Shown here piece after piece: positions 1 to 64,000 of a DNA stretch of 64,000 nt. Location: contig NZ_BJDU01000002.1 in assembly GCF_005405305.1 (NCBI RefSeq), positions 62,001 through 126,000 on the forward strand. Reading direction: 5' to 3'. This stretch comes from Companilactobacillus formosensis (GTDB lineage Bacteria; Bacillota; Bacilli; Lactobacillales; Lactobacillaceae). The position numbers and the translations under genes were made by a program. The notes under the pieces are model-generated. The model saw only the letters and a program-made list of their open reading frames with translations, was not told the DNA's origin and made no database searches. Each line of letters begins with the position of its first letter. Within the stretch, counting starts at the first letter, position 1.

Positions 1-362
1 TCGTGATCCTTTGGGGTGTTTCCGCCGGAATTGGTGCTCAAGCATGGTACTCATTGTGGTCAACGGAACTATTCCCAACAAAATATCGTGCTGGATCACA
101 AGGTGTTATTTTTTTTGTTGTACGTGCTTCAGCCGGTATTTGGTTGATTGTCTTTCCAACAATTCTATCAACGATGGGATTCAAGGCCGCCGGTATGTTT
201 ATGATTGGCTTATTGATTGTTTCATGGGTCATCGGAACAGTTTGGACACCTCAAACTCGTGGTAAATCATTGGATGAAATAACTAATGAACGTTATCACG
301 TTGGTAGAAATTCAGGGATTCAAAATATTAAAGAAAATACAAGTAGTGGAAAAGAGGCATAA
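1..362 (+). CDS. MFS sugar permease, C-terminal part (probably rhamnose transporter)
   Basis: The reading frame is open from the left edge (codons in phase with position 3), so this is the tail of a gene that starts outside the window. The 119 visible residues carry two or three membrane helices, the sugar-porter signature ELFPTKYRAGSQG before a late helix, and the soluble end TPQTRGKSLDEI typical of the sugar porter family of the major facilitator superfamily. It stops 2 bases before rhaB, so it is co-transcribed with the rhamnose genes and by inference is the rhamnose:proton symporter. Substrate is inferred from context only; the family also carries xylose, arabinose and inositol. Confidence 0.8.
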   Translation, partial: VILWGVSAGIGAQAWYSLWSTELFPTKYRAGSQGVIFFVVRASAGIWLIVFPTILSTMGFKAAGMFMIGLLIVSWVIGTVWTPQTRGKSLDEITNERYHVGRNSGIQNIKENTSSGKEA

Positions 363-364
363 AG

Positions 365-1837
365 ATGACTAAAACTTATGTTGCAGTTGACATTGGAGCT
401 TCTAGTGGTCGATTGATGCTTGGGACTATCAAGCACAAGAAATTACAACTAAAAGAAATGTATCGATTTAAAAATGGTTTCACTATGAAAAACGGCCACG
501 ACCGATGGAATATTGATTCAATAATCAACGAAATATTTAAAGGTTTGGAAGAAGTGAAAGCCGCTGGATTCGATGATATTGAATTAGGAATTGATACATG
601 GGCAGTAGATTATGTTCTTGTTGGTATGGATGGAGAAAAAATTCAAGATCCTATTAGTTATAGGGATGCAAGAACAAAAAATGCGATGAATGAATTAACA
701 TCCGATTTGCCAAAGAGCTACATTTATAAAAAAACTGGGATTCAATTCTTAAACTTTAATACGTTGTATCAATTATATGAAGAGAGTAAAGACGATCTAG
801 AGAAGACCGATAAGATCATGATGATTCCGGATTATATTGGCTATGTATTAACAGGAAATGCAGTTACTGAAGTAACAAATGCTTCAACGACGCAGATGTT
901 GAATTTGAGAGAAGGTCTTTTCGATAAGAACTTACTCAATAAAGTTAATGTTTCTCAAGATCAATTCCCACGGTTGGTAGAGTCAGGGACTATATTAGGA
1001 AATATTCGCCATAAATGGCATATGAAATATGATCTTCCTGAAACTGAAGTCGTAACTGTTGCGACTCATGATACAGCATCTGCCGTATTAGGAGCGCCAG
1101 GAGAAAATGATAGATGGGCTTATCTAAGTTCAGGAACATGGTCATTATTGGGTACTGAATTAAATGTCCCTGAGAATGGAGAAATGGCGTTTAAAGAGAA
1201 CTATACAAATGAATGGGGAGCCTATGGTACTTATAGGTTCTTGAAGAACATCATGGGTCTTTGGATGATTCAATGTGTAAAGAAAGAATTAGATAATAAA
1301 TATTCGTTCTCAGAATTAGCAGAGATGGCTAGTGAAGTAAAACCGTTTGAACAATACATAAATATTAATGATGAAAGATTTACAAATCCGGACAGTATGA
1401 TCAATGCAATTCAGTCGTACTGTAGAGAGACTGATCAGAAAGTACCTGAAACTCCTGGAGAAATTTCAATGGCTATATATTCTAATCTAGCTTTATATTA
1501 TGCAAATGAAATTCAAAAATTGGATAAAATTTTAGGTTATAAGTTGGAATCACTCAATATTGTTGGCGGTGGATCTAATGTTACATTGTTAAATCAGTTA
1601 ACTAGTACCTTATCAAATATTGATGTTTATGCGGGCCCAGGAGAAGCAACAGCAATTGGTAATTTAATGGTACAAATGATTACTAAAAATGATGTAACTA
1701 ATATTTCCGAAGGTCGAAATATGATTCGTAACTCATTTGAAATCAAAAAATTTAGACCTGAAACCGACAAATTTGGAGATGTTTTAAAGGATTATCAAGA
1801 ATTTTTGGAACACGGAGAGAAGGCGACTGTTCAGTGA
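365..1837 (+). CDS. rhaB: L-rhamnulokinase
   Basis: FGGY-family sugar kinase of 490 residues, the usual RhaB size; it phosphorylates L-rhamnulose to L-rhamnulose 1-phosphate in the cytoplasm. Visible are the N-terminal phosphate loop AVDIGASSGRLMLG (residues 7-20), the substrate region GIDTWAVDY (75-83), the catalytic base Asp236 in VATHDTASAV, and the C-terminal nucleotide-binding stretch NIVGGGSNVTLLNQL. It follows the permease by 2 bases and overlaps rhaM by 4 bases (GTGA), so it is translationally coupled. Identity is firm because rhaM, rhaA and rhaD follow. Confidence 0.96.
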   Translation: MTKTYVAVDIGASSGRLMLGTIKHKKLQLKEMYRFKNGFTMKNGHDRWNIDSIINEIFKGLEEVKAAGFDDIELGIDTWAVDYVLVGMDGEKIQDPISYRDARTKNAMNELTSDLPKSYIYKKTGIQFLNFNTLYQLYEESKDDLEKTDKIMMIPDYIGYVLTGNAVTEVTNASTTQMLNLREGLFDKNLLNKVNVSQDQFPRLVESGTILGNIRHKWHMKYDLPETEVVTVATHDTASAVLGAPGENDRWAYLSSGTWSLLGTELNVPENGEMAFKENYTNEWGAYGTYRFLKNIMGLWMIQCVKKELDNKYSFSELAEMASEVKPFEQYININDERFTNPDSMINAIQSYCRETDQKVPETPGEISMAIYSNLALYYANEIQKLDKILGYKLESLNIVGGGSNVTLLNQLTSTLSNIDVYAGPGEATAIGNLMVQMITKNDVTNISEGRNMIRNSFEIKKFRPETDKFGDVLKDYQEFLEHGEKATVQ

Positions 1838-2148
1838 AAAGATTAGCTCAGATCATGTACTTACATAAGGATTCTTATGCCGAATACGCCAAAAGACATA
1901 ACAATCTTTTTCCAGAGATGCGTAAAGCATTAAAGGAGGCAGGTGCACATAACTATTCAATATATCTTAATAAAGATAATGGAGAATTATTCGCCTACCT
2001 GGAAGTAGATGACATAAAAAAATATAACGACATTGCGAAAACAGATGCAGCTAAAAAGTGGTGGGCTTATATGGAGCCATTAATGGACACTAATCCGGAT
2101 AAGAGTCCGGTAACTGTGGATTTGGATGAAGTATTTCACTTAGATTAA
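1834..2148 (+). CDS. rhaM: L-rhamnose mutarotase
   Basis: Small 104-residue protein of the RhaM family, which interconverts alpha and beta anomers of L-rhamnose so that the isomerase receives its preferred form. Tyr18 and His22 in SYAEYAKRHNNLFPEM match the position of the catalytic pair known in the E. coli enzyme, and the Trp-Trp near WWAYMEPLMDTNPD is also typical. It starts with GTG inside the end of rhaB (4-base overlap) and ends 16 bases before rhaA, with a GGAGG ribosome site between. Confidence 0.95.
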   Translation: MKRLAQIMYLHKDSYAEYAKRHNNLFPEMRKALKEAGAHNYSIYLNKDNGELFAYLEVDDIKKYNDIAKTDAAKKWWAYMEPLMDTNPDKSPVTVDLDEVFHLD

Positions 2149-2164
2149 TTGGAGGAATAACAAA

Positions 2165-3457
2165 ATGACACAAACAAGTACAGAAACTGTAGAAAAAGCA
2201 TATAAAGAGGCTAAAGAACGCTACGCTGAAATTGGCGTTGATACAGATAAAGTATTGAAAGATTTAAAACAAGTTAAATTATCAGTTCATTGTTGGCAAG
2301 GCGACGATATTCATGGATTTTTGAATCCTAGTCAAGAATTGACTGGGGGTATTGGTGTAAGTGGTAATTATCCTGGTATTGCAAGAACACCAGATGAACT
2401 TACAAGCGATTTAAGTGAAGCACTCTCACTTATTCCTGGCAGTCATAAAGTTCAATTACATGCTATCTATGCGGTTACTAACGGCAAAAAGAAAGGTATC
2501 AACGATATTGGACCAGAAGATTTCAGCTATTGGGTTGATTGGGCCAAAAAAGAAAAAGTTGGACTTGATATGAATGGTACATTCTTCTCACATCCAATGG
2601 TAAAGAATAACTTTACATTAGCTAGTCCAGACAAAGATGTCCGTGATTTCTGGATCGAACATGGTAAGATCAGTCGTGAAATTTCTAACTATTTTGGTAA
2701 AGAATTAGGTCAACAATCAATCAATAACTTCTGGATTCCAGATGGCTTTAAAGATAATCCTATTGATAAGGAAACTCCTCGTCGTCGCTTGATCAAGTCA
2801 TTAGATGAAATCATCAAGGATAAGTATGATGAAAATAATACTATTGAAGCCTTTGAAGGAAAACTATTTGGTACAGGTATTGAGTCATATACTGTTGGTT
2901 CACACCTCTTCTACAACAATTATGCTTTGACTAGAAACAAGCTATGGACTATCGATGCTGGACACTGGCACCCAACAGAAGATGTCTCAGATAAATTCTC
3001 AGCCTTCCTTCCATTTGGTAAGGGACTAATGCTTCACGTATCACGCCCTGTTCGTTGGGATAGTGACCACGTTGTTATCTTTGATGATGCATTGATCCGT
3101 ATCGCTCGCTCATTAGTTCGTGATAATGAATTGAGTAAGACAAATGTTGGACTAGACTTCTTTGATGCAACTATTAACCGTGTTGCAGCTTGGGTAATTG
3201 GTGCACGTGCTACTCAAAAAGCATTCTTGCAAGCTATGTTGGAACCAATCGATCAATTGAAGAAGTCAGAACTTAATTTTGACTTCACAACAAGATTAGC
3301 AGAAACGGAAGAATTGAAATCATATCCATTTGGTGCTGTTTGGGATGAATTCTGTCTACAAAATAACGTTCCTGTAGGTACTGATTGGCTTGAAAATATT
3401 CATCAATATGAAAAAGATGTTCAATTCAAACGTGATTCAAATCTAGTTACAGAATAA
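2165..3457 (+). CDS. rhaA: L-rhamnose isomerase
   Basis: 430-residue cytoplasmic metal-dependent isomerase converting L-rhamnose to L-rhamnulose. Length and sequence fit RhaA throughout: LSVHCWQGDDIHGF near the N-terminus, LDMNGTFFSHPM, and the metal-binding stretch TIDAGHWHPTED followed by LHVSRPVRWDSDHVV. A strong ribosome site (GGAGG) lies 8 bases before the ATG. It is the third enzyme gene of the rha operon; codon choice is more biased than in its neighbours, consistent with high expression. Confidence 0.97.
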   Translation: MTQTSTETVEKAYKEAKERYAEIGVDTDKVLKDLKQVKLSVHCWQGDDIHGFLNPSQELTGGIGVSGNYPGIARTPDELTSDLSEALSLIPGSHKVQLHAIYAVTNGKKKGINDIGPEDFSYWVDWAKKEKVGLDMNGTFFSHPMVKNNFTLASPDKDVRDFWIEHGKISREISNYFGKELGQQSINNFWIPDGFKDNPIDKETPRRRLIKSLDEIIKDKYDENNTIEAFEGKLFGTGIESYTVGSHLFYNNYALTRNKLWTIDAGHWHPTEDVSDKFSAFLPFGKGLMLHVSRPVRWDSDHVVIFDDALIRIARSLVRDNELSKTNVGLDFFDATINRVAAWVIGARATQKAFLQAMLEPIDQLKKSELNFDFTTRLAETEELKSYPFGAVWDEFCLQNNVPVGTDWLENIHQYEKDVQFKRDSNLVTE

Positions 3458-3484
3458 TATCTGGTTAAGAGGAGTTTAGTGATT

Positions 3485-4318
3485 ATGAAATTTATTGATT
3501 CTAAATATGTAAATAAAATGGACGAAATTACCAACGAATTATACAAACATGGTTGGGATGAAAGAAATGGTGGTAATGTAAGTCTCCGTTTGACCCAAGA
3601 TGAAATTGATCAATTTGATGATTTAGGTAAAGTCATAAGAAATATTCCAATTAAGTTCGATGCATCTCAATTGGCAGGACAATACTACTTAGTAACAGGT
3701 ACGGGACGTTACTTTAAGAATGTTCATAATTATCCAGAACGCGATACAGGTCTTGTTCGAATTACCGATGAAGGAAACTCTGTAGATTTGTTATGGGGCT
3801 TCAATGATGGAGGGCAACCAACAAGTGAGTTCCCATCACATTTGATGACACATATTGAACGTCAAAAAATTGATTCTAATCAACGTGTCGTAATGCATTG
3901 TCACCCAACAAATTTGGTTGCTCTATCATTTACACATGAATTAGATGAAGCAAGTGTTAGTCGTTTGCTTTGGAAAATGCAGGCAGAGTCATTGGTTGTA
4001 TTCCCAGAAGGAGTAGGTATCATCCCTTATATGACACCTGGTACAAATGAAATTGGACAAGCAACTGCCGATAAGATGAGTGAATTTCGAGTAGTTATGT
4101 GGCCACATCATGGTGTCTTTGCAAGTGGTGACAGTATGGATGAAGTTTATGGATTGATTGAAACAGTTGAAAAGGCATGTATGATCTACACTGCAATTCA
4201 AAGTCAAGGTGGAAATATTCTGCAAAGTATTACAGATGACGACTTGAGAGATCTTGCTAAATCATTTGGAGTCACACCAAATCCTAAATTCTTATCTATG
4301 GAACCAATCACAAATTAG
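3485..4318 (+). CDS. rhaD: L-rhamnulose-1-phosphate aldolase
   Basis: Class II aldolase/adducin-fold enzyme of about 277 residues that splits L-rhamnulose 1-phosphate into dihydroxyacetone phosphate and L-lactaldehyde. Zinc ligands are visible in MHCHPTNL (His138 and His140) and PHHGVF (about 208). I chose the ATG at 3485, 10 bases after AGAGGAG, over the in-frame GTG at 3479, which is only 4 bases from it; the family normally begins MKF. It is the last gene of the rha operon and is followed by a strong terminator. Confidence 0.95.
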
Positions 4319-4346
4319 AAATAAAAACCATATAGTTATTAATAAA

Positions 4347-4386
4347 AAAGAAGCAGAATAAGATTTTATTCTTATTCTGCTTCTTT
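4347..4386 (+). terminator. Rho-independent terminator of the rha operon
   Basis: A perfect 17-bp stem (4347-4363 with 4370-4386) around a 6-base loop, ending in a T-rich run, 28 bases after the rhaD stop. Confidence 0.9.
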
Positions 4387-4515
4387 GCTGTGCAATAAGT
4401 TATACTTAACAAAATAAAAGACACAAGACGGGGATTACAGACAACATCTTTTTTGCTATAAGGTGTTTTCTTTACATTCTTTTAACTTTGTTATTTACTT
4501 AGGCCGAGGCAGATT

Positions 4516-5508
4516 ATGAAAAAAATTAATGATTATTTTTCTAAAGAATCTCATTTGCAAAAATCACTTCGTGAAAAAGAAATAAATCAGTTAAATTATT
4601 CAATAAGATTTTTATACATTAATATATTCATCTACATTCTGATTACCATTATTGAATACTGGTTAGCTAAAATTGGTAATTCTCAGGCACTGCGAGCCGA
4701 CGCTTTAAATAATCTTTCAGGCGTTATATCGACGGGCGTATTAATTTTGGGTATTAAAGAAGCAACTAATGTTGATGACGATGATATTTTAGGACGAGAT
4801 TTGCCCAAGGAGAATATTCGTAGTAAAAATTCGTTGCAACTCTCGCGATTTAGGTTGGAAACAGTTTTTACTTTAGTAACTAGTTTTATTATTATTTTGA
4901 TTGCTATTCAGATTATTTATAGTGGAATAAAGGGCTTGCTGAACTTAGGCAATATTGAGAGTCCGAACCCGATTTCAGCTTTAGGAGCAAGTATCGCAAC
5001 CATTTTGATGTTAGTAGTTTGGTATATTAATTATCATAATGGAAAGAAGTTAAAAAATGCTTCCTTACAAGCCGCCGCAAAGGATAGTTTAGGGGATGTT
5101 GTAACTAGTTTTAGTACCATGATTACAGTTTTGATTTCAATTGCTCTGAAGGTGGCTTTTCTTGATAGTGTGGTAAGTATAGTGATTGGCATTTTTATTT
5201 TGTGGCAGGGTGTTGTAATTTTCCAAGAAGCAGCCTTGAATTTGATAGATTATGTTGATCCTGTTCTAGAAAAAAATATGCGTGATGATCTTAATAAAAT
5301 TGAGGAAATCCATAGTGTGGTTGATTTGACTAGTAGATATAACGGGAATATGTTAGTTGTCGATATATTTGTAAAAGTTGATGCTGATGAGACAGCAGTG
5401 TCGATTTATCAGTTGAATAAGAAAATCAAAGACGAACTTTATCAAAAATATGATGTTTATGATGTAACACTTACTACTATTCCGGATTTGAAGGAATTTG
5501 ATAAGTGA
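4516..5508 (+). CDS. Cation diffusion facilitator family transporter
   Basis: 330-residue membrane protein with about six hydrophobic segments and a cytoplasmic C-terminal domain, the layout of CDF divalent-metal/proton antiporters. The helix 2 metal-site region is SQALRADALNNLSG and the helix 5 region AAAKDSLGDVVTS contains the paired aspartates (DxxxD). The C-terminal part (from about residue 250) resembles the ferredoxin-like dimerisation domain. The helix 2 site has Asp followed by Asn rather than His/Asp, so metal choice (zinc, manganese, iron) cannot be read from sequence. It stands alone between two terminators and is not part of the rha operon. Confidence 0.88.
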   Translation: MKKINDYFSKESHLQKSLREKEINQLNYSIRFLYINIFIYILITIIEYWLAKIGNSQALRADALNNLSGVISTGVLILGIKEATNVDDDDILGRDLPKENIRSKNSLQLSRFRLETVFTLVTSFIIILIAIQIIYSGIKGLLNLGNIESPNPISALGASIATILMLVVWYINYHNGKKLKNASLQAAAKDSLGDVVTSFSTMITVLISIALKVAFLDSVVSIVIGIFILWQGVVIFQEAALNLIDYVDPVLEKNMRDDLNKIEEIHSVVDLTSRYNGNMLVVDIFVKVDADETAVSIYQLNKKIKDELYQKYDVYDVTLTTIPDLKEFDK

Positions 5509-5555
5509 ATTACAATTGTAACGCAGATATCTATTTAATCATTTTATTGAAATTC

Positions 5556-5592
5556 AAAAAGTCGGGTAATCAATTTGATTATCCGACTTTTT
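5556..5592. terminator. Bidirectional terminator
   Basis: 15-bp stem (5556-5570 with 5578-5592, one G-U pair) with A-run on the left and T-run on the right. It serves the CDF gene on + and can serve the AraC gene on -. Confidence 0.85.
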
Positions 5593-5686
5593 ATATATTT
5601 TGTAACTATAATTCATACTTTATGATCAAAAATTTTTTAAGATCATAATTTAAAAATATCATATAAGTAGGAGATTTAGAATTAGA

Positions 5687-6676
5687 TTATTTTTTAAATC
5701 CTAAATCATTTTTAATATTCTCTGTAAATCTTTGCCGATATATATTCGGTGACAATTGAACCCGTTTCTTAAAAAAATGATAGAAATAAGTTTCATTATC
5801 AAAGCCTAATTTCTTTGCAATATTTTGAACAGTCATATCTGTTGCTGTTAATAATTCCTGTGCTCGATGAATTCTAACTTCTTGTGAATAGGCAATTAGT
5901 GTACGCTTAGTTTTTTCTTTTAATAGTCGATTTAAATATTCAGCGTTGTAGTGTAATTGTTCTTCCAAATTTTTTCGAGAGATATTGCCATTACTTTTAT
6001 CAATCAATTCGATAACTTGATTGACTAAAAAATCTTTTTTGGAGTTGTCCAGTAAGTTAGTGATAATTTGAAAATGATGACTGTCTTCCAATTCAGACAA
6101 TAGTCTTAAGACTAAGCCACTTTGAAAAAATTTAGCTCCAACTTTGACAGTGGTAGTTTCTTGTTGTAGTGAATCCAAAATGATTTTTAAATCCCTATCA
6201 GAATCACTGGCAAGACGGTGGAATTTTAAATAATTACGTTGCCAACCGTTTTTGTCATCGAGATTGTGTTTTAAGAATGAAAACACTGCTGCTTGAGATT
6301 TGATGTCAATTAAAAGTTGATGTAATAAACTTTCGGATAGATTCAAAAAGACTACTAAGCAATCCGTTTGAAGTCTTTCAGTGTGTTTAACTTGTGGATT
6401 CAAAAGACAACCTTCACCAGCTTGAAAAGTAAAGACTTGATTTTCTATATAATTGGTCAATTGGCCGTCTAAAACGTACATTAATTCAAAGTCCCGATCA
6501 CGATGCATTTTTTGATAGTCGGGGGCCTCAAAAGAATGGAACTTATCATTTTGCAGCATCGTATAAAGGACTTTTTGACCAGTTTTGCGTTTGTAAAACA
6601 TCGATAAGGGCACATTTGTAGAGATTTCAGGACCATTGTTTGTCGAAGTATCTAAATTGTAAAAGTCTTCTTTCAT
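5687..6676 (-). CDS. AraC-family transcriptional regulator
   Basis: 329-residue cytoplasmic regulator: an N-terminal cupin-like sensing region (EAPDYQKMHRDRDFELMYVL, then FQAGEGCLLNP) and a C-terminal pair of helix-turn-helix motifs of AraC type (SRKNLEEQLHYNAEYLNRLL and MTVQNIAKKLGFDNETYFYHFFKKRVQLSP). The start is the ATG at 6674-6676, preceded by GGAGG; the frame runs open 20 codons further but has no ribosome site there. It is divergent from the GH2 gene, which it most likely controls in response to the GH2 substrate or product. Confidence 0.9.
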   Translation of the reverse strand: MKEDFYNLDTSTNNGPEISTNVPLSMFYKRKTGQKVLYTMLQNDKFHSFEAPDYQKMHRDRDFELMYVLDGQLTNYIENQVFTFQAGEGCLLNPQVKHTERLQTDCLVVFLNLSESLLHQLLIDIKSQAAVFSFLKHNLDDKNGWQRNYLKFHRLASDSDRDLKIILDSLQQETTTVKVGAKFFQSGLVLRLLSELEDSHHFQIITNLLDNSKKDFLVNQVIELIDKSNGNISRKNLEEQLHYNAEYLNRLLKEKTKRTLIAYSQEVRIHRAQELLTATDMTVQNIAKKLGFDNETYFYHFFKKRVQLSPNIYRQRFTENIKNDLGFKK

Positions 6677-6703
6677 CCCAATACCTCCAAGTTGGAAAAT
6701 TGC

Positions 6704-6718
6704 AGTAAGCGTTTGCTC
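6704..6718. promoter_or_regulatory. Candidate cre (CcpA) site
   Basis: AGTAAGCGTTTGCTC in the divergent AraC/GH2 intergenic region keeps the central CG and the A/T and C/G flanks of the cre consensus. Inferred to give glucose repression of the GH2 gene or of its regulator. Confidence 0.5.
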
Positions 6719-6789
6719 AAAATCGCATATAAACATTATAGCATAGCGATATTTTGGATAGAATTAAGTATGATGAAAGGATTGATATT

Positions 6790-9171
6790 ATGACTACCAA
6801 AGAATCTTTAAATAACAATTGGATGTTTCATTATGGTGAAGTGAAACGCGTTCCTTATAAAACTACTAAAAAAGCCGTGTCTCTGGGTGGAATTACCGCA
6901 CCTATTAAAGGAGAAAAGGGCAAACGTTTGCCAGTTAGTGCCGGTGGCAGTCACTTTTTGAAGTTGATTGCCCAAGGTGATGAGCAACAAGGACTATTGA
7001 ATCTAGCTGATACTGATTTAACTTCCGAATTATCAAAAGATTGGAAAAAAGTGGATTTACCTCATGATTGGAAACGACAATTACCTTATATTAATCAACC
7101 TGAGAAATTGATGAGTGGGTCTAAACCTGAAACTTGCGGTTATTATCGTAAAACTTTCACATTAAATATTGACGATTTAAATAATTCAAGGACAATTCTG
7201 CGTTTTGATGGAGTCATGCGCATGGCTGATGTCTGGCTGAATGGAACATATTTAGGACATAATAACAGCGGATACAACTCCTTTAGTTTCGACATTACCG
7301 AGATGGCACGTTACGGTAAAGAAGGAGTCAATGTTGTGTTAGTTCGAGCTGATACTACAACCGGTGCAGAAGGTTGGTGGTATGAAGGTGCTGGGATTTA
7401 TCGCTCTGTTTGGTTAGAACACAAGCCATTGGTCTCCTTAAGGGAAGATTCTTGTTATGTTTATACGAAATCTTTAGATGATAACGGTGCTCAATTGGGT
7501 GTTGAATTGACAGTTGAAAACAATACTGCCACTCAACAAGTCATTTCGCCGCAAGTTTTATTGGATGAGCAAGTTGTGGTGCAATTTGATGAAGTTGAAA
7601 TAGGTAGCTATCAGAATAAACAATTCAAAACTATGGTTAAGGTAACTGATCCTAAGCTTTGGACACCGGAAAATCCTTATTGTTATAAAGCTGAATTTAT
7701 TGTAGCTAATGATAAAGTAGTAAAAAATCTGGGTATTCATACGTTTGACTATACAACTTCAGGCTTCTTTTTGAATGGAAAGAGTTATCAATTACATGGT
7801 ATTTGTGAACATCAGGATTTTGTTGGAGTAGGTACCGCTTTGAATCAAGACATCGTAGACTACAAAGTCTCAGTAATGAAAAAAATGGGTGTTAATGCTT
7901 GGCGAAGTACCCATCATTTTGCTTCTGAAGAATTATTGGATGCTTGTGACCGTTATGGAATCATTGTTATCGATGAAAATCGTTTATTGGAGAGTTCTCC
8001 ATGGAGAATTAATGATTTAAAACAAATGGTACAAAAAGATCGTATGCACGCTTCAATTGCTTTTTGGTCAATTTCTAATGAGGAGTTGGTTGGAAATACA
8101 CCATTGGGAAGTCGAATTGCTAAAAAAATTGTTAGAACAATTAAAAAATTCGACTACGAACATTTAATTATTGGTGCGGAACTATTAACTCCTGAAGGAA
8201 TCATTGATGAGGATTACGTCAGAAATTTGGATGTGTTAGGTGTCAATTATCCCGAAGCCGGAGTTATGGGTTCAGGAGCTAGATTAATTCATCAAAAATA
8301 TACTGATCTACCGATGATGAGTACTGAGAATGCGTCTTATTTCTCAACTAGAGGGGCTTATAAAGATAGTGGTGATTTGGATCAATGTAATAATTTTGGT
8401 TCATATTTTTCAATGGTTTTACCCGGAATCAGAAAACCAGGTGATCCAGGTTTAGGTGGGACAGCACATCCTGAAACAGTTATGCAATACTTGCATGAAA
8501 ATCCTTATATGGGTGGTGTCTTCTTATGGACTGGTTTTGATTATTATGGCGAGCCCTCACCATTTAGTTGGCCAGCTATTAGTTCTCAGTTTGGAATTGC
8601 CGATCTGTGTGGTTTTCCAAAAGATTATTACTATTATTATCAAGCTCACTGGACGGCAAAGAAAATGGTTCATTTGATGCCCAGTTGGAATAAAGAACAG
8701 TTGAATTTTGATAAAGACGGAAGAACTACTGTTAAAGCTTTCAGCAATGTGCAAGAGGTCGAATTGTTCGTCAATGATAAGAGTTTTGGCAAACAAGTAG
8801 TGAGAGATTGCTCAGCCACTTGGAAAATTCCATTTGAGGCGGGAGCAATTAAAGTTCTTGCTTATGAAAATAGTTCGATAGTAGCTTCTGATATAAGATT
8901 CACCAACGGTAATACTGTCCGGATTAAGCAGTATAAAGTCTATGAAGGCCAGACAACGACACTTTACAAGTTGATGGCTATCGATGAACAAGGTAATTTA
9001 GTTGAAAATGCTGGAAATCAAATCAAATTGCATGTAACAAATGGCAAGCTTATTGCTGGTGGCAATGGCAATCCTATCGATCATAACATGAGTTTTGATA
9101 ATATTAATTTATTCAATGGTTTGGCTTTAGTAATTGTTTCTAAGAATAGTGAATTGACAGTTAAAAAATAA
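6790..9171 (+). CDS. GH2 family glycoside hydrolase (beta-galactosidase-like)
   Basis: 793-residue GH2 enzyme without a signal peptide, so cytoplasmic. Order: sugar-binding jelly roll with PHDWKRQLPY and DGVMRMADVWLNG, immunoglobulin-like domain, TIM barrel with GVNAWRSTHHFASEELLDAC, then C-terminal beta domains resembling DUF4982. The acid/base is probably Glu431 in SISNEE and the nucleophile Glu513 in MSTENAS. The ATG at 6790 follows AAAGGA by 8 bases; an in-frame upstream ATG at 6754 has no ribosome site. The subfamily includes beta-galactosidases and beta-glucuronidases, so exact substrate is open. Followed by a terminator, so it is a single-gene unit. Confidence 0.88.
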   Translation: MTTKESLNNNWMFHYGEVKRVPYKTTKKAVSLGGITAPIKGEKGKRLPVSAGGSHFLKLIAQGDEQQGLLNLADTDLTSELSKDWKKVDLPHDWKRQLPYINQPEKLMSGSKPETCGYYRKTFTLNIDDLNNSRTILRFDGVMRMADVWLNGTYLGHNNSGYNSFSFDITEMARYGKEGVNVVLVRADTTTGAEGWWYEGAGIYRSVWLEHKPLVSLREDSCYVYTKSLDDNGAQLGVELTVENNTATQQVISPQVLLDEQVVVQFDEVEIGSYQNKQFKTMVKVTDPKLWTPENPYCYKAEFIVANDKVVKNLGIHTFDYTTSGFFLNGKSYQLHGICEHQDFVGVGTALNQDIVDYKVSVMKKMGVNAWRSTHHFASEELLDACDRYGIIVIDENRLLESSPWRINDLKQMVQKDRMHASIAFWSISNEELVGNTPLGSRIAKKIVRTIKKFDYEHLIIGAELLTPEGIIDEDYVRNLDVLGVNYPEAGVMGSGARLIHQKYTDLPMMSTENASYFSTRGAYKDSGDLDQCNNFGSYFSMVLPGIRKPGDPGLGGTAHPETVMQYLHENPYMGGVFLWTGFDYYGEPSPFSWPAISSQFGIADLCGFPKDYYYYYQAHWTAKKMVHLMPSWNKEQLNFDKDGRTTVKAFSNVQEVELFVNDKSFGKQVVRDCSATWKIPFEAGAIKVLAYENSSIVASDIRFTNGNTVRIKQYKVYEGQTTTLYKLMAIDEQGNLVENAGNQIKLHVTNGKLIAGGNGNPIDHNMSFDNINLFNGLALVIVSKNSELTVKK

Positions 9172-9182
9172 AGATAGTTATT

Positions 9183-9221
9183 AAAAACAGATGTCATTTA
9201 TTAAGCGACATCTGTTTTTTT
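9183..9221 (+). terminator. Rho-independent terminator after GH2
   Basis: 13-bp perfect stem (9183-9195 with 9207-9219), 11-base loop, T7 run. Confidence 0.9.
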
Positions 9222-9373
9222 ATGAATGAAATCTTCAATTATTCTACTGTTAACTAATATTTTTTGTGAAATTTATGAAATTAAATTGATTAAAATTTTG
9301 TCTATAGTATATAGTCTTGCTTTTCGTATTATTAGTATATTATTGATATAAGTGAATGTAAGGAGTTTTTTAT

Positions 9374-12000
9374 ATGAAAACACTTAAAACGAAAATAAAC
9401 AATTTAGCAGCTTCTAATGATCAAATTATTATCCCAATGAGGAACACATCGTTCAGCTGGATAACTGAAGATGATGAACAAAATAATTACCAACTTGGTT
9501 TTAATTTGATTATTCAAAACGAAGAAGGGAAAATAATTCTGGATTCAGGATTTGTTGAATCAAATGAAACTAGTTATCATGTTGATTTATCAAGTTTGTC
9601 ACAACATTCGACATATTCATGGCAAGTTAAAGTATTTGATAAGAATCAAAAGGCTAGTCCTTGGTCAAAAAGAATGTATTTTACGACGGAATTGAAAACT
9701 TGGAATGCTAAATGGATTGAACCCAAACAAAATCACGTTACAAAAGAGGCAGAGCTTAATTTGGCAGCTATGTTTGGTGGTAAGCCAATACCAAAACAAG
9801 ATTCACCTGATGAACGTTTACGGCCAGTTCAATATTTACAAAAAAGTTTTGAACTTACTAAACCGATAAAAAAAGCTCAACTATTTATGACCGCTCATGG
9901 AATTTATTATCCAATGATTAATGGTCAAAGAGTGACACAAGCTCAATTTATGCCCGATTTTACTTCATACAAGAATATTCTTCAATATCAATATTTTGAC
10001 GTTACTGATTTATTAGCTTCTGAAAATAACTGGACAACCGTTTTAGCCGATGGATGGTATTCCGGTCGAATTAGTACGACGGGAAATGGGGCACAGTTTG
10101 GTGATAAAAATGGTATTTTAGGTGAATTAATTGTTACTTTTGAGGATGAAACTCAAAAAATTATTGGAACGGATCAGAGTTTTGTTTCAACGACTGGTAA
10201 ATATAATTATAGTGATTTATTTATTGGGGAAAAACAGAATTTAAATAATTTTCCAAATTGGTGTAATGCAACTAATGTCGATGAAGTAAACTATAATCTC
10301 GATAATTTAGAACCACAAAACGCTCAATATGTTCATGAATTAGCACCAATTTCGGCTAAAAAAATCTGGGTTGATGGTGATGAATTGCTGATCGATTTTG
10401 GTCAAGTTATAGCTGGAAAGGTCCGTTTATCGACATTTCTAAGTCAGAATCAAATGATAAAAATTGAACATTCAGAAGTTCTCAATGAAGATGGTCACTT
10501 CTTTAACAATATTACGGGGCGAAATAAAGATCAAACCGACTTCTTTATCGGCAAAGGAACTTTTGAAATCTTAGAGCCAGATTTTACTTTCCATGGATTC
10601 CGTTATATTCGCATTACTGGTCTGCATAACACAATTTCTACAAGTGATGTAATTGCCATTCCTCTAATGACTAATATGGAAGAATTAGGTTCAATTGAGA
10701 CTTCAAATAAAAAAATTAATCAGTTATTACAAAATATCAAATGGAGTCAACGTGGTAATATGATTTCCATTCCAACTGACTGTCCGCAAAGAGAACGTGC
10801 TGGTTGGACAGGGGACACACAAGTATTTGCACCTACTGCAATGTTCAATATGGATTCAACCGCATTGTTTGAACGTTGGTTAGAAAGCGTCCGTGCTGAA
10901 CAAAGGGCCGATGGTCAAATTCAAGATTATGCTCCCGCACCAAAGGAATTCTATACATCCAGTCCGCAATTTACTGGGACGTATTCGTCTGCTGGTTGGG
11001 GGATGCTATCATCATGGTTCCCTGGACGATTTATCAAAACAACGGCGATATTTCAATACTAAAGGAAAATTATTCGACAATGCAAAAATGGCATAATTAT
11101 GCCGTAAAAAGCGCTGCTAAAAACAAATTGGACAATTCTAGTCGATATATTTGGGATACAAAGTTTCACTATGGCGATTGGATGTTTCCAAGTTACATGT
11201 TCGGTAAAAATGCTAAAGGACCAATGGGAACTGCTCAGGCAACTAAGAATTTAGTTGGAACAGCTTTTCTAGCTTATAGTAGTAAACTATTAAGCCGGAT
11301 TGCTACGATTTTGAACGATACAGAAAATAGTACTCGGTATCAAAATTACGCCAAAAGAGTTGCTTCAGCCTTTCAAAAATATTTTTGGAGGAATAGTCAA
11401 CTTACTGCAGATTTTCAAGGTTGTTATGTTTTAGCGATTGCTTTTGATCTCTTAGATGCACCAACAAAGAAATTAGCAGTCAGTCGTTTGGTAGATATGA
11501 TTCATGTTAATAATAATTGTTTAGATACAGGATTTCTAAGTATGCCATATTTGATGGATGTACTAGCTAAGAATAGACAAAGTGAATTGGCTGAGAAAAT
11601 ACTATTACAAGAAAAAATGCCTTCGTGGCTTTATGAAGTTGATCATGGAGCAACTACAATCTGGGAATCATGGGCCGGTATTGCTCCAGATGGAACGGTT
11701 GGAACTTTCTCATTCAATCACTATGCCTTTGGTTGTATTGAAAATTGGATTGTTGAAAATATTGGAGGATTAACCCCAATAGAACCAGGTTATAAAATAT
11801 TCAAAGTTGTAATTCCAAGAAAGTCAAATTTTACTAGTTTAAAATTGGAATATAATTCCACAAATGGTTTGATTAAAGTCAATTGGAAATACACTGATTC
11901 GCATTTAAAAGTCCAACTGCATGTGCCATTTAACACTAAAGCACAGTTGTTCATCAACCATGAAACTAAATTTTTAAGTAGTGGCGATTACGAATTCTAA
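9374..12000 (+). pseudogene. GH78 alpha-L-rhamnosidase, split by a one-base frameshift
   Basis: Two overlapping frames together encode one 876-residue GH78 protein. The first (9374-11062) holds the N-terminal beta domains and the catalytic signature TDCPQRERAGWTGD; the second (conserved from about 10999 to 12000) holds the rest of the barrel, with TTIWESWAG carrying the predicted base, and the C-terminal beta domain. The break is at a run of five G (10998-11002, codon 543): six G would restore SAGWGDAIIMVPW, matching AAIWGDASTIIPW in the intact GH78 at 13.6-16.4 kb. It has no signal peptide and would be cytoplasmic. It is either a true pseudogene, a phase-variable gene, or a sequencing error. 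Confidence 0.85.
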
Positions 12001-12010
12001 AAAATGTAAC

Positions 12011-12048
12011 ATAAAAATCCGGTGTGAATTTTCACGCCGGATTTTTAT
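12011..12048. terminator. Bidirectional terminator between convergent GH78 and GH43 genes
   Basis: 18-bp stem (12011-12028 with 12031-12048, one G-U pair) flanked by A-run and T-run. It lies between two convergent genes and can stop both. Confidence 0.88.
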
Positions 12049-12069
12049 GTGAACTATTAATTTCAATTA

Positions 12070-13605
12070 TTATTTATCAATTTTAACTCTTTTTACATTT
12101 TTAACTGACATCTTTGTATCTTGGCCTACAACGTAAATTCCTTGCATATCGCCAGTATTCAAGGCACTGATTGCTTCATTGGAGAAGTGCATAGCAGCCA
12201 CTTTGAAGGATAATTTTTGATTGTTAATTTCAGCTATGAATTCTTTAGTAGCAGGATGATTAATTAGACTGAATTTACTTGGTAAGGTATTTATTTCAGC
12301 AATTTTATCTTTGACTACTAAATCCAAAACGTGAACTGTTTTAATTAAATCAAAAGTGCCATGATTATTTCTTTGAATTGTTAAGCTAGCGAAGTGATCA
12401 CTGTCGATTGTCACAGCAATTCCTAACTGACCATCTTTTAATGAACTTTGTTCAGGATTCAATTCAACTTCAAAAGTTTCATCTTGTTCTGTTTGTCTGA
12501 TACCCAAAAATGATGGGGTACCAAGATCAGAAAGTGTCAAATCGGATCCAGTTAAAGTTAAATTGTTACTTTTAACTGATAATCTATCTTTAAGTGAATT
12601 TCGTAATGAAATCCATTCTGGACTAATGCAGTCATTTGTAAAACTATCTTCAAATAAAGGTAGCTTTTGTTCTGATAGTGTTTTGGCGTGTTCTGGATAC
12701 TTAGTCAAGTTAACTTCTTGAGAAGGTAGGTCATCGTTAATTACGGGCCAATCACTACTCCAGTCGACAGGATAGAGCATCGTTTCACGACCGGTATTGG
12801 TAAAGGTCTTGAAATTGATATTAGCGGGTCTAGTTCCTAAACAAGTGAGCCACCAATTACCATGGCTGTCTTGGAATAAGTCTCCATGACCAATGTTTTG
12901 TAGTGGTTCATCAGCTCGGTCACGATTGGTAAAAATTGGATTATTAGGGCAACTTTCAAATGATCCCCAAATATTTTTACTTCTAAAAATTGTAATCATG
13001 TGTCCTAGACCAGTGCCACCTTCAGCAGCAAGTAGGTAGTAGTAACCTTTGTTTTTGATGATGTGTGGACCTTCAACGTCACGCCCACCAGTTCCATAAG
13101 TTAAAATCTTTGGACCTTGTAGAATTTTTCCAGAAGTGAGGTTGATTTCGACTTGTTGCAGGGCTTTTTGACTGGATTCTAAGTAACCGGTGTATTGAAC
13201 AAAGGTGTGTCCATCTTCAAAGAAAATGTCGGGATCAATACCATTTACGTCGATATTGATACGTTGCTTGTCCCAAATAATTTTATCGTTAACTAGTTTT
13301 CCAGTAATGATGAAAGTCTTAAATTCGGCAAAGTTAGTTGTGATGACGTAGAATCTTCCTTCATGGTAACGAATGCAGACAGCAAAGATTCCTTCGTTGG
13401 ATTTTGATTTCGTTAAATCAGCTTGGGTGTGGTCGGTTGCAATGCTAGGGAGCGTTTTCCAATTCATAAGATCAGAACTTCTGGCCAAAGTAATTCCTGG
13501 ATAGTATTCGAAAGTACTGTTGACAATATAATAGTAGTTTCCGACACGAACTATGCTTGGGTCAGGGCGCATCCCCCGTAAAATTGGATTAGTATAACTT
13601 TTCAT
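12070..13605 (-). CDS. GH43 family beta-xylosidase/alpha-L-arabinofuranosidase
   Basis: 511-residue cytoplasmic GH43 enzyme. The five-bladed propeller has the three expected acids: Asp15 in RPDPS (base), Asp124/Asp126 in VNGIDPD (pKa modulator) and Glu178 in DVEGPH (acid). The C-terminal part from about residue 310 is a beta-sandwich as in the xylosidase-type GH43 enzymes. The start is the ATG at 13603-13605, after GAGAGGG, rather than the TTG one codon earlier. It follows the GH78 stop by 3 bases, so it is the last gene of the GH3-GH78-GH43 operon. Xylose or arabinose as the released sugar cannot be told apart by eye. Confidence 0.88.
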   Translation of the reverse strand: MKSYTNPILRGMRPDPSIVRVGNYYYIVNSTFEYYPGITLARSSDLMNWKTLPSIATDHTQADLTKSKSNEGIFAVCIRYHEGRFYVITTNFAEFKTFIITGKLVNDKIIWDKQRINIDVNGIDPDIFFEDGHTFVQYTGYLESSQKALQQVEINLTSGKILQGPKILTYGTGGRDVEGPHIIKNKGYYYLLAAEGGTGLGHMITIFRSKNIWGSFESCPNNPIFTNRDRADEPLQNIGHGDLFQDSHGNWWLTCLGTRPANINFKTFTNTGRETMLYPVDWSSDWPVINDDLPSQEVNLTKYPEHAKTLSEQKLPLFEDSFTNDCISPEWISLRNSLKDRLSVKSNNLTLTGSDLTLSDLGTPSFLGIRQTEQDETFEVELNPEQSSLKDGQLGIAVTIDSDHFASLTIQRNNHGTFDLIKTVHVLDLVVKDKIAEINTLPSKFSLINHPATKEFIAEINNQKLSFKVAAMHFSNEAISALNTGDMQGIYVVGQDTKMSVKNVKRVKIDK

Positions 13606-13608
13606 CAA

Positions 13609-16407
13609 CTATCCCTCTCTTTCACTTAGAACTGGTGTGGCAACTAATGTATCAGTGATTTGTTTCAGCTCATTTTCAGGAATATTAATAAATGGGAACA
13701 ACTTATTAGCTTCTGGAATTGACATTTGACCTAGACGTTCAACATTCACTGGATCATTGAACATATCTAATTCATGAGTGATTTTTTTGATCTTGTCAAA
13801 TAATTCTTTATCAGCAGTGATATTCAACAATTTAGTTTGTGTTGAGTAACGTCCAATATAGTCATGAGTTGGAGCGTATGAAATTTCGTGGTGACCAACT
13901 GTTAAAGTGATTGTTTTGTCACTAACAGTTTGACCATCGATAACGATCTCTTTGCCAACTCTAGGCAAAGTTAATTTCACAGTTTGTCCAAATGGAACGT
14001 CGATTATAGCGGAGATTGTGTGTTTGTCATCCGTTTCAAGGTCATATTTAACTTTCAAATCACCATATGAACTGGCATAATGACCAGAAATATGTTTCAA
14101 ACGGTAGTCAAATTCTGGTTCCACATAAACAGTTTGATAGCCGTTATCTTGTTTGCGTAGACCAAGAACAAACTTATAAGCCCATTCCATAATGGCACCG
14201 ATTGAGTAGTGATTAAGTGAGTTCATTCCTTCAGGATTCATTGAACCATCAGACATAACTGAGTTCCAACGTTCCCAAATGGTTGTGGCACCGAGTTTGA
14301 CGGCGTACAACCAGCTTGGATAATCTTCGTTTAGGAAAATCTTTGTAGCTAGGGCGTGTTGACCATTTTCAGACAAAACTTGGCACAAAAATGGGGTACC
14401 GACGAATCCAGTTTGTAGGTGATCATTATCTTTCTTGAGACGGGCAACTAAATCTTTAACAACACGTGGCTTTAAGTTTTCAGGAACTAGGTTGAAGTAC
14501 AAAGTTAAAGCGTAAGCAGTTTGCGTATCGATGGCAACTCGACCAGTTTCGGTAATGTATTCCTTTAAGATATTCTTCTTAATATCATCGCACAAGCTCT
14601 TATAAGTTTGGTAATCTTTATCATTGCCCAGAATTTTTGCTGTTTGAGCCACAATATTTGATGAATAGTAGTAATAAACTGAAGCGATGAAGCCTTCATC
14701 AGTTTTACCATTAGGAACGGCAGGATTTTCACTATCGAGTGATAACCAGTCGCCGAATTGGAAAGAACCTGTCCAAAGACCAGTACCAGCTTTTGCAACG
14801 TTTTTGCTGATCCAGTCGACCCAACCTTTCATGCTTGAGTAATTTTGCTTCAAGATAGCTGTGTCACCGTATTTTTCATACATATTCCAAGGAATAATTG
14901 TAGAAGCATCGCCCCAGATAGCAGCTCCACCTTCATCAACGTGTAGAGATGGAGCATACATCGTTAACATTCCATCGTGGTGATCTTGTTCAATTTTCAT
15001 ATCTTTAGCGTATTTCTTGAAGAAAGCGTAGACGTTCATATTATAAGTTGAAGTATTGGAGAAAATATCAGCATCTCCAGTCCAACCAAGACGTTCATCA
15101 CGTTGAGGACAGTCAGTCGGAACATCGAAGAAGTTGCTTTTTTGACTCCATTGAATATTTTCAAATAAACGATTTACCAATGGTTTGTCAGTCTTTAAAG
15201 CACCAGTCATCTTCATGTCAGAATAGACAACAGCAGCCCGGAAGTCTTCTTTTTGTAAAGGTTCAGTATTGCCAGATACCTTGATATAACGGTAACCAAA
15301 GTAAGTGAAATGTGGACGAATCCATTTTTCGTTGCCATCTGAGATATAAGTAAAGGCGGCCCTAGCTTCACGCAAATTATCACGGTAGAAATTGCCTTGT
15401 TGGAGAATTTCACCGACTTGGATAGTGATCTTAGTACCCTTTGGTTCACGATTGTAAAATTCAATTAGACCGGCTTGATTTTGTCCAAAGTCGATAACTT
15501 GTTCATTCTTTGGCGTCTTAATCAGTTCTTTAGCAGGTAAGTATTCTTGAACCTTCAATGGCAAGCTTAATCGATCAGCCAAAATGTCAGTAGGGTAGTC
15601 AAGGACAGAAACTGGGGACCAGTTTTCTGGTACAATCGTATCATCAAAATCTTCACCATAGTAGATGGCCGATTTAGTAACTTTACCTGCAGTTGTTAAC
15701 CATTTGTTGTCTGAGTTTACGACTTCGGTTGAACCGTCAGTATATTCTAGATGTAGTTCAAAGATAGATCGTTGTTGATCACCGTAAATTTTATCCTTAC
15801 CGCCATCAAAGCCAAGATTTCCTTTGTACCAACCATCTCCAAGGGAGATTTCAATCGAATTGTCACCTTGAACAAAATCCTTTGTAACGTCATAAGTTTG
15901 TACTTGAATCAAATAGTCGTAATTAGTAGATCCTGGAGCAAGTAATTCGTCGCCGACTTTTCTATCATTGATATTTAATTCATAAACGCCCAAGCCTGTC
16001 ATATAGATGCGGGCTTTTTTGACTTCTTTGGTCAAATTTAAGTCACGTTTTAAAAGCGTGTTTGATATATTCTTGTTTAGGTTACCAATCCATTTTCCCG
16101 AGAAAGGTTCAGACATTTTGCCTGTTTCAAAAGTCGAAGTGGCAGATACTTCTTCAGAATTATCTTTTATGCTAATGGTTAGGTCATACTTAGTTCTGGG
16201 GGTTAATTTCAAATTTGGTTGGAAATAATTGTTATCGTATGCTTCCCAATCAGTTTGATAAACAATTTGTCCATCATTTTTAATCTCTAGTTTTTTTTGA
16301 ACAGCTAAATTCGTATCAGTATTAAGTGCAAATTCAATTTTTAGGTTGCTTAAATCGAATCCGAGTGGTTCTGTCATATGATTTATTTGAATGTTTTCAA
16401 TTTTCAT
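13609..16407 (-). CDS. GH78 alpha-L-rhamnosidase
   Basis: Intact 932-residue GH78 enzyme that removes terminal alpha-L-rhamnose from plant glycosides. The signature DCPQRDERLGWTGD lies at about residues 432-445, with the catalytic acid among its acidic residues, and the predicted base Glu is in TTIWERW near residue 710. N-terminal beta domains, alpha6/alpha6 barrel and C-terminal beta domain are all present. The last ~60 residues (YIGRYSTQTKLLNIT onward) form an extra helical extension. No signal peptide, so it acts on imported rhamnosides. AAGGAG precedes the start. It follows GH3 by 12 bases. Confidence 0.94.
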   Translation of the reverse strand: MKIENIQINHMTEPLGFDLSNLKIEFALNTDTNLAVQKKLEIKNDGQIVYQTDWEAYDNNYFQPNLKLTPRTKYDLTISIKDNSEEVSATSTFETGKMSEPFSGKWIGNLNKNISNTLLKRDLNLTKEVKKARIYMTGLGVYELNINDRKVGDELLAPGSTNYDYLIQVQTYDVTKDFVQGDNSIEISLGDGWYKGNLGFDGGKDKIYGDQQRSIFELHLEYTDGSTEVVNSDNKWLTTAGKVTKSAIYYGEDFDDTIVPENWSPVSVLDYPTDILADRLSLPLKVQEYLPAKELIKTPKNEQVIDFGQNQAGLIEFYNREPKGTKITIQVGEILQQGNFYRDNLREARAAFTYISDGNEKWIRPHFTYFGYRYIKVSGNTEPLQKEDFRAAVVYSDMKMTGALKTDKPLVNRLFENIQWSQKSNFFDVPTDCPQRDERLGWTGDADIFSNTSTYNMNVYAFFKKYAKDMKIEQDHHDGMLTMYAPSLHVDEGGAAIWGDASTIIPWNMYEKYGDTAILKQNYSSMKGWVDWISKNVAKAGTGLWTGSFQFGDWLSLDSENPAVPNGKTDEGFIASVYYYYSSNIVAQTAKILGNDKDYQTYKSLCDDIKKNILKEYITETGRVAIDTQTAYALTLYFNLVPENLKPRVVKDLVARLKKDNDHLQTGFVGTPFLCQVLSENGQHALATKIFLNEDYPSWLYAVKLGATTIWERWNSVMSDGSMNPEGMNSLNHYSIGAIMEWAYKFVLGLRKQDNGYQTVYVEPEFDYRLKHISGHYASSYGDLKVKYDLETDDKHTISAIIDVPFGQTVKLTLPRVGKEIVIDGQTVSDKTITLTVGHHEISYAPTHDYIGRYSTQTKLLNITADKELFDKIKKITHELDMFNDPVNVERLGQMSIPEANKLFPFINIPENELKQITDTLVATPVLSEREG

Positions 16408-16419
16408 TATTTTTTCTCC

Positions 16420-18123
16420 TTACAGTCTCGTATCTAATTTTCCACAAAATGGATCTACCGGACTTTTACCTAAGAATTCTTCCTGACCCGTGATTTTCTT
16501 AACAACGGCTTCGATTGATTCAGGGTTACCAGTATAAGCATTGATCATAGTAGAAATAGTTGGAATATCGAATAAATGATATGGATTGCACATTGAAATG
16601 AACAGTGTAGGGATGGAGCGCATGTACCAAGGAGCATCAGCGGCCATCAAATGTATCCAATCGATTCGAGTTGTGGTTTGGTTACTTGCAGTTTCAATGT
16701 TAGCAACGTAAATTGCCAAATCAAATTTATCTTTCATATCCTGAACGCCTTCTTCAAAGACTTCGTGGAAATCAAGATGTTTACGATCAAAGAGTGAAAC
16801 TTTAAATCCTTGTGCTTCTAAATCTTTCTTGAATAGTGCAGTAACGTGGCCGCCTTCTTTGAAACCACCATCGTCACTATCACCCAAAACTACTAAGCGA
16901 ACGCGAGGATACTTTTTGCTAGTTACAGGTAAAATTTTATTTCTATCTTTAACTAAAGTAACGGCATGCTTTGCTAAATCGGCAGTTTTTGCTTGGTGAT
17001 CCTTAAGCTTCAAGTCTAATTTTTCGGGAACTTCTTGAGTCAGTTGATTATCAATATTCATAATACCTTGGGTTAATTTAGTACCAAGAATTCGACGAAT
17101 GGCCTCATCAACACGGTCCATTGAAACAGTGCCATCTTTAACGGCATCAGTAAGGAACTTGTAATCTTCATCGATATTTTTATTGAATAAGATCATATCA
17201 ATACCAGCATTAATCGTTGCGGGAATAGCTTTTTCACGCGGAAGAATTGATGTATAACCAAGCATTGGTGTGGCATCGGTAATAGTCATTCCATTGAATT
17301 GTAATTCTTTGTGAAGCAGACCATCAATCAGAAGTTTTGAGGTTGAAGCAGGACGTAAATCTTTATCTTCAATACCAGGGTCTAGCTTACGTTCCCAAGC
17401 TGGTTGCATGATGTGTGCGATCATTACGGCTGGAAGACCTTGCTTAATCAAATGACGATAGATTTGACCATAAGAGTTCATCCACTCATCGGTACCCAAA
17501 GAATTAACTGAACTGACTAAATGTTGATCACGTTCATCGACGCCATCGCCAGGGAAATGCTTAGCAACAGGAATTACGTTATTATTTTTTAATCCCTTAA
17601 TTTCAGCATCAACCATCTTCATGACACGATTCTTATCACTACCAAAAGTTCTTACATTCATAATGGGATTACGAAAATTATTGTCTATATCAACAATAGG
17701 TGAAAATGCCATGTTATCGCCAACTTGAGCAGCTTCATAACCAGAAATATCACCTAAATTGAAAGCTTGTTTAGAATCATCTGTTGCAGCGACTGACATT
17801 GGACGACCGAACCAAGTACCTTCGTTAACTAAACCATTACCACCAGCTTCAAGATTAGCAGCGATAAATGTTGGGATTTTTGATTCTTTTTGAATCGTAG
17901 CTATCTCATGCTTAATTTTTTTGGCACTGTCAGGACGATACATAACGCCGCCAGGATGGTACTTGTTGACGAAATCCTTAATATTGACGGTATCTTCGTC
18001 TTGTCCAATTACAAAAAATAGTTGACCAATTTTCTCAGCAAGTGTCATTTTACTGATTTGTTTATCGATATATTTTATTTGTTCTGTTGAAAGATTATAT
18101 GGTACTTTTGTTAAATCTAACAT
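16420..18123 (-). CDS. GH3 family glycoside hydrolase (beta-N-acetylhexosaminidase/beta-glucosidase type)
   Basis: 567-residue GH3 protein with a TIM barrel and an alpha/beta sandwich. AKHFPGDGVDERDQH (about residue 190) is the KH-F-PGDG element of the NagZ-like GH3 branch with its His/Asp acid pair, and TITDATPM (about 282) places the nucleophile Asp. The C-terminal half has a Rossmann-like VLGDSDDGGF stretch. The start is ATG 18121-18123, with GGAGG upstream; a longer frame to 18138 lacks a ribosome site. First gene of the reverse operon GH3-GH78-GH43. The sequence branch suggests hexosaminidase, while the context suggests a beta-glucosidase acting on plant aglycones; unresolved. Confidence 0.85.
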   Translation of the reverse strand: MLDLTKVPYNLSTEQIKYIDKQISKMTLAEKIGQLFFVIGQDEDTVNIKDFVNKYHPGGVMYRPDSAKKIKHEIATIQKESKIPTFIAANLEAGGNGLVNEGTWFGRPMSVAATDDSKQAFNLGDISGYEAAQVGDNMAFSPIVDIDNNFRNPIMNVRTFGSDKNRVMKMVDAEIKGLKNNNVIPVAKHFPGDGVDERDQHLVSSVNSLGTDEWMNSYGQIYRHLIKQGLPAVMIAHIMQPAWERKLDPGIEDKDLRPASTSKLLIDGLLHKELQFNGMTITDATPMLGYTSILPREKAIPATINAGIDMILFNKNIDEDYKFLTDAVKDGTVSMDRVDEAIRRILGTKLTQGIMNIDNQLTQEVPEKLDLKLKDHQAKTADLAKHAVTLVKDRNKILPVTSKKYPRVRLVVLGDSDDGGFKEGGHVTALFKKDLEAQGFKVSLFDRKHLDFHEVFEEGVQDMKDKFDLAIYVANIETASNQTTTRIDWIHLMAADAPWYMRSIPTLFISMCNPYHLFDIPTISTMINAYTGNPESIEAVVKKITGQEEFLGKSPVDPFCGKLDTRL

Positions 18124-18204
18124 GAAATTCCTCCACACATTATTGATTTAACTAAATTGTAAGCCCTTAATATTTTTCCAACTATTGTCAAATGATATTC
18201 GTAC

Positions 18205-18219
18205 TATGTTCATTTCACA
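18205..18219. promoter_or_regulatory. Putative AraC operator, site 1
   Basis: TATGTTCATTTCACA here is the exact reverse complement of the site at 19339-19353. Read toward the GH3 gene it is TGTGAAATGAACATA, 82 bases before the start codon. It lies between GH3 (-) and the AraC gene (+), so it could control both. Confidence 0.65.
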
Positions 18220-18265
18220 TATTTTTGATATACGCTATAATGACAATTAGTGAGGTAAATAAAAG

Positions 18266-19291
18266 ATGACTAAAAGTATTATGGAAATTTTACGTTCAAA
18301 TAATTCTCCAAGAGAATTCTCTAATGTTTTGGAGAAAGTTGAGAAAAATGAAGCTAGTATAGCACCAACTAAGACGATTAATGGAGAACCGGTTTATCGT
18401 TTTTTTAATACATATAATGATAATCTAGTGCTAAATACCAATCCGATTTCAATTTCAGTTCAACCAATCGAATCAGACGTCCCTTATCATTATCATAATT
18501 TTGTTGACATCGTGGCACCTCTCATTGGTAACTGTACTGCTGTAATCAATGAAAAAGAAATTGAAATGCAGCAGGGGGATCTCTTATTTGTTGGAAATCA
18601 TACTATACATACAGTAGAACCTATCGGAACGAATGACATTGTAATTGATATTGCTTTAAGAAATACGGCTTTTTCGTTGAATGAATTAAATTCTTTACTA
18701 CACGATAACCGCCAAACTAATATTTCGGGAATGCTTTTTTCACTTTTATCAGATAGAAATTATGGAGAGGGACAGTATAGTTTATTTAAAACAAATAATA
18801 ATTCTAAAATTAGCCGGAATGTCTGGGATATTATTGATGAATACTATCACCCAGACAAAGAATCAGACAAGATTATCCGTTTAGAAATTATGGTTTTATT
18901 CTCAAGACTAATTCGTGAAACAGTCAAGACTAATAATGTTAATTGGAAAGCCAGTGATAAAAAAAGAACCAATATCCTATCTTTGTTGCTCTACATTGAA
19001 AACAATTATTCCAATATCACACTAGATGATATGGCTAAGCATTTTGGTTACAATTCCAATTACTTATCTTCATTCTTAAAAAAATCTACCGGAATGACCT
19101 TTATTAAGTTAGTTCACTTGCAAAGAGTCAATGCTGCAGCAGAATATTTAAACTATACGAGTGCTTCAATAGAAAGAATTTCTTATAAAGTTGGATATGA
19201 GAATCCGTCATATTTCTATAAGATTTTTAAAAAGGTATTAGGTATCTCACCTGATTTATACCGCCAAAAAGCCCAACTTAACAATGAATAG
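18266..19291 (+). CDS. AraC-family transcriptional regulator
   Basis: 341-residue regulator: N-terminal cupin region (about 55-130; PYHYHNFVDIVAPL, MQQGDLLFVGNHTIHTV) and a C-terminal AraC DNA-binding domain (ITLDDMAKHFGYNSNYLSSFL, then SIERISYKVGYENPSYFYKIFKKVLGISP given here in two motif pieces). Divergent from the GH3-GH78-GH43 operon and upstream of an MFS permease. Shared 15-bp sites before both targets support it as their activator. The inducer is probably a rhamnose- or xylose-containing sugar (inference). A TATAAT at 18236-18241 is a plausible -10 for this gene. Confidence 0.9.
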   Translation: MTKSIMEILRSNNSPREFSNVLEKVEKNEASIAPTKTINGEPVYRFFNTYNDNLVLNTNPISISVQPIESDVPYHYHNFVDIVAPLIGNCTAVINEKEIEMQQGDLLFVGNHTIHTVEPIGTNDIVIDIALRNTAFSLNELNSLLHDNRQTNISGMLFSLLSDRNYGEGQYSLFKTNNNSKISRNVWDIIDEYYHPDKESDKIIRLEIMVLFSRLIRETVKTNNVNWKASDKKRTNILSLLLYIENNYSNITLDDMAKHFGYNSNYLSSFLKKSTGMTFIKLVHLQRVNAAAEYLNYTSASIERISYKVGYENPSYFYKIFKKVLGISPDLYRQKAQLNNE

Positions 19292-19338
19292 ATGATATAA
19301 GCTATTTTATTTATAAGAAATAAAAGGGCAGGGTAATC

Positions 19339-19353
19339 TGTGAAATGAACATA
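19339..19353. promoter_or_regulatory. Putative AraC operator, site 2
   Basis: TGTGAAATGAACATA, identical over 15 bases to site 1 when both are read toward their target gene. It is 93 bases upstream of the MFS start codon, close to the 82-base spacing at GH3. Confidence 0.65.
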
Positions 19354-19413
19354 AATTAGCTTGTCTTTGCATATAGTCCAAAATTGATCTTCAGAATATG
19401 ATTAATTTGTAAA

Positions 19414-19427
19414 TGAAAGCGTAAACA
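19414..19427 (+). promoter_or_regulatory. cre (CcpA) site upstream of MFS permease
   Basis: TGAAAGCGTAAACA matches 13 of 14 positions of the consensus TGWAANCGNTNWCA. It sits 19 bases before the start codon, a position expected to block transcription when preferred sugar is present. Confidence 0.7.
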
Positions 19428-19445
19428 TATTTTGGAGGTTATAAC

Positions 19446-20639
19446 ATGGATAAAAAGAAAATTCCACTAGTTCTTGGTATTTTAAGTATGAATTTATTGT
19501 TGATGTCAACATCAGCAGTAAGTGCTGCTATTGCAGCTATTGCAAAATCATTCCCTAAAGAACCTATTTCAAAAGTTCAAATGATTGGTTCAATACCACA
19601 ATTTGGTCAATTGATTGCGACAATCATTTTTAGTTACTTAGCATTTAAATTGACAAGAAAAAATCTTGGCCTGCTAGCTGTTGCAATAGTAGGTGTGGCT
19701 GGTTTGTTACCAGTCTTCTATTCAAGTAGCTTAAATCTAATTTTGGCCTGCATGATTTTTGTTGGTTTTGGTACTGGCCTTATTAGTAATGTTGCTCCGG
19801 TTTTGTTACAAATTAATTTTGATGGTGAAGAACGTGCCACAGCTATGGGGTGGTCTGTTGGTGCCAATAACATTGGTATGATGGTCTTTACAGCTTTAGG
19901 AGGCGCTTTGGGTGCAACCGATTGGCACAATCTTTTTTGGATTTATGCTTTAACAATTGTAATTTTCTTAATGGTATTTTTCCTAGTTCCACAAGATGTT
20001 AAACTTGCTGAACAGGATAATGATAAATCCGAAAAGACTAATTTTAAGGATATTATTGGTTCATTAGATAAGCACGTTTATTTAATTTTAATTATCAGTT
20101 TTGTTTTATCTTTATGTATGATGATATTTATGACTAATCAATCCATTGTTCTCGCAGGTAAAGGGAATGGTACTGCATATGTTGCCATGGTTACGGCCAT
20201 TGGTAATATTGGTGGAATCATTGCTGCGGTATTGATTAAATACATCCGTAAAATCACTAAAACTAATACAATTGCTTGGGGATTCGTCGCTTTCGTCTTA
20301 TCATTTGTTATAGTTTTATTCACAAATAATATCGTATTTCATATTTTAGGTAATATGTTTTCTGGTGTTGGTATCGTTTTAGTCAATGCTACAATTCCTT
20401 ATGAATTATCGGTTCTTACAAATGAGAAAGAATTTACAGTTGCTATCGCGATGAATACTTTTATTTCATCAGTTGCCGGAATGTTCGCACCAATGATCAT
20501 TTCAATGTTAAATATTTCTGCTGGTGAACAATCATTTGTTGCTGGTGCAATTTTAGCAACCGTTGTCTTTGCAATTTTGATTATCAGTAGATTTGGTAAG
20601 AAAATTGAAAAAATTGGACAAACGGATAATGTTGCTTAA
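19446..20639 (+). CDS. MFS transporter (12-helix)
   Basis: 397-residue major facilitator protein with 12 hydrophobic segments and the short loop LTRKN after helix 2. It opens MDKKKIPLVLGILSMNLLLM with TGGAGG 8 bases before the ATG. It resembles the broad group of MFS uptake or efflux permeases, and nothing in the sequence fixes a substrate. Placed after the AraC gene and behind the shared 15-bp site, it is likely the importer for the glycosides that the GH3-GH78-GH43 operon degrades (inference). The gene has no complete terminator of its own: the sequence that follows is cut by an insertion element. Confidence 0.82.
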   Translation: MDKKKIPLVLGILSMNLLLMSTSAVSAAIAAIAKSFPKEPISKVQMIGSIPQFGQLIATIIFSYLAFKLTRKNLGLLAVAIVGVAGLLPVFYSSSLNLILACMIFVGFGTGLISNVAPVLLQINFDGEERATAMGWSVGANNIGMMVFTALGGALGATDWHNLFWIYALTIVIFLMVFFLVPQDVKLAEQDNDKSEKTNFKDIIGSLDKHVYLILIISFVLSLCMMIFMTNQSIVLAGKGNGTAYVAMVTAIGNIGGIIAAVLIKYIRKITKTNTIAWGFVAFVLSFVIVLFTNNIVFHILGNMFSGVGIVLVNATIPYELSVLTNEKEFTVAIAMNTFISSVAGMFAPMIISMLNISAGEQSFVAGAILATVVFAILIISRFGKKIEKIGQTDNVA

Positions 20640-20709
20640 AAATTTGTATTTATTTTTTAATCAGTATGAATAGTTGTGGAATGTTTGGGATAGTTTCTTT
20701 ATGGTTATA

Positions 20710-20745
20710 AGACATTATAATAATATTCAGCTAAGACTGGAGTTT
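20710..20745 (+). repeat. 36-bp perfect repeat (copy 1), carrying half of a terminator stem
   Basis: Identical to 47786-47821. In the second copy the last bases form the left arm of an intact terminator hairpin (AAGACTGGAG). Here the right arm is missing because the IS begins at 20745. Confidence 0.9.
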
Positions 20746-20770
20746 GAAGTGCTCTAAAATTGTTAGACAT
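20745..20770 (+). repeat. IS left terminal inverted repeat
   Basis: 26 bases beginning TGAAGTGC and ending TTAGACAT; pairs with 22180-22205. Confidence 0.88.
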
Positions 20771-20799
20771 AATCTAACAACTGTAGGAGCGCTTTTTTT

Positions 20800-21330
20800 A
20801 TGACCAAATACTCTTTAGAATTTAAAATAAAATTGGTAAATGAATATTTAGAAGGACAAATAACGATACTTGGTTTAGCTAAAAAATATGGGATACCAAG
20901 TAAATCTCCCATTTATAATTGGGTACACGAAGCCGAGGCTAATGGGCTGAACTCTTTAAAGAATAAAAGATCTCATAAAGAATATTCTCAAGACTTTAAG
21001 TTATACGTGATAGAATGTTATAAATTTCACGAGATCAGTCGCCTTGATACCGCAATTCATTTTAAAATATCGCCCGGTCAAGTTAGTTCTTGGATTTATA
21101 TATATAATCATTATGGTGTTGCGGGATTATGGCGGCGTCCCAGAGGGAGACGCCCATTAATGGCGAAAAGAAAGAAAAAAACTCATTTAAGTTCTTCAAA
21201 AGAAGAGAAATATAAACAAGAAATACTCGATTTAAAGTCAAAATTACATGATACAGAAATGGACCGTGATATTTTAAAAGCACTAAAGGCCTTGAGAGAA
21301 AACAATCACAGCTTGAGAAAGCAAAAATAG
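20800..21330 (+). CDS. IS3-family transposase OrfA
   Basis: 176 residues with two helix-turn-helix motifs (FKIKLVNEYLEGQITILGLA near the N-terminus and LDTAIHFKISPGQVSSWIY at about 75) and a coiled-coil end (YKQEILDLKSKLHDTEMD) typical of OrfA of the IS150 group. It binds the IS ends and is fused to OrfB by -1 frameshifting at the AAG-CAA-AAA-TAG end. This frame is intact. Confidence 0.9.
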   Translation: MTKYSLEFKIKLVNEYLEGQITILGLAKKYGIPSKSPIYNWVHEAEANGLNSLKNKRSHKEYSQDFKLYVIECYKFHEISRLDTAIHFKISPGQVSSWIYIYNHYGVAGLWRRPRGRRPLMAKRKKKTHLSSSKEEKYKQEILDLKSKLHDTEMDRDILKALKALRENNHSLRKQK

Positions 21331-22168
21331 TTGAATCGTTAACTGATAAATACAAACTTACTGAACTATTAAACAAAATAAATTTACCAAGATCTACATA
21401 CTATGAACGTCTCAATAAAGTCAAAAAGCCAGATAAGTATGCCCAATTAAAGAAATTCATCACACAGACTTATTATGATTCAAACTCAACCTACGGTTAT
21501 CGTAGAATCTGTAAAAAATCTATCAAGGCCGGATTTAAAAATTCTCCAGAAACCGTACGTCGATTAATGGATGAATTAAATATAAAAGTAACTATTTATT
21601 CACGTCATACATCTGGTTATAGTTCCTTTAAAGGTAGAAAGCTTCCAATATCTTAAAACAAGAGTTTAAGGAAACAGAACCATTAAAAGTATTACATACA
21701 GATGTGACTCAAATACGTTTACAAAAAGGAAAATGGGGATATATTCCCGCTGTCTTGGACCAAGCCAGCGGAGAAACATTATCTTATTCAGGAAGTTCAA
21801 GTCCAAACGAGTTAATGATCAAAGATACACTTGATAAATTGAAACAAAATATAGATCCATCATTAAATCCAATCCTTCATTCAGATCAAGGATGGCATTA
21901 TCAATTAAAGTACTATAGAGACATATTAAAAGAAATGAATATTAAGCAAAGCATGTCTCGTAAAGGTAATTGTCACGATAATGCCCCTATCGAGAGCTTT
22001 TTCAATCTGCTTAAAAGAGAGTGTCTTTACAGGAATAACATTCTTGATTTAGATCAGTTAAAGCAATTAGTTGATGAATATATTAATTGGTATAACAATG
22101 ATCGAATTTCTTTAAAAAGAAAAGGATTGTCTCCTGTTGAATACAGGGAACAATCCATGATTTCCTAA
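21321..22168 (+). pseudogene. IS3-family transposase OrfB, frameshifted
   Basis: The DDE integrase is split over two frames. The first part (from 21321 in the -1 frame to a stop near 21653) gives the HTH_21 region STYGYRRICKKSIKAGF and ends SSFKGRKLPIS. The second (from about 21638 to 22168) gives LHTDVTQ (first Asp), HSDQGWHY (second Asp) and NAPIESFFNLLKRE (Glu). Loss of one A in the GAAAG run near 21638-21641 explains the break. The normal programmed frameshift of this family lies at the orfA/orfB junction, not here. Confidence 0.85.
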
Positions 22169-22179
22169 AACTTATAAAA

Positions 22180-22205
22180 ATGTCTAACTTTTTTATTGCA
22201 CTTCA
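22180..22205 (-). repeat. IS right terminal inverted repeat
   Basis: Reverse complement begins TGAAGTGC and ends TTAGACAT; pairs with 20745-20770. Confidence 0.88.
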
Positions 22206-22266
22206 TGCTGAGGGCTATTTTAATGGATATTTAATTTTAATTTGTATTAGAGATTTATACAGTAAT

Positions 22267-24141
<1,875 letters not shown>

Positions 24142-24206
24142 AAAATCACCTCATGTATTTGTTTCACCGGTGTACGTGAAGTAATTTACGTCATTTTTAA
24201 TAGTTA

Positions 24207-24220
24207 TACAAGCGCTTTCA
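24207..24220. promoter_or_regulatory. Candidate cre (CcpA) site
   Basis: On the reverse strand TGAAAGCGCTTGTA matches 12 of 14 consensus positions. It lies in the divergent PTS/GH1 intergenic region. Confidence 0.55.
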
Positions 24221-24227
24221 TACAAAT

Positions 24228-24242
24228 AGGAACGGCGTTCCT
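24228..24242. promoter_or_regulatory. Palindromic operator between PTS and GH1
   Basis: AGGAACGGCGTTCCT is a perfect inverted repeat of 7-bp arms around one G, in the divergent control region of the PTS and GH1 genes. Likely the target of the RpiR-type regulator encoded after GH1 (inference). Confidence 0.55.
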
Positions 24243-24301
24243 TAATTAGTGTCGAAAATCGTATAATTACGAAACAACCTGGGATTTTTAGTGCTATCTA
24301 G

Positions 24302-25840
<1,539 letters not shown>

Positions 25841-25860
25841 CTTTTATGGGGGGTATATAG

Positions 25861-26750
25861 ATGGCTTTGATTGAAGAATTGGAAGAAATATCTGTTACAG
25901 AAACTAACGCAAAGAAGTATATTGCTGAATTTTTACTTAAAGAGAAAGAACACATTGGTAATTATTCTATGCAACAAATTGCTGATCAGACGTTTACATC
26001 GAAATCGACACTCTTTCGATTTGCTCAAAGTCTTAATTACTCAGGATGGAAAGAATTTATGCAAACTTTTTAGAAGAAATTACCTATGTAAATAAGCACT
26101 ATTCAGATATTGACCCTAATTTACCTTTTTTAGCGGGAGAATCAACAGATTCAATTATTGAAAAATTGACTGAGATACAAATAGAGAGTCTCAGGAACAC
26201 TACTGATTTGGTAGATGTTTCTATCCTTAATATGGCAGTAGATAGAATTCTAAATGCTAATAAGCATATTATTTTATTTGGAATAAGTCCTAATAATTTG
26301 ATGGGAGAACTATTAAGAAGAAAATTAGAAAGTATTGGAATTATTGTAGCTATTGCCAATACAGATGAAGGTGGATCATTGGCTGCAGCTATGGATAAAG
26401 GAGATTGTGCAATACTTGTATCTTATTCTGGAAATAATTCATCTAGAGAGCCCATGAGATTTGTTGATATTTTGAAAAAGAATCATGTTAATTTAATCGC
26501 CATTACAAGTTCTGAGGATAATTACCTTAGAAAAAATGTCGATTGCTGTTTGACCATTTCTTCCAGAGAAAAGCTGTATAGCAAAATCGGTAATTTTACG
26601 ACTGAAGAATCGATTATTCATATTTTTAATTTAATATATGCCTCTTGTTTTGCTAGAAATTTTATACATAATTACGAATATAAGGTTAAGAATTCTGAGA
26701 ATTTTGAATATAGAAGAAATGCTTCTACGTTTAATATAAAAGAAAAATGA
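25861..26750 (+). pseudogene. RpiR/MurR-family regulator, frameshifted
   Basis: Two frames form one 296-residue RpiR regulator. The first (25861-26073) gives the HTH_6 domain (YSMQQIADQTFTSKSTLFRFAQ); the second (conserved from about 26070 to 26750) gives the SIS sugar-phosphate-binding domain (HIILFGISPNNLM, then CAILVSYSGNNSSREPM). The break is in a run of five T (26067-26071); six T would join EFMQTF to LEEITYVNKHY. Starts 20 bases after GH1 with GGGGGG upstream, so it is in the GH1 operon and probably controlled the flanking PTS and GH1. Confidence 0.85.
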
Positions 26751-26796
26751 AAATGATTTTTGAATCAATACGTTATTACATTATTTATAAAAATCA

Positions 26797-26832
26797 AAAA
26801 ACATCCCTCTCGCACAATTTAGGGATGTTTTT
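26797..26832. terminator. Bidirectional terminator between RpiR and LysR genes
   Basis: 12-bp perfect stem (26797-26808 with 26821-26832), A-run on the left, T-run on the right, between convergent genes. Confidence 0.88.
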
Positions 26833-26837
26833 GTATT

Positions 26838-27701
26838 TTAATGATTCTTTGCAAGTGAATAATCAATAAATTTTTCCTTTAATTTCTGATTTTGATTATT
26901 ATCAAGATAGCATAAGCTTATTTTTGCAATAGTATTTGGAACAACTGGTATTTTTACAATCTCATTATCTTCTGGAACTAAATTACTCATCAATAAAGAA
27001 ATTCCAAATCCATTCTTTACAAATTCTACAATATTTTCTATAAACCTATCTGCATATACAATATTTGGTGTGAACCCCTGACTCTTGCACAATTCAACGC
27101 ATAGTTTATAAGGACGAGAATTTACCGGTTCAAATATAAAATCTTCGTCCTTTAAATCTGAGATAGTTATTACTTTAGATTTTGCTAGTGGATGCGTTAT
27201 CGGCAAAACAGCTACTAGTTGATCACGTTTATAAAAAATATTTTTAAGCTTTTTACTTTCAATGTTTTTTATAAATGCAACATCTAATTCATTATTTAAT
27301 AATTCTTTTTCCAGAGTACTACTTTGGTTAGTAGATATTTTACAATGAACACCTGTATCATTCATAAAATCCATTATTAAATCCAATATTCCATAATCGG
27401 CTACGGATGGTATGCCACCAATCCTCAAAGAAACTTCTTCTGATAAAGATTTCCTTATGGCGCTATCACATTCATCTTGCAAAATACTTATTTGCTTTGC
27501 ATAATCATAATAAATTTTTCCATATTTGGTTAATGAAGTACCTGTCGGTGTTCTTAGGAATAATTTAGTACCCATGTTGGATTCTAATTTCATTATATTT
27601 TTAGATAAACTAGATTGCGTAACGTACAACGAAGCGGCCGCATCAGAAAAGTTATTATATTCTGCCAAAGCTAAAAAACTATCCAAATATCTTAAATTCA
27701 T
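26838..27701 (-). CDS. LysR-family transcriptional regulator
   Basis: 287 residues: N-terminal winged helix-turn-helix (MNLRYLDSFLALAEYNNFSD, then AASLYVTQSSLSKNIMKLE) and a LysR substrate-binding domain from about residue 90. The start is ATG 27699-27701 with GAGGG upstream; six extra codons before it lack a ribosome site. It is divergent from the ceramidase-like/PTS/amidohydrolase operon and by the usual LysR layout controls it and itself. The co-inducer is unknown. Confidence 0.92.
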   Translation of the reverse strand: MNLRYLDSFLALAEYNNFSDAAASLYVTQSSLSKNIMKLESNMGTKLFLRTPTGTSLTKYGKIYYDYAKQISILQDECDSAIRKSLSEEVSLRIGGIPSVADYGILDLIMDFMNDTGVHCKISTNQSSTLEKELLNNELDVAFIKNIESKKLKNIFYKRDQLVAVLPITHPLAKSKVITISDLKDEDFIFEPVNSRPYKLCVELCKSQGFTPNIVYADRFIENIVEFVKNGFGISLLMSNLVPEDNEIVKIPVVPNTIAKISLCYLDNNQNQKLKEKFIDYSLAKNH

Positions 27702-27744
27702 ATCTATACCCTCTATCATTCCTATTAAGAATACAGTATATTCC

Positions 27745-27768
27745 TACTTTGAATTGAGAGTCAAAGTA
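27745..27768. promoter_or_regulatory. LysR-type operator (inverted repeat)
   Basis: TACTTTGA and TCAAAGTA form a perfect 8-bp inverted repeat with an 8-base spacer, centred in the 140-base region between the divergent LysR gene and the operon it faces. Confidence 0.65.
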
Positions 27769-27792
27769 ATTCAAGTAATAATAGAAGCGTAA

Positions 27793-27806
27793 AGAAAACG
27801 CTTACT
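27793..27806. promoter_or_regulatory. Candidate cre (CcpA) site
   Basis: AGAAAACGCTTACT keeps 12 of 14 consensus positions including the central CG; 35 bases before the first operon gene. Confidence 0.5.
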
Positions 27807-27841
27807 TAGATAAGTGGAATACTTTTGGAAGGGAGAGAAAA

Positions 27842-29077
27842 ATGAAGGAAAGAGTAAAAGTAGGATTTGGGAAAAGTATAATCAAAATTAATGATGAAGA
27901 CCTTCCCATACGGGAGTTCGCTAGTAAATTAACAGATTTATATACAAGAGTGATTTTCCTAAAAAATGATTCGTCAAAACTAAAAATATTAGTATCCATT
28001 GAAATGACATCCTTAACGCAGAGAGATATTAATAAATTTAAAGAATTAATTTGTAATAAGTATAATACCGATTCAAAAAACATTTGGATTACCGTAACGC
28101 ATACTTTTTCAGCTCCACATTTAAAACATGATATTTCTAATACAGACGATAAAAAAGTTTATAAATTTTGGATAGAAAAGATTGAAACCAGTTTAAAGGA
28201 ATCGTGTAATGAAGCGTTTTTGGATTTACAATTCGTTAAAATTTCATACAACTCAATTTATTGTCCGTTAAATATTAATCGAAATATAGAAACTGCACAA
28301 GGATGGTGGCTAGGTCGCAATTTTAAAGCTTTTAGCAATCATATGTTAAAAACCATTGTATTTGAGAAAGCTAATGGGACAAAGAATCTAATATTTAATT
28401 TTGATATGCAACCGAGTGTGTTTGATCATATTTCAAATGACAATAACCAGAGAGTCATTGCTAGCGATATTTTTGGTATTGCTGCTACTCATGTAGAAAA
28501 TCGTTATTCCAACATTGTTTTCCCACTAATAGGTGCAGCAGGTGATCAAAGGCCACTTATTGTTGCAGATAATAGTCATTCATATGCAGTTAACAGACAG
28601 CTATTATTTGAACAATCCAGCTTATTGAAAGATGCAATATTGCAATCGGTTAATAGCAATAAAACAACTGAATTGGATAGATTTGATATATTTGAGGTTA
28701 ATCTAATTTTATCTGGTCAAATTCAACAACATGGGACTTTTGATTTGAGTCCTACGCATGATTACAAATTCTTGAAATCTGAAACACCAATTAAAGCAAA
28801 TATATTTGCTCTACAATTAAATGATATTCTCGTTTTAGGAACTCAACCCGAGCTGAACAGTTCATTTGCCAACAAATTTATTAAAAGAATTAATTGTTCA
28901 AAAGTAATTATGTCAACATTGGTTAATGGTGGTCTTAAATATTTACCAGAAAAAAAGGATTTTGAAAGAATTACTTATGAAGCAATGAATACTAGTCTTG
29001 GCCAAAATGCAGATGAAGAATTCTTAAGAGTATCAGAAGAAATCAATATTAAATTAAAGGAGGGAAAATCTTGTTAA
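27842..29077 (+). CDS. Neutral-ceramidase-like protein (divergent), operon gene 1
   Basis: 411 residues resembling the N-terminal domain of neutral/alkaline ceramidase-like proteins: an N-terminal beta region (KVGFGKSIIKI), the histidine motif TVTHTFSAPH at about 84-93, and IGAAGDQRPL corresponding to the family's GxxGDqxP. The second histidine of the family HxH motif (THTHSGP) is Phe89 here, so a metal ligand may be missing. No signal peptide; cytoplasmic, unlike classical secreted ceramidases. It overlaps the next gene by 7 bases. Family members include amidases and uncharacterised hydrolases; the substrate is unknown. Confidence 0.62.
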   Translation: MKERVKVGFGKSIIKINDEDLPIREFASKLTDLYTRVIFLKNDSSKLKILVSIEMTSLTQRDINKFKELICNKYNTDSKNIWITVTHTFSAPHLKHDISNTDDKKVYKFWIEKIETSLKESCNEAFLDLQFVKISYNSIYCPLNINRNIETAQGWWLGRNFKAFSNHMLKTIVFEKANGTKNLIFNFDMQPSVFDHISNDNNQRVIASDIFGIAATHVENRYSNIVFPLIGAAGDQRPLIVADNSHSYAVNRQLLFEQSSLLKDAILQSVNSNKTTELDRFDIFEVNLILSGQIQQHGTFDLSPTHDYKFLKSETPIKANIFALQLNDILVLGTQPELNSSFANKFIKRINCSKVIMSTLVNGGLKYLPEKKDFERITYEAMNTSLGQNADEEFLRVSEEINIKLKEGKSC

Positions 29078-30315
29078 TTGGACATGGAAGAATCGATATA
29101 ACACCAAGTGGAACATTTTACTTACTTGGATATAAGAATCCTATGAGAAATGATCCAGCTAAGGGTGTACATGATCACATTTTTATTAATGGTCTATTAT
29201 TCCATAACTCAAAAGGTGAAGAGTGTTTTCTAGCAACAGGGGATCTTTTGGAACTAGAAGACATTGTTGCAGCAGATATTCGTCAGAAAATCAGTTCTAA
29301 ATTCAATATTGCAATGGAAAATATTGTAATTGGGGTAACTCACGATCATCATTCTGTTCGTGATTATCATCGGACTTGGGAATTTGGCAAATACAATCAG
29401 AAATATTATGACTTCTTCGTCGATTCCTTCGTTAAATTATTTGACCAATGTAAAAAGTCATTGATAAATGTAACAGTTCAATATGGTCAAAAATTGGTAT
29501 TAGGTTATTACAGTAATAGAAATCATAAAGGTCAACAATCAGATAATATTGTCTCTGTAACTAAATTTATCCATGAGGGCAAAGCAATTGCTGGGATTGT
29601 AAATTTAGCAGTTCATTCGACAGTGTTGAGTGCCAATAATATGTATTTAACGGGAGATTTATCCGGAAATCTTTCAAAAGAGCTTTATAATTCTTGGGGA
29701 TTTTATCCTTTGATGCTTGTAGGTTGTGCTGCCGATTCTAGTAACCACTATGATAGGCAAGGTAAAGATTTTGATGAACTTCAAAGGGTCGTTATAGGAT
29801 TGTCAAAGTCCATTTCAACAATCGATACTTCTAAAACCATTAACATGGTCTCAGACAATATCCATGTAATTACTCAATCACAAGAAGTAATTAGTGATAA
29901 GCAAAGTTATGATCGTGATTTAAAAGAAACAATTCAAGAACTAGAAAATGGAACAAAGAAAATCGTTGGCTCTCAAACACCCAAAGAAATAATAAATAAA
30001 TGTGAAAACCAATTATCGGAGCCACAATTTCATGATGTTATTTCGATGGAAATTTTAGATATTGGAGATTTGAGAATTTTTGTTTTCCCAGGAGAATTAG
30101 CTTCCGCAGGAGCAAAAATGTTACGTGCTTCCACTGATAAAACTGTTCTTATTGCAGGCTATTCCAATGGGTTTCATTACTATTTTTTACAAGCAAAAGA
30201 TTACGGACTATCATTTGAAACAATCGGTAATCCAGTTCCAGCTGGAACCTTTGAGGAAATCATTTCTAAATTTGTTCTTGGCAGTCGAATGCTTGATGTT
30301 TACGAGAAGAATTAA
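29071..30315 (+). CDS. Neutral-ceramidase-like protein, operon gene 2
   Basis: 414 residues of the same superfamily as the preceding gene. It begins GHGRIDITPSGTFYLLGY, has GVHDHIFINGLLF, and keeps the histidine motif complete as VTHDHHS (His91 and His93), plus VFPGELASAG and AGYSNGFHYYF near the C-terminus, all typical of the ceramidase-like N-terminal fold. It probably carries the active site of the pair. No signal peptide or membrane segment. The TTG/ATG start region overlaps gene 1 by 7 bases with AGGAGGG just upstream, so the two products are made together and may form a complex (inference). Confidence 0.7.
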   Translation: MLIGHGRIDITPSGTFYLLGYKNPMRNDPAKGVHDHIFINGLLFHNSKGEECFLATGDLLELEDIVAADIRQKISSKFNIAMENIVIGVTHDHHSVRDYHRTWEFGKYNQKYYDFFVDSFVKLFDQCKKSLINVTVQYGQKLVLGYYSNRNHKGQQSDNIVSVTKFIHEGKAIAGIVNLAVHSTVLSANNMYLTGDLSGNLSKELYNSWGFYPLMLVGCAADSSNHYDRQGKDFDELQRVVIGLSKSISTIDTSKTINMVSDNIHVITQSQEVISDKQSYDRDLKETIQELENGTKKIVGSQTPKEIINKCENQLSEPQFHDVISMEILDIGDLRIFVFPGELASAGAKMLRASTDKTVLIAGYSNGFHYYFLQAKDYGLSFETIGNPVPAGTFEEIISKFVLGSRMLDVYEKN

Positions 30316-30323
30316 CTATTTTT

Positions 30324-30347
30324 GAGCCGTAATCGGGGCTTCCTTTT
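30324..30347 (+). terminator. Weak hairpin between operon genes 2 and 3
   Basis: AGCC (30325-30328) can pair with GGCT (30337-30340), followed by TTCCTTTTT. A second AT-only hairpin, GATTATTT with AAATAATC (30354-30372), precedes the PTS ribosome site. May partly attenuate PTS expression; weak evidence. Confidence 0.3.
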
Positions 30348-30389
30348 TAAGTCGATTATTTTTTAAATAATCAAAAGGAGTTGTTTTTC

Positions 30390-32306
30390 ATGGACTACAA
30401 CAAATTGGGAAAGGAAATACTAACTAATGTTGGTGGAAAATCCAATGTTAAAAGTGTTATCCATTGTGCAACTAGACTTCGTTTTGTTTTAAATGATGAG
30501 TCAAAAGCAAACGATGACGTTATAAAAAATACAAATGGAGTTTTAAATGTAGTAAAGCAAGGCGGCCAATATCAAGTAGTAATTGGTCCAAGTGTTGCTA
30601 AAGTATATGATGAAATTATAAAAATTGGGAAATTCTCAACAGATATGGCAGAAAATACTAATGATTCTCACATGTCTGCTAATAAAGAAGACGATAAAGG
30701 ATTATTATCAAAAGCACTCGGATTAATCAGTTCAATATTTGTTCCTATTTTAGGCCTTCTATCTGGTGCAGGTATGATCAAAGCTGTTTTATCTGTATGT
30801 ACAATCACAGGATGGTTGTCTGAGAATAGTGGAACTTATCTTATATTGAATGCTCTAGGAGATGTATTATTCTACTTTTTCCCAGTAGTAATTGGATGGA
30901 GTGCTGCTAGAAAATTCGGATTGAAAGAAATATATGGTATTACTTTAGGCGCCTTTCTTTTGTACCCAACAATTGTTTCTGCAGCAAGTAGTAAGGCGGT
31001 TACTACAATATTTAAAGGTACAATTTTTGCTTTAAAATATAAGGAAACGTTTTTGGGTATTCCCGTAGCTTTACAAAGTTATTCAAGTACTGTTATTCCA
31101 ATAATTATTATTGTTTGGTTTGCAAGTTATATAGAAAAATTTCTTGATAAAAAAATGCCAGATGTTTTAAAAATGGTCTTTGTTCCATTCTTTACGTTGT
31201 TAATTGTCGGATCACTAAGTTTGATTGTTATTGGACCAATTGCAATGATTCTACAAAATATTTTAAGTGATACTGTTCTTTGGTTAGTTGGTCTGAACAA
31301 AGGTATCGCCGGATTCTTCCTTGGATCATTATGGAGTATCTTAGTTATGTTTGGTTTACACTGGGCTGTTATTCCATTCTTTGCAATTGATGTTGCTCAC
31401 TACGGCTACGACATTATCAACCCTCTTATTTTTTCTGGAGCATTGGCAGTTTTGGGTTCTGCACTAGGTGTCGCCATCCGTACTAAGAATGAAGATACTA
31501 GATCAATGTCCGTGGCTGCTGCTATTTCCTCATTTTTTGGCGTAAGTGAACCAGCATTATACGGTGTCTTAATTCCAAGAAAGTGGATTTTAATCACCTC
31601 ATTTACCGGTGCCGGACTTGGCGGTGCAATCGCTGGTCTATCGGGTTCTAAATTATATGAATTTGGTGCTAATGGTATTTTAGGCCTTCCATGTTTTATT
31701 AATCCTAAGGGAATTGATTTCGGTTTCATTGGATTGTGTATTGGTGGTATTGTTGCATTTGGTTTTGCTTTGGTTTCAGCTTTAATGATTGGCGATAAGA
31801 AAGAAGAATCTGGGGCTCTTTCAAAAAAAGGTGCAAAGAAAAAAGCTAAAAAATCTATTATTTCTTCACCAGTCAAAGGCCAGGCAATCGATTTAACTTC
31901 AGTAAATGACGATGTGTTCTCACAATTAACTTTAGGAGATGGAATTGCAATCATTCCGAGTGAAGGCAAAGTCTATTCTCCTGTAGATGGAATCATTAGA
32001 GTTGCTTACCCAACTGGACATGCTGTAGGTATAGCTGCTAATGATGGGGAAGAATTATTGATTCATATCGGAATTGATACCGTTAACTTACAAGGTAAAT
32101 ATTTTACAAGTCATATAGTGCAAGGCATGAAAGTCAAAAAGGGTGATTTATTAGTAGATTTCGATTTAAATAAAATCAAGGCCGAAGGATATGATCCAAC
32201 GGTTATGGTTATTGTTACGAAAAATGAAAAATTAAAGTCTGTAGTACCTTTTGAAACTGGTCCCGTTTCAAATGGGGATAAAGTTCTAAATGTTAATTTG
32301 AATTAA
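30390..32306 (+). CDS. PTS beta-glucoside-type transporter EIIBCA, operon gene 3
   Basis: 638-residue membrane permease that imports and phosphorylates a sugar. EIIB has Cys26 in VIHCATRLRF; EIIC spans about residues 100-470 with about ten helices; a short Lys-rich linker leads to EIIA with His559 in LLIHIGID. The start is ATG 30390, 9 bases after AAAAGGAG, not the upstream in-frame TTG at 30381. All phosphorylation sites are intact. It lies in an operon without a glycosidase of its own, so the imported phospho-sugar may be processed by the ceramidase-like proteins or the amidohydrolase, or by the GH1 enzymes on either side. Confidence 0.93.
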   Translation: MDYNKLGKEILTNVGGKSNVKSVIHCATRLRFVLNDESKANDDVIKNTNGVLNVVKQGGQYQVVIGPSVAKVYDEIIKIGKFSTDMAENTNDSHMSANKEDDKGLLSKALGLISSIFVPILGLLSGAGMIKAVLSVCTITGWLSENSGTYLILNALGDVLFYFFPVVIGWSAARKFGLKEIYGITLGAFLLYPTIVSAASSKAVTTIFKGTIFALKYKETFLGIPVALQSYSSTVIPIIIIVWFASYIEKFLDKKMPDVLKMVFVPFFTLLIVGSLSLIVIGPIAMILQNILSDTVLWLVGLNKGIAGFFLGSLWSILVMFGLHWAVIPFFAIDVAHYGYDIINPLIFSGALAVLGSALGVAIRTKNEDTRSMSVAAAISSFFGVSEPALYGVLIPRKWILITSFTGAGLGGAIAGLSGSKLYEFGANGILGLPCFINPKGIDFGFIGLCIGGIVAFGFALVSALMIGDKKEESGALSKKGAKKKAKKSIISSPVKGQAIDLTSVNDDVFSQLTLGDGIAIIPSEGKVYSPVDGIIRVAYPTGHAVGIAANDGEELLIHIGIDTVNLQGKYFTSHIVQGMKVKKGDLLVDFDLNKIKAEGYDPTVMVIVTKNEKLKSVVPFETGPVSNGDKVLNVNLN

Positions 32307-32324
32307 AAGATTGGAGTGATTTAT

Positions 32325-33347
32325 TTGATTATTGATGCAAATATGTACTGGCTTCCTGATGAATTATTTACAAATGATGGTATTCTTAATCATTTTTTAA
32401 AAGTCATTAATAGTCATAATGATACTAAAGCTTATAGTACAATTTTAGATGATGGTTCAAAAAAAATTACTATCGAAAAACCTATCGGACAACCTAGCTT
32501 AGATTATTTTCAAAATGATTATTTAATGGATAAACAAATTTCTGATATGGACGAGGGTAATATTGATATTGGACTTTTAAAATTACCAGGTTGCCAAGAA
32601 TGGCTAGATTTGGACTTATGCAAGATTTTCAATCGTGATTTAGCAAAACATGTTGAGGAAAGTAGTGGAAGAATGTATGGTTTAGCTGTAGTTCCTCCGT
32701 ATGGTACAGATGAAAATTTAAGTGAATTAGATTTTGCAATAAATTCATTGGGCTTAAAAGGCGTTCAATTATCCACACACTATAACGATGGATATTTAGA
32801 TAATAAAATGTATCGTTCGTTTTTAAAAAAAGTGGCCGAAATGAATATCCCAGTGTATGTGCATCATACACCAGTTCCTATTGAATATGATTCAATTAAA
32901 GACTTTGAAAATCTAAGAAGATCATACGGTCGTTGTGAAGATCAAATAATTGCTATTGGTAGAGAAGTATTTAGTGATTTATTTGAAGACATTCCTAACT
33001 TGAAGTTAATTCATTCAATGCTTGGTGGGGGATTCTTTACATATAAAACTATGCTATTGCCACATGATTCGGGAAATGGGAGATTTGATACCGATATTTC
33101 TGATATTCAACAGAGAATGGAAAATAATATTTATTATGAAATTTCCCATGCTCAACCTTGGGGTGAAGACAATTTAGAGATTGCTTCAAAAGTTCTTGGT
33201 TCAAAGAATATTATTTATGGATCATCATATCCTGTTAAAAAATCATGGTTAGTCGATGGTCCATCGGTTGTTCAAAATTTGGATTTAACATCTACAGATA
33301 AAGAAAACATACTGGTAAAGAACTCAAAAAATATTTATCATATCTAA
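32325..33347 (+). CDS. Amidohydrolase-2 family protein, operon gene 4
   Basis: 340 residues resembling the ACMSD-like branch of the amidohydrolase superfamily: a predicted TIM barrel with VHHTPVPIEYD, KLIHSMLGGGFF and the C-terminal NIIYGSSYPVKKS, which corresponds to the family's F-GSD-P segment. The normal N-terminal metal motif HxH is replaced by DANMYW and the terminal Asp by Ser, so metal binding may be altered. I chose TTG 32325, 8 bases after GGAG; the GTG at 32316 overlaps that ribosome site. Expected reactions of the branch are hydrolysis or decarboxylation; no specific substrate can be named. Confidence 0.7.
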   Translation: MIIDANMYWLPDELFTNDGILNHFLKVINSHNDTKAYSTILDDGSKKITIEKPIGQPSLDYFQNDYLMDKQISDMDEGNIDIGLLKLPGCQEWLDLDLCKIFNRDLAKHVEESSGRMYGLAVVPPYGTDENLSELDFAINSLGLKGVQLSTHYNDGYLDNKMYRSFLKKVAEMNIPVYVHHTPVPIEYDSIKDFENLRRSYGRCEDQIIAIGREVFSDLFEDIPNLKLIHSMLGGGFFTYKTMLLPHDSGNGRFDTDISDIQQRMENNIYYEISHAQPWGEDNLEIASKVLGSKNIIYGSSYPVKKSWLVDGPSVVQNLDLTSTDKENILVKNSKNIYHI

Positions 33348-33354
33348 TGAAATA

Positions 33355-33406
33355 AGGAGATAACCACATTCACATATCTATTGTGAATGTGGTTGTCTCC
33401 TTTTTA
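33355..33406. terminator. Strong bidirectional terminator
   Basis: Long stem (33355-33375 with 33383-33403, one mismatch) and T-run, between the converging amidohydrolase and GH1 genes. Confidence 0.92.
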
Positions 33407-33419
33407 TTCATCATAAATT

Positions 33420-34874
<1,455 letters not shown>

Positions 34875-36728
34875 CTAATTTAATGTTAAATTAATTGCTA
34901 AATCACTATTTGTATCTAATTCTGGTTCAACTTTGTAGTCCTTACTATTTAGAACAATCATCATAACAGTGTTGTCAAAGCCAGCTTCGGCAATTTTTTC
35001 ATAATCAAAATCAATTAGCTCTTGACCTTGACTGACAGTGTCACCATCTTTGACCAGGCTCTTAAAGTATTTACCTTTCAAATTAACAGTGTCGATTCCT
35101 AAGTGGATAAGTACTTGGGTACCAAAACTATCAGTAATTCCAATTGCGTGGTTAGTAGGGAACGTAGCTGTAATTTTTCCCGAAACAGGAGCAATCACTT
35201 TATTGGATGTTGGTACAATTGCAATTCCTTTTCCCATCTTTTCTGAGGAGAATACTTCATCGTTGACATTAGATAGGGAGGTCTTAGTACCACTAACAGG
35301 CATGATCAATTCATCATGATCAGATGTTTGAATAGTTTCTGTATTATTATCATTTGATTGTTCAGCTTCGACACCTTTTAATCCGAATAAATATGTTAAG
35401 ACAGCTGCACCAATGAAACTAACAGCTAAACCAATCATTTCTCCAACAAAACCATGACCTAAGTATGTAGGGATGGAAAGTAAACTTGGAAAAGCAAAGG
35501 CATGAGCTTGTGTTCCAGCAAGTCCAATGATGATTCCACCAATGGCACTGCTTGCAATAGCAATGTAGAATGGTTTCTTATATTTCAAAGTAACACCATA
35601 AAGAGTTGGTTCAGTAATACCAAAGATGGCTGCGATAAATGCAGAACCAGATACTTGTTTCATTTTCTTATTCTTGGTTTTCAAGAATACACCTAATGCC
35701 GCACCTGCTTGTGAAAATACAGCAGCACAAGCAATAGGGAAGATAGGATCAACACCTTGATTAGAAATATTACTCATAATCAAAGGTAAGATCATCCAAT
35801 GGAAACCAAACATTACGATGACTTGCCATAAACCACCAATAATGATTCCGGCAAGGATAGCGGCGTGATTATAGATTCCCATGATTGAACCAGCTAAAGC
35901 ATTACTGATTGTTGCTCCAATAGGGCCAACTACTATCAAAGTAAGTGGAACCATAATAACTAATTCCAGTAGAGCAACGAAAACATATTTCAAACTATTT
36001 GGAATAATCTTATTAAGCAATGGCTCTAAGTAGCTCAAAATCCAAATTGATAGCATGATAGGAATAACTGATGAAGTGTAACTCATTGGAATTACAGGAA
36101 TCCCTAAGAAATGTAGCGTTGTGTTGTTAGTTGCTAAAGCAACGATATTTGGATAAACAAGTGCTCCGGCAATCGCAACACTGACAAATCTGTCAACGTG
36201 TAATTGTTTAGCAGCTGTAAAGGCGATGAACATGGGTAAGAAGTAGAACAATGAATCACTAGCAGCGTTTAAAATAATGTATGTTCCACTTTTTGCACTT
36301 AACCAACCTACAGTAGAAAATAATGCTAAAGCACCTTTCAAAACTCCGGCACCACAGATGGCACCTAAGAATGGCATGAATAAACTGGAAATGAATGAAA
36401 TAAATCTATTCAATAATCCTAAAATACCTTTTTTCTTTGGCTCATCTTCTGAAGTCTCGGTTAATGAACTTGCATCAGCGGGAACTCCATCTAATTTTAT
36501 AAATTCGTTATATAAATCTGCGACTTGAGTTCCGATAACTATTTGAAACTGTTCACGGCTATAAACAACTTGAATAACACCATCTAATACTTCAATTTTC
36601 TTTTGTTGAACTTTGTCTGGATCATTAACATTGAATCTTAATCTAGTAGCGCAATGCCAGACTTTTTTAATATTCTTCGGTCCGCCCATTAACGTTAGGA
36701 TCTGCTTTGCGAGATCGTGGTATGACAT
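34875..36728 (-). CDS. PTS beta-glucoside transporter EIIBCA
   Basis: 617-residue permease with all three domains intact: EIIB Cys26 in WHCATRLRF, EIIC (about 100-460, about ten helices), EIIA His542 in VLIHLGID. The start ATG 36726-36728 follows GGAGGG; the longer frame reaching 36827 crosses the operator region and has no ribosome site. Imports and phosphorylates a beta-glucoside such as cellobiose, arbutin or salicin for the GH1 enzyme that follows (inference). Confidence 0.94.
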   Translation of the reverse strand: MSYHDLAKQILTLMGGPKNIKKVWHCATRLRFNVNDPDKVQQKKIEVLDGVIQVVYSREQFQIVIGTQVADLYNEFIKLDGVPADASSLTETSEDEPKKKGILGLLNRFISFISSLFMPFLGAICGAGVLKGALALFSTVGWLSAKSGTYIILNAASDSLFYFLPMFIAFTAAKQLHVDRFVSVAIAGALVYPNIVALATNNTTLHFLGIPVIPMSYTSSVIPIMLSIWILSYLEPLLNKIIPNSLKYVFVALLELVIMVPLTLIVVGPIGATISNALAGSIMGIYNHAAILAGIIIGGLWQVIVMFGFHWMILPLIMSNISNQGVDPIFPIACAAVFSQAGAALGVFLKTKNKKMKQVSGSAFIAAIFGITEPTLYGVTLKYKKPFYIAIASSAIGGIIIGLAGTQAHAFAFPSLLSIPTYLGHGFVGEMIGLAVSFIGAAVLTYLFGLKGVEAEQSNDNNTETIQTSDHDELIMPVSGTKTSLSNVNDEVFSSEKMGKGIAIVPTSNKVIAPVSGKITATFPTNHAIGITDSFGTQVLIHLGIDTVNLKGKYFKSLVKDGDTVSQGQELIDFDYEKIAEAGFDNTVMMIVLNSKDYKVEPELDTNSDLAINLTLN

Positions 36729-36763
36729 ATTAATTCCCTCCAATGCGTTTTTGTTATCTTCGT

Positions 36764-36779
36764 ATGGAACCGGTTCCAT
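36764..36779. promoter_or_regulatory. Palindromic operator O1 of the PTS-GH1 unit
   Basis: ATGGAACCGGTTCCAT is a perfect 16-bp palindrome with the central CG of LacI-family operators, 36 bases before the PTS start codon. Likely bound by the LacI protein encoded next door. Confidence 0.7.
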
Positions 36780-36799
36780 CCAACGACAATATAGTACAT

Positions 36800-36817
36800 C
36801 GTGGGAATATTCCCACG
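36800..36817. promoter_or_regulatory. Palindromic operator O2 of the PTS-GH1 unit
   Basis: CGTGGGAATATTCCCACG is a perfect 18-bp palindrome 20 bases upstream of O1. A TATATT reading toward the PTS gene lies between them, so O2 would cover the -35 region and O1 the start of the transcript. Confidence 0.6.
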
Positions 36818-36834
36818 TCAAGAGCAAAATAAAA

Positions 36835-36858
36835 AAGAATTATAAAAAGTTATAATCC
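36835..36858 (-). terminator. Possible terminator of the LacI gene
   Basis: Read on the reverse strand, an AT-rich stem (ATTATAA with TATAAT) is followed by a T6 run, just after the LacI stop. Low stem stability. Confidence 0.45.
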
Positions 36859-36862
36859 TTTC

Positions 36863-37828
36863 TTAGCAAGTGGTTCGTATGATTAGCTTTGGAGTAATTT
36901 TTATTTCTTCAAATTTTTTATTTTCCAAGCGTGAAATTATATTATTAATACAATTAATGGCCTGAATCTCTAAATAAGTATCAACTGTTGAGATATTCAT
37001 GTATTTACCAAAATCACTATTATCAAATCCGAATACTTTAACATCCCTTGGAACATCAACCTGATATTCTCTGAGAGTAGAGATAAAGTCCGCTGCTACA
37101 TAGTCTGAATATGCTAAAACAACTTTTGGTGGATTGATGGTCTTTAAATATGTCAAAGCTGCCTGTCTTCCGGCACCGCCTTGTTCAGGGAAGTATAGTT
37201 GCCAATTATTATCAGTGCAAGGGTAGTCATGTTCAAATTCATTAATGGCTTTTATTCTGGCTTTAGTATTACTTTTTTTACGATCATTTAAAATATGTCC
37301 AATGCTATCAACTTCATAAGTATTCTCTATATATAACAATATCTGTTTGTATAGTGGGTAATGATCTATGTATGAAGAATAAATTGAACAGCTATCAATT
37401 CTTCTCCAAGTAGAAATAGGCCCGTATTTAGCAAACTCTTTGATGGTGTTCCATCCATTTCTTGTGGAAACTAAAAACAATCCATCTAAAACGTGCAGCT
37501 TTAAATAATTTAAAACGCTGAGTTCTTGTTCTTTATCCTTAGTGAAATAAACGTTTACACTGTATCCTTTTTCCTCAGCAATGTGTGTTATATAACTCAA
37601 TAAAGACCCAACGGCAGGATAATAACTAGTGGCAACAAAACCAATGATATTAGTCTTTTGTTGTCGCATTTGTCTGGCTAATATATTAGGTACATAGCCT
37701 AGTTCGTCAGCAGCAGCGATAATTTTTTGCCTACTTTTTTCAGATACGTGGCGTGATCCACTAAAGACTCGAGAAACGGTTGACTTGGAAACATTTGCTT
37801 TTTTTGCAACATCAAATATATTTGTCAA
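36863..37828 (-). CDS. LacI-family transcriptional regulator
   Basis: 321 residues: helix-turn-helix NIFDVAKKANVSKSTVSRVF at 3-22 and a periplasmic-binding-protein-like sugar domain (IIGFVATSYYPAVGS onward, ending with VFGFDNSDFGKYMNISTVDT region). The start is TTG, supported by a very strong AAGGAGG 7 bases upstream and by the exact family start at the HTH. It lies just upstream of, and in the same direction as, the PTS-GH1 pair, with two perfect palindromes between; it most likely represses that operon. Confidence 0.92.
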   Translation of the reverse strand: MTNIFDVAKKANVSKSTVSRVFSGSRHVSEKSRQKIIAAADELGYVPNILARQMRQQKTNIIGFVATSYYPAVGSLLSYITHIAEEKGYSVNVYFTKDKEQELSVLNYLKLHVLDGLFLVSTRNGWNTIKEFAKYGPISTWRRIDSCSIYSSYIDHYPLYKQILLYIENTYEVDSIGHILNDRKKSNTKARIKAINEFEHDYPCTDNNWQLYFPEQGGAGRQAALTYLKTINPPKVVLAYSDYVAADFISTLREYQVDVPRDVKVFGFDNSDFGKYMNISTVDTYLEIQAINCINNIISRLENKKFEEIKITPKLIIRTTC

Positions 37829-37992
37829 TTTTTTCCTCCTTAGACAGAGCTAATACCACGATTATAGTATAAATATGTGTTTTATAAGTTTGGCTTTTTA
37901 GATATATTTTATAAAATAAATAAATTAAAAATTAAATAACAACAAATAAGCATAAATAAATTAAGTAATTTTTAATATCTAAAATTAAATTA

Positions 37993-38006
37993 TGTTAACG
38001 TTTGCA
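37993..38006. promoter_or_regulatory. cre (CcpA) site upstream of the polysaccharide lyase
   Basis: On the reverse strand TGCAAACGTTAACA matches 13 of 14 consensus positions; 105 bases before the lyase start in the 282-base intergenic region, where I see nothing else certain. Confidence 0.65.
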
Positions 38007-38110
38007 TACAAATGATATTGGTAATACATTATGTACATATTTGATAATCATAAATTAGAGGGCTTGATTATTTAAATATATATTTAATATTAAGAGGGGA
38101 ATTCTTAATC

Positions 38111-40858
38111 ATGAAAACTAGATACATGGTTTATATAGGTACTATTTTATCAGCGTTATCAATACAATCCACTACAGTTTCTGCTGATGAAACCAAGGAG
38201 AATGGAAATCAATTAGCACAAGCATCAGAATCAACTTCTGTTATTCAAAGTCAGAAAAATAATTCTAAAACTGATGTTAATGGTGAAAAAAATCTTTTTG
38301 AAGATTCTTCAGCACAAAATGAGAACATTCAAAATAACAATTTGAATAACAAAAATAGTGCTCGAAATTCTATTGATGCTAATAATAGAGCGATTATTTA
38401 TACTCAACAGGGTCGGACGGATAACAACCGACAAACGGATATACATAGCTTAGTCTCTTCCAACAAAGTATCTAATAATAATAGTTTATCTAATGTCACT
38501 AATAATTCGAACGATAATTCGGATAAAATAGTTAGTTATTCAAAATCTCAAAATGATACTAACAACCAATATTTCGATCAAATGCTACAATCATGGAAAG
38601 ATGTAACCGTTGGAGACCGGTACTATAAGTCTAATAACAATGAAATGAATCAAATCGCTGCACAACAGGATAAGAATATTAAAAATCTCTGGACTAGCAT
38701 GGATAAGAGTTCCGATAGAGAAAATCTTTGGAATGGAGCGGAAGAATTAACTACATCAGCACATATTACAACTGATTATAGAAATCTAGAAGCACTTGCC
38801 ATTGCAACATCCAATCCAGGATCACAATATTATAACAATCCTGAACTAATTGCGGATGTAGTAAATGGTTTTGAGTGGTTGAATATTAACAAATATAACC
38901 AAAATATTAAAGCTTATGGAAATTGGTGGGATTGGGAGATTGGTACTCCTTTATTTATTAATAATATTGTTACTGTGATGAAGCCATATCTAACTGAAAA
39001 GCAAATCCAAAATTCCATGGATGCAATTAATTTCTTCGTACCGGATCCTGATTATTTCAGAGGTAGTATATATCCTCAATGGAAGGCAGAAGCTACCGGT
39101 GCTAATCAGGTAGATATTAGTAAAGTTAAGATTATTCAAGCTTTGATTGAAAAAGATGAAGTTGGTTTAAAAAAAGCAATTAATGCTATGGAGAAGGTTT
39201 TTCCAATAGTTACATCCGGAGAAGGATTTTATCCAGATGGATCATTTATTCAACATGAGAACGTTGGTTACAATGGCTCTTACGGAAATGTTCTTATAGA
39301 TGGGGTATCACAATTACTAGGGATACTTTCTAATACGCCATATAATTTGAGTTCTGATTCCATGGCTTCCGTTGATTTCTGGGTAGAAAAAGGATTTTCA
39401 CCATTTATTTATAAAGGAAATTTAATGGATATGGTTAGAGGTAGAGCAATTTCTAGGGGAACATTTCAGTCTAATGTAGCTGCTGTAGACTTAATTAGAT
39501 CACTTACTAGAGTCGTTGATACTTATCAAAATCCAGAAAAAGCAAAATTTCAAAGTCTTATTAAGTATTGGTTGAGCTTTGGGGATAATTATCAAAACTA
39601 TTTAAAGCAGATGACAAATTATCGTGATGTTGCACTAATTGAGAATATTATGAATGATCCCTCCATTGAAGCCAAAGATTATCAGGATAACGAACTATAC
39701 AATTTTAAGAATATGGATAAAATCTTACTAAAGAATAAACAACACAACTACGCTGTTGGTATTACGATGTCTTCAAATAGAATCAAACGTTACGAATCTT
39801 TGAATAACGAAAATACTCATGGTTGGTATACAGGTGATGGTATGGTTTTTGTTTATAACGACGATGCCAACCAATTTAATGACAATTACTGGGCAACTGT
39901 TGATCCCCAAAAATTACCTGGTACAACTGAAACAAACGCACCACAAAAAATTGGTAGTGGTACAACAACTTCATCTAAGTCATTTGTTGGGGCTTCAACA
40001 TTTGGAAATATAGGCGCTATAGGTAATGTAGGATCGATTGCAATGGATTTTGTAAATAACGATAACAATTTAACTGCTCACAAATCCTGGTTTTTAATGA
40101 AGAATGGCATTGCAGCCTTGGGAAGTAATATTCAGAATACCTCATCATATAAAGCTTTTACTTACATTGACAATAGAAAGCTAAACGATTCTTCGAATTA
40201 TAAACTTTATGTTAATGGCGGTCTTATTCAAACACCATTAAATAAGATAAATGAATTAAAGAATGTTTATTCTATTTACTTAGAATCTAATGTTCAAGGT
40301 GAATCCATAGGATATAAATTCATAACTCCACAAGATTTAAACTTAGGATTGGTTGAACGTAAAGGTTCTTGGTCAGAAATCAATAAAGCTCAGAGTAGAA
40401 ATGAATATTTGAGGAAATATTTAGAAATATATGTTGAACATACTTCTAAAAATAATAAATATAATTATGTTACATATCCTAATATTGATTTAACTGATTT
40501 TAATAAGATAAATACGCCTATAATTATAGAGAATAATGATAATATGCAAGCATTGAAGTTTGGCAATAATATCGGCGTAAATGTATTTAACGATACCAAT
40601 GAAACAGTTGAAGATATGAGCTTTTCAACTCCATTATCTTTAACAAGAATTAATAATGGTAATCAAATAATTTTTGGATTATCTGATCCAAGTCAAAATT
40701 CCAAAAATAAGTCTTTCTTTAAGTTAAAAGATACTGGGTTAAAGGTCATGGATAAAAGTCAAGGTATTCAAGCACAATTAGTTGACGGATATTGGAATAT
40801 TTCATTAAAAGAAAACGGTCACGATGGTAATACTCAAGTTTTGATTTTGAGGAAATAA
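38111..40858 (+). CDS. Secreted polysaccharide lyase family 8 (hyaluronate/xanthan lyase-like)
   Basis: 915 residues with a Sec signal peptide (cleavage expected after VSA, about residue 25), then an Asn/Ser-rich low-complexity region to about residue 155. The PL8 alpha barrel follows: NWWDWEIGTPLF at about 271, DGSFIQHENVGYNGSYG at about 377-393 with the catalytic His and Tyr, and MVRGRAISR near 443. C-terminal beta domains complete the fold. There is no LPxTG or other anchor, so it is probably released or loosely bound. It cleaves uronic-acid polysaccharides by beta-elimination; hyaluronate, chondroitin and xanthan cannot be distinguished. Single-gene unit with its own terminator. Confidence 0.88.
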   Translation: MKTRYMVYIGTILSALSIQSTTVSADETKENGNQLAQASESTSVIQSQKNNSKTDVNGEKNLFEDSSAQNENIQNNNLNNKNSARNSIDANNRAIIYTQQGRTDNNRQTDIHSLVSSNKVSNNNSLSNVTNNSNDNSDKIVSYSKSQNDTNNQYFDQMLQSWKDVTVGDRYYKSNNNEMNQIAAQQDKNIKNLWTSMDKSSDRENLWNGAEELTTSAHITTDYRNLEALAIATSNPGSQYYNNPELIADVVNGFEWLNINKYNQNIKAYGNWWDWEIGTPLFINNIVTVMKPYLTEKQIQNSMDAINFFVPDPDYFRGSIYPQWKAEATGANQVDISKVKIIQALIEKDEVGLKKAINAMEKVFPIVTSGEGFYPDGSFIQHENVGYNGSYGNVLIDGVSQLLGILSNTPYNLSSDSMASVDFWVEKGFSPFIYKGNLMDMVRGRAISRGTFQSNVAAVDLIRSLTRVVDTYQNPEKAKFQSLIKYWLSFGDNYQNYLKQMTNYRDVALIENIMNDPSIEAKDYQDNELYNFKNMDKILLKNKQHNYAVGITMSSNRIKRYESLNNENTHGWYTGDGMVFVYNDDANQFNDNYWATVDPQKLPGTTETNAPQKIGSGTTTSSKSFVGASTFGNIGAIGNVGSIAMDFVNNDNNLTAHKSWFLMKNGIAALGSNIQNTSSYKAFTYIDNRKLNDSSNYKLYVNGGLIQTPLNKINELKNVYSIYLESNVQGESIGYKFITPQDLNLGLVERKGSWSEINKAQSRNEYLRKYLEIYVEHTSKNNKYNYVTYPNIDLTDFNKINTPIIIENNDNMQALKFGNNIGVNVFNDTNETVEDMSFSTPLSLTRINNGNQIIFGLSDPSQNSKNKSFFKLKDTGLKVMDKSQGIQAQLVDGYWNISLKENGHDGNTQVLILRK

Positions 40859-40861
40859 ATA

Positions 40862-40912
40862 AAAAAGGAACATCTTACACATTTTAAGTGGGATGTTCCT
40901 TTTCTGATTTAA
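40862..40912. terminator. Bidirectional terminator
   Basis: AAAAAGGAACATC pairs with GATGTTCCTTTT across a spacer that pairs further; it lies between the convergent lyase and LacI-hybrid genes. Confidence 0.85.
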
Positions 40913-42984
40913 TGGCTACTTTTAGAAATTAAATTCTCACGATTCAAAAATAAAGTGGTATTAATGTTGATTAAAACAGAAGCAGCATCCAAATTTTTAT
41001 CGAGACCATTTTTTATTTCTTTGCCAATTATTTTTTCAAATAGAAGTGTATATAAATCAACGTTATTTGATAGTTTAGTTTTACGAATTCCATTGTGATA
41101 AAAATCAGTTGAATATGATAAGAATGGAAATTTTTCATAAATTTCACGTTCAAAGAATAAATCTTTAGCTGGAATATCACCGCCCATTAGGGCAATTTCA
41201 TGTTGGATTTGATATTGGAAAAGCCATTTGAAAAAGACAACGCAAGCCTCATTTTTATTGGAGTATTTGTTAATACCGATTAATCCGCCACCTAGAGCTG
41301 GTTTATTTCCAGGTATAGGAGCAATCCCATATTTTGCCGGATTTAAATTGTTTAGATGGTTAGAAAAACCGATCAAAATAGCAGTTTTATCATCATTGAA
41401 ATCCTTAACCTCCGAGTCCCACCAGCTTTTTATTTCGATATTACTTACTTCCCTAAGCTTTCTGTATAAATTATAAGTTTTAATAAAAATATCTGTATCA
41501 AATCGTAATCCATTTTCTGAATTATTTATGGTGCCGTTTAGCGAATAATAATATGGTAAGAATTCTGAAGCAATTAATGTGTCTGCGTTTCCCATTAACG
41601 ATAGCGATTTTACACCCTTTAATTCTGGTTCGTTTGAATCGTTAAAGAACTTTGCCAAGTTGACAAGTGATTGATAATTTATTGGGGGAATCAAGTTTTG
41701 GTTATATTTGTCTGAATACTGTTTTTTTATAATTTCATTATTAAATATTTTATTTTTGTAAAGCATAATTTGAATACTTGGATCCAATGGAAGAGCATAA
41801 GGAATTTTACCTTGATAAATATACTGATTCCAATTATTCAAACGAACCAATTCAGTTGTTAACTCTGGTATTTGATTCAGTGGACGGAAAATCTTCTTAC
41901 CAAACCAATTAAAATCACTAATATCTAGCCGAATTAAATCGTATTTTTGCCATTCATTACTGTTTAAAATTGCACGCATTTGAGGAAATTTCTTAGTAGT
42001 TAAATTGATTTTAATGTTATATTTTTGGGTCAAATCAGGAAGTAGAAATTTAATAATTCTTGAAAAAGGTGATTCTAATAATAATAGATTTAGTGAAACT
42101 GGCTTTTTATTATATGGGAATTGTTGATAGTCAGTATTATAGATATTGATAGTTAATTTTTTTTCTTGAAATTCCAACATTTTAATTAAAGAAAGAGCAA
42201 TCTTGTTGGCGGAGTAGTGGAAAACGTTTTTTTGTGTGTTGGATTCAAAGGAAACGATATTTTTTGAGCTGATTAAAATAATTTTGATTTTGTTATCTAA
42301 AGTTCTAGAAATATTTTGAAGACGATTGGCCAATTTGCTATCGAACGTGACAAAATTTCCTTGAGGATAATCAATGATTTTTTTGTAAATTTCTGTCATA
42401 TTATCATTGATAATATTAGAGTTTTCGAATTGCTTATAAAATCCCATACCAAGTTCATCTTTTATAATGAATGTCGGTTCGACAAATTTATTTTTTAGTA
42501 TTTTTAAATCAATTGATACTTGTCTAATGTTTTTATTTTTATAATTACCAATGAAAATAAGATTTTTAGGGTTATCAAGGAGTTTACTTATATCAGTCAC
42601 TGGTTCCAGATGGTTAATAATGAGAATTCCATAGAAATTTTCCCGTTTAATTTGTACAAGACATTTTTTCTCAAGTTCTAAATCATTATTTGTTTCAAAT
42701 AATTTGATAGTCAATCCAATGCTTTTTAATTCATGATATAAATTAGTATAAAAATCATTCGTATATTCATTCAATTGCGGAATCAGCAATGCAATTTGAG
42801 TGGATTTTTTTTGTCTAATTGATAACGCAGAAATGTCTCGAACATAGTTTAATTTCATGGCAGCTTGTTCGACTTTACGAATGGTATCAGCTTTTACATT
42901 CCCTCGATGGTTGAGAACATTTGATACTGTTCCTAAACTAACTTTGGCTTCTTTAGCAATATCCGTAATTGTTACTTTGCTCAT
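40909..42984 (-). CDS. LacI-type regulator fused to an extracellular solute-binding domain
   Basis: 691 residues, about twice the LacI size. Residues 4-50 are a LacI HTH (VTITDIAKEAKVSLGTVSNV); about 60-265 resemble a degenerate LacI sugar domain (QIALLIPQLNEYTNDFYTNL). From about 290 the protein is a family-1 solute-binding domain, as in sugar ABC transporters: YALPLDPSIQIMLYKNK, LIASEFLPYYYSLNG, KTAILIGFSNH, and a C-terminal VVFFKWLFQYQIQ. It has no signal peptide, so the binding domain acts inside the cell as a sensor. Divergent from the ABC-GDPD operon, whose control region holds a 24-bp perfect palindrome. AAAGGAG precedes the ATG. Confidence 0.82.
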   Translation of the reverse strand: MSKVTITDIAKEAKVSLGTVSNVLNHRGNVKADTIRKVEQAAMKLNYVRDISALSIRQKKSTQIALLIPQLNEYTNDFYTNLYHELKSIGLTIKLFETNNDLELEKKCLVQIKRENFYGILIINHLEPVTDISKLLDNPKNLIFIGNYKNKNIRQVSIDLKILKNKFVEPTFIIKDELGMGFYKQFENSNIINDNMTEIYKKIIDYPQGNFVTFDSKLANRLQNISRTLDNKIKIILISSKNIVSFESNTQKNVFHYSANKIALSLIKMLEFQEKKLTINIYNTDYQQFPYNKKPVSLNLLLLESPFSRIIKFLLPDLTQKYNIKINLTTKKFPQMRAILNSNEWQKYDLIRLDISDFNWFGKKIFRPLNQIPELTTELVRLNNWNQYIYQGKIPYALPLDPSIQIMLYKNKIFNNEIIKKQYSDKYNQNLIPPINYQSLVNLAKFFNDSNEPELKGVKSLSLMGNADTLIASEFLPYYYSLNGTINNSENGLRFDTDIFIKTYNLYRKLREVSNIEIKSWWDSEVKDFNDDKTAILIGFSNHLNNLNPAKYGIAPIPGNKPALGGGLIGINKYSNKNEACVVFFKWLFQYQIQHEIALMGGDIPAKDLFFEREIYEKFPFLSYSTDFYHNGIRKTKLSNNVDLYTLLFEKIIGKEIKNGLDKNLDAASVLININTTLFLNRENLISKSSH

Positions 42985-43092
42985 ATATATCTCCTTTAAA
43001 TGTTGTTACAGTAAGGTATTAATTGAATTTACAAAAAATTTACATAAAAGCGATTTTTCATATACATAAATCTCATATAATAATTATATCGT

Positions 43093-43116
43093 CTTAATTG
43101 AAACGTTTCAATTAAG
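43093..43116. promoter_or_regulatory. 24-bp perfect palindromic operator
   Basis: A perfect palindrome centred on TTGAAACGTTTCAA with arms reaching CTTAA at each side, in the region between the LacI-SBP hybrid and the ABC operon. It starts 12 bases after a TATAAT (43076-43081), so it would overlap the transcription start of the ABC operon. Typical of a LacI-family operator. Confidence 0.75.
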
Positions 43117-43155
43117 AGGTGAAAATAATTGAAACATTATAAGGGAGATAGTAGC

Positions 43156-44205
43156 GTGAAGAAATATTTTAAATTAATACTTATTACATCTTTATTTTTT
43201 TCAGTTTTAGCAGGATGTGGTGCGAATAAAAAGGGAAGTAGTGCAGCAAAGGAAAAAATCGTAGTTTACTCTAATTCAATTAGTAATGGTCGTGGAGATT
43301 TCTTGAAAGAGGAAGCTGCAAAAAAAGGTTTCAAATTAGAATTAGTTGATTTAGGCGGGAACGACATTTATAACCGTTTGGTAGCTGAAAAAGATGCACC
43401 AGTGGCCGATGTAGCCTTTGGAATGAATCAAATGAATTTTTCATCTTTAAAGAATAAAGGAATTTTGGAAAAATATACTCCAAATTGGTTAAGTAAGGTC
43501 AACAAAAATCTTGGAGATAAAGATAATTACTTTGCTCCACTAACTGAACAACGAGTATTTATGATTTATAACGCTGATAAGATTAAAAAGAGTGAAGCTG
43601 CCAAAGACTGGAAAGATATGTATTCTGATCCTCAAAATAAAGGTAAATACATTGTGCCAACTAATCTTGGCGGTGCAACTACTAATGCAGTCGTTTACAC
43701 ACAATTGATGAATAACCTTGAAAAAAATAAAAAACTTGGTGTTTCTGATGCTGGGTGGAAAGAATTAAGTAGCTACTTTAAGAATGGTAAGACTTTATCT
43801 GAAGGTCAAACGGAAGTTGGTGCTTTAATGAATGGTGATGCTAAGTACGCGTATACATTCTTGAGTAATGTTCCCGTAGTTGAAAAGAAGTTAAATGTTC
43901 ATTTGGGTGTTGTTAATCCATCATACGGAGTTCCACAAACAATCGAGCAAGTTGGTATTTTAAAGAAGAAGAATCCTAAAAATAGTACGAAGAAATTTGT
44001 TGACTGGCTAGGTAGTGCTGACTTGCAGGGTAAGTGGGCCAAAAAATTTGGAACAGCTCCTGTAAATAAGGATGCAGAATCTTCAATGGATCCTAGAGTA
44101 AAACAAATTATGAAAGAAACTACACCTCAAAAAGTAGATTACGACTTTGTTAACAATCATTTATCTAAATGGGTTGAACATGTCGAATTAAATATATTGA
44201 AGTAG
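43156..44205 (+). CDS. ABC transporter substrate-binding lipoprotein (iron/phosphonate-type family)
   Basis: 349 residues with a lipoprotein signal and lipobox LAGC, then a two-lobe binding protein of the type that also serves Fe3+ and 2-aminoethylphosphonate transporters (ADVAFGMNQMNFSSLKNKGILE, then FLSNVPVVEKKL). The start is GTG 43156, 8-9 bases after AAGGGAG; an upstream TTG in frame is less likely. First gene of a four-gene operon. With a glycerophosphodiester phosphodiesterase at the operon end, the ligand may be a glycerophosphodiester or another organophosphate (inference). Confidence 0.85.
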   Translation: MKKYFKLILITSLFFSVLAGCGANKKGSSAAKEKIVVYSNSISNGRGDFLKEEAAKKGFKLELVDLGGNDIYNRLVAEKDAPVADVAFGMNQMNFSSLKNKGILEKYTPNWLSKVNKNLGDKDNYFAPLTEQRVFMIYNADKIKKSEAAKDWKDMYSDPQNKGKYIVPTNLGGATTNAVVYTQLMNNLEKNKKLGVSDAGWKELSSYFKNGKTLSEGQTEVGALMNGDAKYAYTFLSNVPVVEKKLNVHLGVVNPSYGVPQTIEQVGILKKKNPKNSTKKFVDWLGSADLQGKWAKKFGTAPVNKDAESSMDPRVKQIMKETTPQKVDYDFVNNHLSKWVEHVELNILK

Positions 44206-44218
44206 AGGAATTCGATAA

Positions 44219-45232
44219 ATGATAACTTTTAAGAATGTGCAGATTAAATACGATGATTTTTTAGCTGTGCCAGATTTAAGTTTTGAAGTTAAAGAAGGTG
44301 AATTTTTTACCTTATTGGGTCCCTCTGGATGTGGTAAAACTACTACTTTAAGAGCTTTAGCAGGATTTTTAGAAACTAGTAATGGACAAATTGAAATTGA
44401 TGGTCAAGATATTACTCATTCTCCTATCAATGAAAGAGGGGTGGGGATGGTCTTTCAGAGTTATGCTCTATTTCCGACAATGACCACTAGAGAAAATATT
44501 GGCTTTGGATTAAAAGTTGAAAAAAGAGATAAAAAATATATTGATCAAAGAGTTCAAGAAATCGCCAAAATGGTCGATTTAACTAATGATCAATTGGATA
44601 AAAATGTGTCTAATTTATCGGGCGGGCAGCAACAACGAGTTGCAATTGCTAGGGCAATCGCAAAAAAGCCAAAGATTTTAGTAATGGATGAACCATTGTC
44701 AAATTTGGACGCGAAGTTACGTAAAACATTACGTAAAGAAATCAAGGACTTTCAACAAAAGTATGGTATAACTATGATTTATGTTACTCATGATCAAGAA
44801 GAAGCGTTGATGTTATCAGATCGAATTGCTGTTTTTAATAAAGGAAATTTAGAACAGATTGGAAGTCCTGATGAAATTTATAATCATTCTGAAACAGAAT
44901 TTGTTTGTAATTTTATCGGTGATGCAAATGCCTACACTTTAGATGATTTAACAAAAATGCATCTAAATACTGTTGAATTGGAATCTTACGATAAATTTTA
45001 TATTAGACCGGAAAAATTACTTTTATCTAGAGAAAATAATAATCAATTAATAGGGCAAGTTATTTCCAAGGAATTTTATGGAATGTATACCTATTATAAA
45101 ATTGTAGTTAATGGTGTAGAAATGATTTCCTTTCAAAGTGAAAGTAATCTTGAACAATTTGAAATCAATGATAAAGTTGCAGTTATTTTGAATAAATCCG
45201 ATATTCTCCCGTACAAAGAGGGAGGGCGTTAA
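44219..45232 (+). CDS. ABC transporter ATP-binding protein
   Basis: 337 residues: Walker A GPSGCGKTT, Q-loop VFQSYALFPT, signature LSGGQQQRVAIARA, Walker B ILVMDEPLSNLD, and switch His in YVTHDQEEAL. A C-terminal TOBE-like domain from about 245 (FYIRPEKLLLSR) places it in the CUT1/Fe/phosphonate importer class. Starts 13 bases after the binding protein and ends 2 bases before the permease; AGAGG upstream of the ATG. Confidence 0.93.
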   Translation: MITFKNVQIKYDDFLAVPDLSFEVKEGEFFTLLGPSGCGKTTTLRALAGFLETSNGQIEIDGQDITHSPINERGVGMVFQSYALFPTMTTRENIGFGLKVEKRDKKYIDQRVQEIAKMVDLTNDQLDKNVSNLSGGQQQRVAIARAIAKKPKILVMDEPLSNLDAKLRKTLRKEIKDFQQKYGITMIYVTHDQEEALMLSDRIAVFNKGNLEQIGSPDEIYNHSETEFVCNFIGDANAYTLDDLTKMHLNTVELESYDKFYIRPEKLLLSRENNNQLIGQVISKEFYGMYTYYKIVVNGVEMISFQSESNLEQFEINDKVAVILNKSDILPYKEGGR

Positions 45233-45234
45233 TC

Positions 45235-46956
45235 ATGGTGAAAATTAAAAGATTAAACCCTAGTATGATTTTGTTTTTGATTCTTTTCCTTTGGTTTATT
45301 GTTTCTTTTATGATTTTTCCAAATGTTCAGATAATGAAAGCCATCTTTTTTGATCAACAAACATCAGCTGTCGAATCCATTCGAGCAATTTTAAGTTCTG
45401 AACGTGCAATGCAAGGTATTAAGAATTCTTTTATGTTGGCAGTTACTCTCAGCATAACTACAACAATAGTTGGTATTCTGGAAGTATTATTTCTAGAATA
45501 TTTTGAAATTAGATTCCGGAAGGTTATCAATTTGGCCTATATGATTCCTTTGATTTTTGGAGGAGTTATGGTTGCCAATGGTTATATTTTTACTTATGGA
45601 TCTAAAGGTTTTATAACAACGTTTTTACTAAAGATATTTCCTAAATTGAATCCATCATGGTTCTCAGGTTATCATGCTGTAATTTTTTTGATGACATTTG
45701 CATGTACCTCAACGTATATGATTTTTTTCCGTAATTCATTCAAAGGAATTGATTATCAAACCGTTGAAGCAGCTAGAGGATTAGGAGCATCTAATTTTAA
45801 AATTATCTTTCAAATTATTTTACCGACATTAAAACCTATAATTCTAACTTGTACAATTTTATTATTTCAAACAGGATTGATGGCAATGTCGGCTCCACTT
45901 ATGGTTGGGGGTAGAGGATTCGAAACTATCAGTCCATTGATTCTAACTTTTACTCAAAGACCTAGCTCTAGAACATTAGCTGCAATTCTTTCATTATTTT
46001 TGGGTGTTATTCAATTGTTTTTATTGTACGTAATACAACGTAATGAACGTAAAGGAAATTTCTTATCAATTTCGAAGGTTTCCACAAAAATTAAGCGCAC
46101 TAGAATTCATAACCCGCTCTTTAATTTCATTGCTCATACTCTGGCATATTCTTTTGCTTTAATCAATTTAGTTCCGTTTATGATCGTGATATTGTTTTCA
46201 TTTACTAATATTAAAGCTATTGCTAGTCGAAAATTACATTTGAATAGTTTTAGTTTAGAAAATTATAAAATGATATTAACAAGTGAATCAGCGTATCGTC
46301 CTTTTTTAACAAGTGTTTTTTATGCAACAATATCATCTATCGCAGTGGTGGTATTAATGTTGATAGTATCTCATTTTGTTTATAAGAAGAGAAATAAGTT
46401 TACGACAATCTTAGAAATGATCATATATACTCCTTGGGTTTTCCCAGGACTAATGTTTGCTTTGGGACTTGTCATAACCTATTCTCGACCACATATGATT
46501 GTGATGAATAATATATTAACGGGTAGCTTAGTTATTATGCTGATTGCTTATATTATTGTCATGATGCCCAATACATTTCGATTTTTGAAGGCTTCATTTT
46601 TTGCGGTAGATTCTTCTTTAGAAGATGCTGCGAAAAACTTAGGTGCTAAATCAACATATACTTTTATTAAAATTGTTCTACCGATTGTTTTACCAACTGT
46701 TTTAGCGATGCTAGCAATTAATTTTAATGGAAAATTGAGTGAGTATGATTTGTCAGTCTTTTTGTATAATCCTATTGCTAAACCAATTGGAGTTGTTATA
46801 AAAAATAATTCATCGACCGATGCCGGTATTGAAGGTATTGCTTTGAATTTTGTTTATTCAGTGATCTTAATGACAATCAACGCTCTGATCTTTTTCTTCG
46901 TCTATGCTGATGGGAAAAATAAAATTAAAAATTTACTAAAAAAAGAAAGACAATGA
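45235..46956 (+). CDS. ABC transporter permease, two fused transmembrane domains
   Basis: 573 residues with about 12 helices. Two EAA loops are visible, TVEAARGLGASNFKIIFQ (about 178) and LEDAAKNLGAKSTYTFIK (about 463), so both permease halves are in one chain, as in iron- and phosphonate-type importers. The whole operon thus codes binding protein, ATPase and a self-sufficient membrane part. Confidence 0.92.
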   Translation: MVKIKRLNPSMILFLILFLWFIVSFMIFPNVQIMKAIFFDQQTSAVESIRAILSSERAMQGIKNSFMLAVTLSITTTIVGILEVLFLEYFEIRFRKVINLAYMIPLIFGGVMVANGYIFTYGSKGFITTFLLKIFPKLNPSWFSGYHAVIFLMTFACTSTYMIFFRNSFKGIDYQTVEAARGLGASNFKIIFQIILPTLKPIILTCTILLFQTGLMAMSAPLMVGGRGFETISPLILTFTQRPSSRTLAAILSLFLGVIQLFLLYVIQRNERKGNFLSISKVSTKIKRTRIHNPLFNFIAHTLAYSFALINLVPFMIVILFSFTNIKAIASRKLHLNSFSLENYKMILTSESAYRPFLTSVFYATISSIAVVVLMLIVSHFVYKKRNKFTTILEMIIYTPWVFPGLMFALGLVITYSRPHMIVMNNILTGSLVIMLIAYIIVMMPNTFRFLKASFFAVDSSLEDAAKNLGAKSTYTFIKIVLPIVLPTVLAMLAINFNGKLSEYDLSVFLYNPIAKPIGVVIKNNSSTDAGIEGIALNFVYSVILMTINALIFFFVYADGKNKIKNLLKKERQ

Positions 46957-46959
46957 TAA

Positions 46960-47796
46960 ATGAAAATCAATAATCGACAAATTGAGCAAAAACTTCGTGA
47001 GAAAGCATTTTTAATTTTGGTTCATAGAGGATCTCATGGCGGAAATATTATTGAAAATACTAGTGATGCTGTAAAAGTAGCTTTGTTACAACATGCTGAT
47101 ATGGTAGAAATTGATATTTCTAAATCTTCGGATGGTAATTTTTATATTTTCCATGATGGGGGAGAAAAACGTCTGTTACATGAATTAAGAAATATAAAAA
47201 AATTGACTTCTCAAGAAATAGAATCTAAATTACTGCATAATAGTTTGGATGAACCGATTGATAAAAAGATTGAAAGTTTCGATTATTTTTATAATCATGT
47301 GAATCACAATACGTTAATTAATATTGATCGGTCATGGGAATATTGGGAGACATTCTTACCATTTTTAGATAATTATTCTGAAATGCATGAATATTTTGTT
47401 CTTAAGTCACCTCCAAAAAGAGAATATTTAAGACAGCTTAGCAATCATCATATTAAATATTTATACTTTCCAATAATTACCGATTTAAAACAACTTGAAA
47501 TATTAGAAGAATTTCCAGATTTGAATTTAGTTGGCTTAGAAATTATTGAGCCATTAGAAGGTAAATTTAGATTGATTGATTCTCCAAAAATTGACGCATA
47601 TCGTTGTAAAGATTTAATGCTTTTATCTAATAGTATTAAGCTAAATGATCGAACTAAACTATTTAGTGGTCTAGATGATAACGTGGCTTTGCTAGAAGGT
47701 CCTCAATTTAGTTGGGAATCGATTCTAAAAACGGGGATTAATGCTATTCAAACGGATTGGCCTGATATTCTAAATCAGTATAGACAGACATTATAA
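46960..47796 (+). CDS. Glycerophosphodiester phosphodiesterase family protein
   Basis: 278 residues of the GDPD family: LVHRGSHGG with the His-Arg pair, ENTSDAV, MVEIDISKSSDGNFYIFHDGG with the catalytic Glu/Asp/His set, and a C-terminal AIQTDWPDIL matching the family end. No signal peptide, so it hydrolyses an imported glycerophosphodiester to glycerol 3-phosphate and an alcohol, or a related diester. It starts 4 bases after the permease stop and is the last gene of the operon. Some spacing between motifs differs from canonical UgpQ, so a related phosphodiester is possible. Confidence 0.85.
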   Translation: MKINNRQIEQKLREKAFLILVHRGSHGGNIIENTSDAVKVALLQHADMVEIDISKSSDGNFYIFHDGGEKRLLHELRNIKKLTSQEIESKLLHNSLDEPIDKKIESFDYFYNHVNHNTLINIDRSWEYWETFLPFLDNYSEMHEYFVLKSPPKREYLRQLSNHHIKYLYFPIITDLKQLEILEEFPDLNLVGLEIIEPLEGKFRLIDSPKIDAYRCKDLMLLSNSIKLNDRTKLFSGLDDNVALLEGPQFSWESILKTGINAIQTDWPDILNQYRQTL

Positions 47797-47821
47797 TAAT
47801 ATTCAGCTAAGACTGGAGTTT
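47786..47821 (+). repeat. 36-bp perfect repeat (copy 2)
   Basis: Identical to 20710-20745. It begins inside the last codons of the GDPD gene (Gln-Thr-Leu-stop) and ends in the loop of the terminator. Confidence 0.9.
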
Positions 47822-47836
47822 TCTCCGGTCTTTTTT
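47809..47836 (+). terminator. Terminator of the ABC-GDPD operon
   Basis: 10-bp stem AAGACTGGAG with CTCCGGTCTT (one G-U pair), TTTT loop, T6 run. Confidence 0.9.
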
Positions 47837-47959
47837 CATGCATTTAAGAATAATCCACACTAACTTCAAACTTTCGTCATCATTTCTTAAGCTAGTTTAA
47901 ATACTTCTCAAGTAAAGTAATAACTAACAATTAAGAAAAAAGACGAAAGGAGAAAAGAT

Positions 47960-48472
47960 ATGCGATATATACCGTTATTATTTATTCTGACAATAGCTTT
48001 TTGCTTAGGATTAATTATCTTCAATTTAGTTAAAGATTTTGAAAAACGTCGGTTTAATTTGATTAGTTTGGTTTACTTAACATTTCTAGCGACTATTTTA
48101 TTTACGCCAATTTCATTTGACGGTTCATCTGTTTATGTTATGCCAGCCGGTATTGGACAGGTAAACCTGCATAAGCTAAATATATTAGAATTAGGTTTTG
48201 CTGAAAATATTATTTTGACTGTACCACTAGGCTTTTTAATCAAATATTATCTTCCAAAAATTTCAATAATATCTGTGGCACTTGCTGGTTTTTTAATTGG
48301 TGGTTTAATCGAGACAACCCAATTTTTCTTATCTCACATTTTCTTGATCAATCGTACAAGTGACATTAATGATGTGATTGCTAATGCATTGGGAATTGTT
48401 GTTGGAGCAATTTTATTGATTATTTATGAAAAAATTACTGCAAAATCTACATCCAAACAGAGTCATATTTAG
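47960..48472 (+). CDS. VanZ-like family membrane protein
   Basis: 170 residues with four or five helices and the VanZ-like features NIILTVPLGFLIKYYLP, GGLIETTQFF and RTSDINDVIANALG. Members are integral membrane proteins linked loosely to teicoplanin resistance or of unknown role; the chemistry is unknown. AAAGGAG lies 9 bases upstream. Stands alone; no operon partner is evident (next gene 38 bases downstream has its own ribosome site and could be co-transcribed). Confidence 0.85.
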   Translation: MRYIPLLFILTIAFCLGLIIFNLVKDFEKRRFNLISLVYLTFLATILFTPISFDGSSVYVMPAGIGQVNLHKLNILELGFAENIILTVPLGFLIKYYLPKISIISVALAGFLIGGLIETTQFFLSHIFLINRTSDINDVIANALGIVVGAILLIIYEKITAKSTSKQSHI

Positions 48473-48510
48473 TCTATGGTAGAATTACTATGTAATTGGA
48501 GGCGCTTTCT

Positions 48511-49395
48511 ATGAAAGAAAATATTACAGAAGCAATTTTACAAATGAGAAAACAATTTAAAACGCAAGATGATAAGCGTGATGCTGGATTGCCAACAGAA
48601 ATCCCCGAAGTGACACGGATCAATGATTTAGCATATGGGCCAGATCCTAAGTGGAATTTGTTAGATATTTATTTACCTAAAAATGCCACAGGACCAATTC
48701 CTACTATTATTAATATCCACGGTGGTGGTTGGTGTTATGGTACTAAGGAAACTTATCAATTTTTCGGCTTAAATTGGGCTAAACGAGGTTTTGCCTTTGT
48801 AAATGCCAATTATCGTTTGGCACCAGATGTGGATTTTCCAAAAGAATTGAATGATGTAGATAGTTATATTCACTTTGTATCTAATCATGCGGATGAATAT
48901 AATTTAGATAAAAATAATGTCTTTTTGATGGGAGACAGTGCTGGTGGTCAAATGGCTGAACAATATGTCACTATTTTGACTAATCCAGAATATCGACAAT
49001 TATTTGACTATGAACTGACGGATTTAAAATTTAAAGCAGTTATTTTAAATAGTGCCGCTAATTTTATGGCTGAACCTACGGCTATCAGTGGAGCGGTGGC
49101 CGGCTACTTTACTCCGGAATCGGTTCAAAAATATTCTGAACAACTAAACGTCGAAAAATATATTACTAAGGATTTCTTGCCAGCATATATCTCCACGGCT
49201 AATCAAGATTTCTTACGCAATAGTGCTTTTAAAATGGATGGCTTTTTAATAGCTAAAAATATTCCTCATATTTGTAAAATGTATGGCGATGAGAAGAATC
49301 CGCGCGGACATGTTTTCTTGATTAATCAAAAAGATGAATTGGCTAAAAAAGCTAATGATGATGAGATGGCTTTTCTTAAGAGTTACCTCAATTAG
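48511..49395 (+). CDS. Alpha/beta hydrolase (esterase/lipase, HSL-like)
   Basis: 294 residues of the alpha/beta hydrolase-3 type: oxyanion motif NIHGGGW, nucleophile Ser in GDSAGGQMA, and a C-terminal His in PRGHVFLI. No signal peptide; a cytoplasmic carboxylesterase of unknown substrate. The start is ATG 48511 after TTGGAGG; the in-frame extension upstream lacks a ribosome site. Confidence 0.88.
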   Translation: MKENITEAILQMRKQFKTQDDKRDAGLPTEIPEVTRINDLAYGPDPKWNLLDIYLPKNATGPIPTIINIHGGGWCYGTKETYQFFGLNWAKRGFAFVNANYRLAPDVDFPKELNDVDSYIHFVSNHADEYNLDKNNVFLMGDSAGGQMAEQYVTILTNPEYRQLFDYELTDLKFKAVILNSAANFMAEPTAISGAVAGYFTPESVQKYSEQLNVEKYITKDFLPAYISTANQDFLRNSAFKMDGFLIAKNIPHICKMYGDEKNPRGHVFLINQKDELAKKANDDEMAFLKSYLN

Positions 49396-49412
49396 TTTGT
49401 AAAATGATATAA

Positions 49413-49426
49413 TGTAAACGCGTTCT
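49413..49426 (+). promoter_or_regulatory. Promoter -10 and candidate cre site of the aldo/keto reductase
   Basis: TATAAT at 49408-49413 overlaps TGTAAACGCGTTCT (12 of 14 cre positions). A CcpA complex here would block initiation. Confidence 0.5.
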
Positions 49427-49475
49427 ATTTAATTAAAATCATTGTGGAATGACTCAAGAGAATGGAGAAATTTGT

Positions 49476-50279
49476 ATGCAATATAAAAAATTTAGTAATG
49501 GTGTATCAATTCCAATGTTGGGTTTTGGAACTTACGAGATTGATAACGCTGATGTTCCGGCCGCTATTCAGGGTGCTTTAGATGCCGGTTATCGTCATTT
49601 TGATTGTGCTCACATTTATGGTAATGAAGCAGCTATCGGTGAAGCTTTTAAGAATGCAGATGTTAAAAGAGAAGATTTATTTATCACTTCAAAGGTTTGG
49701 AATGCTGATCAAGGTTATGACAAAACTTTAAAGGCTTTTGAACAGACTTTAACTGATCTTCAAATGGATTATTTGGATCTATATTTGATTCATTGGCCAA
49801 ATGAAGACAACTTTGACTTGACGCTCGATACTTGGAAAGCTATGGAAACACTTTATGAACAAGGTAAAGTTAAGGCCATCGGTGTATCGAACTTCTCAGA
49901 GGATCAATTGAAGAAAGTCTTTGCAATGTGCAAGGTTAAACCTATGGTCAACCAAATCGAACGTCATCCATACAAAGTTCAAGCAGAATTAGGCAAATTT
50001 GACGAAGATAACGGTATTGTTAACGAAGGATATTCACCAATTGGACATGGTCACTTGATTCTAGAAGATGAAACTATCAATAAAATTGCTGAAAAGCATC
50101 ATAAGACTGCTGCTCAAGTAGTTTTGCGTTGGCATATCGACACTGGTTTTGTAGTCTTTCCAAAATCATCTAAGGTTGCACGTGTTAAAGAAAACTTTGA
50201 TATTTTCGACTTTAACTTGGATGAAGATGAAATTAAAGCCATTAGTGCTTTAGATCAAGACAAACATTTGAATTATTAA
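49476..50279 (+). CDS. Aldo/keto reductase
   Basis: 267-residue NADPH-dependent reductase with the family tetrad: Asp and Tyr in DCAHIYGNE, Lys in FITSKVWN, His in YLIHWP. The cofactor-binding end FPKSSKVARVKENFDIF is present. The start is ATG 49476 after GGAGAAA; 9 upstream codons are excluded because they lack a ribosome site. Resembles 2,5-diketo-gluconate/methylglyoxal reductase-type enzymes of lactobacilli; exact substrate open. Single gene with terminator. Confidence 0.92.
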   Translation: MQYKKFSNGVSIPMLGFGTYEIDNADVPAAIQGALDAGYRHFDCAHIYGNEAAIGEAFKNADVKREDLFITSKVWNADQGYDKTLKAFEQTLTDLQMDYLDLYLIHWPNEDNFDLTLDTWKAMETLYEQGKVKAIGVSNFSEDQLKKVFAMCKVKPMVNQIERHPYKVQAELGKFDEDNGIVNEGYSPIGHGHLILEDETINKIAEKHHKTAAQVVLRWHIDTGFVVFPKSSKVARVKENFDIFDFNLDEDEIKAISALDQDKHLNY

Positions 50280-50281
50280 TC

Positions 50282-50323
50282 AAAAAGAGAATTGAAGCAG
50301 TTAACTTCAATTCTCTTTTTTTT
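50282..50323. terminator. Bidirectional terminator
   Basis: 16-bp perfect stem (50282-50297 with 50305-50320), T8 run on +, A-run on -; between convergent genes. Confidence 0.92.
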
Positions 50324-51128
50324 AGACAAATTTTGCCAAAGCTTTACCAACACCATCGTGATTGTTGTCGGTAGTAATGTAATCACAGACGGCTTTTGTG
50401 CCAACAGTAGCATTCTTCATTGCAATTCCTAGACCGGCAGTCTCTAGTAAAGGGATGTCATTGTCACGGTCACCAAAGGCAATGATTTCACTGAGTTCAA
50501 TATTAAGATGATTAGCTAAATGTTTTAAGGCAATTCCTTTGTTAACGTTATTGGGGAAAATTTCTAAATAACCAATACCAGTTCTGACAACAAAATAATC
50601 ACTAAATTCAGCTTTGATAAAATTAGTGATACGATTGATTTTTTCTTCGTTGCCATTGATGACCGCTTTAGTTATTTCAAAATCACTTGGCATTTCTTCA
50701 GGATTTCTGATGTGTAAGCCGTCGCCATTTTCAAAAGCCATTGCGATGGTAAAAGGATCGATATCAGAATGATTGCTAGTATAGACGTTGCCATTCACAT
50801 CAAAGACACAATAAGATAGGGAATTTTTATCGACAAAATCAACAAAATAATGATAAAAAATATTTGGTAGAGTATTTTGAAAAATAATATCGCTATTGAG
50901 ATTTTCGATGATGGCACCACCGTTAGTGATCATATATTGATTTGTTCCATAGATGCCTAATTGTTGAGCATATTTGTACATTGCTTTGTGTGGACGACCT
51001 GAACATAGGACAACCTTAATATTTCTTTCCAATGCCAGTTGAATTTGTGCCTTAGTTTGACCGGAAATAGTTTTGGCACTAGTTAATAAAGTATCATCAA
51101 TATCGATGGCAATTAGTTTGTATGTCAT
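50322..51128 (-). CDS. Cof-type HAD-IIB sugar-phosphate phosphatase
   Basis: 268 residues with HAD motif I AIDIDDTLL, motif II LCSGRP, and motif IV GDRDNDIPLLETAG. The Cof/YidA branch removes phosphate from sugar phosphates and cofactors in the cytoplasm. TAGGAG lies 8 bases upstream of the ATG. One of three HAD-IIB proteins in 3.3 kb, but clearly divergent from the other two. Confidence 0.92.
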   Translation of the reverse strand: MTYKLIAIDIDDTLLTSAKTISGQTKAQIQLALERNIKVVLCSGRPHKAMYKYAQQLGIYGTNQYMITNGGAIIENLNSDIIFQNTLPNIFYHYFVDFVDKNSLSYCVFDVNGNVYTSNHSDIDPFTIAMAFENGDGLHIRNPEEMPSDFEITKAVINGNEEKINRITNFIKAEFSDYFVVRTGIGYLEIFPNNVNKGIALKHLANHLNIELSEIIAFGDRDNDIPLLETAGLGIAMKNATVGTKAVCDYITTDNNHDGVGKALAKFV

Positions 51129-51252
51129 ATCGAAACTCCTAACTATATTTTATTTAGCAATTATAGTTGGTAAATTAATACTGAGATACAAAAAATTGGT
51201 AATTTAATTTTCTTTAATTGAATAAAACACTTTCTAAAAAAATCAATTTGTG

Positions 51253-51687
51253 TTATTCCACAATTAGTACTTGGCACGAAGCATTTGCTTTCAAAAAGCC
51301 AGCTATTTTACCTAAACTTGCTTGTTGATTATTGCTTTTACCATTTTTACCAATAACTAGTAAATCAATTTTCAGCCCTCGAACCAAATAATTAGAAATT
51401 ATTTTTTTAGGATCACCGATTCTTAAGAAAGTGTCTTTAATAGGATAAACTGTCATCATGAATTTTTGGTTTAAATCATCCCGAGCTTCTATCACATCGG
51501 GATTATCTTCGTAATTGACCATTTGTAAAATCCCATCATCTTCATTTAAATAATAATCTTCAACGACACGGGTCAAATAGAGGTTAGCTTTAAATTTTTG
51601 AGCTAATTGGACAGCCTGATTGAAGGCACGATTGGCATTGAGAGAACCGTCAATAGCTACAAGAATATTTTTAGTATGTGGTGTCAT
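51253..51687 (-). CDS. Universal stress protein family (UspA-like)
   Basis: 144 residues with the Usp fold: KNILVAIDGSLNANRAFNQA at the start and LLVIGKNGKSNNQ, the Gly-x2-Gly-x-type ATP-binding end, near residue 118. Cytoplasmic; role in stress tolerance is general to the family. GGGAGG upstream. Confidence 0.9.
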   Translation of the reverse strand: MTPHTKNILVAIDGSLNANRAFNQAVQLAQKFKANLYLTRVVEDYYLNEDDGILQMVNYEDNPDVIEARDDLNQKFMMTVYPIKDTFLRIGDPKKIISNYLVRGLKIDLLVIGKNGKSNNQQASLGKIAGFLKANASCQVLIVE

Positions 51688-51808
51688 TTTAACCTCCCAT
51701 TTAATAAATTATATATAATTATATAATAAAAAATACTCCTAGTTTTATTTTTAGTGAATAGTTATCTATTTGTGATATGATATAAAGATGTTTTTAAGGA
51801 GGTAATTT

Positions 51809-52633
51809 ATGACTATCAAGTTAGTAGCTTTTGACATGGATGGAACATTCCTCAATGATCAAAATACTTATAACCACCAACGCTTTGGAGAAATCCTACA
51901 AAAATTACGTGCAAAAGATATTCACGTAGCAGCTGCATCGGGCTCTCAATATCAGCGTTTACTCAATCAATTTGATGAATTCAATCAGGAGATGGACTTC
52001 GTTTCACAAAATGGTGCGGTCGTTCATAGTGCTGGACAACCATTACTAGTTCAAGAAATTCCAGCAGATGCGGTCAAAAAAACTTTGGACGTAATCAATC
52101 ACCAATTTGCGCCTAGTGATATTGCTGAACACCTAGTTGTTGGCTATAAATCAGCTTATGTTGATGAAAATATTTCTCAAGCTTCATTCGATATGACATA
52201 TCGTTACTATAATCACTTATTACGTGTACCAGATTTGGCCACAGCTACACCTCAACGTTTAGAGGACCAAATTACTAGTATCGGAGTAACTTTTGATTCT
52301 AAAGTTGATTTTAATACTAAGATGAAGAGCTTACGTGAGATGTTGCCACTAGGTTTATCCAGTCAAACTTCTGGCTACAATACTGAATTGATCAGTGAGG
52401 ATACCGTAAATAAAGCTGCCGGTCTTCGTGAACTTCAAAAGAAATATAATGTGGCTGATGATGAAATCATGACTTTTGGTGATAATGAAAATGACTTGCC
52501 AATGCTAAAAATAACTCCACATAGTTATGCTATGCAAAATGCTGAACAAAAAATTAAGGATCAAGTTGCACATGTGACTGATTCTAATAATGATGAGGGC
52601 GTCTTGAATGTCCTTGAACAATTAGCTTCTTAA
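51809..52633 (+). CDS. Cof-type HAD-IIB phosphatase
   Basis: 274 residues: motif I AFDMDGTFL, motif II AAASGSQ, motif IV FGDNENDLPML. Sugar-phosphate phosphatase-like. Strong AAGGAGG 7 bases before the ATG. Followed by a terminator, then another HAD gene. Confidence 0.92.
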   Translation: MTIKLVAFDMDGTFLNDQNTYNHQRFGEILQKLRAKDIHVAAASGSQYQRLLNQFDEFNQEMDFVSQNGAVVHSAGQPLLVQEIPADAVKKTLDVINHQFAPSDIAEHLVVGYKSAYVDENISQASFDMTYRYYNHLLRVPDLATATPQRLEDQITSIGVTFDSKVDFNTKMKSLREMLPLGLSSQTSGYNTELISEDTVNKAAGLRELQKKYNVADDEIMTFGDNENDLPMLKITPHSYAMQNAEQKIKDQVAHVTDSNNDEGVLNVLEQLAS

Positions 52634-52637
52634 TGAA

Positions 52638-52669
52638 AAGGTAATCCGGATGATGGGTTATCTTTTTTT
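52638..52669 (+). terminator. Terminator between HAD genes
   Basis: 10-bp stem (52638-52647 with 52655-52664, two G-U pairs) and a T7 run. Confidence 0.8.
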
Positions 52670-52758
52670 AGTATATGATCAATTTTTGGAATCGGTTGCA
52701 ATTATAAGCCATTTTCGATAAGGTGGAAAAGTAACCTTAACGTGAGAGGAATTTACTT

Positions 52759-53580
52759 ATGTATAAAATGATTGTCTGTGATCTTGATGAAACTTTAATG
52801 AATGATGATGGTTCTTTGTCTGACAAGAACGCTGAGGCCATTCATGCTGCAACTGAAAAAGGAGTTTACTTCGTAGTTAATTCTGGTCGAAGTTATACTT
52901 CCTTTCAAAATGATCTTGAAAAAATGAATTTACGAAATAAACCCAATCAATATTCCATTTCATATAATGGAGGATTGATTTTGGAAAATAAGAATAATCG
53001 CTCTATTGCTGTTAATGCGATGCCATTTGAAGTAGCTAAAGCGGTCTTTAATGTTGGTGCTAAGGATAAAAATGCTTCGACACATGTTTACACTCAAGAC
53101 AAACTTTATATTTATAATCCTATGAAAACTGATACGGATTATTTAACTAATCGTGGTGTAGATTTTTCAATTATGAAAGATGATGATTTTGATAAATTCA
53201 AAGATCAAAACGTCATGAAAGTTATTATGGCTATGTCCACAATTGAGGAGCGTAAAGCAATGAAGGCAGCAGTAGAATCACAAGTTGATCCTTCCAAGCT
53301 GACAGTTTCTTTTTCATCTGGTCGATACGTTGAATTTAATCCAGCTGGCGTTGATAAAGGTAGTGCCGCCGTTCAATTGGGTGAGATTTTAGGTATTAAA
53401 CCAGAAGAAATCATTGCGGCTGGTGATAACAGTAATGATTTGCCAATGTTAAAGGCAGTTGGTTTACCAGTCAGTGTGGCTAACGGACTTGATGTCGTTA
53501 AGGAAAATGCCAAGTATATCACTGAAGCTGATAATAACCATGATGCTTTAGCTGAAGTAATTAATAAGTTCATTCTATAG
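52759..53580 (+). CDS. Cof-type HAD-IIB phosphatase
   Basis: 273 residues: motif I VCDLDETLM, motif II VNSGRSY, Lys region near KGSAAVQLG and motif IV AGDNSNDLPMLKAVG. Closest in pattern to YidA-type sugar-phosphate phosphatases. AGAGGA upstream of the ATG. A separate transcription unit from the preceding HAD gene because a terminator lies between. Confidence 0.92.
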   Translation: MYKMIVCDLDETLMNDDGSLSDKNAEAIHAATEKGVYFVVNSGRSYTSFQNDLEKMNLRNKPNQYSISYNGGLILENKNNRSIAVNAMPFEVAKAVFNVGAKDKNASTHVYTQDKLYIYNPMKTDTDYLTNRGVDFSIMKDDDFDKFKDQNVMKVIMAMSTIEERKAMKAAVESQVDPSKLTVSFSSGRYVEFNPAGVDKGSAAVQLGEILGIKPEEIIAAGDNSNDLPMLKAVGLPVSVANGLDVVKENAKYITEADNNHDALAEVINKFIL

Positions 53581-53611
53581 AAAAAGTCTTGAGAAAACTC
53601 AAGGCTTTTTT
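53581..53611. terminator. Bidirectional terminator
   Basis: AAAAAGTCTTGAG pairs with CTCAAGGCTTTTT around AAAA (one G-U pair), between convergent genes. Confidence 0.88.
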
Positions 53612-54188
53612 AGCGTAAATTCAAATTCGATTTATTTTCTATTGTGATTTTACCGTCATCAAAGTTTTTAAGAACTTGATCCAATTTTTGAATAGTTAAT
53701 TTTTTGTCATAGGCATAGTCTCTAGAGAAATCTAAAGTATAGACTTGACCAGAAATGGTGGTTACTTCAAGTGCAAGGGGACTCTTTGCCATTAAGAGTG
53801 CTGGAGTCAAAACACCTAAGGCTGCACTATATGGGACAGCAAGAGGGATATCGTCATCATTAAGATGTCCGATTATTTTAATTGAAACAATGTCTTGCTT
53901 ATTAATGACAGTCAGCTTATTTTTGAATGGGAAAAACATTAGAAAAATACGATGCTTCAAATTAGTCAAATCACTGTAACGAAAACTGTTTTTATCGGCT
54001 TCCCAATATTGGAAAAGTACAGTCGAGCTGTTGCAATAATAAATGAAGAAGAAAAAGAAAAAAAGTCCTAGTGCTACGGCGTAACTACTCCAATTATTAA
54101 AAATTCTAAAGATAGTAAAACCTACCAAACCTGCAAATAGACTAACTAGTAAAGGTCTGTATGAAAGTTTCTTACCAAATGTAATCAT
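53610..54188 (-). CDS. Small membrane protein with PH-like cytoplasmic domain
   Basis: 192 residues, not assigned to a named family. Two hydrophobic helices (about 17-60, including a run of six Phe) are followed by a soluble domain, YWEADKNSFRYSDLTNLKHR onward, with TVINKQDIVSIKIIG and LEVTTISGQVYTLDF. The order looks like the C-terminal half of the XRE-membrane protein encoded divergently. Start ATG 54186-54188 with GGGAGG. Single gene; function unknown. Confidence 0.75.
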   Translation of the reverse strand: MITFGKKLSYRPLLVSLFAGLVGFTIFRIFNNWSSYAVALGLFFFFFFIYYCNSSTVLFQYWEADKNSFRYSDLTNLKHRIFLMFFPFKNKLTVINKQDIVSIKIIGHLNDDDIPLAVPYSAALGVLTPALLMAKSPLALEVTTISGQVYTLDFSRDYAYDKKLTIQKLDQVLKNFDDGKITIENKSNLNLR

Positions 54189-54376
54189 AATGAATTCCTC
54201 CCAATTAAATGAGATGCGCATCGATTAGTTAATTAACTTTGTTTACACCTTAATTATGGCAAAAGCTTGATGTTAAAGCACGCACATCGTAGTTGCATTT
54301 ATAAAAATACCGTTATAACGCTGATTTTATTAAAAAAAGTTTATTATTTAAGTAAGTGGTTACATGGGGGAGAAAA

Positions 54377-55216
54377 ATGGCATTAGCAGATAATATTATC
54401 AAGTACCGTAAGAAAAATGGAATGACACAAGAACAGCTAGCTGAATCACTGATGATCTCACGACAATCTATTTCTAGATGGGAATTAGGGGAAAATTTAC
54501 CTAGTATTGATAATTTAATTTCATTAAGTGGTTTATTGGATATTTCTTTAGATGAGTTGATTACGGGAGAGCCTTACTTGCATTTTCCATTTGATTTTGG
54601 GCGACCAAAAAGTAAGTCGGCGGCTGTGATTTTAATTATTATTGTTTTGATTCCTATATTGATGGGATTCATAGGTAATATTTGGATGTCTCTATTGATT
54701 GGACTAATTTTGTATATGATAGTTGTCTGGTTTTATCCATTCGATTACAAGCGTTATTACAATTATTGGAGCTTGGAGAAAAAAGGAATTCGTTACATTT
54801 CTGATAATCAAGAAGTTTACAGTTCTTGGGATAATTTGGTCATGCCGATCAAAGCACTATTAAAGATGAGAAAGACTAAGTTTATCCCGTATCAACAAAT
54901 GAAAGAAATTGAGATCCATTTGCAGTTGTTGGGATATAATCCGCGACATACTACTTATTCGCCAGGGACGTCTCAGTTGATGAATGAGAGTTTTACTTTG
55001 AAGATAACTACAAAAGATGAAAATATCGTCTATTTGACTTTGAAACCGTATTATCTGAAGAAATCTAAAGAACGGCAAATGTTGCCAACTATCTTGGAAT
55101 TTTTGAAGCGCAAGAATGTCAAATTTGTCGATAAGCAAAATATTTGTGAATTATTGAAGGATAATGACAAGAGTTTGACAGAACAATTGTATGAAATTCG
55201 AGATGGACATAAATAA
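54377..55216 (+). CDS. XRE-family regulator with two transmembrane helices
   Basis: 279 residues: N-terminal helix-turn-helix (IIKYRKKNGMTQEQLAESLM, then ISRQSISRWELGENLPS), two helices at about 83-125, and a soluble C-terminal domain starting YWSLEKKGIRYISDN with FIPYQQMKEIEIH and FTLKITTKDENIVYLTL. The start is ATG 54377 after GGGGGAG. Divergent from the membrane protein at 53.6 kb, with which its C-terminal part appears homologous, so both may respond to the same envelope signal (inference). Confidence 0.85.
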   Translation: MALADNIIKYRKKNGMTQEQLAESLMISRQSISRWELGENLPSIDNLISLSGLLDISLDELITGEPYLHFPFDFGRPKSKSAAVILIIIVLIPILMGFIGNIWMSLLIGLILYMIVVWFYPFDYKRYYNYWSLEKKGIRYISDNQEVYSSWDNLVMPIKALLKMRKTKFIPYQQMKEIEIHLQLLGYNPRHTTYSPGTSQLMNESFTLKITTKDENIVYLTLKPYYLKKSKERQMLPTILEFLKRKNVKFVDKQNICELLKDNDKSLTEQLYEIRDGHK

Positions 55217-55228
55217 AAATATTGTTCA

Positions 55229-55558
55229 AATTATAAAAAATATTTTGGTGCTACGGCTTCAGAAAAATACCACAATCCTAAGACAACATTCTCGTCTCGC
55301 TTTTTGACTTTCAGTGACGGAGCACGCTTGGAAGTATGAACTCGTGAAGATTTGAACATAGAAAAACTTACTGGGTATCCCTTAGGTTATGTGCATCTTG
55401 CCATGTCTTTGGGATCAAAAGAAGCTGTTGACCAAGTTTCTGCACAAATTGAAGCGGATGGCTATACTCATTTGAGTGGACCAAGAGTAACAAATGATGG
55501 TTATTACGAAAGCGTGGTATTGGATCCCGAAGGAAACCAAATTGAATTAACAGTTTAA
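55229..55558 (+). pseudogene. VOC/glyoxalase-family remnant
   Basis: In one frame the sequence reads NYKKYFGATASEKYHNP, FSSRFLTFSDGARLEV, a TGA stop (55337-55339), then TREDLNIEKLTGYPLGYVHL, AMSLGSKEAV, and ends YESVVLDPEGNQIELTV. This is a vicinal-oxygen-chelate protein lacking about its first 20 residues (HxxxxV metal site) and with an in-frame stop. The 3' part alone could be read as a 68-residue frame but has no ribosome site. Non-functional remnant of a glyoxalase/dioxygenase-like gene. Confidence 0.75.
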
Positions 55559-55596
55559 AAAAGAGACCGCTGAATTGTTTAGGCGGTCTCTTTTTG
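55557..55596. terminator. Bidirectional terminator
   Basis: AAAAAAGAGACCGC pairs with GCGGTCTCTTTTT across a 12-base loop. Confidence 0.9.
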
Positions 55597-55938
55597 AATA
55601 GAAGATCTAAATTTTTCAATTTGATTTTTATAATCTAAGAGTTTGTGATAACGATTTTTTATGTCATCATCTTCATTAGAATAGATTTCAAAACATTTAT
55701 CAGAAAAATCTTTCAGTTGAGCTTTTCCAGTCTTTTGTTCATCCTTAGGCAAGGCTTTGAGGATGGAATTGTCAGTCGTCAAATCAACGATTTTTTCATA
55801 TAGTTCATCAAATTGTATTTTTAAAGCTATTTCGTCATGCTTAATATTTGCTTTCACAAGGGCGGGTGGAAGAGCATAGGTGATTAACAGATAGCCAATT
55901 ATAGCGATTATTAAATAGTCGATGATAGTTAATGTCAT
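55579..55938 (-). CDS. Small hypothetical membrane-anchored protein
   Basis: 119 residues: one N-terminal helix (LTIIDYLIIAIIGYLLITYA) and a Lys/Glu/Asp-rich soluble part with coiled-coil-like repeats (DELYEKIVDLTTDNS, KNRYHKLLDYKNQIEKF). No family recognised. The ribosome site is weak (GAGAAAG). The end overlaps the shared terminator stem. Function unknown. Confidence 0.6.
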   Translation of the reverse strand: MTLTIIDYLIIAIIGYLLITYALPPALVKANIKHDEIALKIQFDELYEKIVDLTTDNSILKALPKDEQKTGKAQLKDFSDKCFEIYSNEDDDIKNRYHKLLDYKNQIEKFRSSIQKETA

Positions 55939-56002
55939 TTTTTACCAACTTTCTCAGGGATTTATATTAATAGAATATCAGTTTGTAAACTTTATTTGCA
56001 GG

Positions 56003-56266
56003 TCACTCTAAATAAAGTGTTTTACTTCGATAAAATTCAACTTTTGTCAGTTTCATTGCTTGTTTAATTAAAGCTTTCTTTGAATCCAAGGAAAAATCTT
56101 TTTGATAAAAACCTCTTTCTTCAATCGAATATTGATCATTATGACAAATTAAGGTCAAGCTACGATCTTTTTTGAAAGTTAATATTTTTAAAGTTAAATC
56201 ATCATTGTTTTTAAACTGGGTTTTAATGGTACTTTTTAGTTGAGTGATTTTTATCCTTTTCGTAAT
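56003..56266 (-). CDS. Small hypothetical protein, no standard start codon
   Basis: An 87-codon frame with normal coding character, ending TLYLE-stop, directly after and overlapping the RelE-like gene. No ATG, GTG or TTG is available near its start; an ATT at 56264-56266 lies 10 bases after a perfect AAGGAGG (56277-56283). Alternatively it is reached by -1 slippage on an A8 run in the gene upstream (slippery A-AAA-AAA in phase), giving a 186-codon fusion. Features: Lys-rich, LTLKILTFKKDRSLTLI, YSIEERGFYQKDF. No family recognised; the frame may also be a decayed gene. Confidence 0.45.
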   Translation of the reverse strand: MTKRIKITQLKSTIKTQFKNNDDLTLKILTFKKDRSLTLICHNDQYSIEERGFYQKDFSLDSKKALIKQAMKLTKVEFYRSKTLYLE

Positions 56267-56556
56267 TTTTTTTGAACCTCCTTGTCGAAATTTTTCTTTT
56301 GCAGACTGGTGCTCAAATAAAAGACAGAAGCGAGATGATTTTTTAAACTAAAAGCTATTCGATAATTTTTTGAATCGAGATGAACCCTCATTTCGTAAGT
56401 TTGGTGGTTCTTATCCGTTCGAACTGGTTTGATTCTATAAAAATCATTATTTAGATTATTAGTTAATTTAGTTTCGATGATATTAATGTCTTTAGCGCAA
56501 TTTTGCTTTGAAAATGAATTTTTGATTGAGTCCGAAATGATTACCTTGAACAACAT
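56251..56556 (-). CDS. RelE/ParE-like small protein (possible toxin)
   Basis: 101 residues. YEMRVHLDSKNYRIAFSLKN followed by ASVFYLSTSLQKKNF resembles the core strand and C-terminal Lys/Phe-rich part of RelE/ParE-superfamily toxins, which cut mRNA or inhibit gyrase. No antitoxin gene of a known family is adjacent; the partner could be the following overlapping frame. The start ATG 56554-56556 follows AAAGGA. The assignment is tentative: catalytic residues cannot be fixed. Confidence 0.5.
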   Translation of the reverse strand: MLFKVIISDSIKNSFSKQNCAKDINIIETKLTNNLNNDFYRIKPVRTDKNHQTYEMRVHLDSKNYRIAFSLKNHLASVFYLSTSLQKKNFDKEVQKKLRKG

Positions 56557-56681
56557 TATCAATCCTTTAATATTTAATAATTTAACTCTTAAATAAATTA
56601 ATCAATCCGTCAAGTTATCTCAAGAACATTTTTAATAAATGTTATATTTATATTCATAAAGTATCTGAGGGGGGAGTTTTT

Positions 56682-56819
56682 ATGGACATTTGGGAAAGAC
56701 TATATTTAGCTGCAAAACCACTGTATAAACCGCAGGAACTAAATGATTTTGTTTATGCTAACAACGTAGTTTGCGCTTTGGAGAGCAAATGGGGGACTAT
56801 CAAAACTAATCAAAAATAG
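56682..56819 (+). pseudogene. N-terminal fragment resembling cytidine deaminase
   Basis: A 45-codon frame, MDIWERLYLAAKPLYKPQEL then FVYANNVVCALESKWGT, preceded by a very strong GGGGGGAG ribosome site. The pattern resembles the N-terminus of a lactobacillar cytidine deaminase-like protein, which continues to about 140 residues with the zinc-binding CAE and CGxC motifs; here it ends in a stop and a terminator. Either a truncated remnant or a real small protein. Identification is from memory of the family. Confidence 0.45.
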
Positions 56820-56853
56820 CTAACAAACCTTAATTGGCTTGTTAGCTAATTTT
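56813..56853. terminator. Bidirectional terminator
   Basis: TAGCTAACAAACC pairs with GGCTTGTTAGCTA (one G-U pair), flanked by A- and T-runs, between the fragment (+) and the hypothetical gene (-). Confidence 0.85.
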
Positions 56854-56857
56854 ATCT

Positions 56858-57409
56858 TTAAAAGCATTCTTGTGAAACTCGTTCAACTGCAAAATTAGAT
56901 AGGCTGTAGATTGCTTCATAAAGTTTTTCGCCTAATTCCGAGGTGATAATTTCGTGTTTTTTCTTGCCACTATTATTTGGAATATTACCTAAAACAGGAA
57001 TAAATTGATCTAAATCATTATCTGACAAAAAATCGTGAGCTTTCAGATGTGCTGCTAATGCAACCGTAAAGGAAAATTTGGGATGAGATTGTCGTAATTT
57101 GTAAAGGTCTCTTGCGGCAGTTTTGTAATCCATTGCAGGATTCTGATTCAAACAGTGTCGCAATAGATTATCATAAACATCTCCGTAGTGAAGTAACCAG
57201 ACTAAAAAGTCATGCGAAGTTACATAATGAAGATCCATATGAATGTTCTTATAATTATTTACCACGTCGAGAACGTTATTCCAATCAAGCCAAGTACGAA
57301 ACGATTGATAATATTTTTCGATGTCTTGATTTTTACCATTACCAATATGACTTAATCCGGCAAAACTCTCTAAATCTTGATTGGTAAAGTTTAATTCTTT
57401 GATATCCAT
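56858..57409 (-). CDS. Hypothetical protein (183 aa)
   Basis: No family recognised. Soluble, alpha-rich (DYKTAARDLYKLRQSHPKF, FTVALAAHLKAHDFLSDN), with several His and Trp in the N-terminal half (WLDWNNVLDVV, HMDLHYVTSHDFLVWLLHYG). No signal peptide. Start ATG 57407-57409 with GGAG 9 bases upstream; a four-codon longer frame is unlikely. A possible attenuator lies about 35 bases upstream. Function unknown. Confidence 0.75.
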   Translation of the reverse strand: MDIKELNFTNQDLESFAGLSHIGNGKNQDIEKYYQSFRTWLDWNNVLDVVNNYKNIHMDLHYVTSHDFLVWLLHYGDVYDNLLRHCLNQNPAMDYKTAARDLYKLRQSHPKFSFTVALAAHLKAHDFLSDNDLDQFIPVLGNIPNNSGKKKHEIITSELGEKLYEAIYSLSNFAVERVSQECF

Positions 57410-57441
57410 TATTAACTCCATCTATTTAACTAAAATTACCC

Positions 57442-57472
57442 ACATAAAAAAACTAACCAGTAACGGTTAGCT
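57442..57472 (-). terminator. Reverse-strand hairpin with T-run, upstream of the hypothetical gene
   Basis: On the reverse strand AGCTAACC-GTTACT-GGTTAGTT is followed by TTTTTTT. It would stop a transcript before the 57409 start, or act as a leader attenuator. Confidence 0.45.
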
Positions 57473-57628
57473 ATACAGTATTTTGAGCTATTTGATATAT
57501 AACTCTTTAAGTCTACTCATTTTTAGATGTTAAGTCTAGTCCAAAATTAGCTGAAAAAAGATATCAAAAGAACAATAGAGTATAATTAAAAAGTATTTGA
57601 TAATCGACGATGGAGGGATTGCACTAAA

Positions 57629-59827
57629 ATGGCAACTAAAGAAGCAGAAAACAAAATGGTGGATTTGGCAAAACCAGTTCATCAACAATTAAATCAATAT
57701 CGCGTTCAACAGATTCAATCGGTGTTGAGTTTATTAGATGAAGGAAACACGGTTCCTTTTATCGCTCGTTATCGAAAAGAACGTACGGGAACTTTGGACG
57801 AAGTGGCGATTCGAGAAATTGAAGATGAGACACATCGTTTGATGAAAATCAACCAAAGACGTCAAGACGTTTTAAAGTTGATTCAAGAACAAGGTAAGTT
57901 AACTCCTGAACTCAAACAAAAATTAGAGCAGGCAACAGTATTGCAACAAGTCGAAGATCTCTATCTTCCTTACAAGCAAAAACGTCGGACTAAAGCTACG
58001 ATTGCTAAAGAAGCTGGCTTAGAGCCTTTAGCTAAGTGGTTATTAACTTTTCCAAATGGAAACTTAGATAAAAAAGCTCGAGATTTTATCGATGCTAAAA
58101 AGGATTTGCCTGATTTAGCAGCAGTTTGGGCTGGAGTACACGAAATATTAGCCGAAAACTTCAGTGAGCGAGCTGATTTCAGAGAATGGATTAGACAATA
58201 TACTTGGCAAAATGGTGAACTGACTAGTAAGTTAAAGCGTGGTGCTAAGGAAAAGGACGAACAAGCAGTTTATGAAACTTATTACGACTTCCAACAAAAA
58301 TTAAAACAAGTTCCACCTTATCGAATTCTTGCCATCAATCGTGGTGAAAAGGAAAAGATTTTGACCGTAGGAATTGCTATCGATGCAACACAGATCTTAC
58401 GTCATGGACATTCTAAATTAGTCGGTCGTAACCGTGGCTTAGCAGTTGAAAAAATTGATACAGCTTTTGAAGATTCTTACAAGCGTTTCTTAGGACCAGC
58501 TATCGAACGTGAATTACGCCACCAATTATCAGAGAAGGCTGATAATCATGCTATTCAAGTCTTTGGTAATAATTTGTACCACCTTTTGATGCAAGCACCT
58601 TTGAAAGGTAAAGTTGTGATGGGCTTTGACCCAGCTTATCGAACAGGTTGTAAATTAGCCATTATCGATGCCAATGGTCGTTTTCTAACTAAGCAAGTGA
58701 TTTATCCTCACAAGCCAGCTAGTGAAAAACAACGGGCAGCGGCAGCACCTGAATTTAAAAAACTATTAGAGAAGTATCATGTTCAAATGATTGCTATTGG
58801 AAATGGAACGGCCAGTCGTGAATCAGAAGAATTTGTCAGTGGTATTTTAAAGACTATCAAGCAGCCAATTTATTATGTTATCGTCAATGAAGCAGGAGCC
58901 TCGGTTTATTCCGCCAGTGCCAATGCCAGAGCTGAATTTGCTGATTTGCACGTTGAAGAACGTTCAGCTATTAGTATTGGTCGTCGGTTGCAAGATCCAT
59001 TGGCTGAATTGATCAAAGTTGATCCTAAAGCAATTGGTGTCGGACAATATCAACACGATGTTCCGGAGAAAGCTTTAGATGAACAATTAGATCGAGTCGT
59101 TGAAACAGCGGTCAATCAAGTTGGGGTTAACGTTAATACGGCCAGCCCAGAATTATTGACGCATATTTCCGGTTTGACAGCGACAACAGCCAAAAACATT
59201 GTCAAATTCAGAAATGAAAATGGTTCATTTACCGACAGACAATCATTGAAGTCAGTTCCACGTTTAGGTCCTAAAGCCTATCAACAAGCAGTCGGTTTCT
59301 TAAGAATTATCGGTGGAAGTGATCCGTTGGACAATACTGATATCCACCCGGAAAGTTATTCTGCTACTAGAGAATTGTTGAAGAGTATTGATGAAACACC
59401 ACAAGCAGTGGGAACTCCGAAATTACAACAACAATTAAGTAAGTTGAATCAAGAAAAATCAGCTCAACAGCTAAATATCGGGGTAGCTACTTTGACTGAT
59501 ATTATCGCTGGTTTGAGTAAGCCAGGACGAGACTTGCGTGACAGTATGCCAGCACCACTGCTTCGTCAAGATGTTTTAACGATGGCTGACTTGAAACCAG
59601 GGATGGAACTTCAAGGTACAGTTCGTAATGTAATTGACTTTGGAGCATTCGTTGATATTGGTGTGAAACAAGATGGTTTGGTGCACATTTCTCAATTGTC
59701 CGACCATTTTGTCAGTGATCCTAGTACCGTTGTGACGATTGGTGATATTGTGACGGTTTGGGTTTTGAGCGTAGACGAGAACCGTAATCGAATTCAGTTA
59801 ACGATGAAAAAGCCAGTAAAGAAATAA
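57629..59827 (+). CDS. tex: Tex family transcription accessory protein (S1 RNA-binding)
   Basis: 732 residues, the usual Tex size. Order: N-terminal helical Tex domain (QIQSVLSLLDEGNTVPFIAR, then YRKERTGTLDE), YqgF/RNase H-like domain (about 325-450; VVMGFDPAYRTGCKLAIID), tandem helix-hairpin-helix (about 495-565; VNVNTASPELLTHISGLTA), and S1 domain (about 655-728; GTVRNVIDFGAFVDIGVKQD). Cytoplasmic RNA/DNA-binding protein affecting transcription of varied genes. TATAAT at 57581-57586 is a plausible -10; GGAGGG precedes the ATG. Confidence 0.96.
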   Translation: MATKEAENKMVDLAKPVHQQLNQYRVQQIQSVLSLLDEGNTVPFIARYRKERTGTLDEVAIREIEDETHRLMKINQRRQDVLKLIQEQGKLTPELKQKLEQATVLQQVEDLYLPYKQKRRTKATIAKEAGLEPLAKWLLTFPNGNLDKKARDFIDAKKDLPDLAAVWAGVHEILAENFSERADFREWIRQYTWQNGELTSKLKRGAKEKDEQAVYETYYDFQQKLKQVPPYRILAINRGEKEKILTVGIAIDATQILRHGHSKLVGRNRGLAVEKIDTAFEDSYKRFLGPAIERELRHQLSEKADNHAIQVFGNNLYHLLMQAPLKGKVVMGFDPAYRTGCKLAIIDANGRFLTKQVIYPHKPASEKQRAAAAPEFKKLLEKYHVQMIAIGNGTASRESEEFVSGILKTIKQPIYYVIVNEAGASVYSASANARAEFADLHVEERSAISIGRRLQDPLAELIKVDPKAIGVGQYQHDVPEKALDEQLDRVVETAVNQVGVNVNTASPELLTHISGLTATTAKNIVKFRNENGSFTDRQSLKSVPRLGPKAYQQAVGFLRIIGGSDPLDNTDIHPESYSATRELLKSIDETPQAVGTPKLQQQLSKLNQEKSAQQLNIGVATLTDIIAGLSKPGRDLRDSMPAPLLRQDVLTMADLKPGMELQGTVRNVIDFGAFVDIGVKQDGLVHISQLSDHFVSDPSTVVTIGDIVTVWVLSVDENRNRIQLTMKKPVKK

Positions 59828-59837
59828 ACCATTAAGA

Positions 59838-59885
59838 AGACTATCAGACCTCGGACTTCTTTTGAGTAGATAGTCTCTTTTGTTA
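59838..59885 (+). terminator. Terminator after tex
   Basis: AGACTATC (59838-59845) pairs with GATAGTCT (59869-59876) around a long spacer that can fold further; followed by CTTTTGTT. Confidence 0.65.
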
Positions 59886-60081
59886 CAATCCAGTAAAGAA
59901 GTGAAACTCATTATTGGATTTTTTTATATATGCATAAAAGTAATTTCTGGGAATATTTCTTTGATAGTTTTGTTAAGGTACTCGATCCATTTAATTGGTT
60001 ATAAGTTAAAATGTTTGCTTTAATTTTTTATCTCCAATATAGTTATCAACATCACTTACAAGTGTAATACGGAGGCATTTA

Positions 60082-60765
60082 ATGACAAAAGCATTGATCG
60101 TAGTAACTAATACTGCAAAATTTCCAACTATTAATCGAGCAACAGGCTTATGGTTGAGTGAAGCAACTCATTTCAACAAGGTAATGAAGGATAATAATAT
60201 CGACGTCGATTACGTTAGTCCTAATGGTGGATACGTTCCAATCGATCCTGGTAGTTTAGCACCTGATTCAATGGATGAGACTAACTGGAGTTTCTATAAT
60301 GAGGAGAAATATCGTGATCAGGTCTTAGGCCAATCACTTTCAGTAAAGCAAGTTGATCCTAAAAATTATGACATTATTTACTTTGCAGGTGGTCATGGTG
60401 TTATGTGGGACTTCCCAGAAAACAAGGCCTTAGGTGAAATTGCTAAAACTATTTACAACCGTGGTGGTATCGTTTCGGCTGTCTGTCACGGAGTAGTTGG
60501 TTTACTTTCAATGAAAGACGAAGAAAGCAAGTCTTGGATCAATGGTAAGAACATAACTGGTTTTACTAATGAAGAAGAGGAAATCAATAAATTAACTGAT
60601 GCTGTTCCATTCTTAACTGAGGAAGCTTTGAAGAATGCTGGTGCCAATCACACTAAAACAGCAGCCTATACGGAAAACGTTGTTACCGATGGACGTTTAG
60701 TAACTGGTCAAAATCCTCAATCGGCTCGTGGAGTTGGGGAAGCTGTTATCGAACTACTTTCTTAA
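60082..60765 (+). CDS. DJ-1/PfpI family protein (Hsp31-like, type 1 glutamine amidotransferase fold)
   Basis: 227 residues with the family's nucleophilic elbow Cys135 in VSAVCHGVVGLL, YFAGGHGVMWDF before it, and NPQSARGVGEAV at the end. Members act as glyoxalase III, protein deglycase or chaperone. GGAGG is 8 bases before the ATG. The gap 59828-60081 holds the tex terminator and no other feature I can support. Confidence 0.9.
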   Translation: MTKALIVVTNTAKFPTINRATGLWLSEATHFNKVMKDNNIDVDYVSPNGGYVPIDPGSLAPDSMDETNWSFYNEEKYRDQVLGQSLSVKQVDPKNYDIIYFAGGHGVMWDFPENKALGEIAKTIYNRGGIVSAVCHGVVGLLSMKDEESKSWINGKNITGFTNEEEEINKLTDAVPFLTEEALKNAGANHTKTAAYTENVVTDGRLVTGQNPQSARGVGEAVIELLS

Positions 60766-60780
60766 AATAATTAGTAAATT

Positions 60781-60813
60781 AGAGTTGGATTTTTAAAATC
60801 CAGCTCTTTTTTT
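60781..60813 (+). terminator. Terminator after the DJ-1 gene
   Basis: AGAGTTGGATTTT pairs with AAAATCCAGCTCT (G-U pair), then T7. Confidence 0.85.
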
Positions 60814-60934
60814 GTGCCAAATGGTATTTTTATCCAAAATTAATAAAAATATTTTTCAAAAATTGGTTTGACCTTATGATTTCCATAAGATAATATTAAT
60901 ATCAAGAAATCGATAAGGGAGTAATAAACTATTA

Positions 60935-62512
60935 ATGAAAATGAAGAAGGCGAATATTTTATCATGTGTTGCAATTAGTGCAATTGTATTATCAGGGATG
61001 GGAATCACAAACGTGAAAGCTAGTGATAATACAGCAGTATCAATTGAAAAGGTAGCAGAGAAGTCACTAAATCCAGAAGTTCAAAATGGTGGAAAAGTTA
61101 GTGATGACTTCCAAGATGTATCAAAAAATAATTTGGGATACGCTTCTAAATTTCACATCTTTGCTAAAGAAGCAACTTTAAATGCACATACAAATGGAAA
61201 CCTTGCGGTTGGATCTTTATTCGGAAATGTTAACTTTGGGACAAACATTACGGATGAAAAATTATTAGATAAAGATATTTCTTATGTTCAAGAAGTAAAA
61301 AACATGTCAGAGAGTTCATTCGTTAGTGCTAATGATCACCGTACAAATAAAGTGGTTTTTGGTGAAGTAAACGACATTGAATTGGGTAAAGACAATACTT
61401 CTCCTTTAGTTAATGAAACACCAATCAATCACTTACTTAATAATGAAATTTTCCAAGACAAAGACTCTAATGAGTATCTTGATTTTGACCAAGAGTTTGC
61501 TAAATTAGAGAACAAATCAGCAGGCTTAGTTTCAACAAATTCTAAGACAATTACTAATGCTGATTTTCCAGATCAAAACCAACGAGTAATTGACCTCAGT
61601 GATTTTGAAGCTGATGCTAACAATCAAATCGTAATCAATTTGGATCCAGAAGTTTTGAATGCTAGTACACCTTTAACAATTTCCGGGTTGTCAGCTGACA
61701 AAGGTGGTACTTCAATTATCATCAATGTTGACACAAAGGGACAAAATCCTTATGCAATGAACTCTCAAATTAAGTTGAGATTCAATAATGGCGAAGAAAA
61801 TTCTATCGAACGACCAAATCAGGAAACAGAATACTTCGATGACAACCATTTACTTTGGAACTTTTATGATAGTACAGCAGCTAATAAGCAATTCGACGGT
61901 ATTATTGAAATGAATAATACTTTTCAAGGTAGTGTCTTGGCTCCAGATGCAACAATCAATATTCATCATAATCTAGACGGTAATATCGTAGCTGAACAAG
62001 TGAATGTCGTTGGTGGCGAAACTCACAGATGGGATTTGCAAGACAACAACAATATTGTGACTGTTCCAGAAGAACCAGGCGAACCAGATGAAAACAATGA
62101 AGGTAAAGAATTAGTAGACCCTGGCTTTACAATTGATCCAACGCCAACAAATCCAGAACCAACTCCAAATCCTGACGAAAATGTAGATGGAAAGGATGAC
62201 GAAGATGATGATCAAGAAATCATTATCAACGGTGGTTCAGAAGGCGATTTAGATGGTAGTGGTAATTTAGATTTAACTGGTAAAGAAGTTAATGTTCAAA
62301 ACCCTGGTAGTAGTGAAGAAAAAACATTGTCTTCAATAAATGAGGGTAGTGGATTGGTTCCATTGACTAATGCTGCACAATCAACTGATACAAGTTCAGC
62401 AAGTGGATTAAGTAGATTGCCACAAGCTGGTGCTACTAGTGGTATTTTGATGACAGTTGCTGGTGTAATTATGTTGGAATTAGGCATTGTGTTTAAGAAA
62501 GTAAAATCGTAA
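60935..62512 (+). CDS. Cell-wall-anchored surface protein with choice-of-anchor A-type (collagen-binding-like) domain
   Basis: 525 residues: Sec signal peptide (cleavage near VKA, about residue 29), an adhesin domain of the choice-of-anchor A/collagen-binding type (about 65-370; FHIFAKEATLNAHTNGNLAV, FQGSVLAPDATINIHHNLDG), an acidic Pro/Asp-rich linker (about 375-430; EEPGEPDENNEG), and a sorting signal LPQAG at 495-499 with a membrane helix and Lys tail. It is therefore sortase-attached to the wall. LPQAG differs from the common LPxTG at position 4 (Ala for Thr). AAGGGAG precedes the start at a slightly long distance. Ligand unknown. Confidence 0.85.
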   Translation: MKMKKANILSCVAISAIVLSGMGITNVKASDNTAVSIEKVAEKSLNPEVQNGGKVSDDFQDVSKNNLGYASKFHIFAKEATLNAHTNGNLAVGSLFGNVNFGTNITDEKLLDKDISYVQEVKNMSESSFVSANDHRTNKVVFGEVNDIELGKDNTSPLVNETPINHLLNNEIFQDKDSNEYLDFDQEFAKLENKSAGLVSTNSKTITNADFPDQNQRVIDLSDFEADANNQIVINLDPEVLNASTPLTISGLSADKGGTSIIINVDTKGQNPYAMNSQIKLRFNNGEENSIERPNQETEYFDDNHLLWNFYDSTAANKQFDGIIEMNNTFQGSVLAPDATINIHHNLDGNIVAEQVNVVGGETHRWDLQDNNNIVTVPEEPGEPDENNEGKELVDPGFTIDPTPTNPEPTPNPDENVDGKDDEDDDQEIIINGGSEGDLDGSGNLDLTGKEVNVQNPGSSEEKTLSSINEGSGLVPLTNAAQSTDTSSASGLSRLPQAGATSGILMTVAGVIMLELGIVFKKVKS

Positions 62513-62664
62513 TTATATGGTTGTATTCAAAAAAAAGTTTGAGAATTATTTTCTAATTGAAAATTTTCTTAGGCTTTTTTATTAGATTTCAATTAATTAA
62601 ATGTTGAAATTATTAAAATGAAGTGCTAGGATATTCACAATAAATAAAGGAGGTTGTCGATGCT

Positions 62665-62724
62665 ATGGATAAAGTTATTGTTGTAAACAGTACATTGGCA
62701 ATCTTGGCCGTCATTTTGATTTGA
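62665..62724 (+). CDS. Candidate 19-residue hydrophobic peptide
   Basis: MDKVIVVNSTLAILAVILI, preceded by a strong AAAGGAGG (62646-62653; 11 bases to this ATG). An out-of-frame ATG at 62660 gives an 8-residue alternative. Almost entirely hydrophobic after residue 3, so it could insert in the membrane, as small type I toxins or signal peptides do (inference). Immediately followed by a terminator. The 517-base region 62513-63029 otherwise holds the terminators and promoter listed. Confidence 0.4.
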   Translation: MDKVIVVNSTLAILAVILI

Positions 62725-62762
62725 AAAAGGACTTAGACTATAAAATGTCAAGCCCTTTTTTC
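62722..62762 (+). terminator. Terminator of the small peptide locus
   Basis: AAAAAGGACTT with AAGCCCTTTTT, bulged stem, T6 run, starting on the peptide stop codon. Confidence 0.7.
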
Positions 62763-62783
62763 CGTTCGAATGAGGGCTTGAGA

Positions 62784-62821
62784 AATAGGTCTCATCCGAA
62801 AGGATGAGACCTATTTTTTTG
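62784..62821 (+). terminator. Second, very strong terminator with GAAA tetraloop
   Basis: 14-bp perfect stem (62784-62797 with 62802-62815) capped by GAAA, then T7. Only 22 bases after the previous terminator, with no gene between. Confidence 0.92.
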
Positions 62822-62948
62822 TTATTATTTTTAGTGTATTTGAAATTAGAAAAAATTTAATTTTAAATGGGCTCTATTTGAACTCGGTCTATATTATGAG
62901 TGCTAAACTACTGGCACGTAAGGAATTTGGGCATTTTTGAAATAAGCA

Positions 62949-62977
62949 TTGACATTAAAAAAATCTAATAATATAAT
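62949..62977 (+). promoter_or_regulatory. Consensus sigma-A promoter of the amino-acid ABC operon
   Basis: TTGACA (62949-62954), 17-base spacer, TATAAT (62972-62977): exact consensus. Confidence 0.85.
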
Positions 62978-62988
62978 TCAGTTCATAA

Positions 62989-63008
62989 ATAACGTTATAT
63001 AACGTTAT
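62989..63008 (+). promoter_or_regulatory. Tandem palindromic operator
   Basis: ATAACGTTAT occurs twice head to tail, one helical turn apart; each copy and the whole 20 bp are perfect palindromes. It starts just after the expected transcription start, a repressor position. Confidence 0.65.
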
Positions 63009-63029
63009 AAATTAAGAAGGGGTGATTTT

Positions 63030-63836
63030 ATGAGAAAAAGATTTATCTATTTAATGATGCTGGTTTTTTCGTTAACTTTGATCTTAGTAGGATGCGGAAA
63101 TAAAAGTAATAATGCGTCCTCATTGGATAAGATTCTAAACAAAGGAGTTCTCACAGTAGGCATGATTAACTCTAATCCACCATATGAATATCAAGTCAAT
63201 AAAGATAGCAAGCAGAGTATGAAGGGTTCAGACGTAAAACTGATTAAAAAAATTGCTTCTAAACTTGGAGTTAAATATAAGATAAAAACTATGGATTTGG
63301 ATGGGCTATTGCCAGCTTTACAATCCGGAAAAGTTGATATGTTGGTCACTTCTTTAAGCCCAACTCCGGAGAGAAAAAAGGGTGCAACCTTTTCCAAAGT
63401 CTACTTTAGAAGTACAAATACTTTAGTTATAAGAAAAGAAGATAAGTCAAAATATTATAACGATATTGATCAGCTTGATAATAAAAAGATTGCAGTGGTA
63501 AATAATTCTACTCAACAACCTATGATTGAAAAGAGTTTCCCAAATGTATCATTAACGAAACTATCTAAAGTCACTGATTTAGCACTGGCTTTAAATAATA
63601 ATAAAGTAGATGCTTTTTCAATCGATGTACCAACGGCTACAATTTTGCTTCGACAAAATCCTGATTTAATGATGACAAAGTGGCGTCATAAGGATTCCAG
63701 CCTTGGAGCCGCTGTGGCAATGCCAAAAGATACTTCCAAGGATTTAGTAAATAAAGTTAATAAAATTGTAAAATCTAACAAAACTAATTATGAAAAATGG
63801 GTTCAAGATTCTGCGGAGCAAGTTCCAACTGATTAA
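63030..63836 (+). CDS. Amino-acid ABC transporter substrate-binding lipoprotein
   Basis: 268 residues with a lipoprotein signal peptide and lipobox LVGC, then a family-3 solute-binding domain (GVLTVGMINSNPPYEY, LLPALQSGKVDMLVTSLSPT, KIAVVNNSTQQPM). Binds a polar or basic amino acid outside the membrane and delivers it to the permease that follows 20 bases downstream. AAGGGG precedes the ATG. Strong promoter and tandem operator upstream. Confidence 0.93.
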   Translation: MRKRFIYLMMLVFSLTLILVGCGNKSNNASSLDKILNKGVLTVGMINSNPPYEYQVNKDSKQSMKGSDVKLIKKIASKLGVKYKIKTMDLDGLLPALQSGKVDMLVTSLSPTPERKKGATFSKVYFRSTNTLVIRKEDKSKYYNDIDQLDNKKIAVVNNSTQQPMIEKSFPNVSLTKLSKVTDLALALNNNKVDAFSIDVPTATILLRQNPDLMMTKWRHKDSSLGAAVAMPKDTSKDLVNKVNKIVKSNKTNYEKWVQDSAEQVPTD

Positions 63837-63856
63837 AGATTAATGAGGTGACAAAG

Positions 63857-64000
63857 ATGGGTGATTATTCGTTTCTTACCAATTATTGGCAATTATTTAT
63901 TAAAGGAGTAGTGGTAACCGTCGAACTAGCGATTATTTCGATAATTATGGGTTTGATATTAGGAATAATTTTAGCCGTGATGAAACGTTCAAGTATTTTT
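63857..64000 (+). CDS. Amino-acid ABC transporter permease, N-terminal part
   Basis: 48 codons visible before the right edge: MGDYSFLTNYWQLFIKGVVV, then a first membrane helix, typical of HisM/GlnP-type permeases (LFIKGVVVTVELAI). GAGGTG precedes the ATG. Partial gene. Confidence 0.85.
   Translation, partial: MGDYSFLTNYWQLFIKGVVVTVELAIISIIMGLILGIILAVMKRSSIF

Follow-up and report, generated by a model that had tools for sequence, protein, structure and literature searches.

Bgl-type PTS operons combine an EIIBCA permease with a GH1 enzyme. The chb systems of Escherichia coli and Lacticaseibacillus paracasei are characterized by PTS import with phosphorylation, cytoplasmic acyl removal and a dedicated regulator (PMC12791066). 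A 64,000-nucleotide stretch of Companilactobacillus formosensis DNA (the window) contains, at positions 26838-33347, a five-gene set that encodes a LysR-family regulator, two ceramidase-like proteins termed CDA1 and CDA2, a PTS EIIBCA permease and an amidohydrolase-2 protein termed AH2 (Table 1). The four codirectional genes and the divergent LysR gene of the original prediction were found where it placed them, with CDA1 and CDA2 reading frames that share 7 bases (29077 versus 29071). As it also anticipated, no described pathway for this gene set was found in the literature searched.

Table 1 Positions of the module and its features in the window.
Feature	Position	Strand	Basis
Inserted module (LysR gene, promoter region, four structural genes, terminators)	26770..33412	none	Flank alignment to nearest congener
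LysR-family regulator	26838..27719	-	PF00126 and PF03466 above cut-off
ATTC-N7-GAATA dyad, candidate LysR binding site	27718..27733	none	13-locus promoter alignment
Perfect TACTTTGA-N8-TCAAAGTA repeat around GAATTG-N3-GTCAA core	27745..27768	none	Exact in window
Promoter-like TTGAGA-17-AATAAT	27754..27782	+	Spacing agrees with relatives
Cre-like site, candidate CcpA site	27793..27806	none	2 mismatches to the consensus as we take it to be
CDA1, ceramidase-fold, altered active site (H87, F89, Q190, E337, Y367)	27842..29077	+	Profile and predicted structure
CDA2, ceramidase-like, complete active site (H91, H93, R150, H182, S224, E342, Y371)	29071..30315	+	PF04734 and alignments
PTS EIIBCA, beta-glucoside subfamily	30390..32306	+	Pfam and TIGR01995; ATG 30390
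AH2, Amidohydro_2 family, without canonical metal ligands (D-x-N-x-Y-W; G-S-S-Y-P)	32325..33347	+	Pfam and alignments
Intrinsic terminator-like hairpin 3' of AH2	33355..33401	+	20 pairs

The five genes form a conserved module that is also found in various other bacteria, and on a megaplasmid of E. raffinosus they stand together as one unit. Lactiplantibacillus mudanjiangensis, a food-type bacterium, is another carrier. Twenty-six module loci were retrieved through CDA2, whose own presence in 26/26 is by construction; CDA2, AH2 and a PTS permease gene occur together at all 26, the permease being of the lactose/cellobiose type at three. CDA1 is found at 25 loci and a LysR-family gene at 21. All four structural genes are present in 25/26, broken copies among them, so that the neighbourhood is conserved as expected, and the outcome on which the original prediction was to fall, no conserved neighbourhood in relatives, did not occur. 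The module in the window is a clean insertion. The nearest congener (L151) aligns at window positions 22972-26769 (93%) and 33413-41997 (91%), and only 56 bases separate the two aligned flanks, which constitutes an empty site. A close CDA2 was detected in 1/36 genomes of the genus. The flanking GH1 and EIIBCA genes were considered as module members and rejected, as they belong to the backbone and are present at the empty site. GC content was uninformative as a sign of transfer (31.9% in the module versus 33.5% in the rest of the window).

A Pfam search gave CDA2 a PF04734 score of 58.9 against a cut-off of 32.1, whereas CDA1 matched no Pfam family at E 0.1 and hence does not reach this cut-off. 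The expected PF04734 membership of both proteins consequently held for CDA2 alone. The ceramidase likeness of CDA1 was nevertheless confirmed by a profile match to human neutral ceramidase (E 3.7e-6) and by its predicted structure, which matches the catalytic domain of 2zws. The CDA2 active site was aligned to 2zws and 4wgk, with zinc-ligand and catalytic roles and 2zws numbering that we take to be those of neutral ceramidases. Its seven residues (Table 1) are kept in 22/22 homologues, hand-picked among 120 matches listed from 140 found. CDA2 is probably a zinc enzyme because the neutral-ceramidase active site is complete. In the CDA1 family, the His99-equivalent is Phe in 21/21 homologues and the His204-equivalent is Gln in 20/21 and Pro in 1/21, these homologues being hand-picked among 120 listed of 294 found. 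Judged by the residues as we take them to be, the complete zinc site is absent from CDA1. Thus, both proteins are ceramidase-like as was proposed, but they are not equivalent.

Amidohydro_2 enzymes bind metal through an N-terminal HxH or ExH motif and a last-strand Asp. AH2, which probably starts at TTG 32325, scores 62.6 for PF04909 (cut-off 26.4), in accord with the family originally assigned. In the alignments, however, the canonical ligands are absent: DxNxYW, placed by eye, and G(S/T)SYP occur in 17/17 aligned orthologues, and the invariant Ser of AH2 takes the position that Asp has in a LigW2 relative. The nearest solved structures are 5-carboxyvanillate, ACMSD and gamma-resorcylate decarboxylases, with E values down to 3.2e-27. 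Fifteen aligned orthologues are 44-72% identical to the AH2 of the window, with 73 invariant columns over 16 rows. Arg197, Arg198 and Arg202 of AH2, numbered by the first row of its alignment, are likewise invariant and make candidate contacts for a phosphate. The EIIBCA permease scores as beta-glucoside type (TIGR01995, 678.9 against a cut-off of 614.7), not as GlcNAc or MurNAc type. The subfamily given to it earlier is therefore correct, but the lactose/cellobiose-type permeases noted above and the ceramidase neighbours described below speak against beta-glucosides as the substrate.

The probable true start of the LysR gene, judged from starts in relatives, is 27701. Among 13 aligned promoter stretches, the ATTC arm of the dyad is present in all and the GAATA arm is exact in 7, while the GAATTG-N3-GTCAA core is exact in 9. 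The perfect repeat of the original prediction exists, but as a palindrome it is specific to the window, and relatives share the half-conserved dyad and the core instead. Perfect arms of at least 8 arose in 36/1000 Markov simulations of the 122-base gap, so the repeat is weak by itself, and it was rejected as a conserved LysR operator since relatives are not palindromic there. Promoter-like sites in the region numbered 32 against 35.2 expected; thus, it is position and conservation that carry weight for the promoter-like site, not the match. The predicted cre-like site is present. By the consensus we assume, 74 equally good sites occur across the 64 kb, but a cre-like AANCGNTT stands at the same place in 10/13 stretches by eye.

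Ceramidase-family loci elsewhere include a second module type with one complete-site ceramidase-like enzyme, a cellobiose-type EIIC and an RpiR regulator (8/8 loci read), in which the EIIC gene is flanked by the ceramidase-like and RpiR genes. Two of these eight carry another sugar gene beyond the ceramidase-like gene, GH1 (L052) or polysaccharide lyase 8 (L017/L051). NagA, SIS_2 isomerase, GH84 and mannose-type PTS proteins were found above cut-offs near ceramidase-family genes, and NagB-like and BshB1-like PIG-L proteins below NCBIfam cut-offs. Amino-sugar markers were present at 16/20 loci against 0/19 control windows in a first set (20 partly congeneric loci from 16 of the 22 positive genomes besides the window's own), for which markers and probes were chosen post hoc, after looking. 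The same markers gave a much weaker signal in fresh genomes, 5/20 against 0/20 (p = 0.047), in loci taken one per genome by E-value order from 46 positive genomes, omitting the long ceramidase of G1215 and one genome already in the first set. For stretches of at least 7.9 kb the fresh counts are 5/18 and 0/13; control windows were partly short, and one control stretch was nonexistent. Probes for PIG-L, GH84, ABC-binding protein and mannose-type EIIB, as well as both PTS probes and the AH2 probe, found 0/20 in the fresh set. A marker-free Pfam tally of 133 of the 140 ORFs at the fresh loci (the seven omitted are long, 628-860 aa) contained DegT 10 times, sugar-isomerase-type TIM barrels 9 times and Gfo/Idh/MocA 4 times. 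DegT and the TIM barrels stand near the top of this tally and count for the best reading; DegT was present at 9/20 fresh loci against 0/20 controls, and at 5/20 against 2/19 in the first set. These neighbours point less to beta-glucosides than to amino sugars or to cyclic compounds related to them. The window's own genome contains NagA-type genes elsewhere, outside the module.

Our preferred reading, to which we assign a probability of roughly 0.42, is a mobile catabolic module that couples PTS import to cytoplasmic cleavage by CDA2 of a phosphorylated sugar conjugate, most likely of N-acylated amino sugar or aminocyclitol type. LysR would sense substrate or product and activate the promoter-like site, and CcpA, bound at the downstream cre-like site, may shut the module off on better sugars. 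EIIBCA, by its family, would import and phosphorylate a sugar-like conjugate. In the cytoplasm CDA2 would then hydrolyse the phosphorylated compound at an amide bond or, with lower probability, at an ester bond, the most likely target being the acyl group of the amino sugar or aminocyclitol-type compound. By analogy, CDA2 may stand in for the ChbG or NagA of chitobiose or GlcNAc use. CDA1 may be a diverged partner of CDA2 or an additional enzyme whose site has changed. AH2 may process the released moiety, or an intermediate further along the route, through chemistry that dispenses with the usual metal site. The conserved gene set, its constant PTS link and the residue patterns are observed and the fold of CDA1 is predicted, whereas we infer the substrate class, the phosphorylation and the order of the reactions. 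The five module genes include no NagA, NagB, glycosidase, kinase or known deacetylase (ChbG), and amino-sugar chemistry is thus drawn from distant relatives only. The original prediction, import of a sugar conjugate followed by its intracellular cleavage, is partly supported overall.

A plant acyl- or aryl-glucoside, such as a phenolic-acid glucose ester, is a rather unlikely substrate, although EIIBCA is of the beta-glucoside subfamily that would import it. On this account CDA2 would cut the ester, AH2 would treat the acid and LysR would sense an aromatic compound. The decarboxylases nearest to AH2 act on aromatic acids, but the AH2 clade lacks the metal site on which they presumably depend. 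The insertion is flanked by beta-glucoside genes, yet the flanking GH1 genes are backbone at the empty site; some carriers have names that suggest plant or insect origin, as we take their sources to be. The amino-sugar neighbours elsewhere and the different permease family at 3/26 loci also argue against a glucoside. Also unlikely is a substrate built or consumed by DegT, Gfo/Idh and inosose-type enzymes, either an aminocyclitol or another cyclic amide or lactone, which CDA2 would open or deacylate. DegT, isomerase-type TIM barrels and Gfo/Idh/MocA are among the commonest PF04734 neighbours at the 20 fresh loci, but DegT, Gfo/Idh and inosose-type genes are absent from the module, and PTS import of such compounds lacks footing here.

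The loss of canonical catalytic residues from both CDA1 and AH2, together with broken copies at a few loci, would suit inactive relics or scaffolds, with only CDA2 and the PTS of importance. This is improbable given the retention of CDA1 at 25/26 and AH2 at 26/26 loci, the identity and invariant columns among AH2 orthologues, and CDA1 replacements that are uniform, unlike relic decay. Least probable by far is that the proteins are true ceramidases with membrane or dietary sphingolipids as substrates, as the predicted fold of CDA1 and the active site of CDA2 might suggest. Neither protein has an NCBIfam match, the ceramidase model included (CDA2 at E 0.01), and a PTS gene stands at 26/26 loci. 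Their chains comprise 411-414 residues (414 in CDA2) versus 630-672 in solved ceramidases, and no signal peptide was seen in either by eye. Ceramide was rejected as the substrate on length, the unseen signal peptide and the PTS partner.

It is possible, but doubtful, that ceramidase-fold enzymes of Bacillota are mainly sugar rather than lipid amidases, of which this module would be the PTS-coupled branch. CDA2, a paralogue with a rebuilt site (H-F-Q-E-Y) and a metal-free AH2 would then constitute an undescribed, glycosidase-free cleavage route for a phosphorylated sugar conjugate. Through the module, a function that can be put to the test becomes available for ceramidase-like proteins whose present labels, 'alkaline ceramidase' or hypothetical, hint at lipid metabolism. 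CDA1 and AH2 represent, in one small portable operon, two groups that keep their fold and uniformly replace catalytic metal residues.

With neutral ceramidases (PF04734; P. aeruginosa 2zws and human 4wgk), CDA1 as modelled shares the catalytic-domain fold and CDA2 the active-site pattern; the module proteins differ in being short, in lacking the C-terminal extension and a visible signal peptide, in their PTS operon and in the altered CDA1 site. AH2 resembles the Amidohydrolase-2 decarboxylases (LigW, ACMSD, gamma-resorcylate decarboxylase) in overall sequence profile, but has DxNxY in place of what we take to be a DxHxH-type motif and Ser for the last-strand Asp (17/17). Bgl-type PTS operons have the same EIIBCA subfamily and a cre-like site; in contrast, the module contains no glycosidase and has LysR instead of antiterminator control. 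The chb/nag operons for chitobiose and GlcNAc would share with the module the phosphorylating PTS import, the cytoplasmic acyl removal and the dedicated regulator, with a cellobiose-type EIIC in 3/26 CDA modules, whereas the module is without GH170, NagA or another known deacetylase or glycosidase. Deacylation would fall instead to a ceramidase-fold enzyme, and the module has LysR and the additional CDA1 and AH2.

The module occupies five genes, and the run of four genes in one direction with a divergent LysR gene put forward in the original prediction is present as described, the CDA1 and CDA2 genes overlapping by 7 bases. Pfam and NCBIfam scans assign the PTS permease EIIBCA to the beta-glucoside subfamily and AH2 to PF04909. 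Of the two ceramidase-like proteins, CDA2 is placed in PF04734 by the same scans, whereas CDA1 had no match in the Pfam scan.

Features of the module, its control region and its surroundings (window coordinates)
Feature	Position	Strand	Remarks
LysR gene	within 26838-33347	-	upstream of the structural genes
CDA1, CDA2, EIIBCA, AH2 genes	within 26838-33347, in that order	+	
ATTC-N7-GAATA dyad	27718-27733		beside LysR; ATTC in 13/13 promoter regions, GAATA exact in 7/13
GAATTG-N3-GTCAA block	within 27745-27768		exact in 9/13 promoter regions
cre-like site	27793-27806		in 10/13 promoter regions, by eye
Segment absent from nearest congener	26770-33412		LysR gene, four structural genes and their terminators
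Cluster of sugar genes around insertion	22267-37828		two further PTS genes of the beta-glucoside type; two GH1 genes
beta-glucoside PTS protein	22267-23937	-	
Broken RpiR-type regulator gene	25861-26750	+	helix-turn-helix and SIS parts in different frames
LacI-type regulator gene	36863-37828		around insertion

The same gene set recurs in other genomes. A profile search over open stretches in six frames covered 26 loci (21 genome-contig loci, four from other genomes and one plasmid), in which CDA2, AH2 and a PTS gene were each found 26 times, the CDA2 count being so by construction, as the loci were found through CDA2, and close species not being independent. CDA1 is present in 25 loci and is cut by the contig end in the remaining one, while a LysR-family gene accompanies 21, being cut by a contig end in one and lying downstream in several. 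The order of the genes is not constant: Lactobacillaceae loci, except two of the genus Oenococcus, end with AH2, which elsewhere is the first of the structural genes. In Enterococcus larvae, E. innesii and Paenibacillus pinistramenti, a lactose/cellobiose-family EIIC scoring above the lacE cut-off takes the place of EIIBCA. Broken copies also occur, with EIIBCA in pieces in Oenococcus oeni, AH2, CDA1 and LysR split in E. innesii, CDA2 split in locus L042 and EIIBCA interrupted by other ORFs in L058. Six of the 26 loci encode one more protein, secreted or lipoprotein-like and of no known family (L025:5608-7101, L027:12256-14016, L036:12197-14011, L037, L038 and L041); its relatives include some in records that bear the name Streptococcus parasanguinis.

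Among solved structures, the AH2 profile is nearest to the LigW2, LigW and ACMSD decarboxylases. Metal-dependent amidohydrolases carry D-x-H-x-H at the start. AH2 begins with D-x-N-x-Y-W in 17/17 orthologues (placed against that motif by eye, as the HMMER alignment begins later), and its last-strand Asp is Ser in 17/17 (G-S-S-Y-P or G-T-S-Y-P, placed by the LigW2 alignment). Because of these two replacements AH2 is, on sequence grounds, not a canonical metal-dependent amidohydrolase. Conservation is otherwise high: 73 columns do not vary across the 16 aligned rows, and the invariant Arg197, Arg198 and Arg202 (numbering of alignment A4) could bind phosphate.

The module is rare. Across 36 genomes of the genus, a close CDA2 occurs only in the window's own; five other congeners gave matches of 24-26% identity, one a short fragment. 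Within the family, taken as Lactobacillaceae, 15 of 397 genomes drawn have CDA2 matches, nine with E < 1e-100, the window's own included. The nearest congener, chosen for the 97% identity of its copy of the flanking RpiR-type gene, aligns with the window at 93% on one flank and 91% on the other, and 56 bases take the place of the segment that holds the module. Insertion in the window's lineage fits the rarity better than loss elsewhere, and the five-gene set is, as far as sequence comparison goes, a module that moves. The same five genes lie together on an E. raffinosus megaplasmid, where other sugar genes do not directly adjoin them. The window's broken RpiR-type gene corresponds to an uninterrupted reading frame of 296 codons in the nearest congener. 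As read, the PTS protein at 22267-23937 lacks most or all of its EIIB domain, since TIGR01995 matched only from position 66.

Thirteen promoter regions from module loci were aligned. The perfect palindrome of the original prediction includes the conserved GAATTG-N3-GTCAA block, yet relatives lack its symmetry; perfect arms of this kind arise in 36/1000 simulations. The block has one mismatch in L025, is cut short in L044 and is absent from two Oenococcus-type loci. Its TTG opens a -35-like box that is followed after ~17 bases by a -10-like box. Chance would give as many promoter-like matches in this region (32 observed, 35.2 expected), which leaves position and conservation as the sole arguments for this promoter.

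PF04734 occurs in 23/348 genomes of the phylum. A first set of 20 loci from 16 such genomes often has amino-sugar genes nearby, the neighbours above cut-offs being NagA, SIS_2 proteins, GH84 and mannose-family PTS, along with NagB-like and PIG-L proteins (one to three examples of each family scanned). Amino-sugar markers were found in 16/20 of these loci, from which markers and probes were derived, versus 0/19 control windows; the same probes gave 5/20 versus 0/20 controls at fresh loci (p = 0.047). A Pfam tally of 133 ORFs from the fresh loci, covering PF04734 loci alone, listed after PF04734 itself AraC-type regulators (12), DegT aminotransferases (10), TIM-barrel isomerase-type proteins (9), Gfo/Idh oxidoreductases (4), SIS_2 (2) and Amidohydro_1 (2). 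These marker counts and the tally support a link of the ceramidase family to sugar, often amino-sugar or cyclitol, metabolism; that amino sugars are the substrate of this module is a reasoned guess. Three NagA-type genes above cut-off lie elsewhere in the window's genome, so amino-sugar phosphates released by the module could enter a common route. Two of these genes are adjacent (G000:C1:96898-99290), the third is on another contig, and the window itself lies in G000:C2. At L094, L100, L101 and L109, in genomes outside the window's class, GH84-type and SIS_2 genes lie near ceramidase-family genes, a candidate GlcNAc-related route using a ceramidase-fold enzyme.

CDA3, a distant ceramidase-like gene of simpler loci, occurs in four congeners and some other lactobacilli, with a fragment in a fifth congener. 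All eight CDA3 loci read at length have a divergent lactose/cellobiose-type EIIC (called by Pfam and similarity; the one tested passed the lacE cut-off) and then an RpiR-type regulator (Pfam in three, similarity in eight); a ninth, weaker locus, L064, had no EIIC probe match. The position of the EIIC gene between the CDA3 and regulator genes suggests that the CDA3-type protein acts directly on the PTS-imported compound, although in two loci the far side of CDA3 holds another sugar gene, a GH1 gene in L052 and a polysaccharide lyase gene in L017/L051. This smallest set, in which the ceramidase-like enzyme stands with a divergent EIIC of the cellobiose type and an RpiR regulator (L047-L054), is found repeatedly in lactobacilli and merits a separate study.

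In the proposed working of the module, the substrate would be imported by the PTS with phosphorylation, CDA2 would hydrolyse an amide, and CDA1 and AH2 would carry out further steps, with induction through LysR and repression through CcpA. The original prediction could match its pathway of import and intracellular cleavage to no described one, and the literature searched likewise gave no account tying ceramidase-like proteins to PTS transport. A PTS-linked catabolic operon is a known arrangement; of this enzyme set that literature yielded no description. In the chb routes, as set out in PMC12791066, PTS import is followed by hydrolysis of the phosphorylated disaccharide and by deacetylation. 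Because no known deacetylase or glycosidase lies inside it, the module is not a member of the chb routes, but it would work alike, and they serve as the model for its working.
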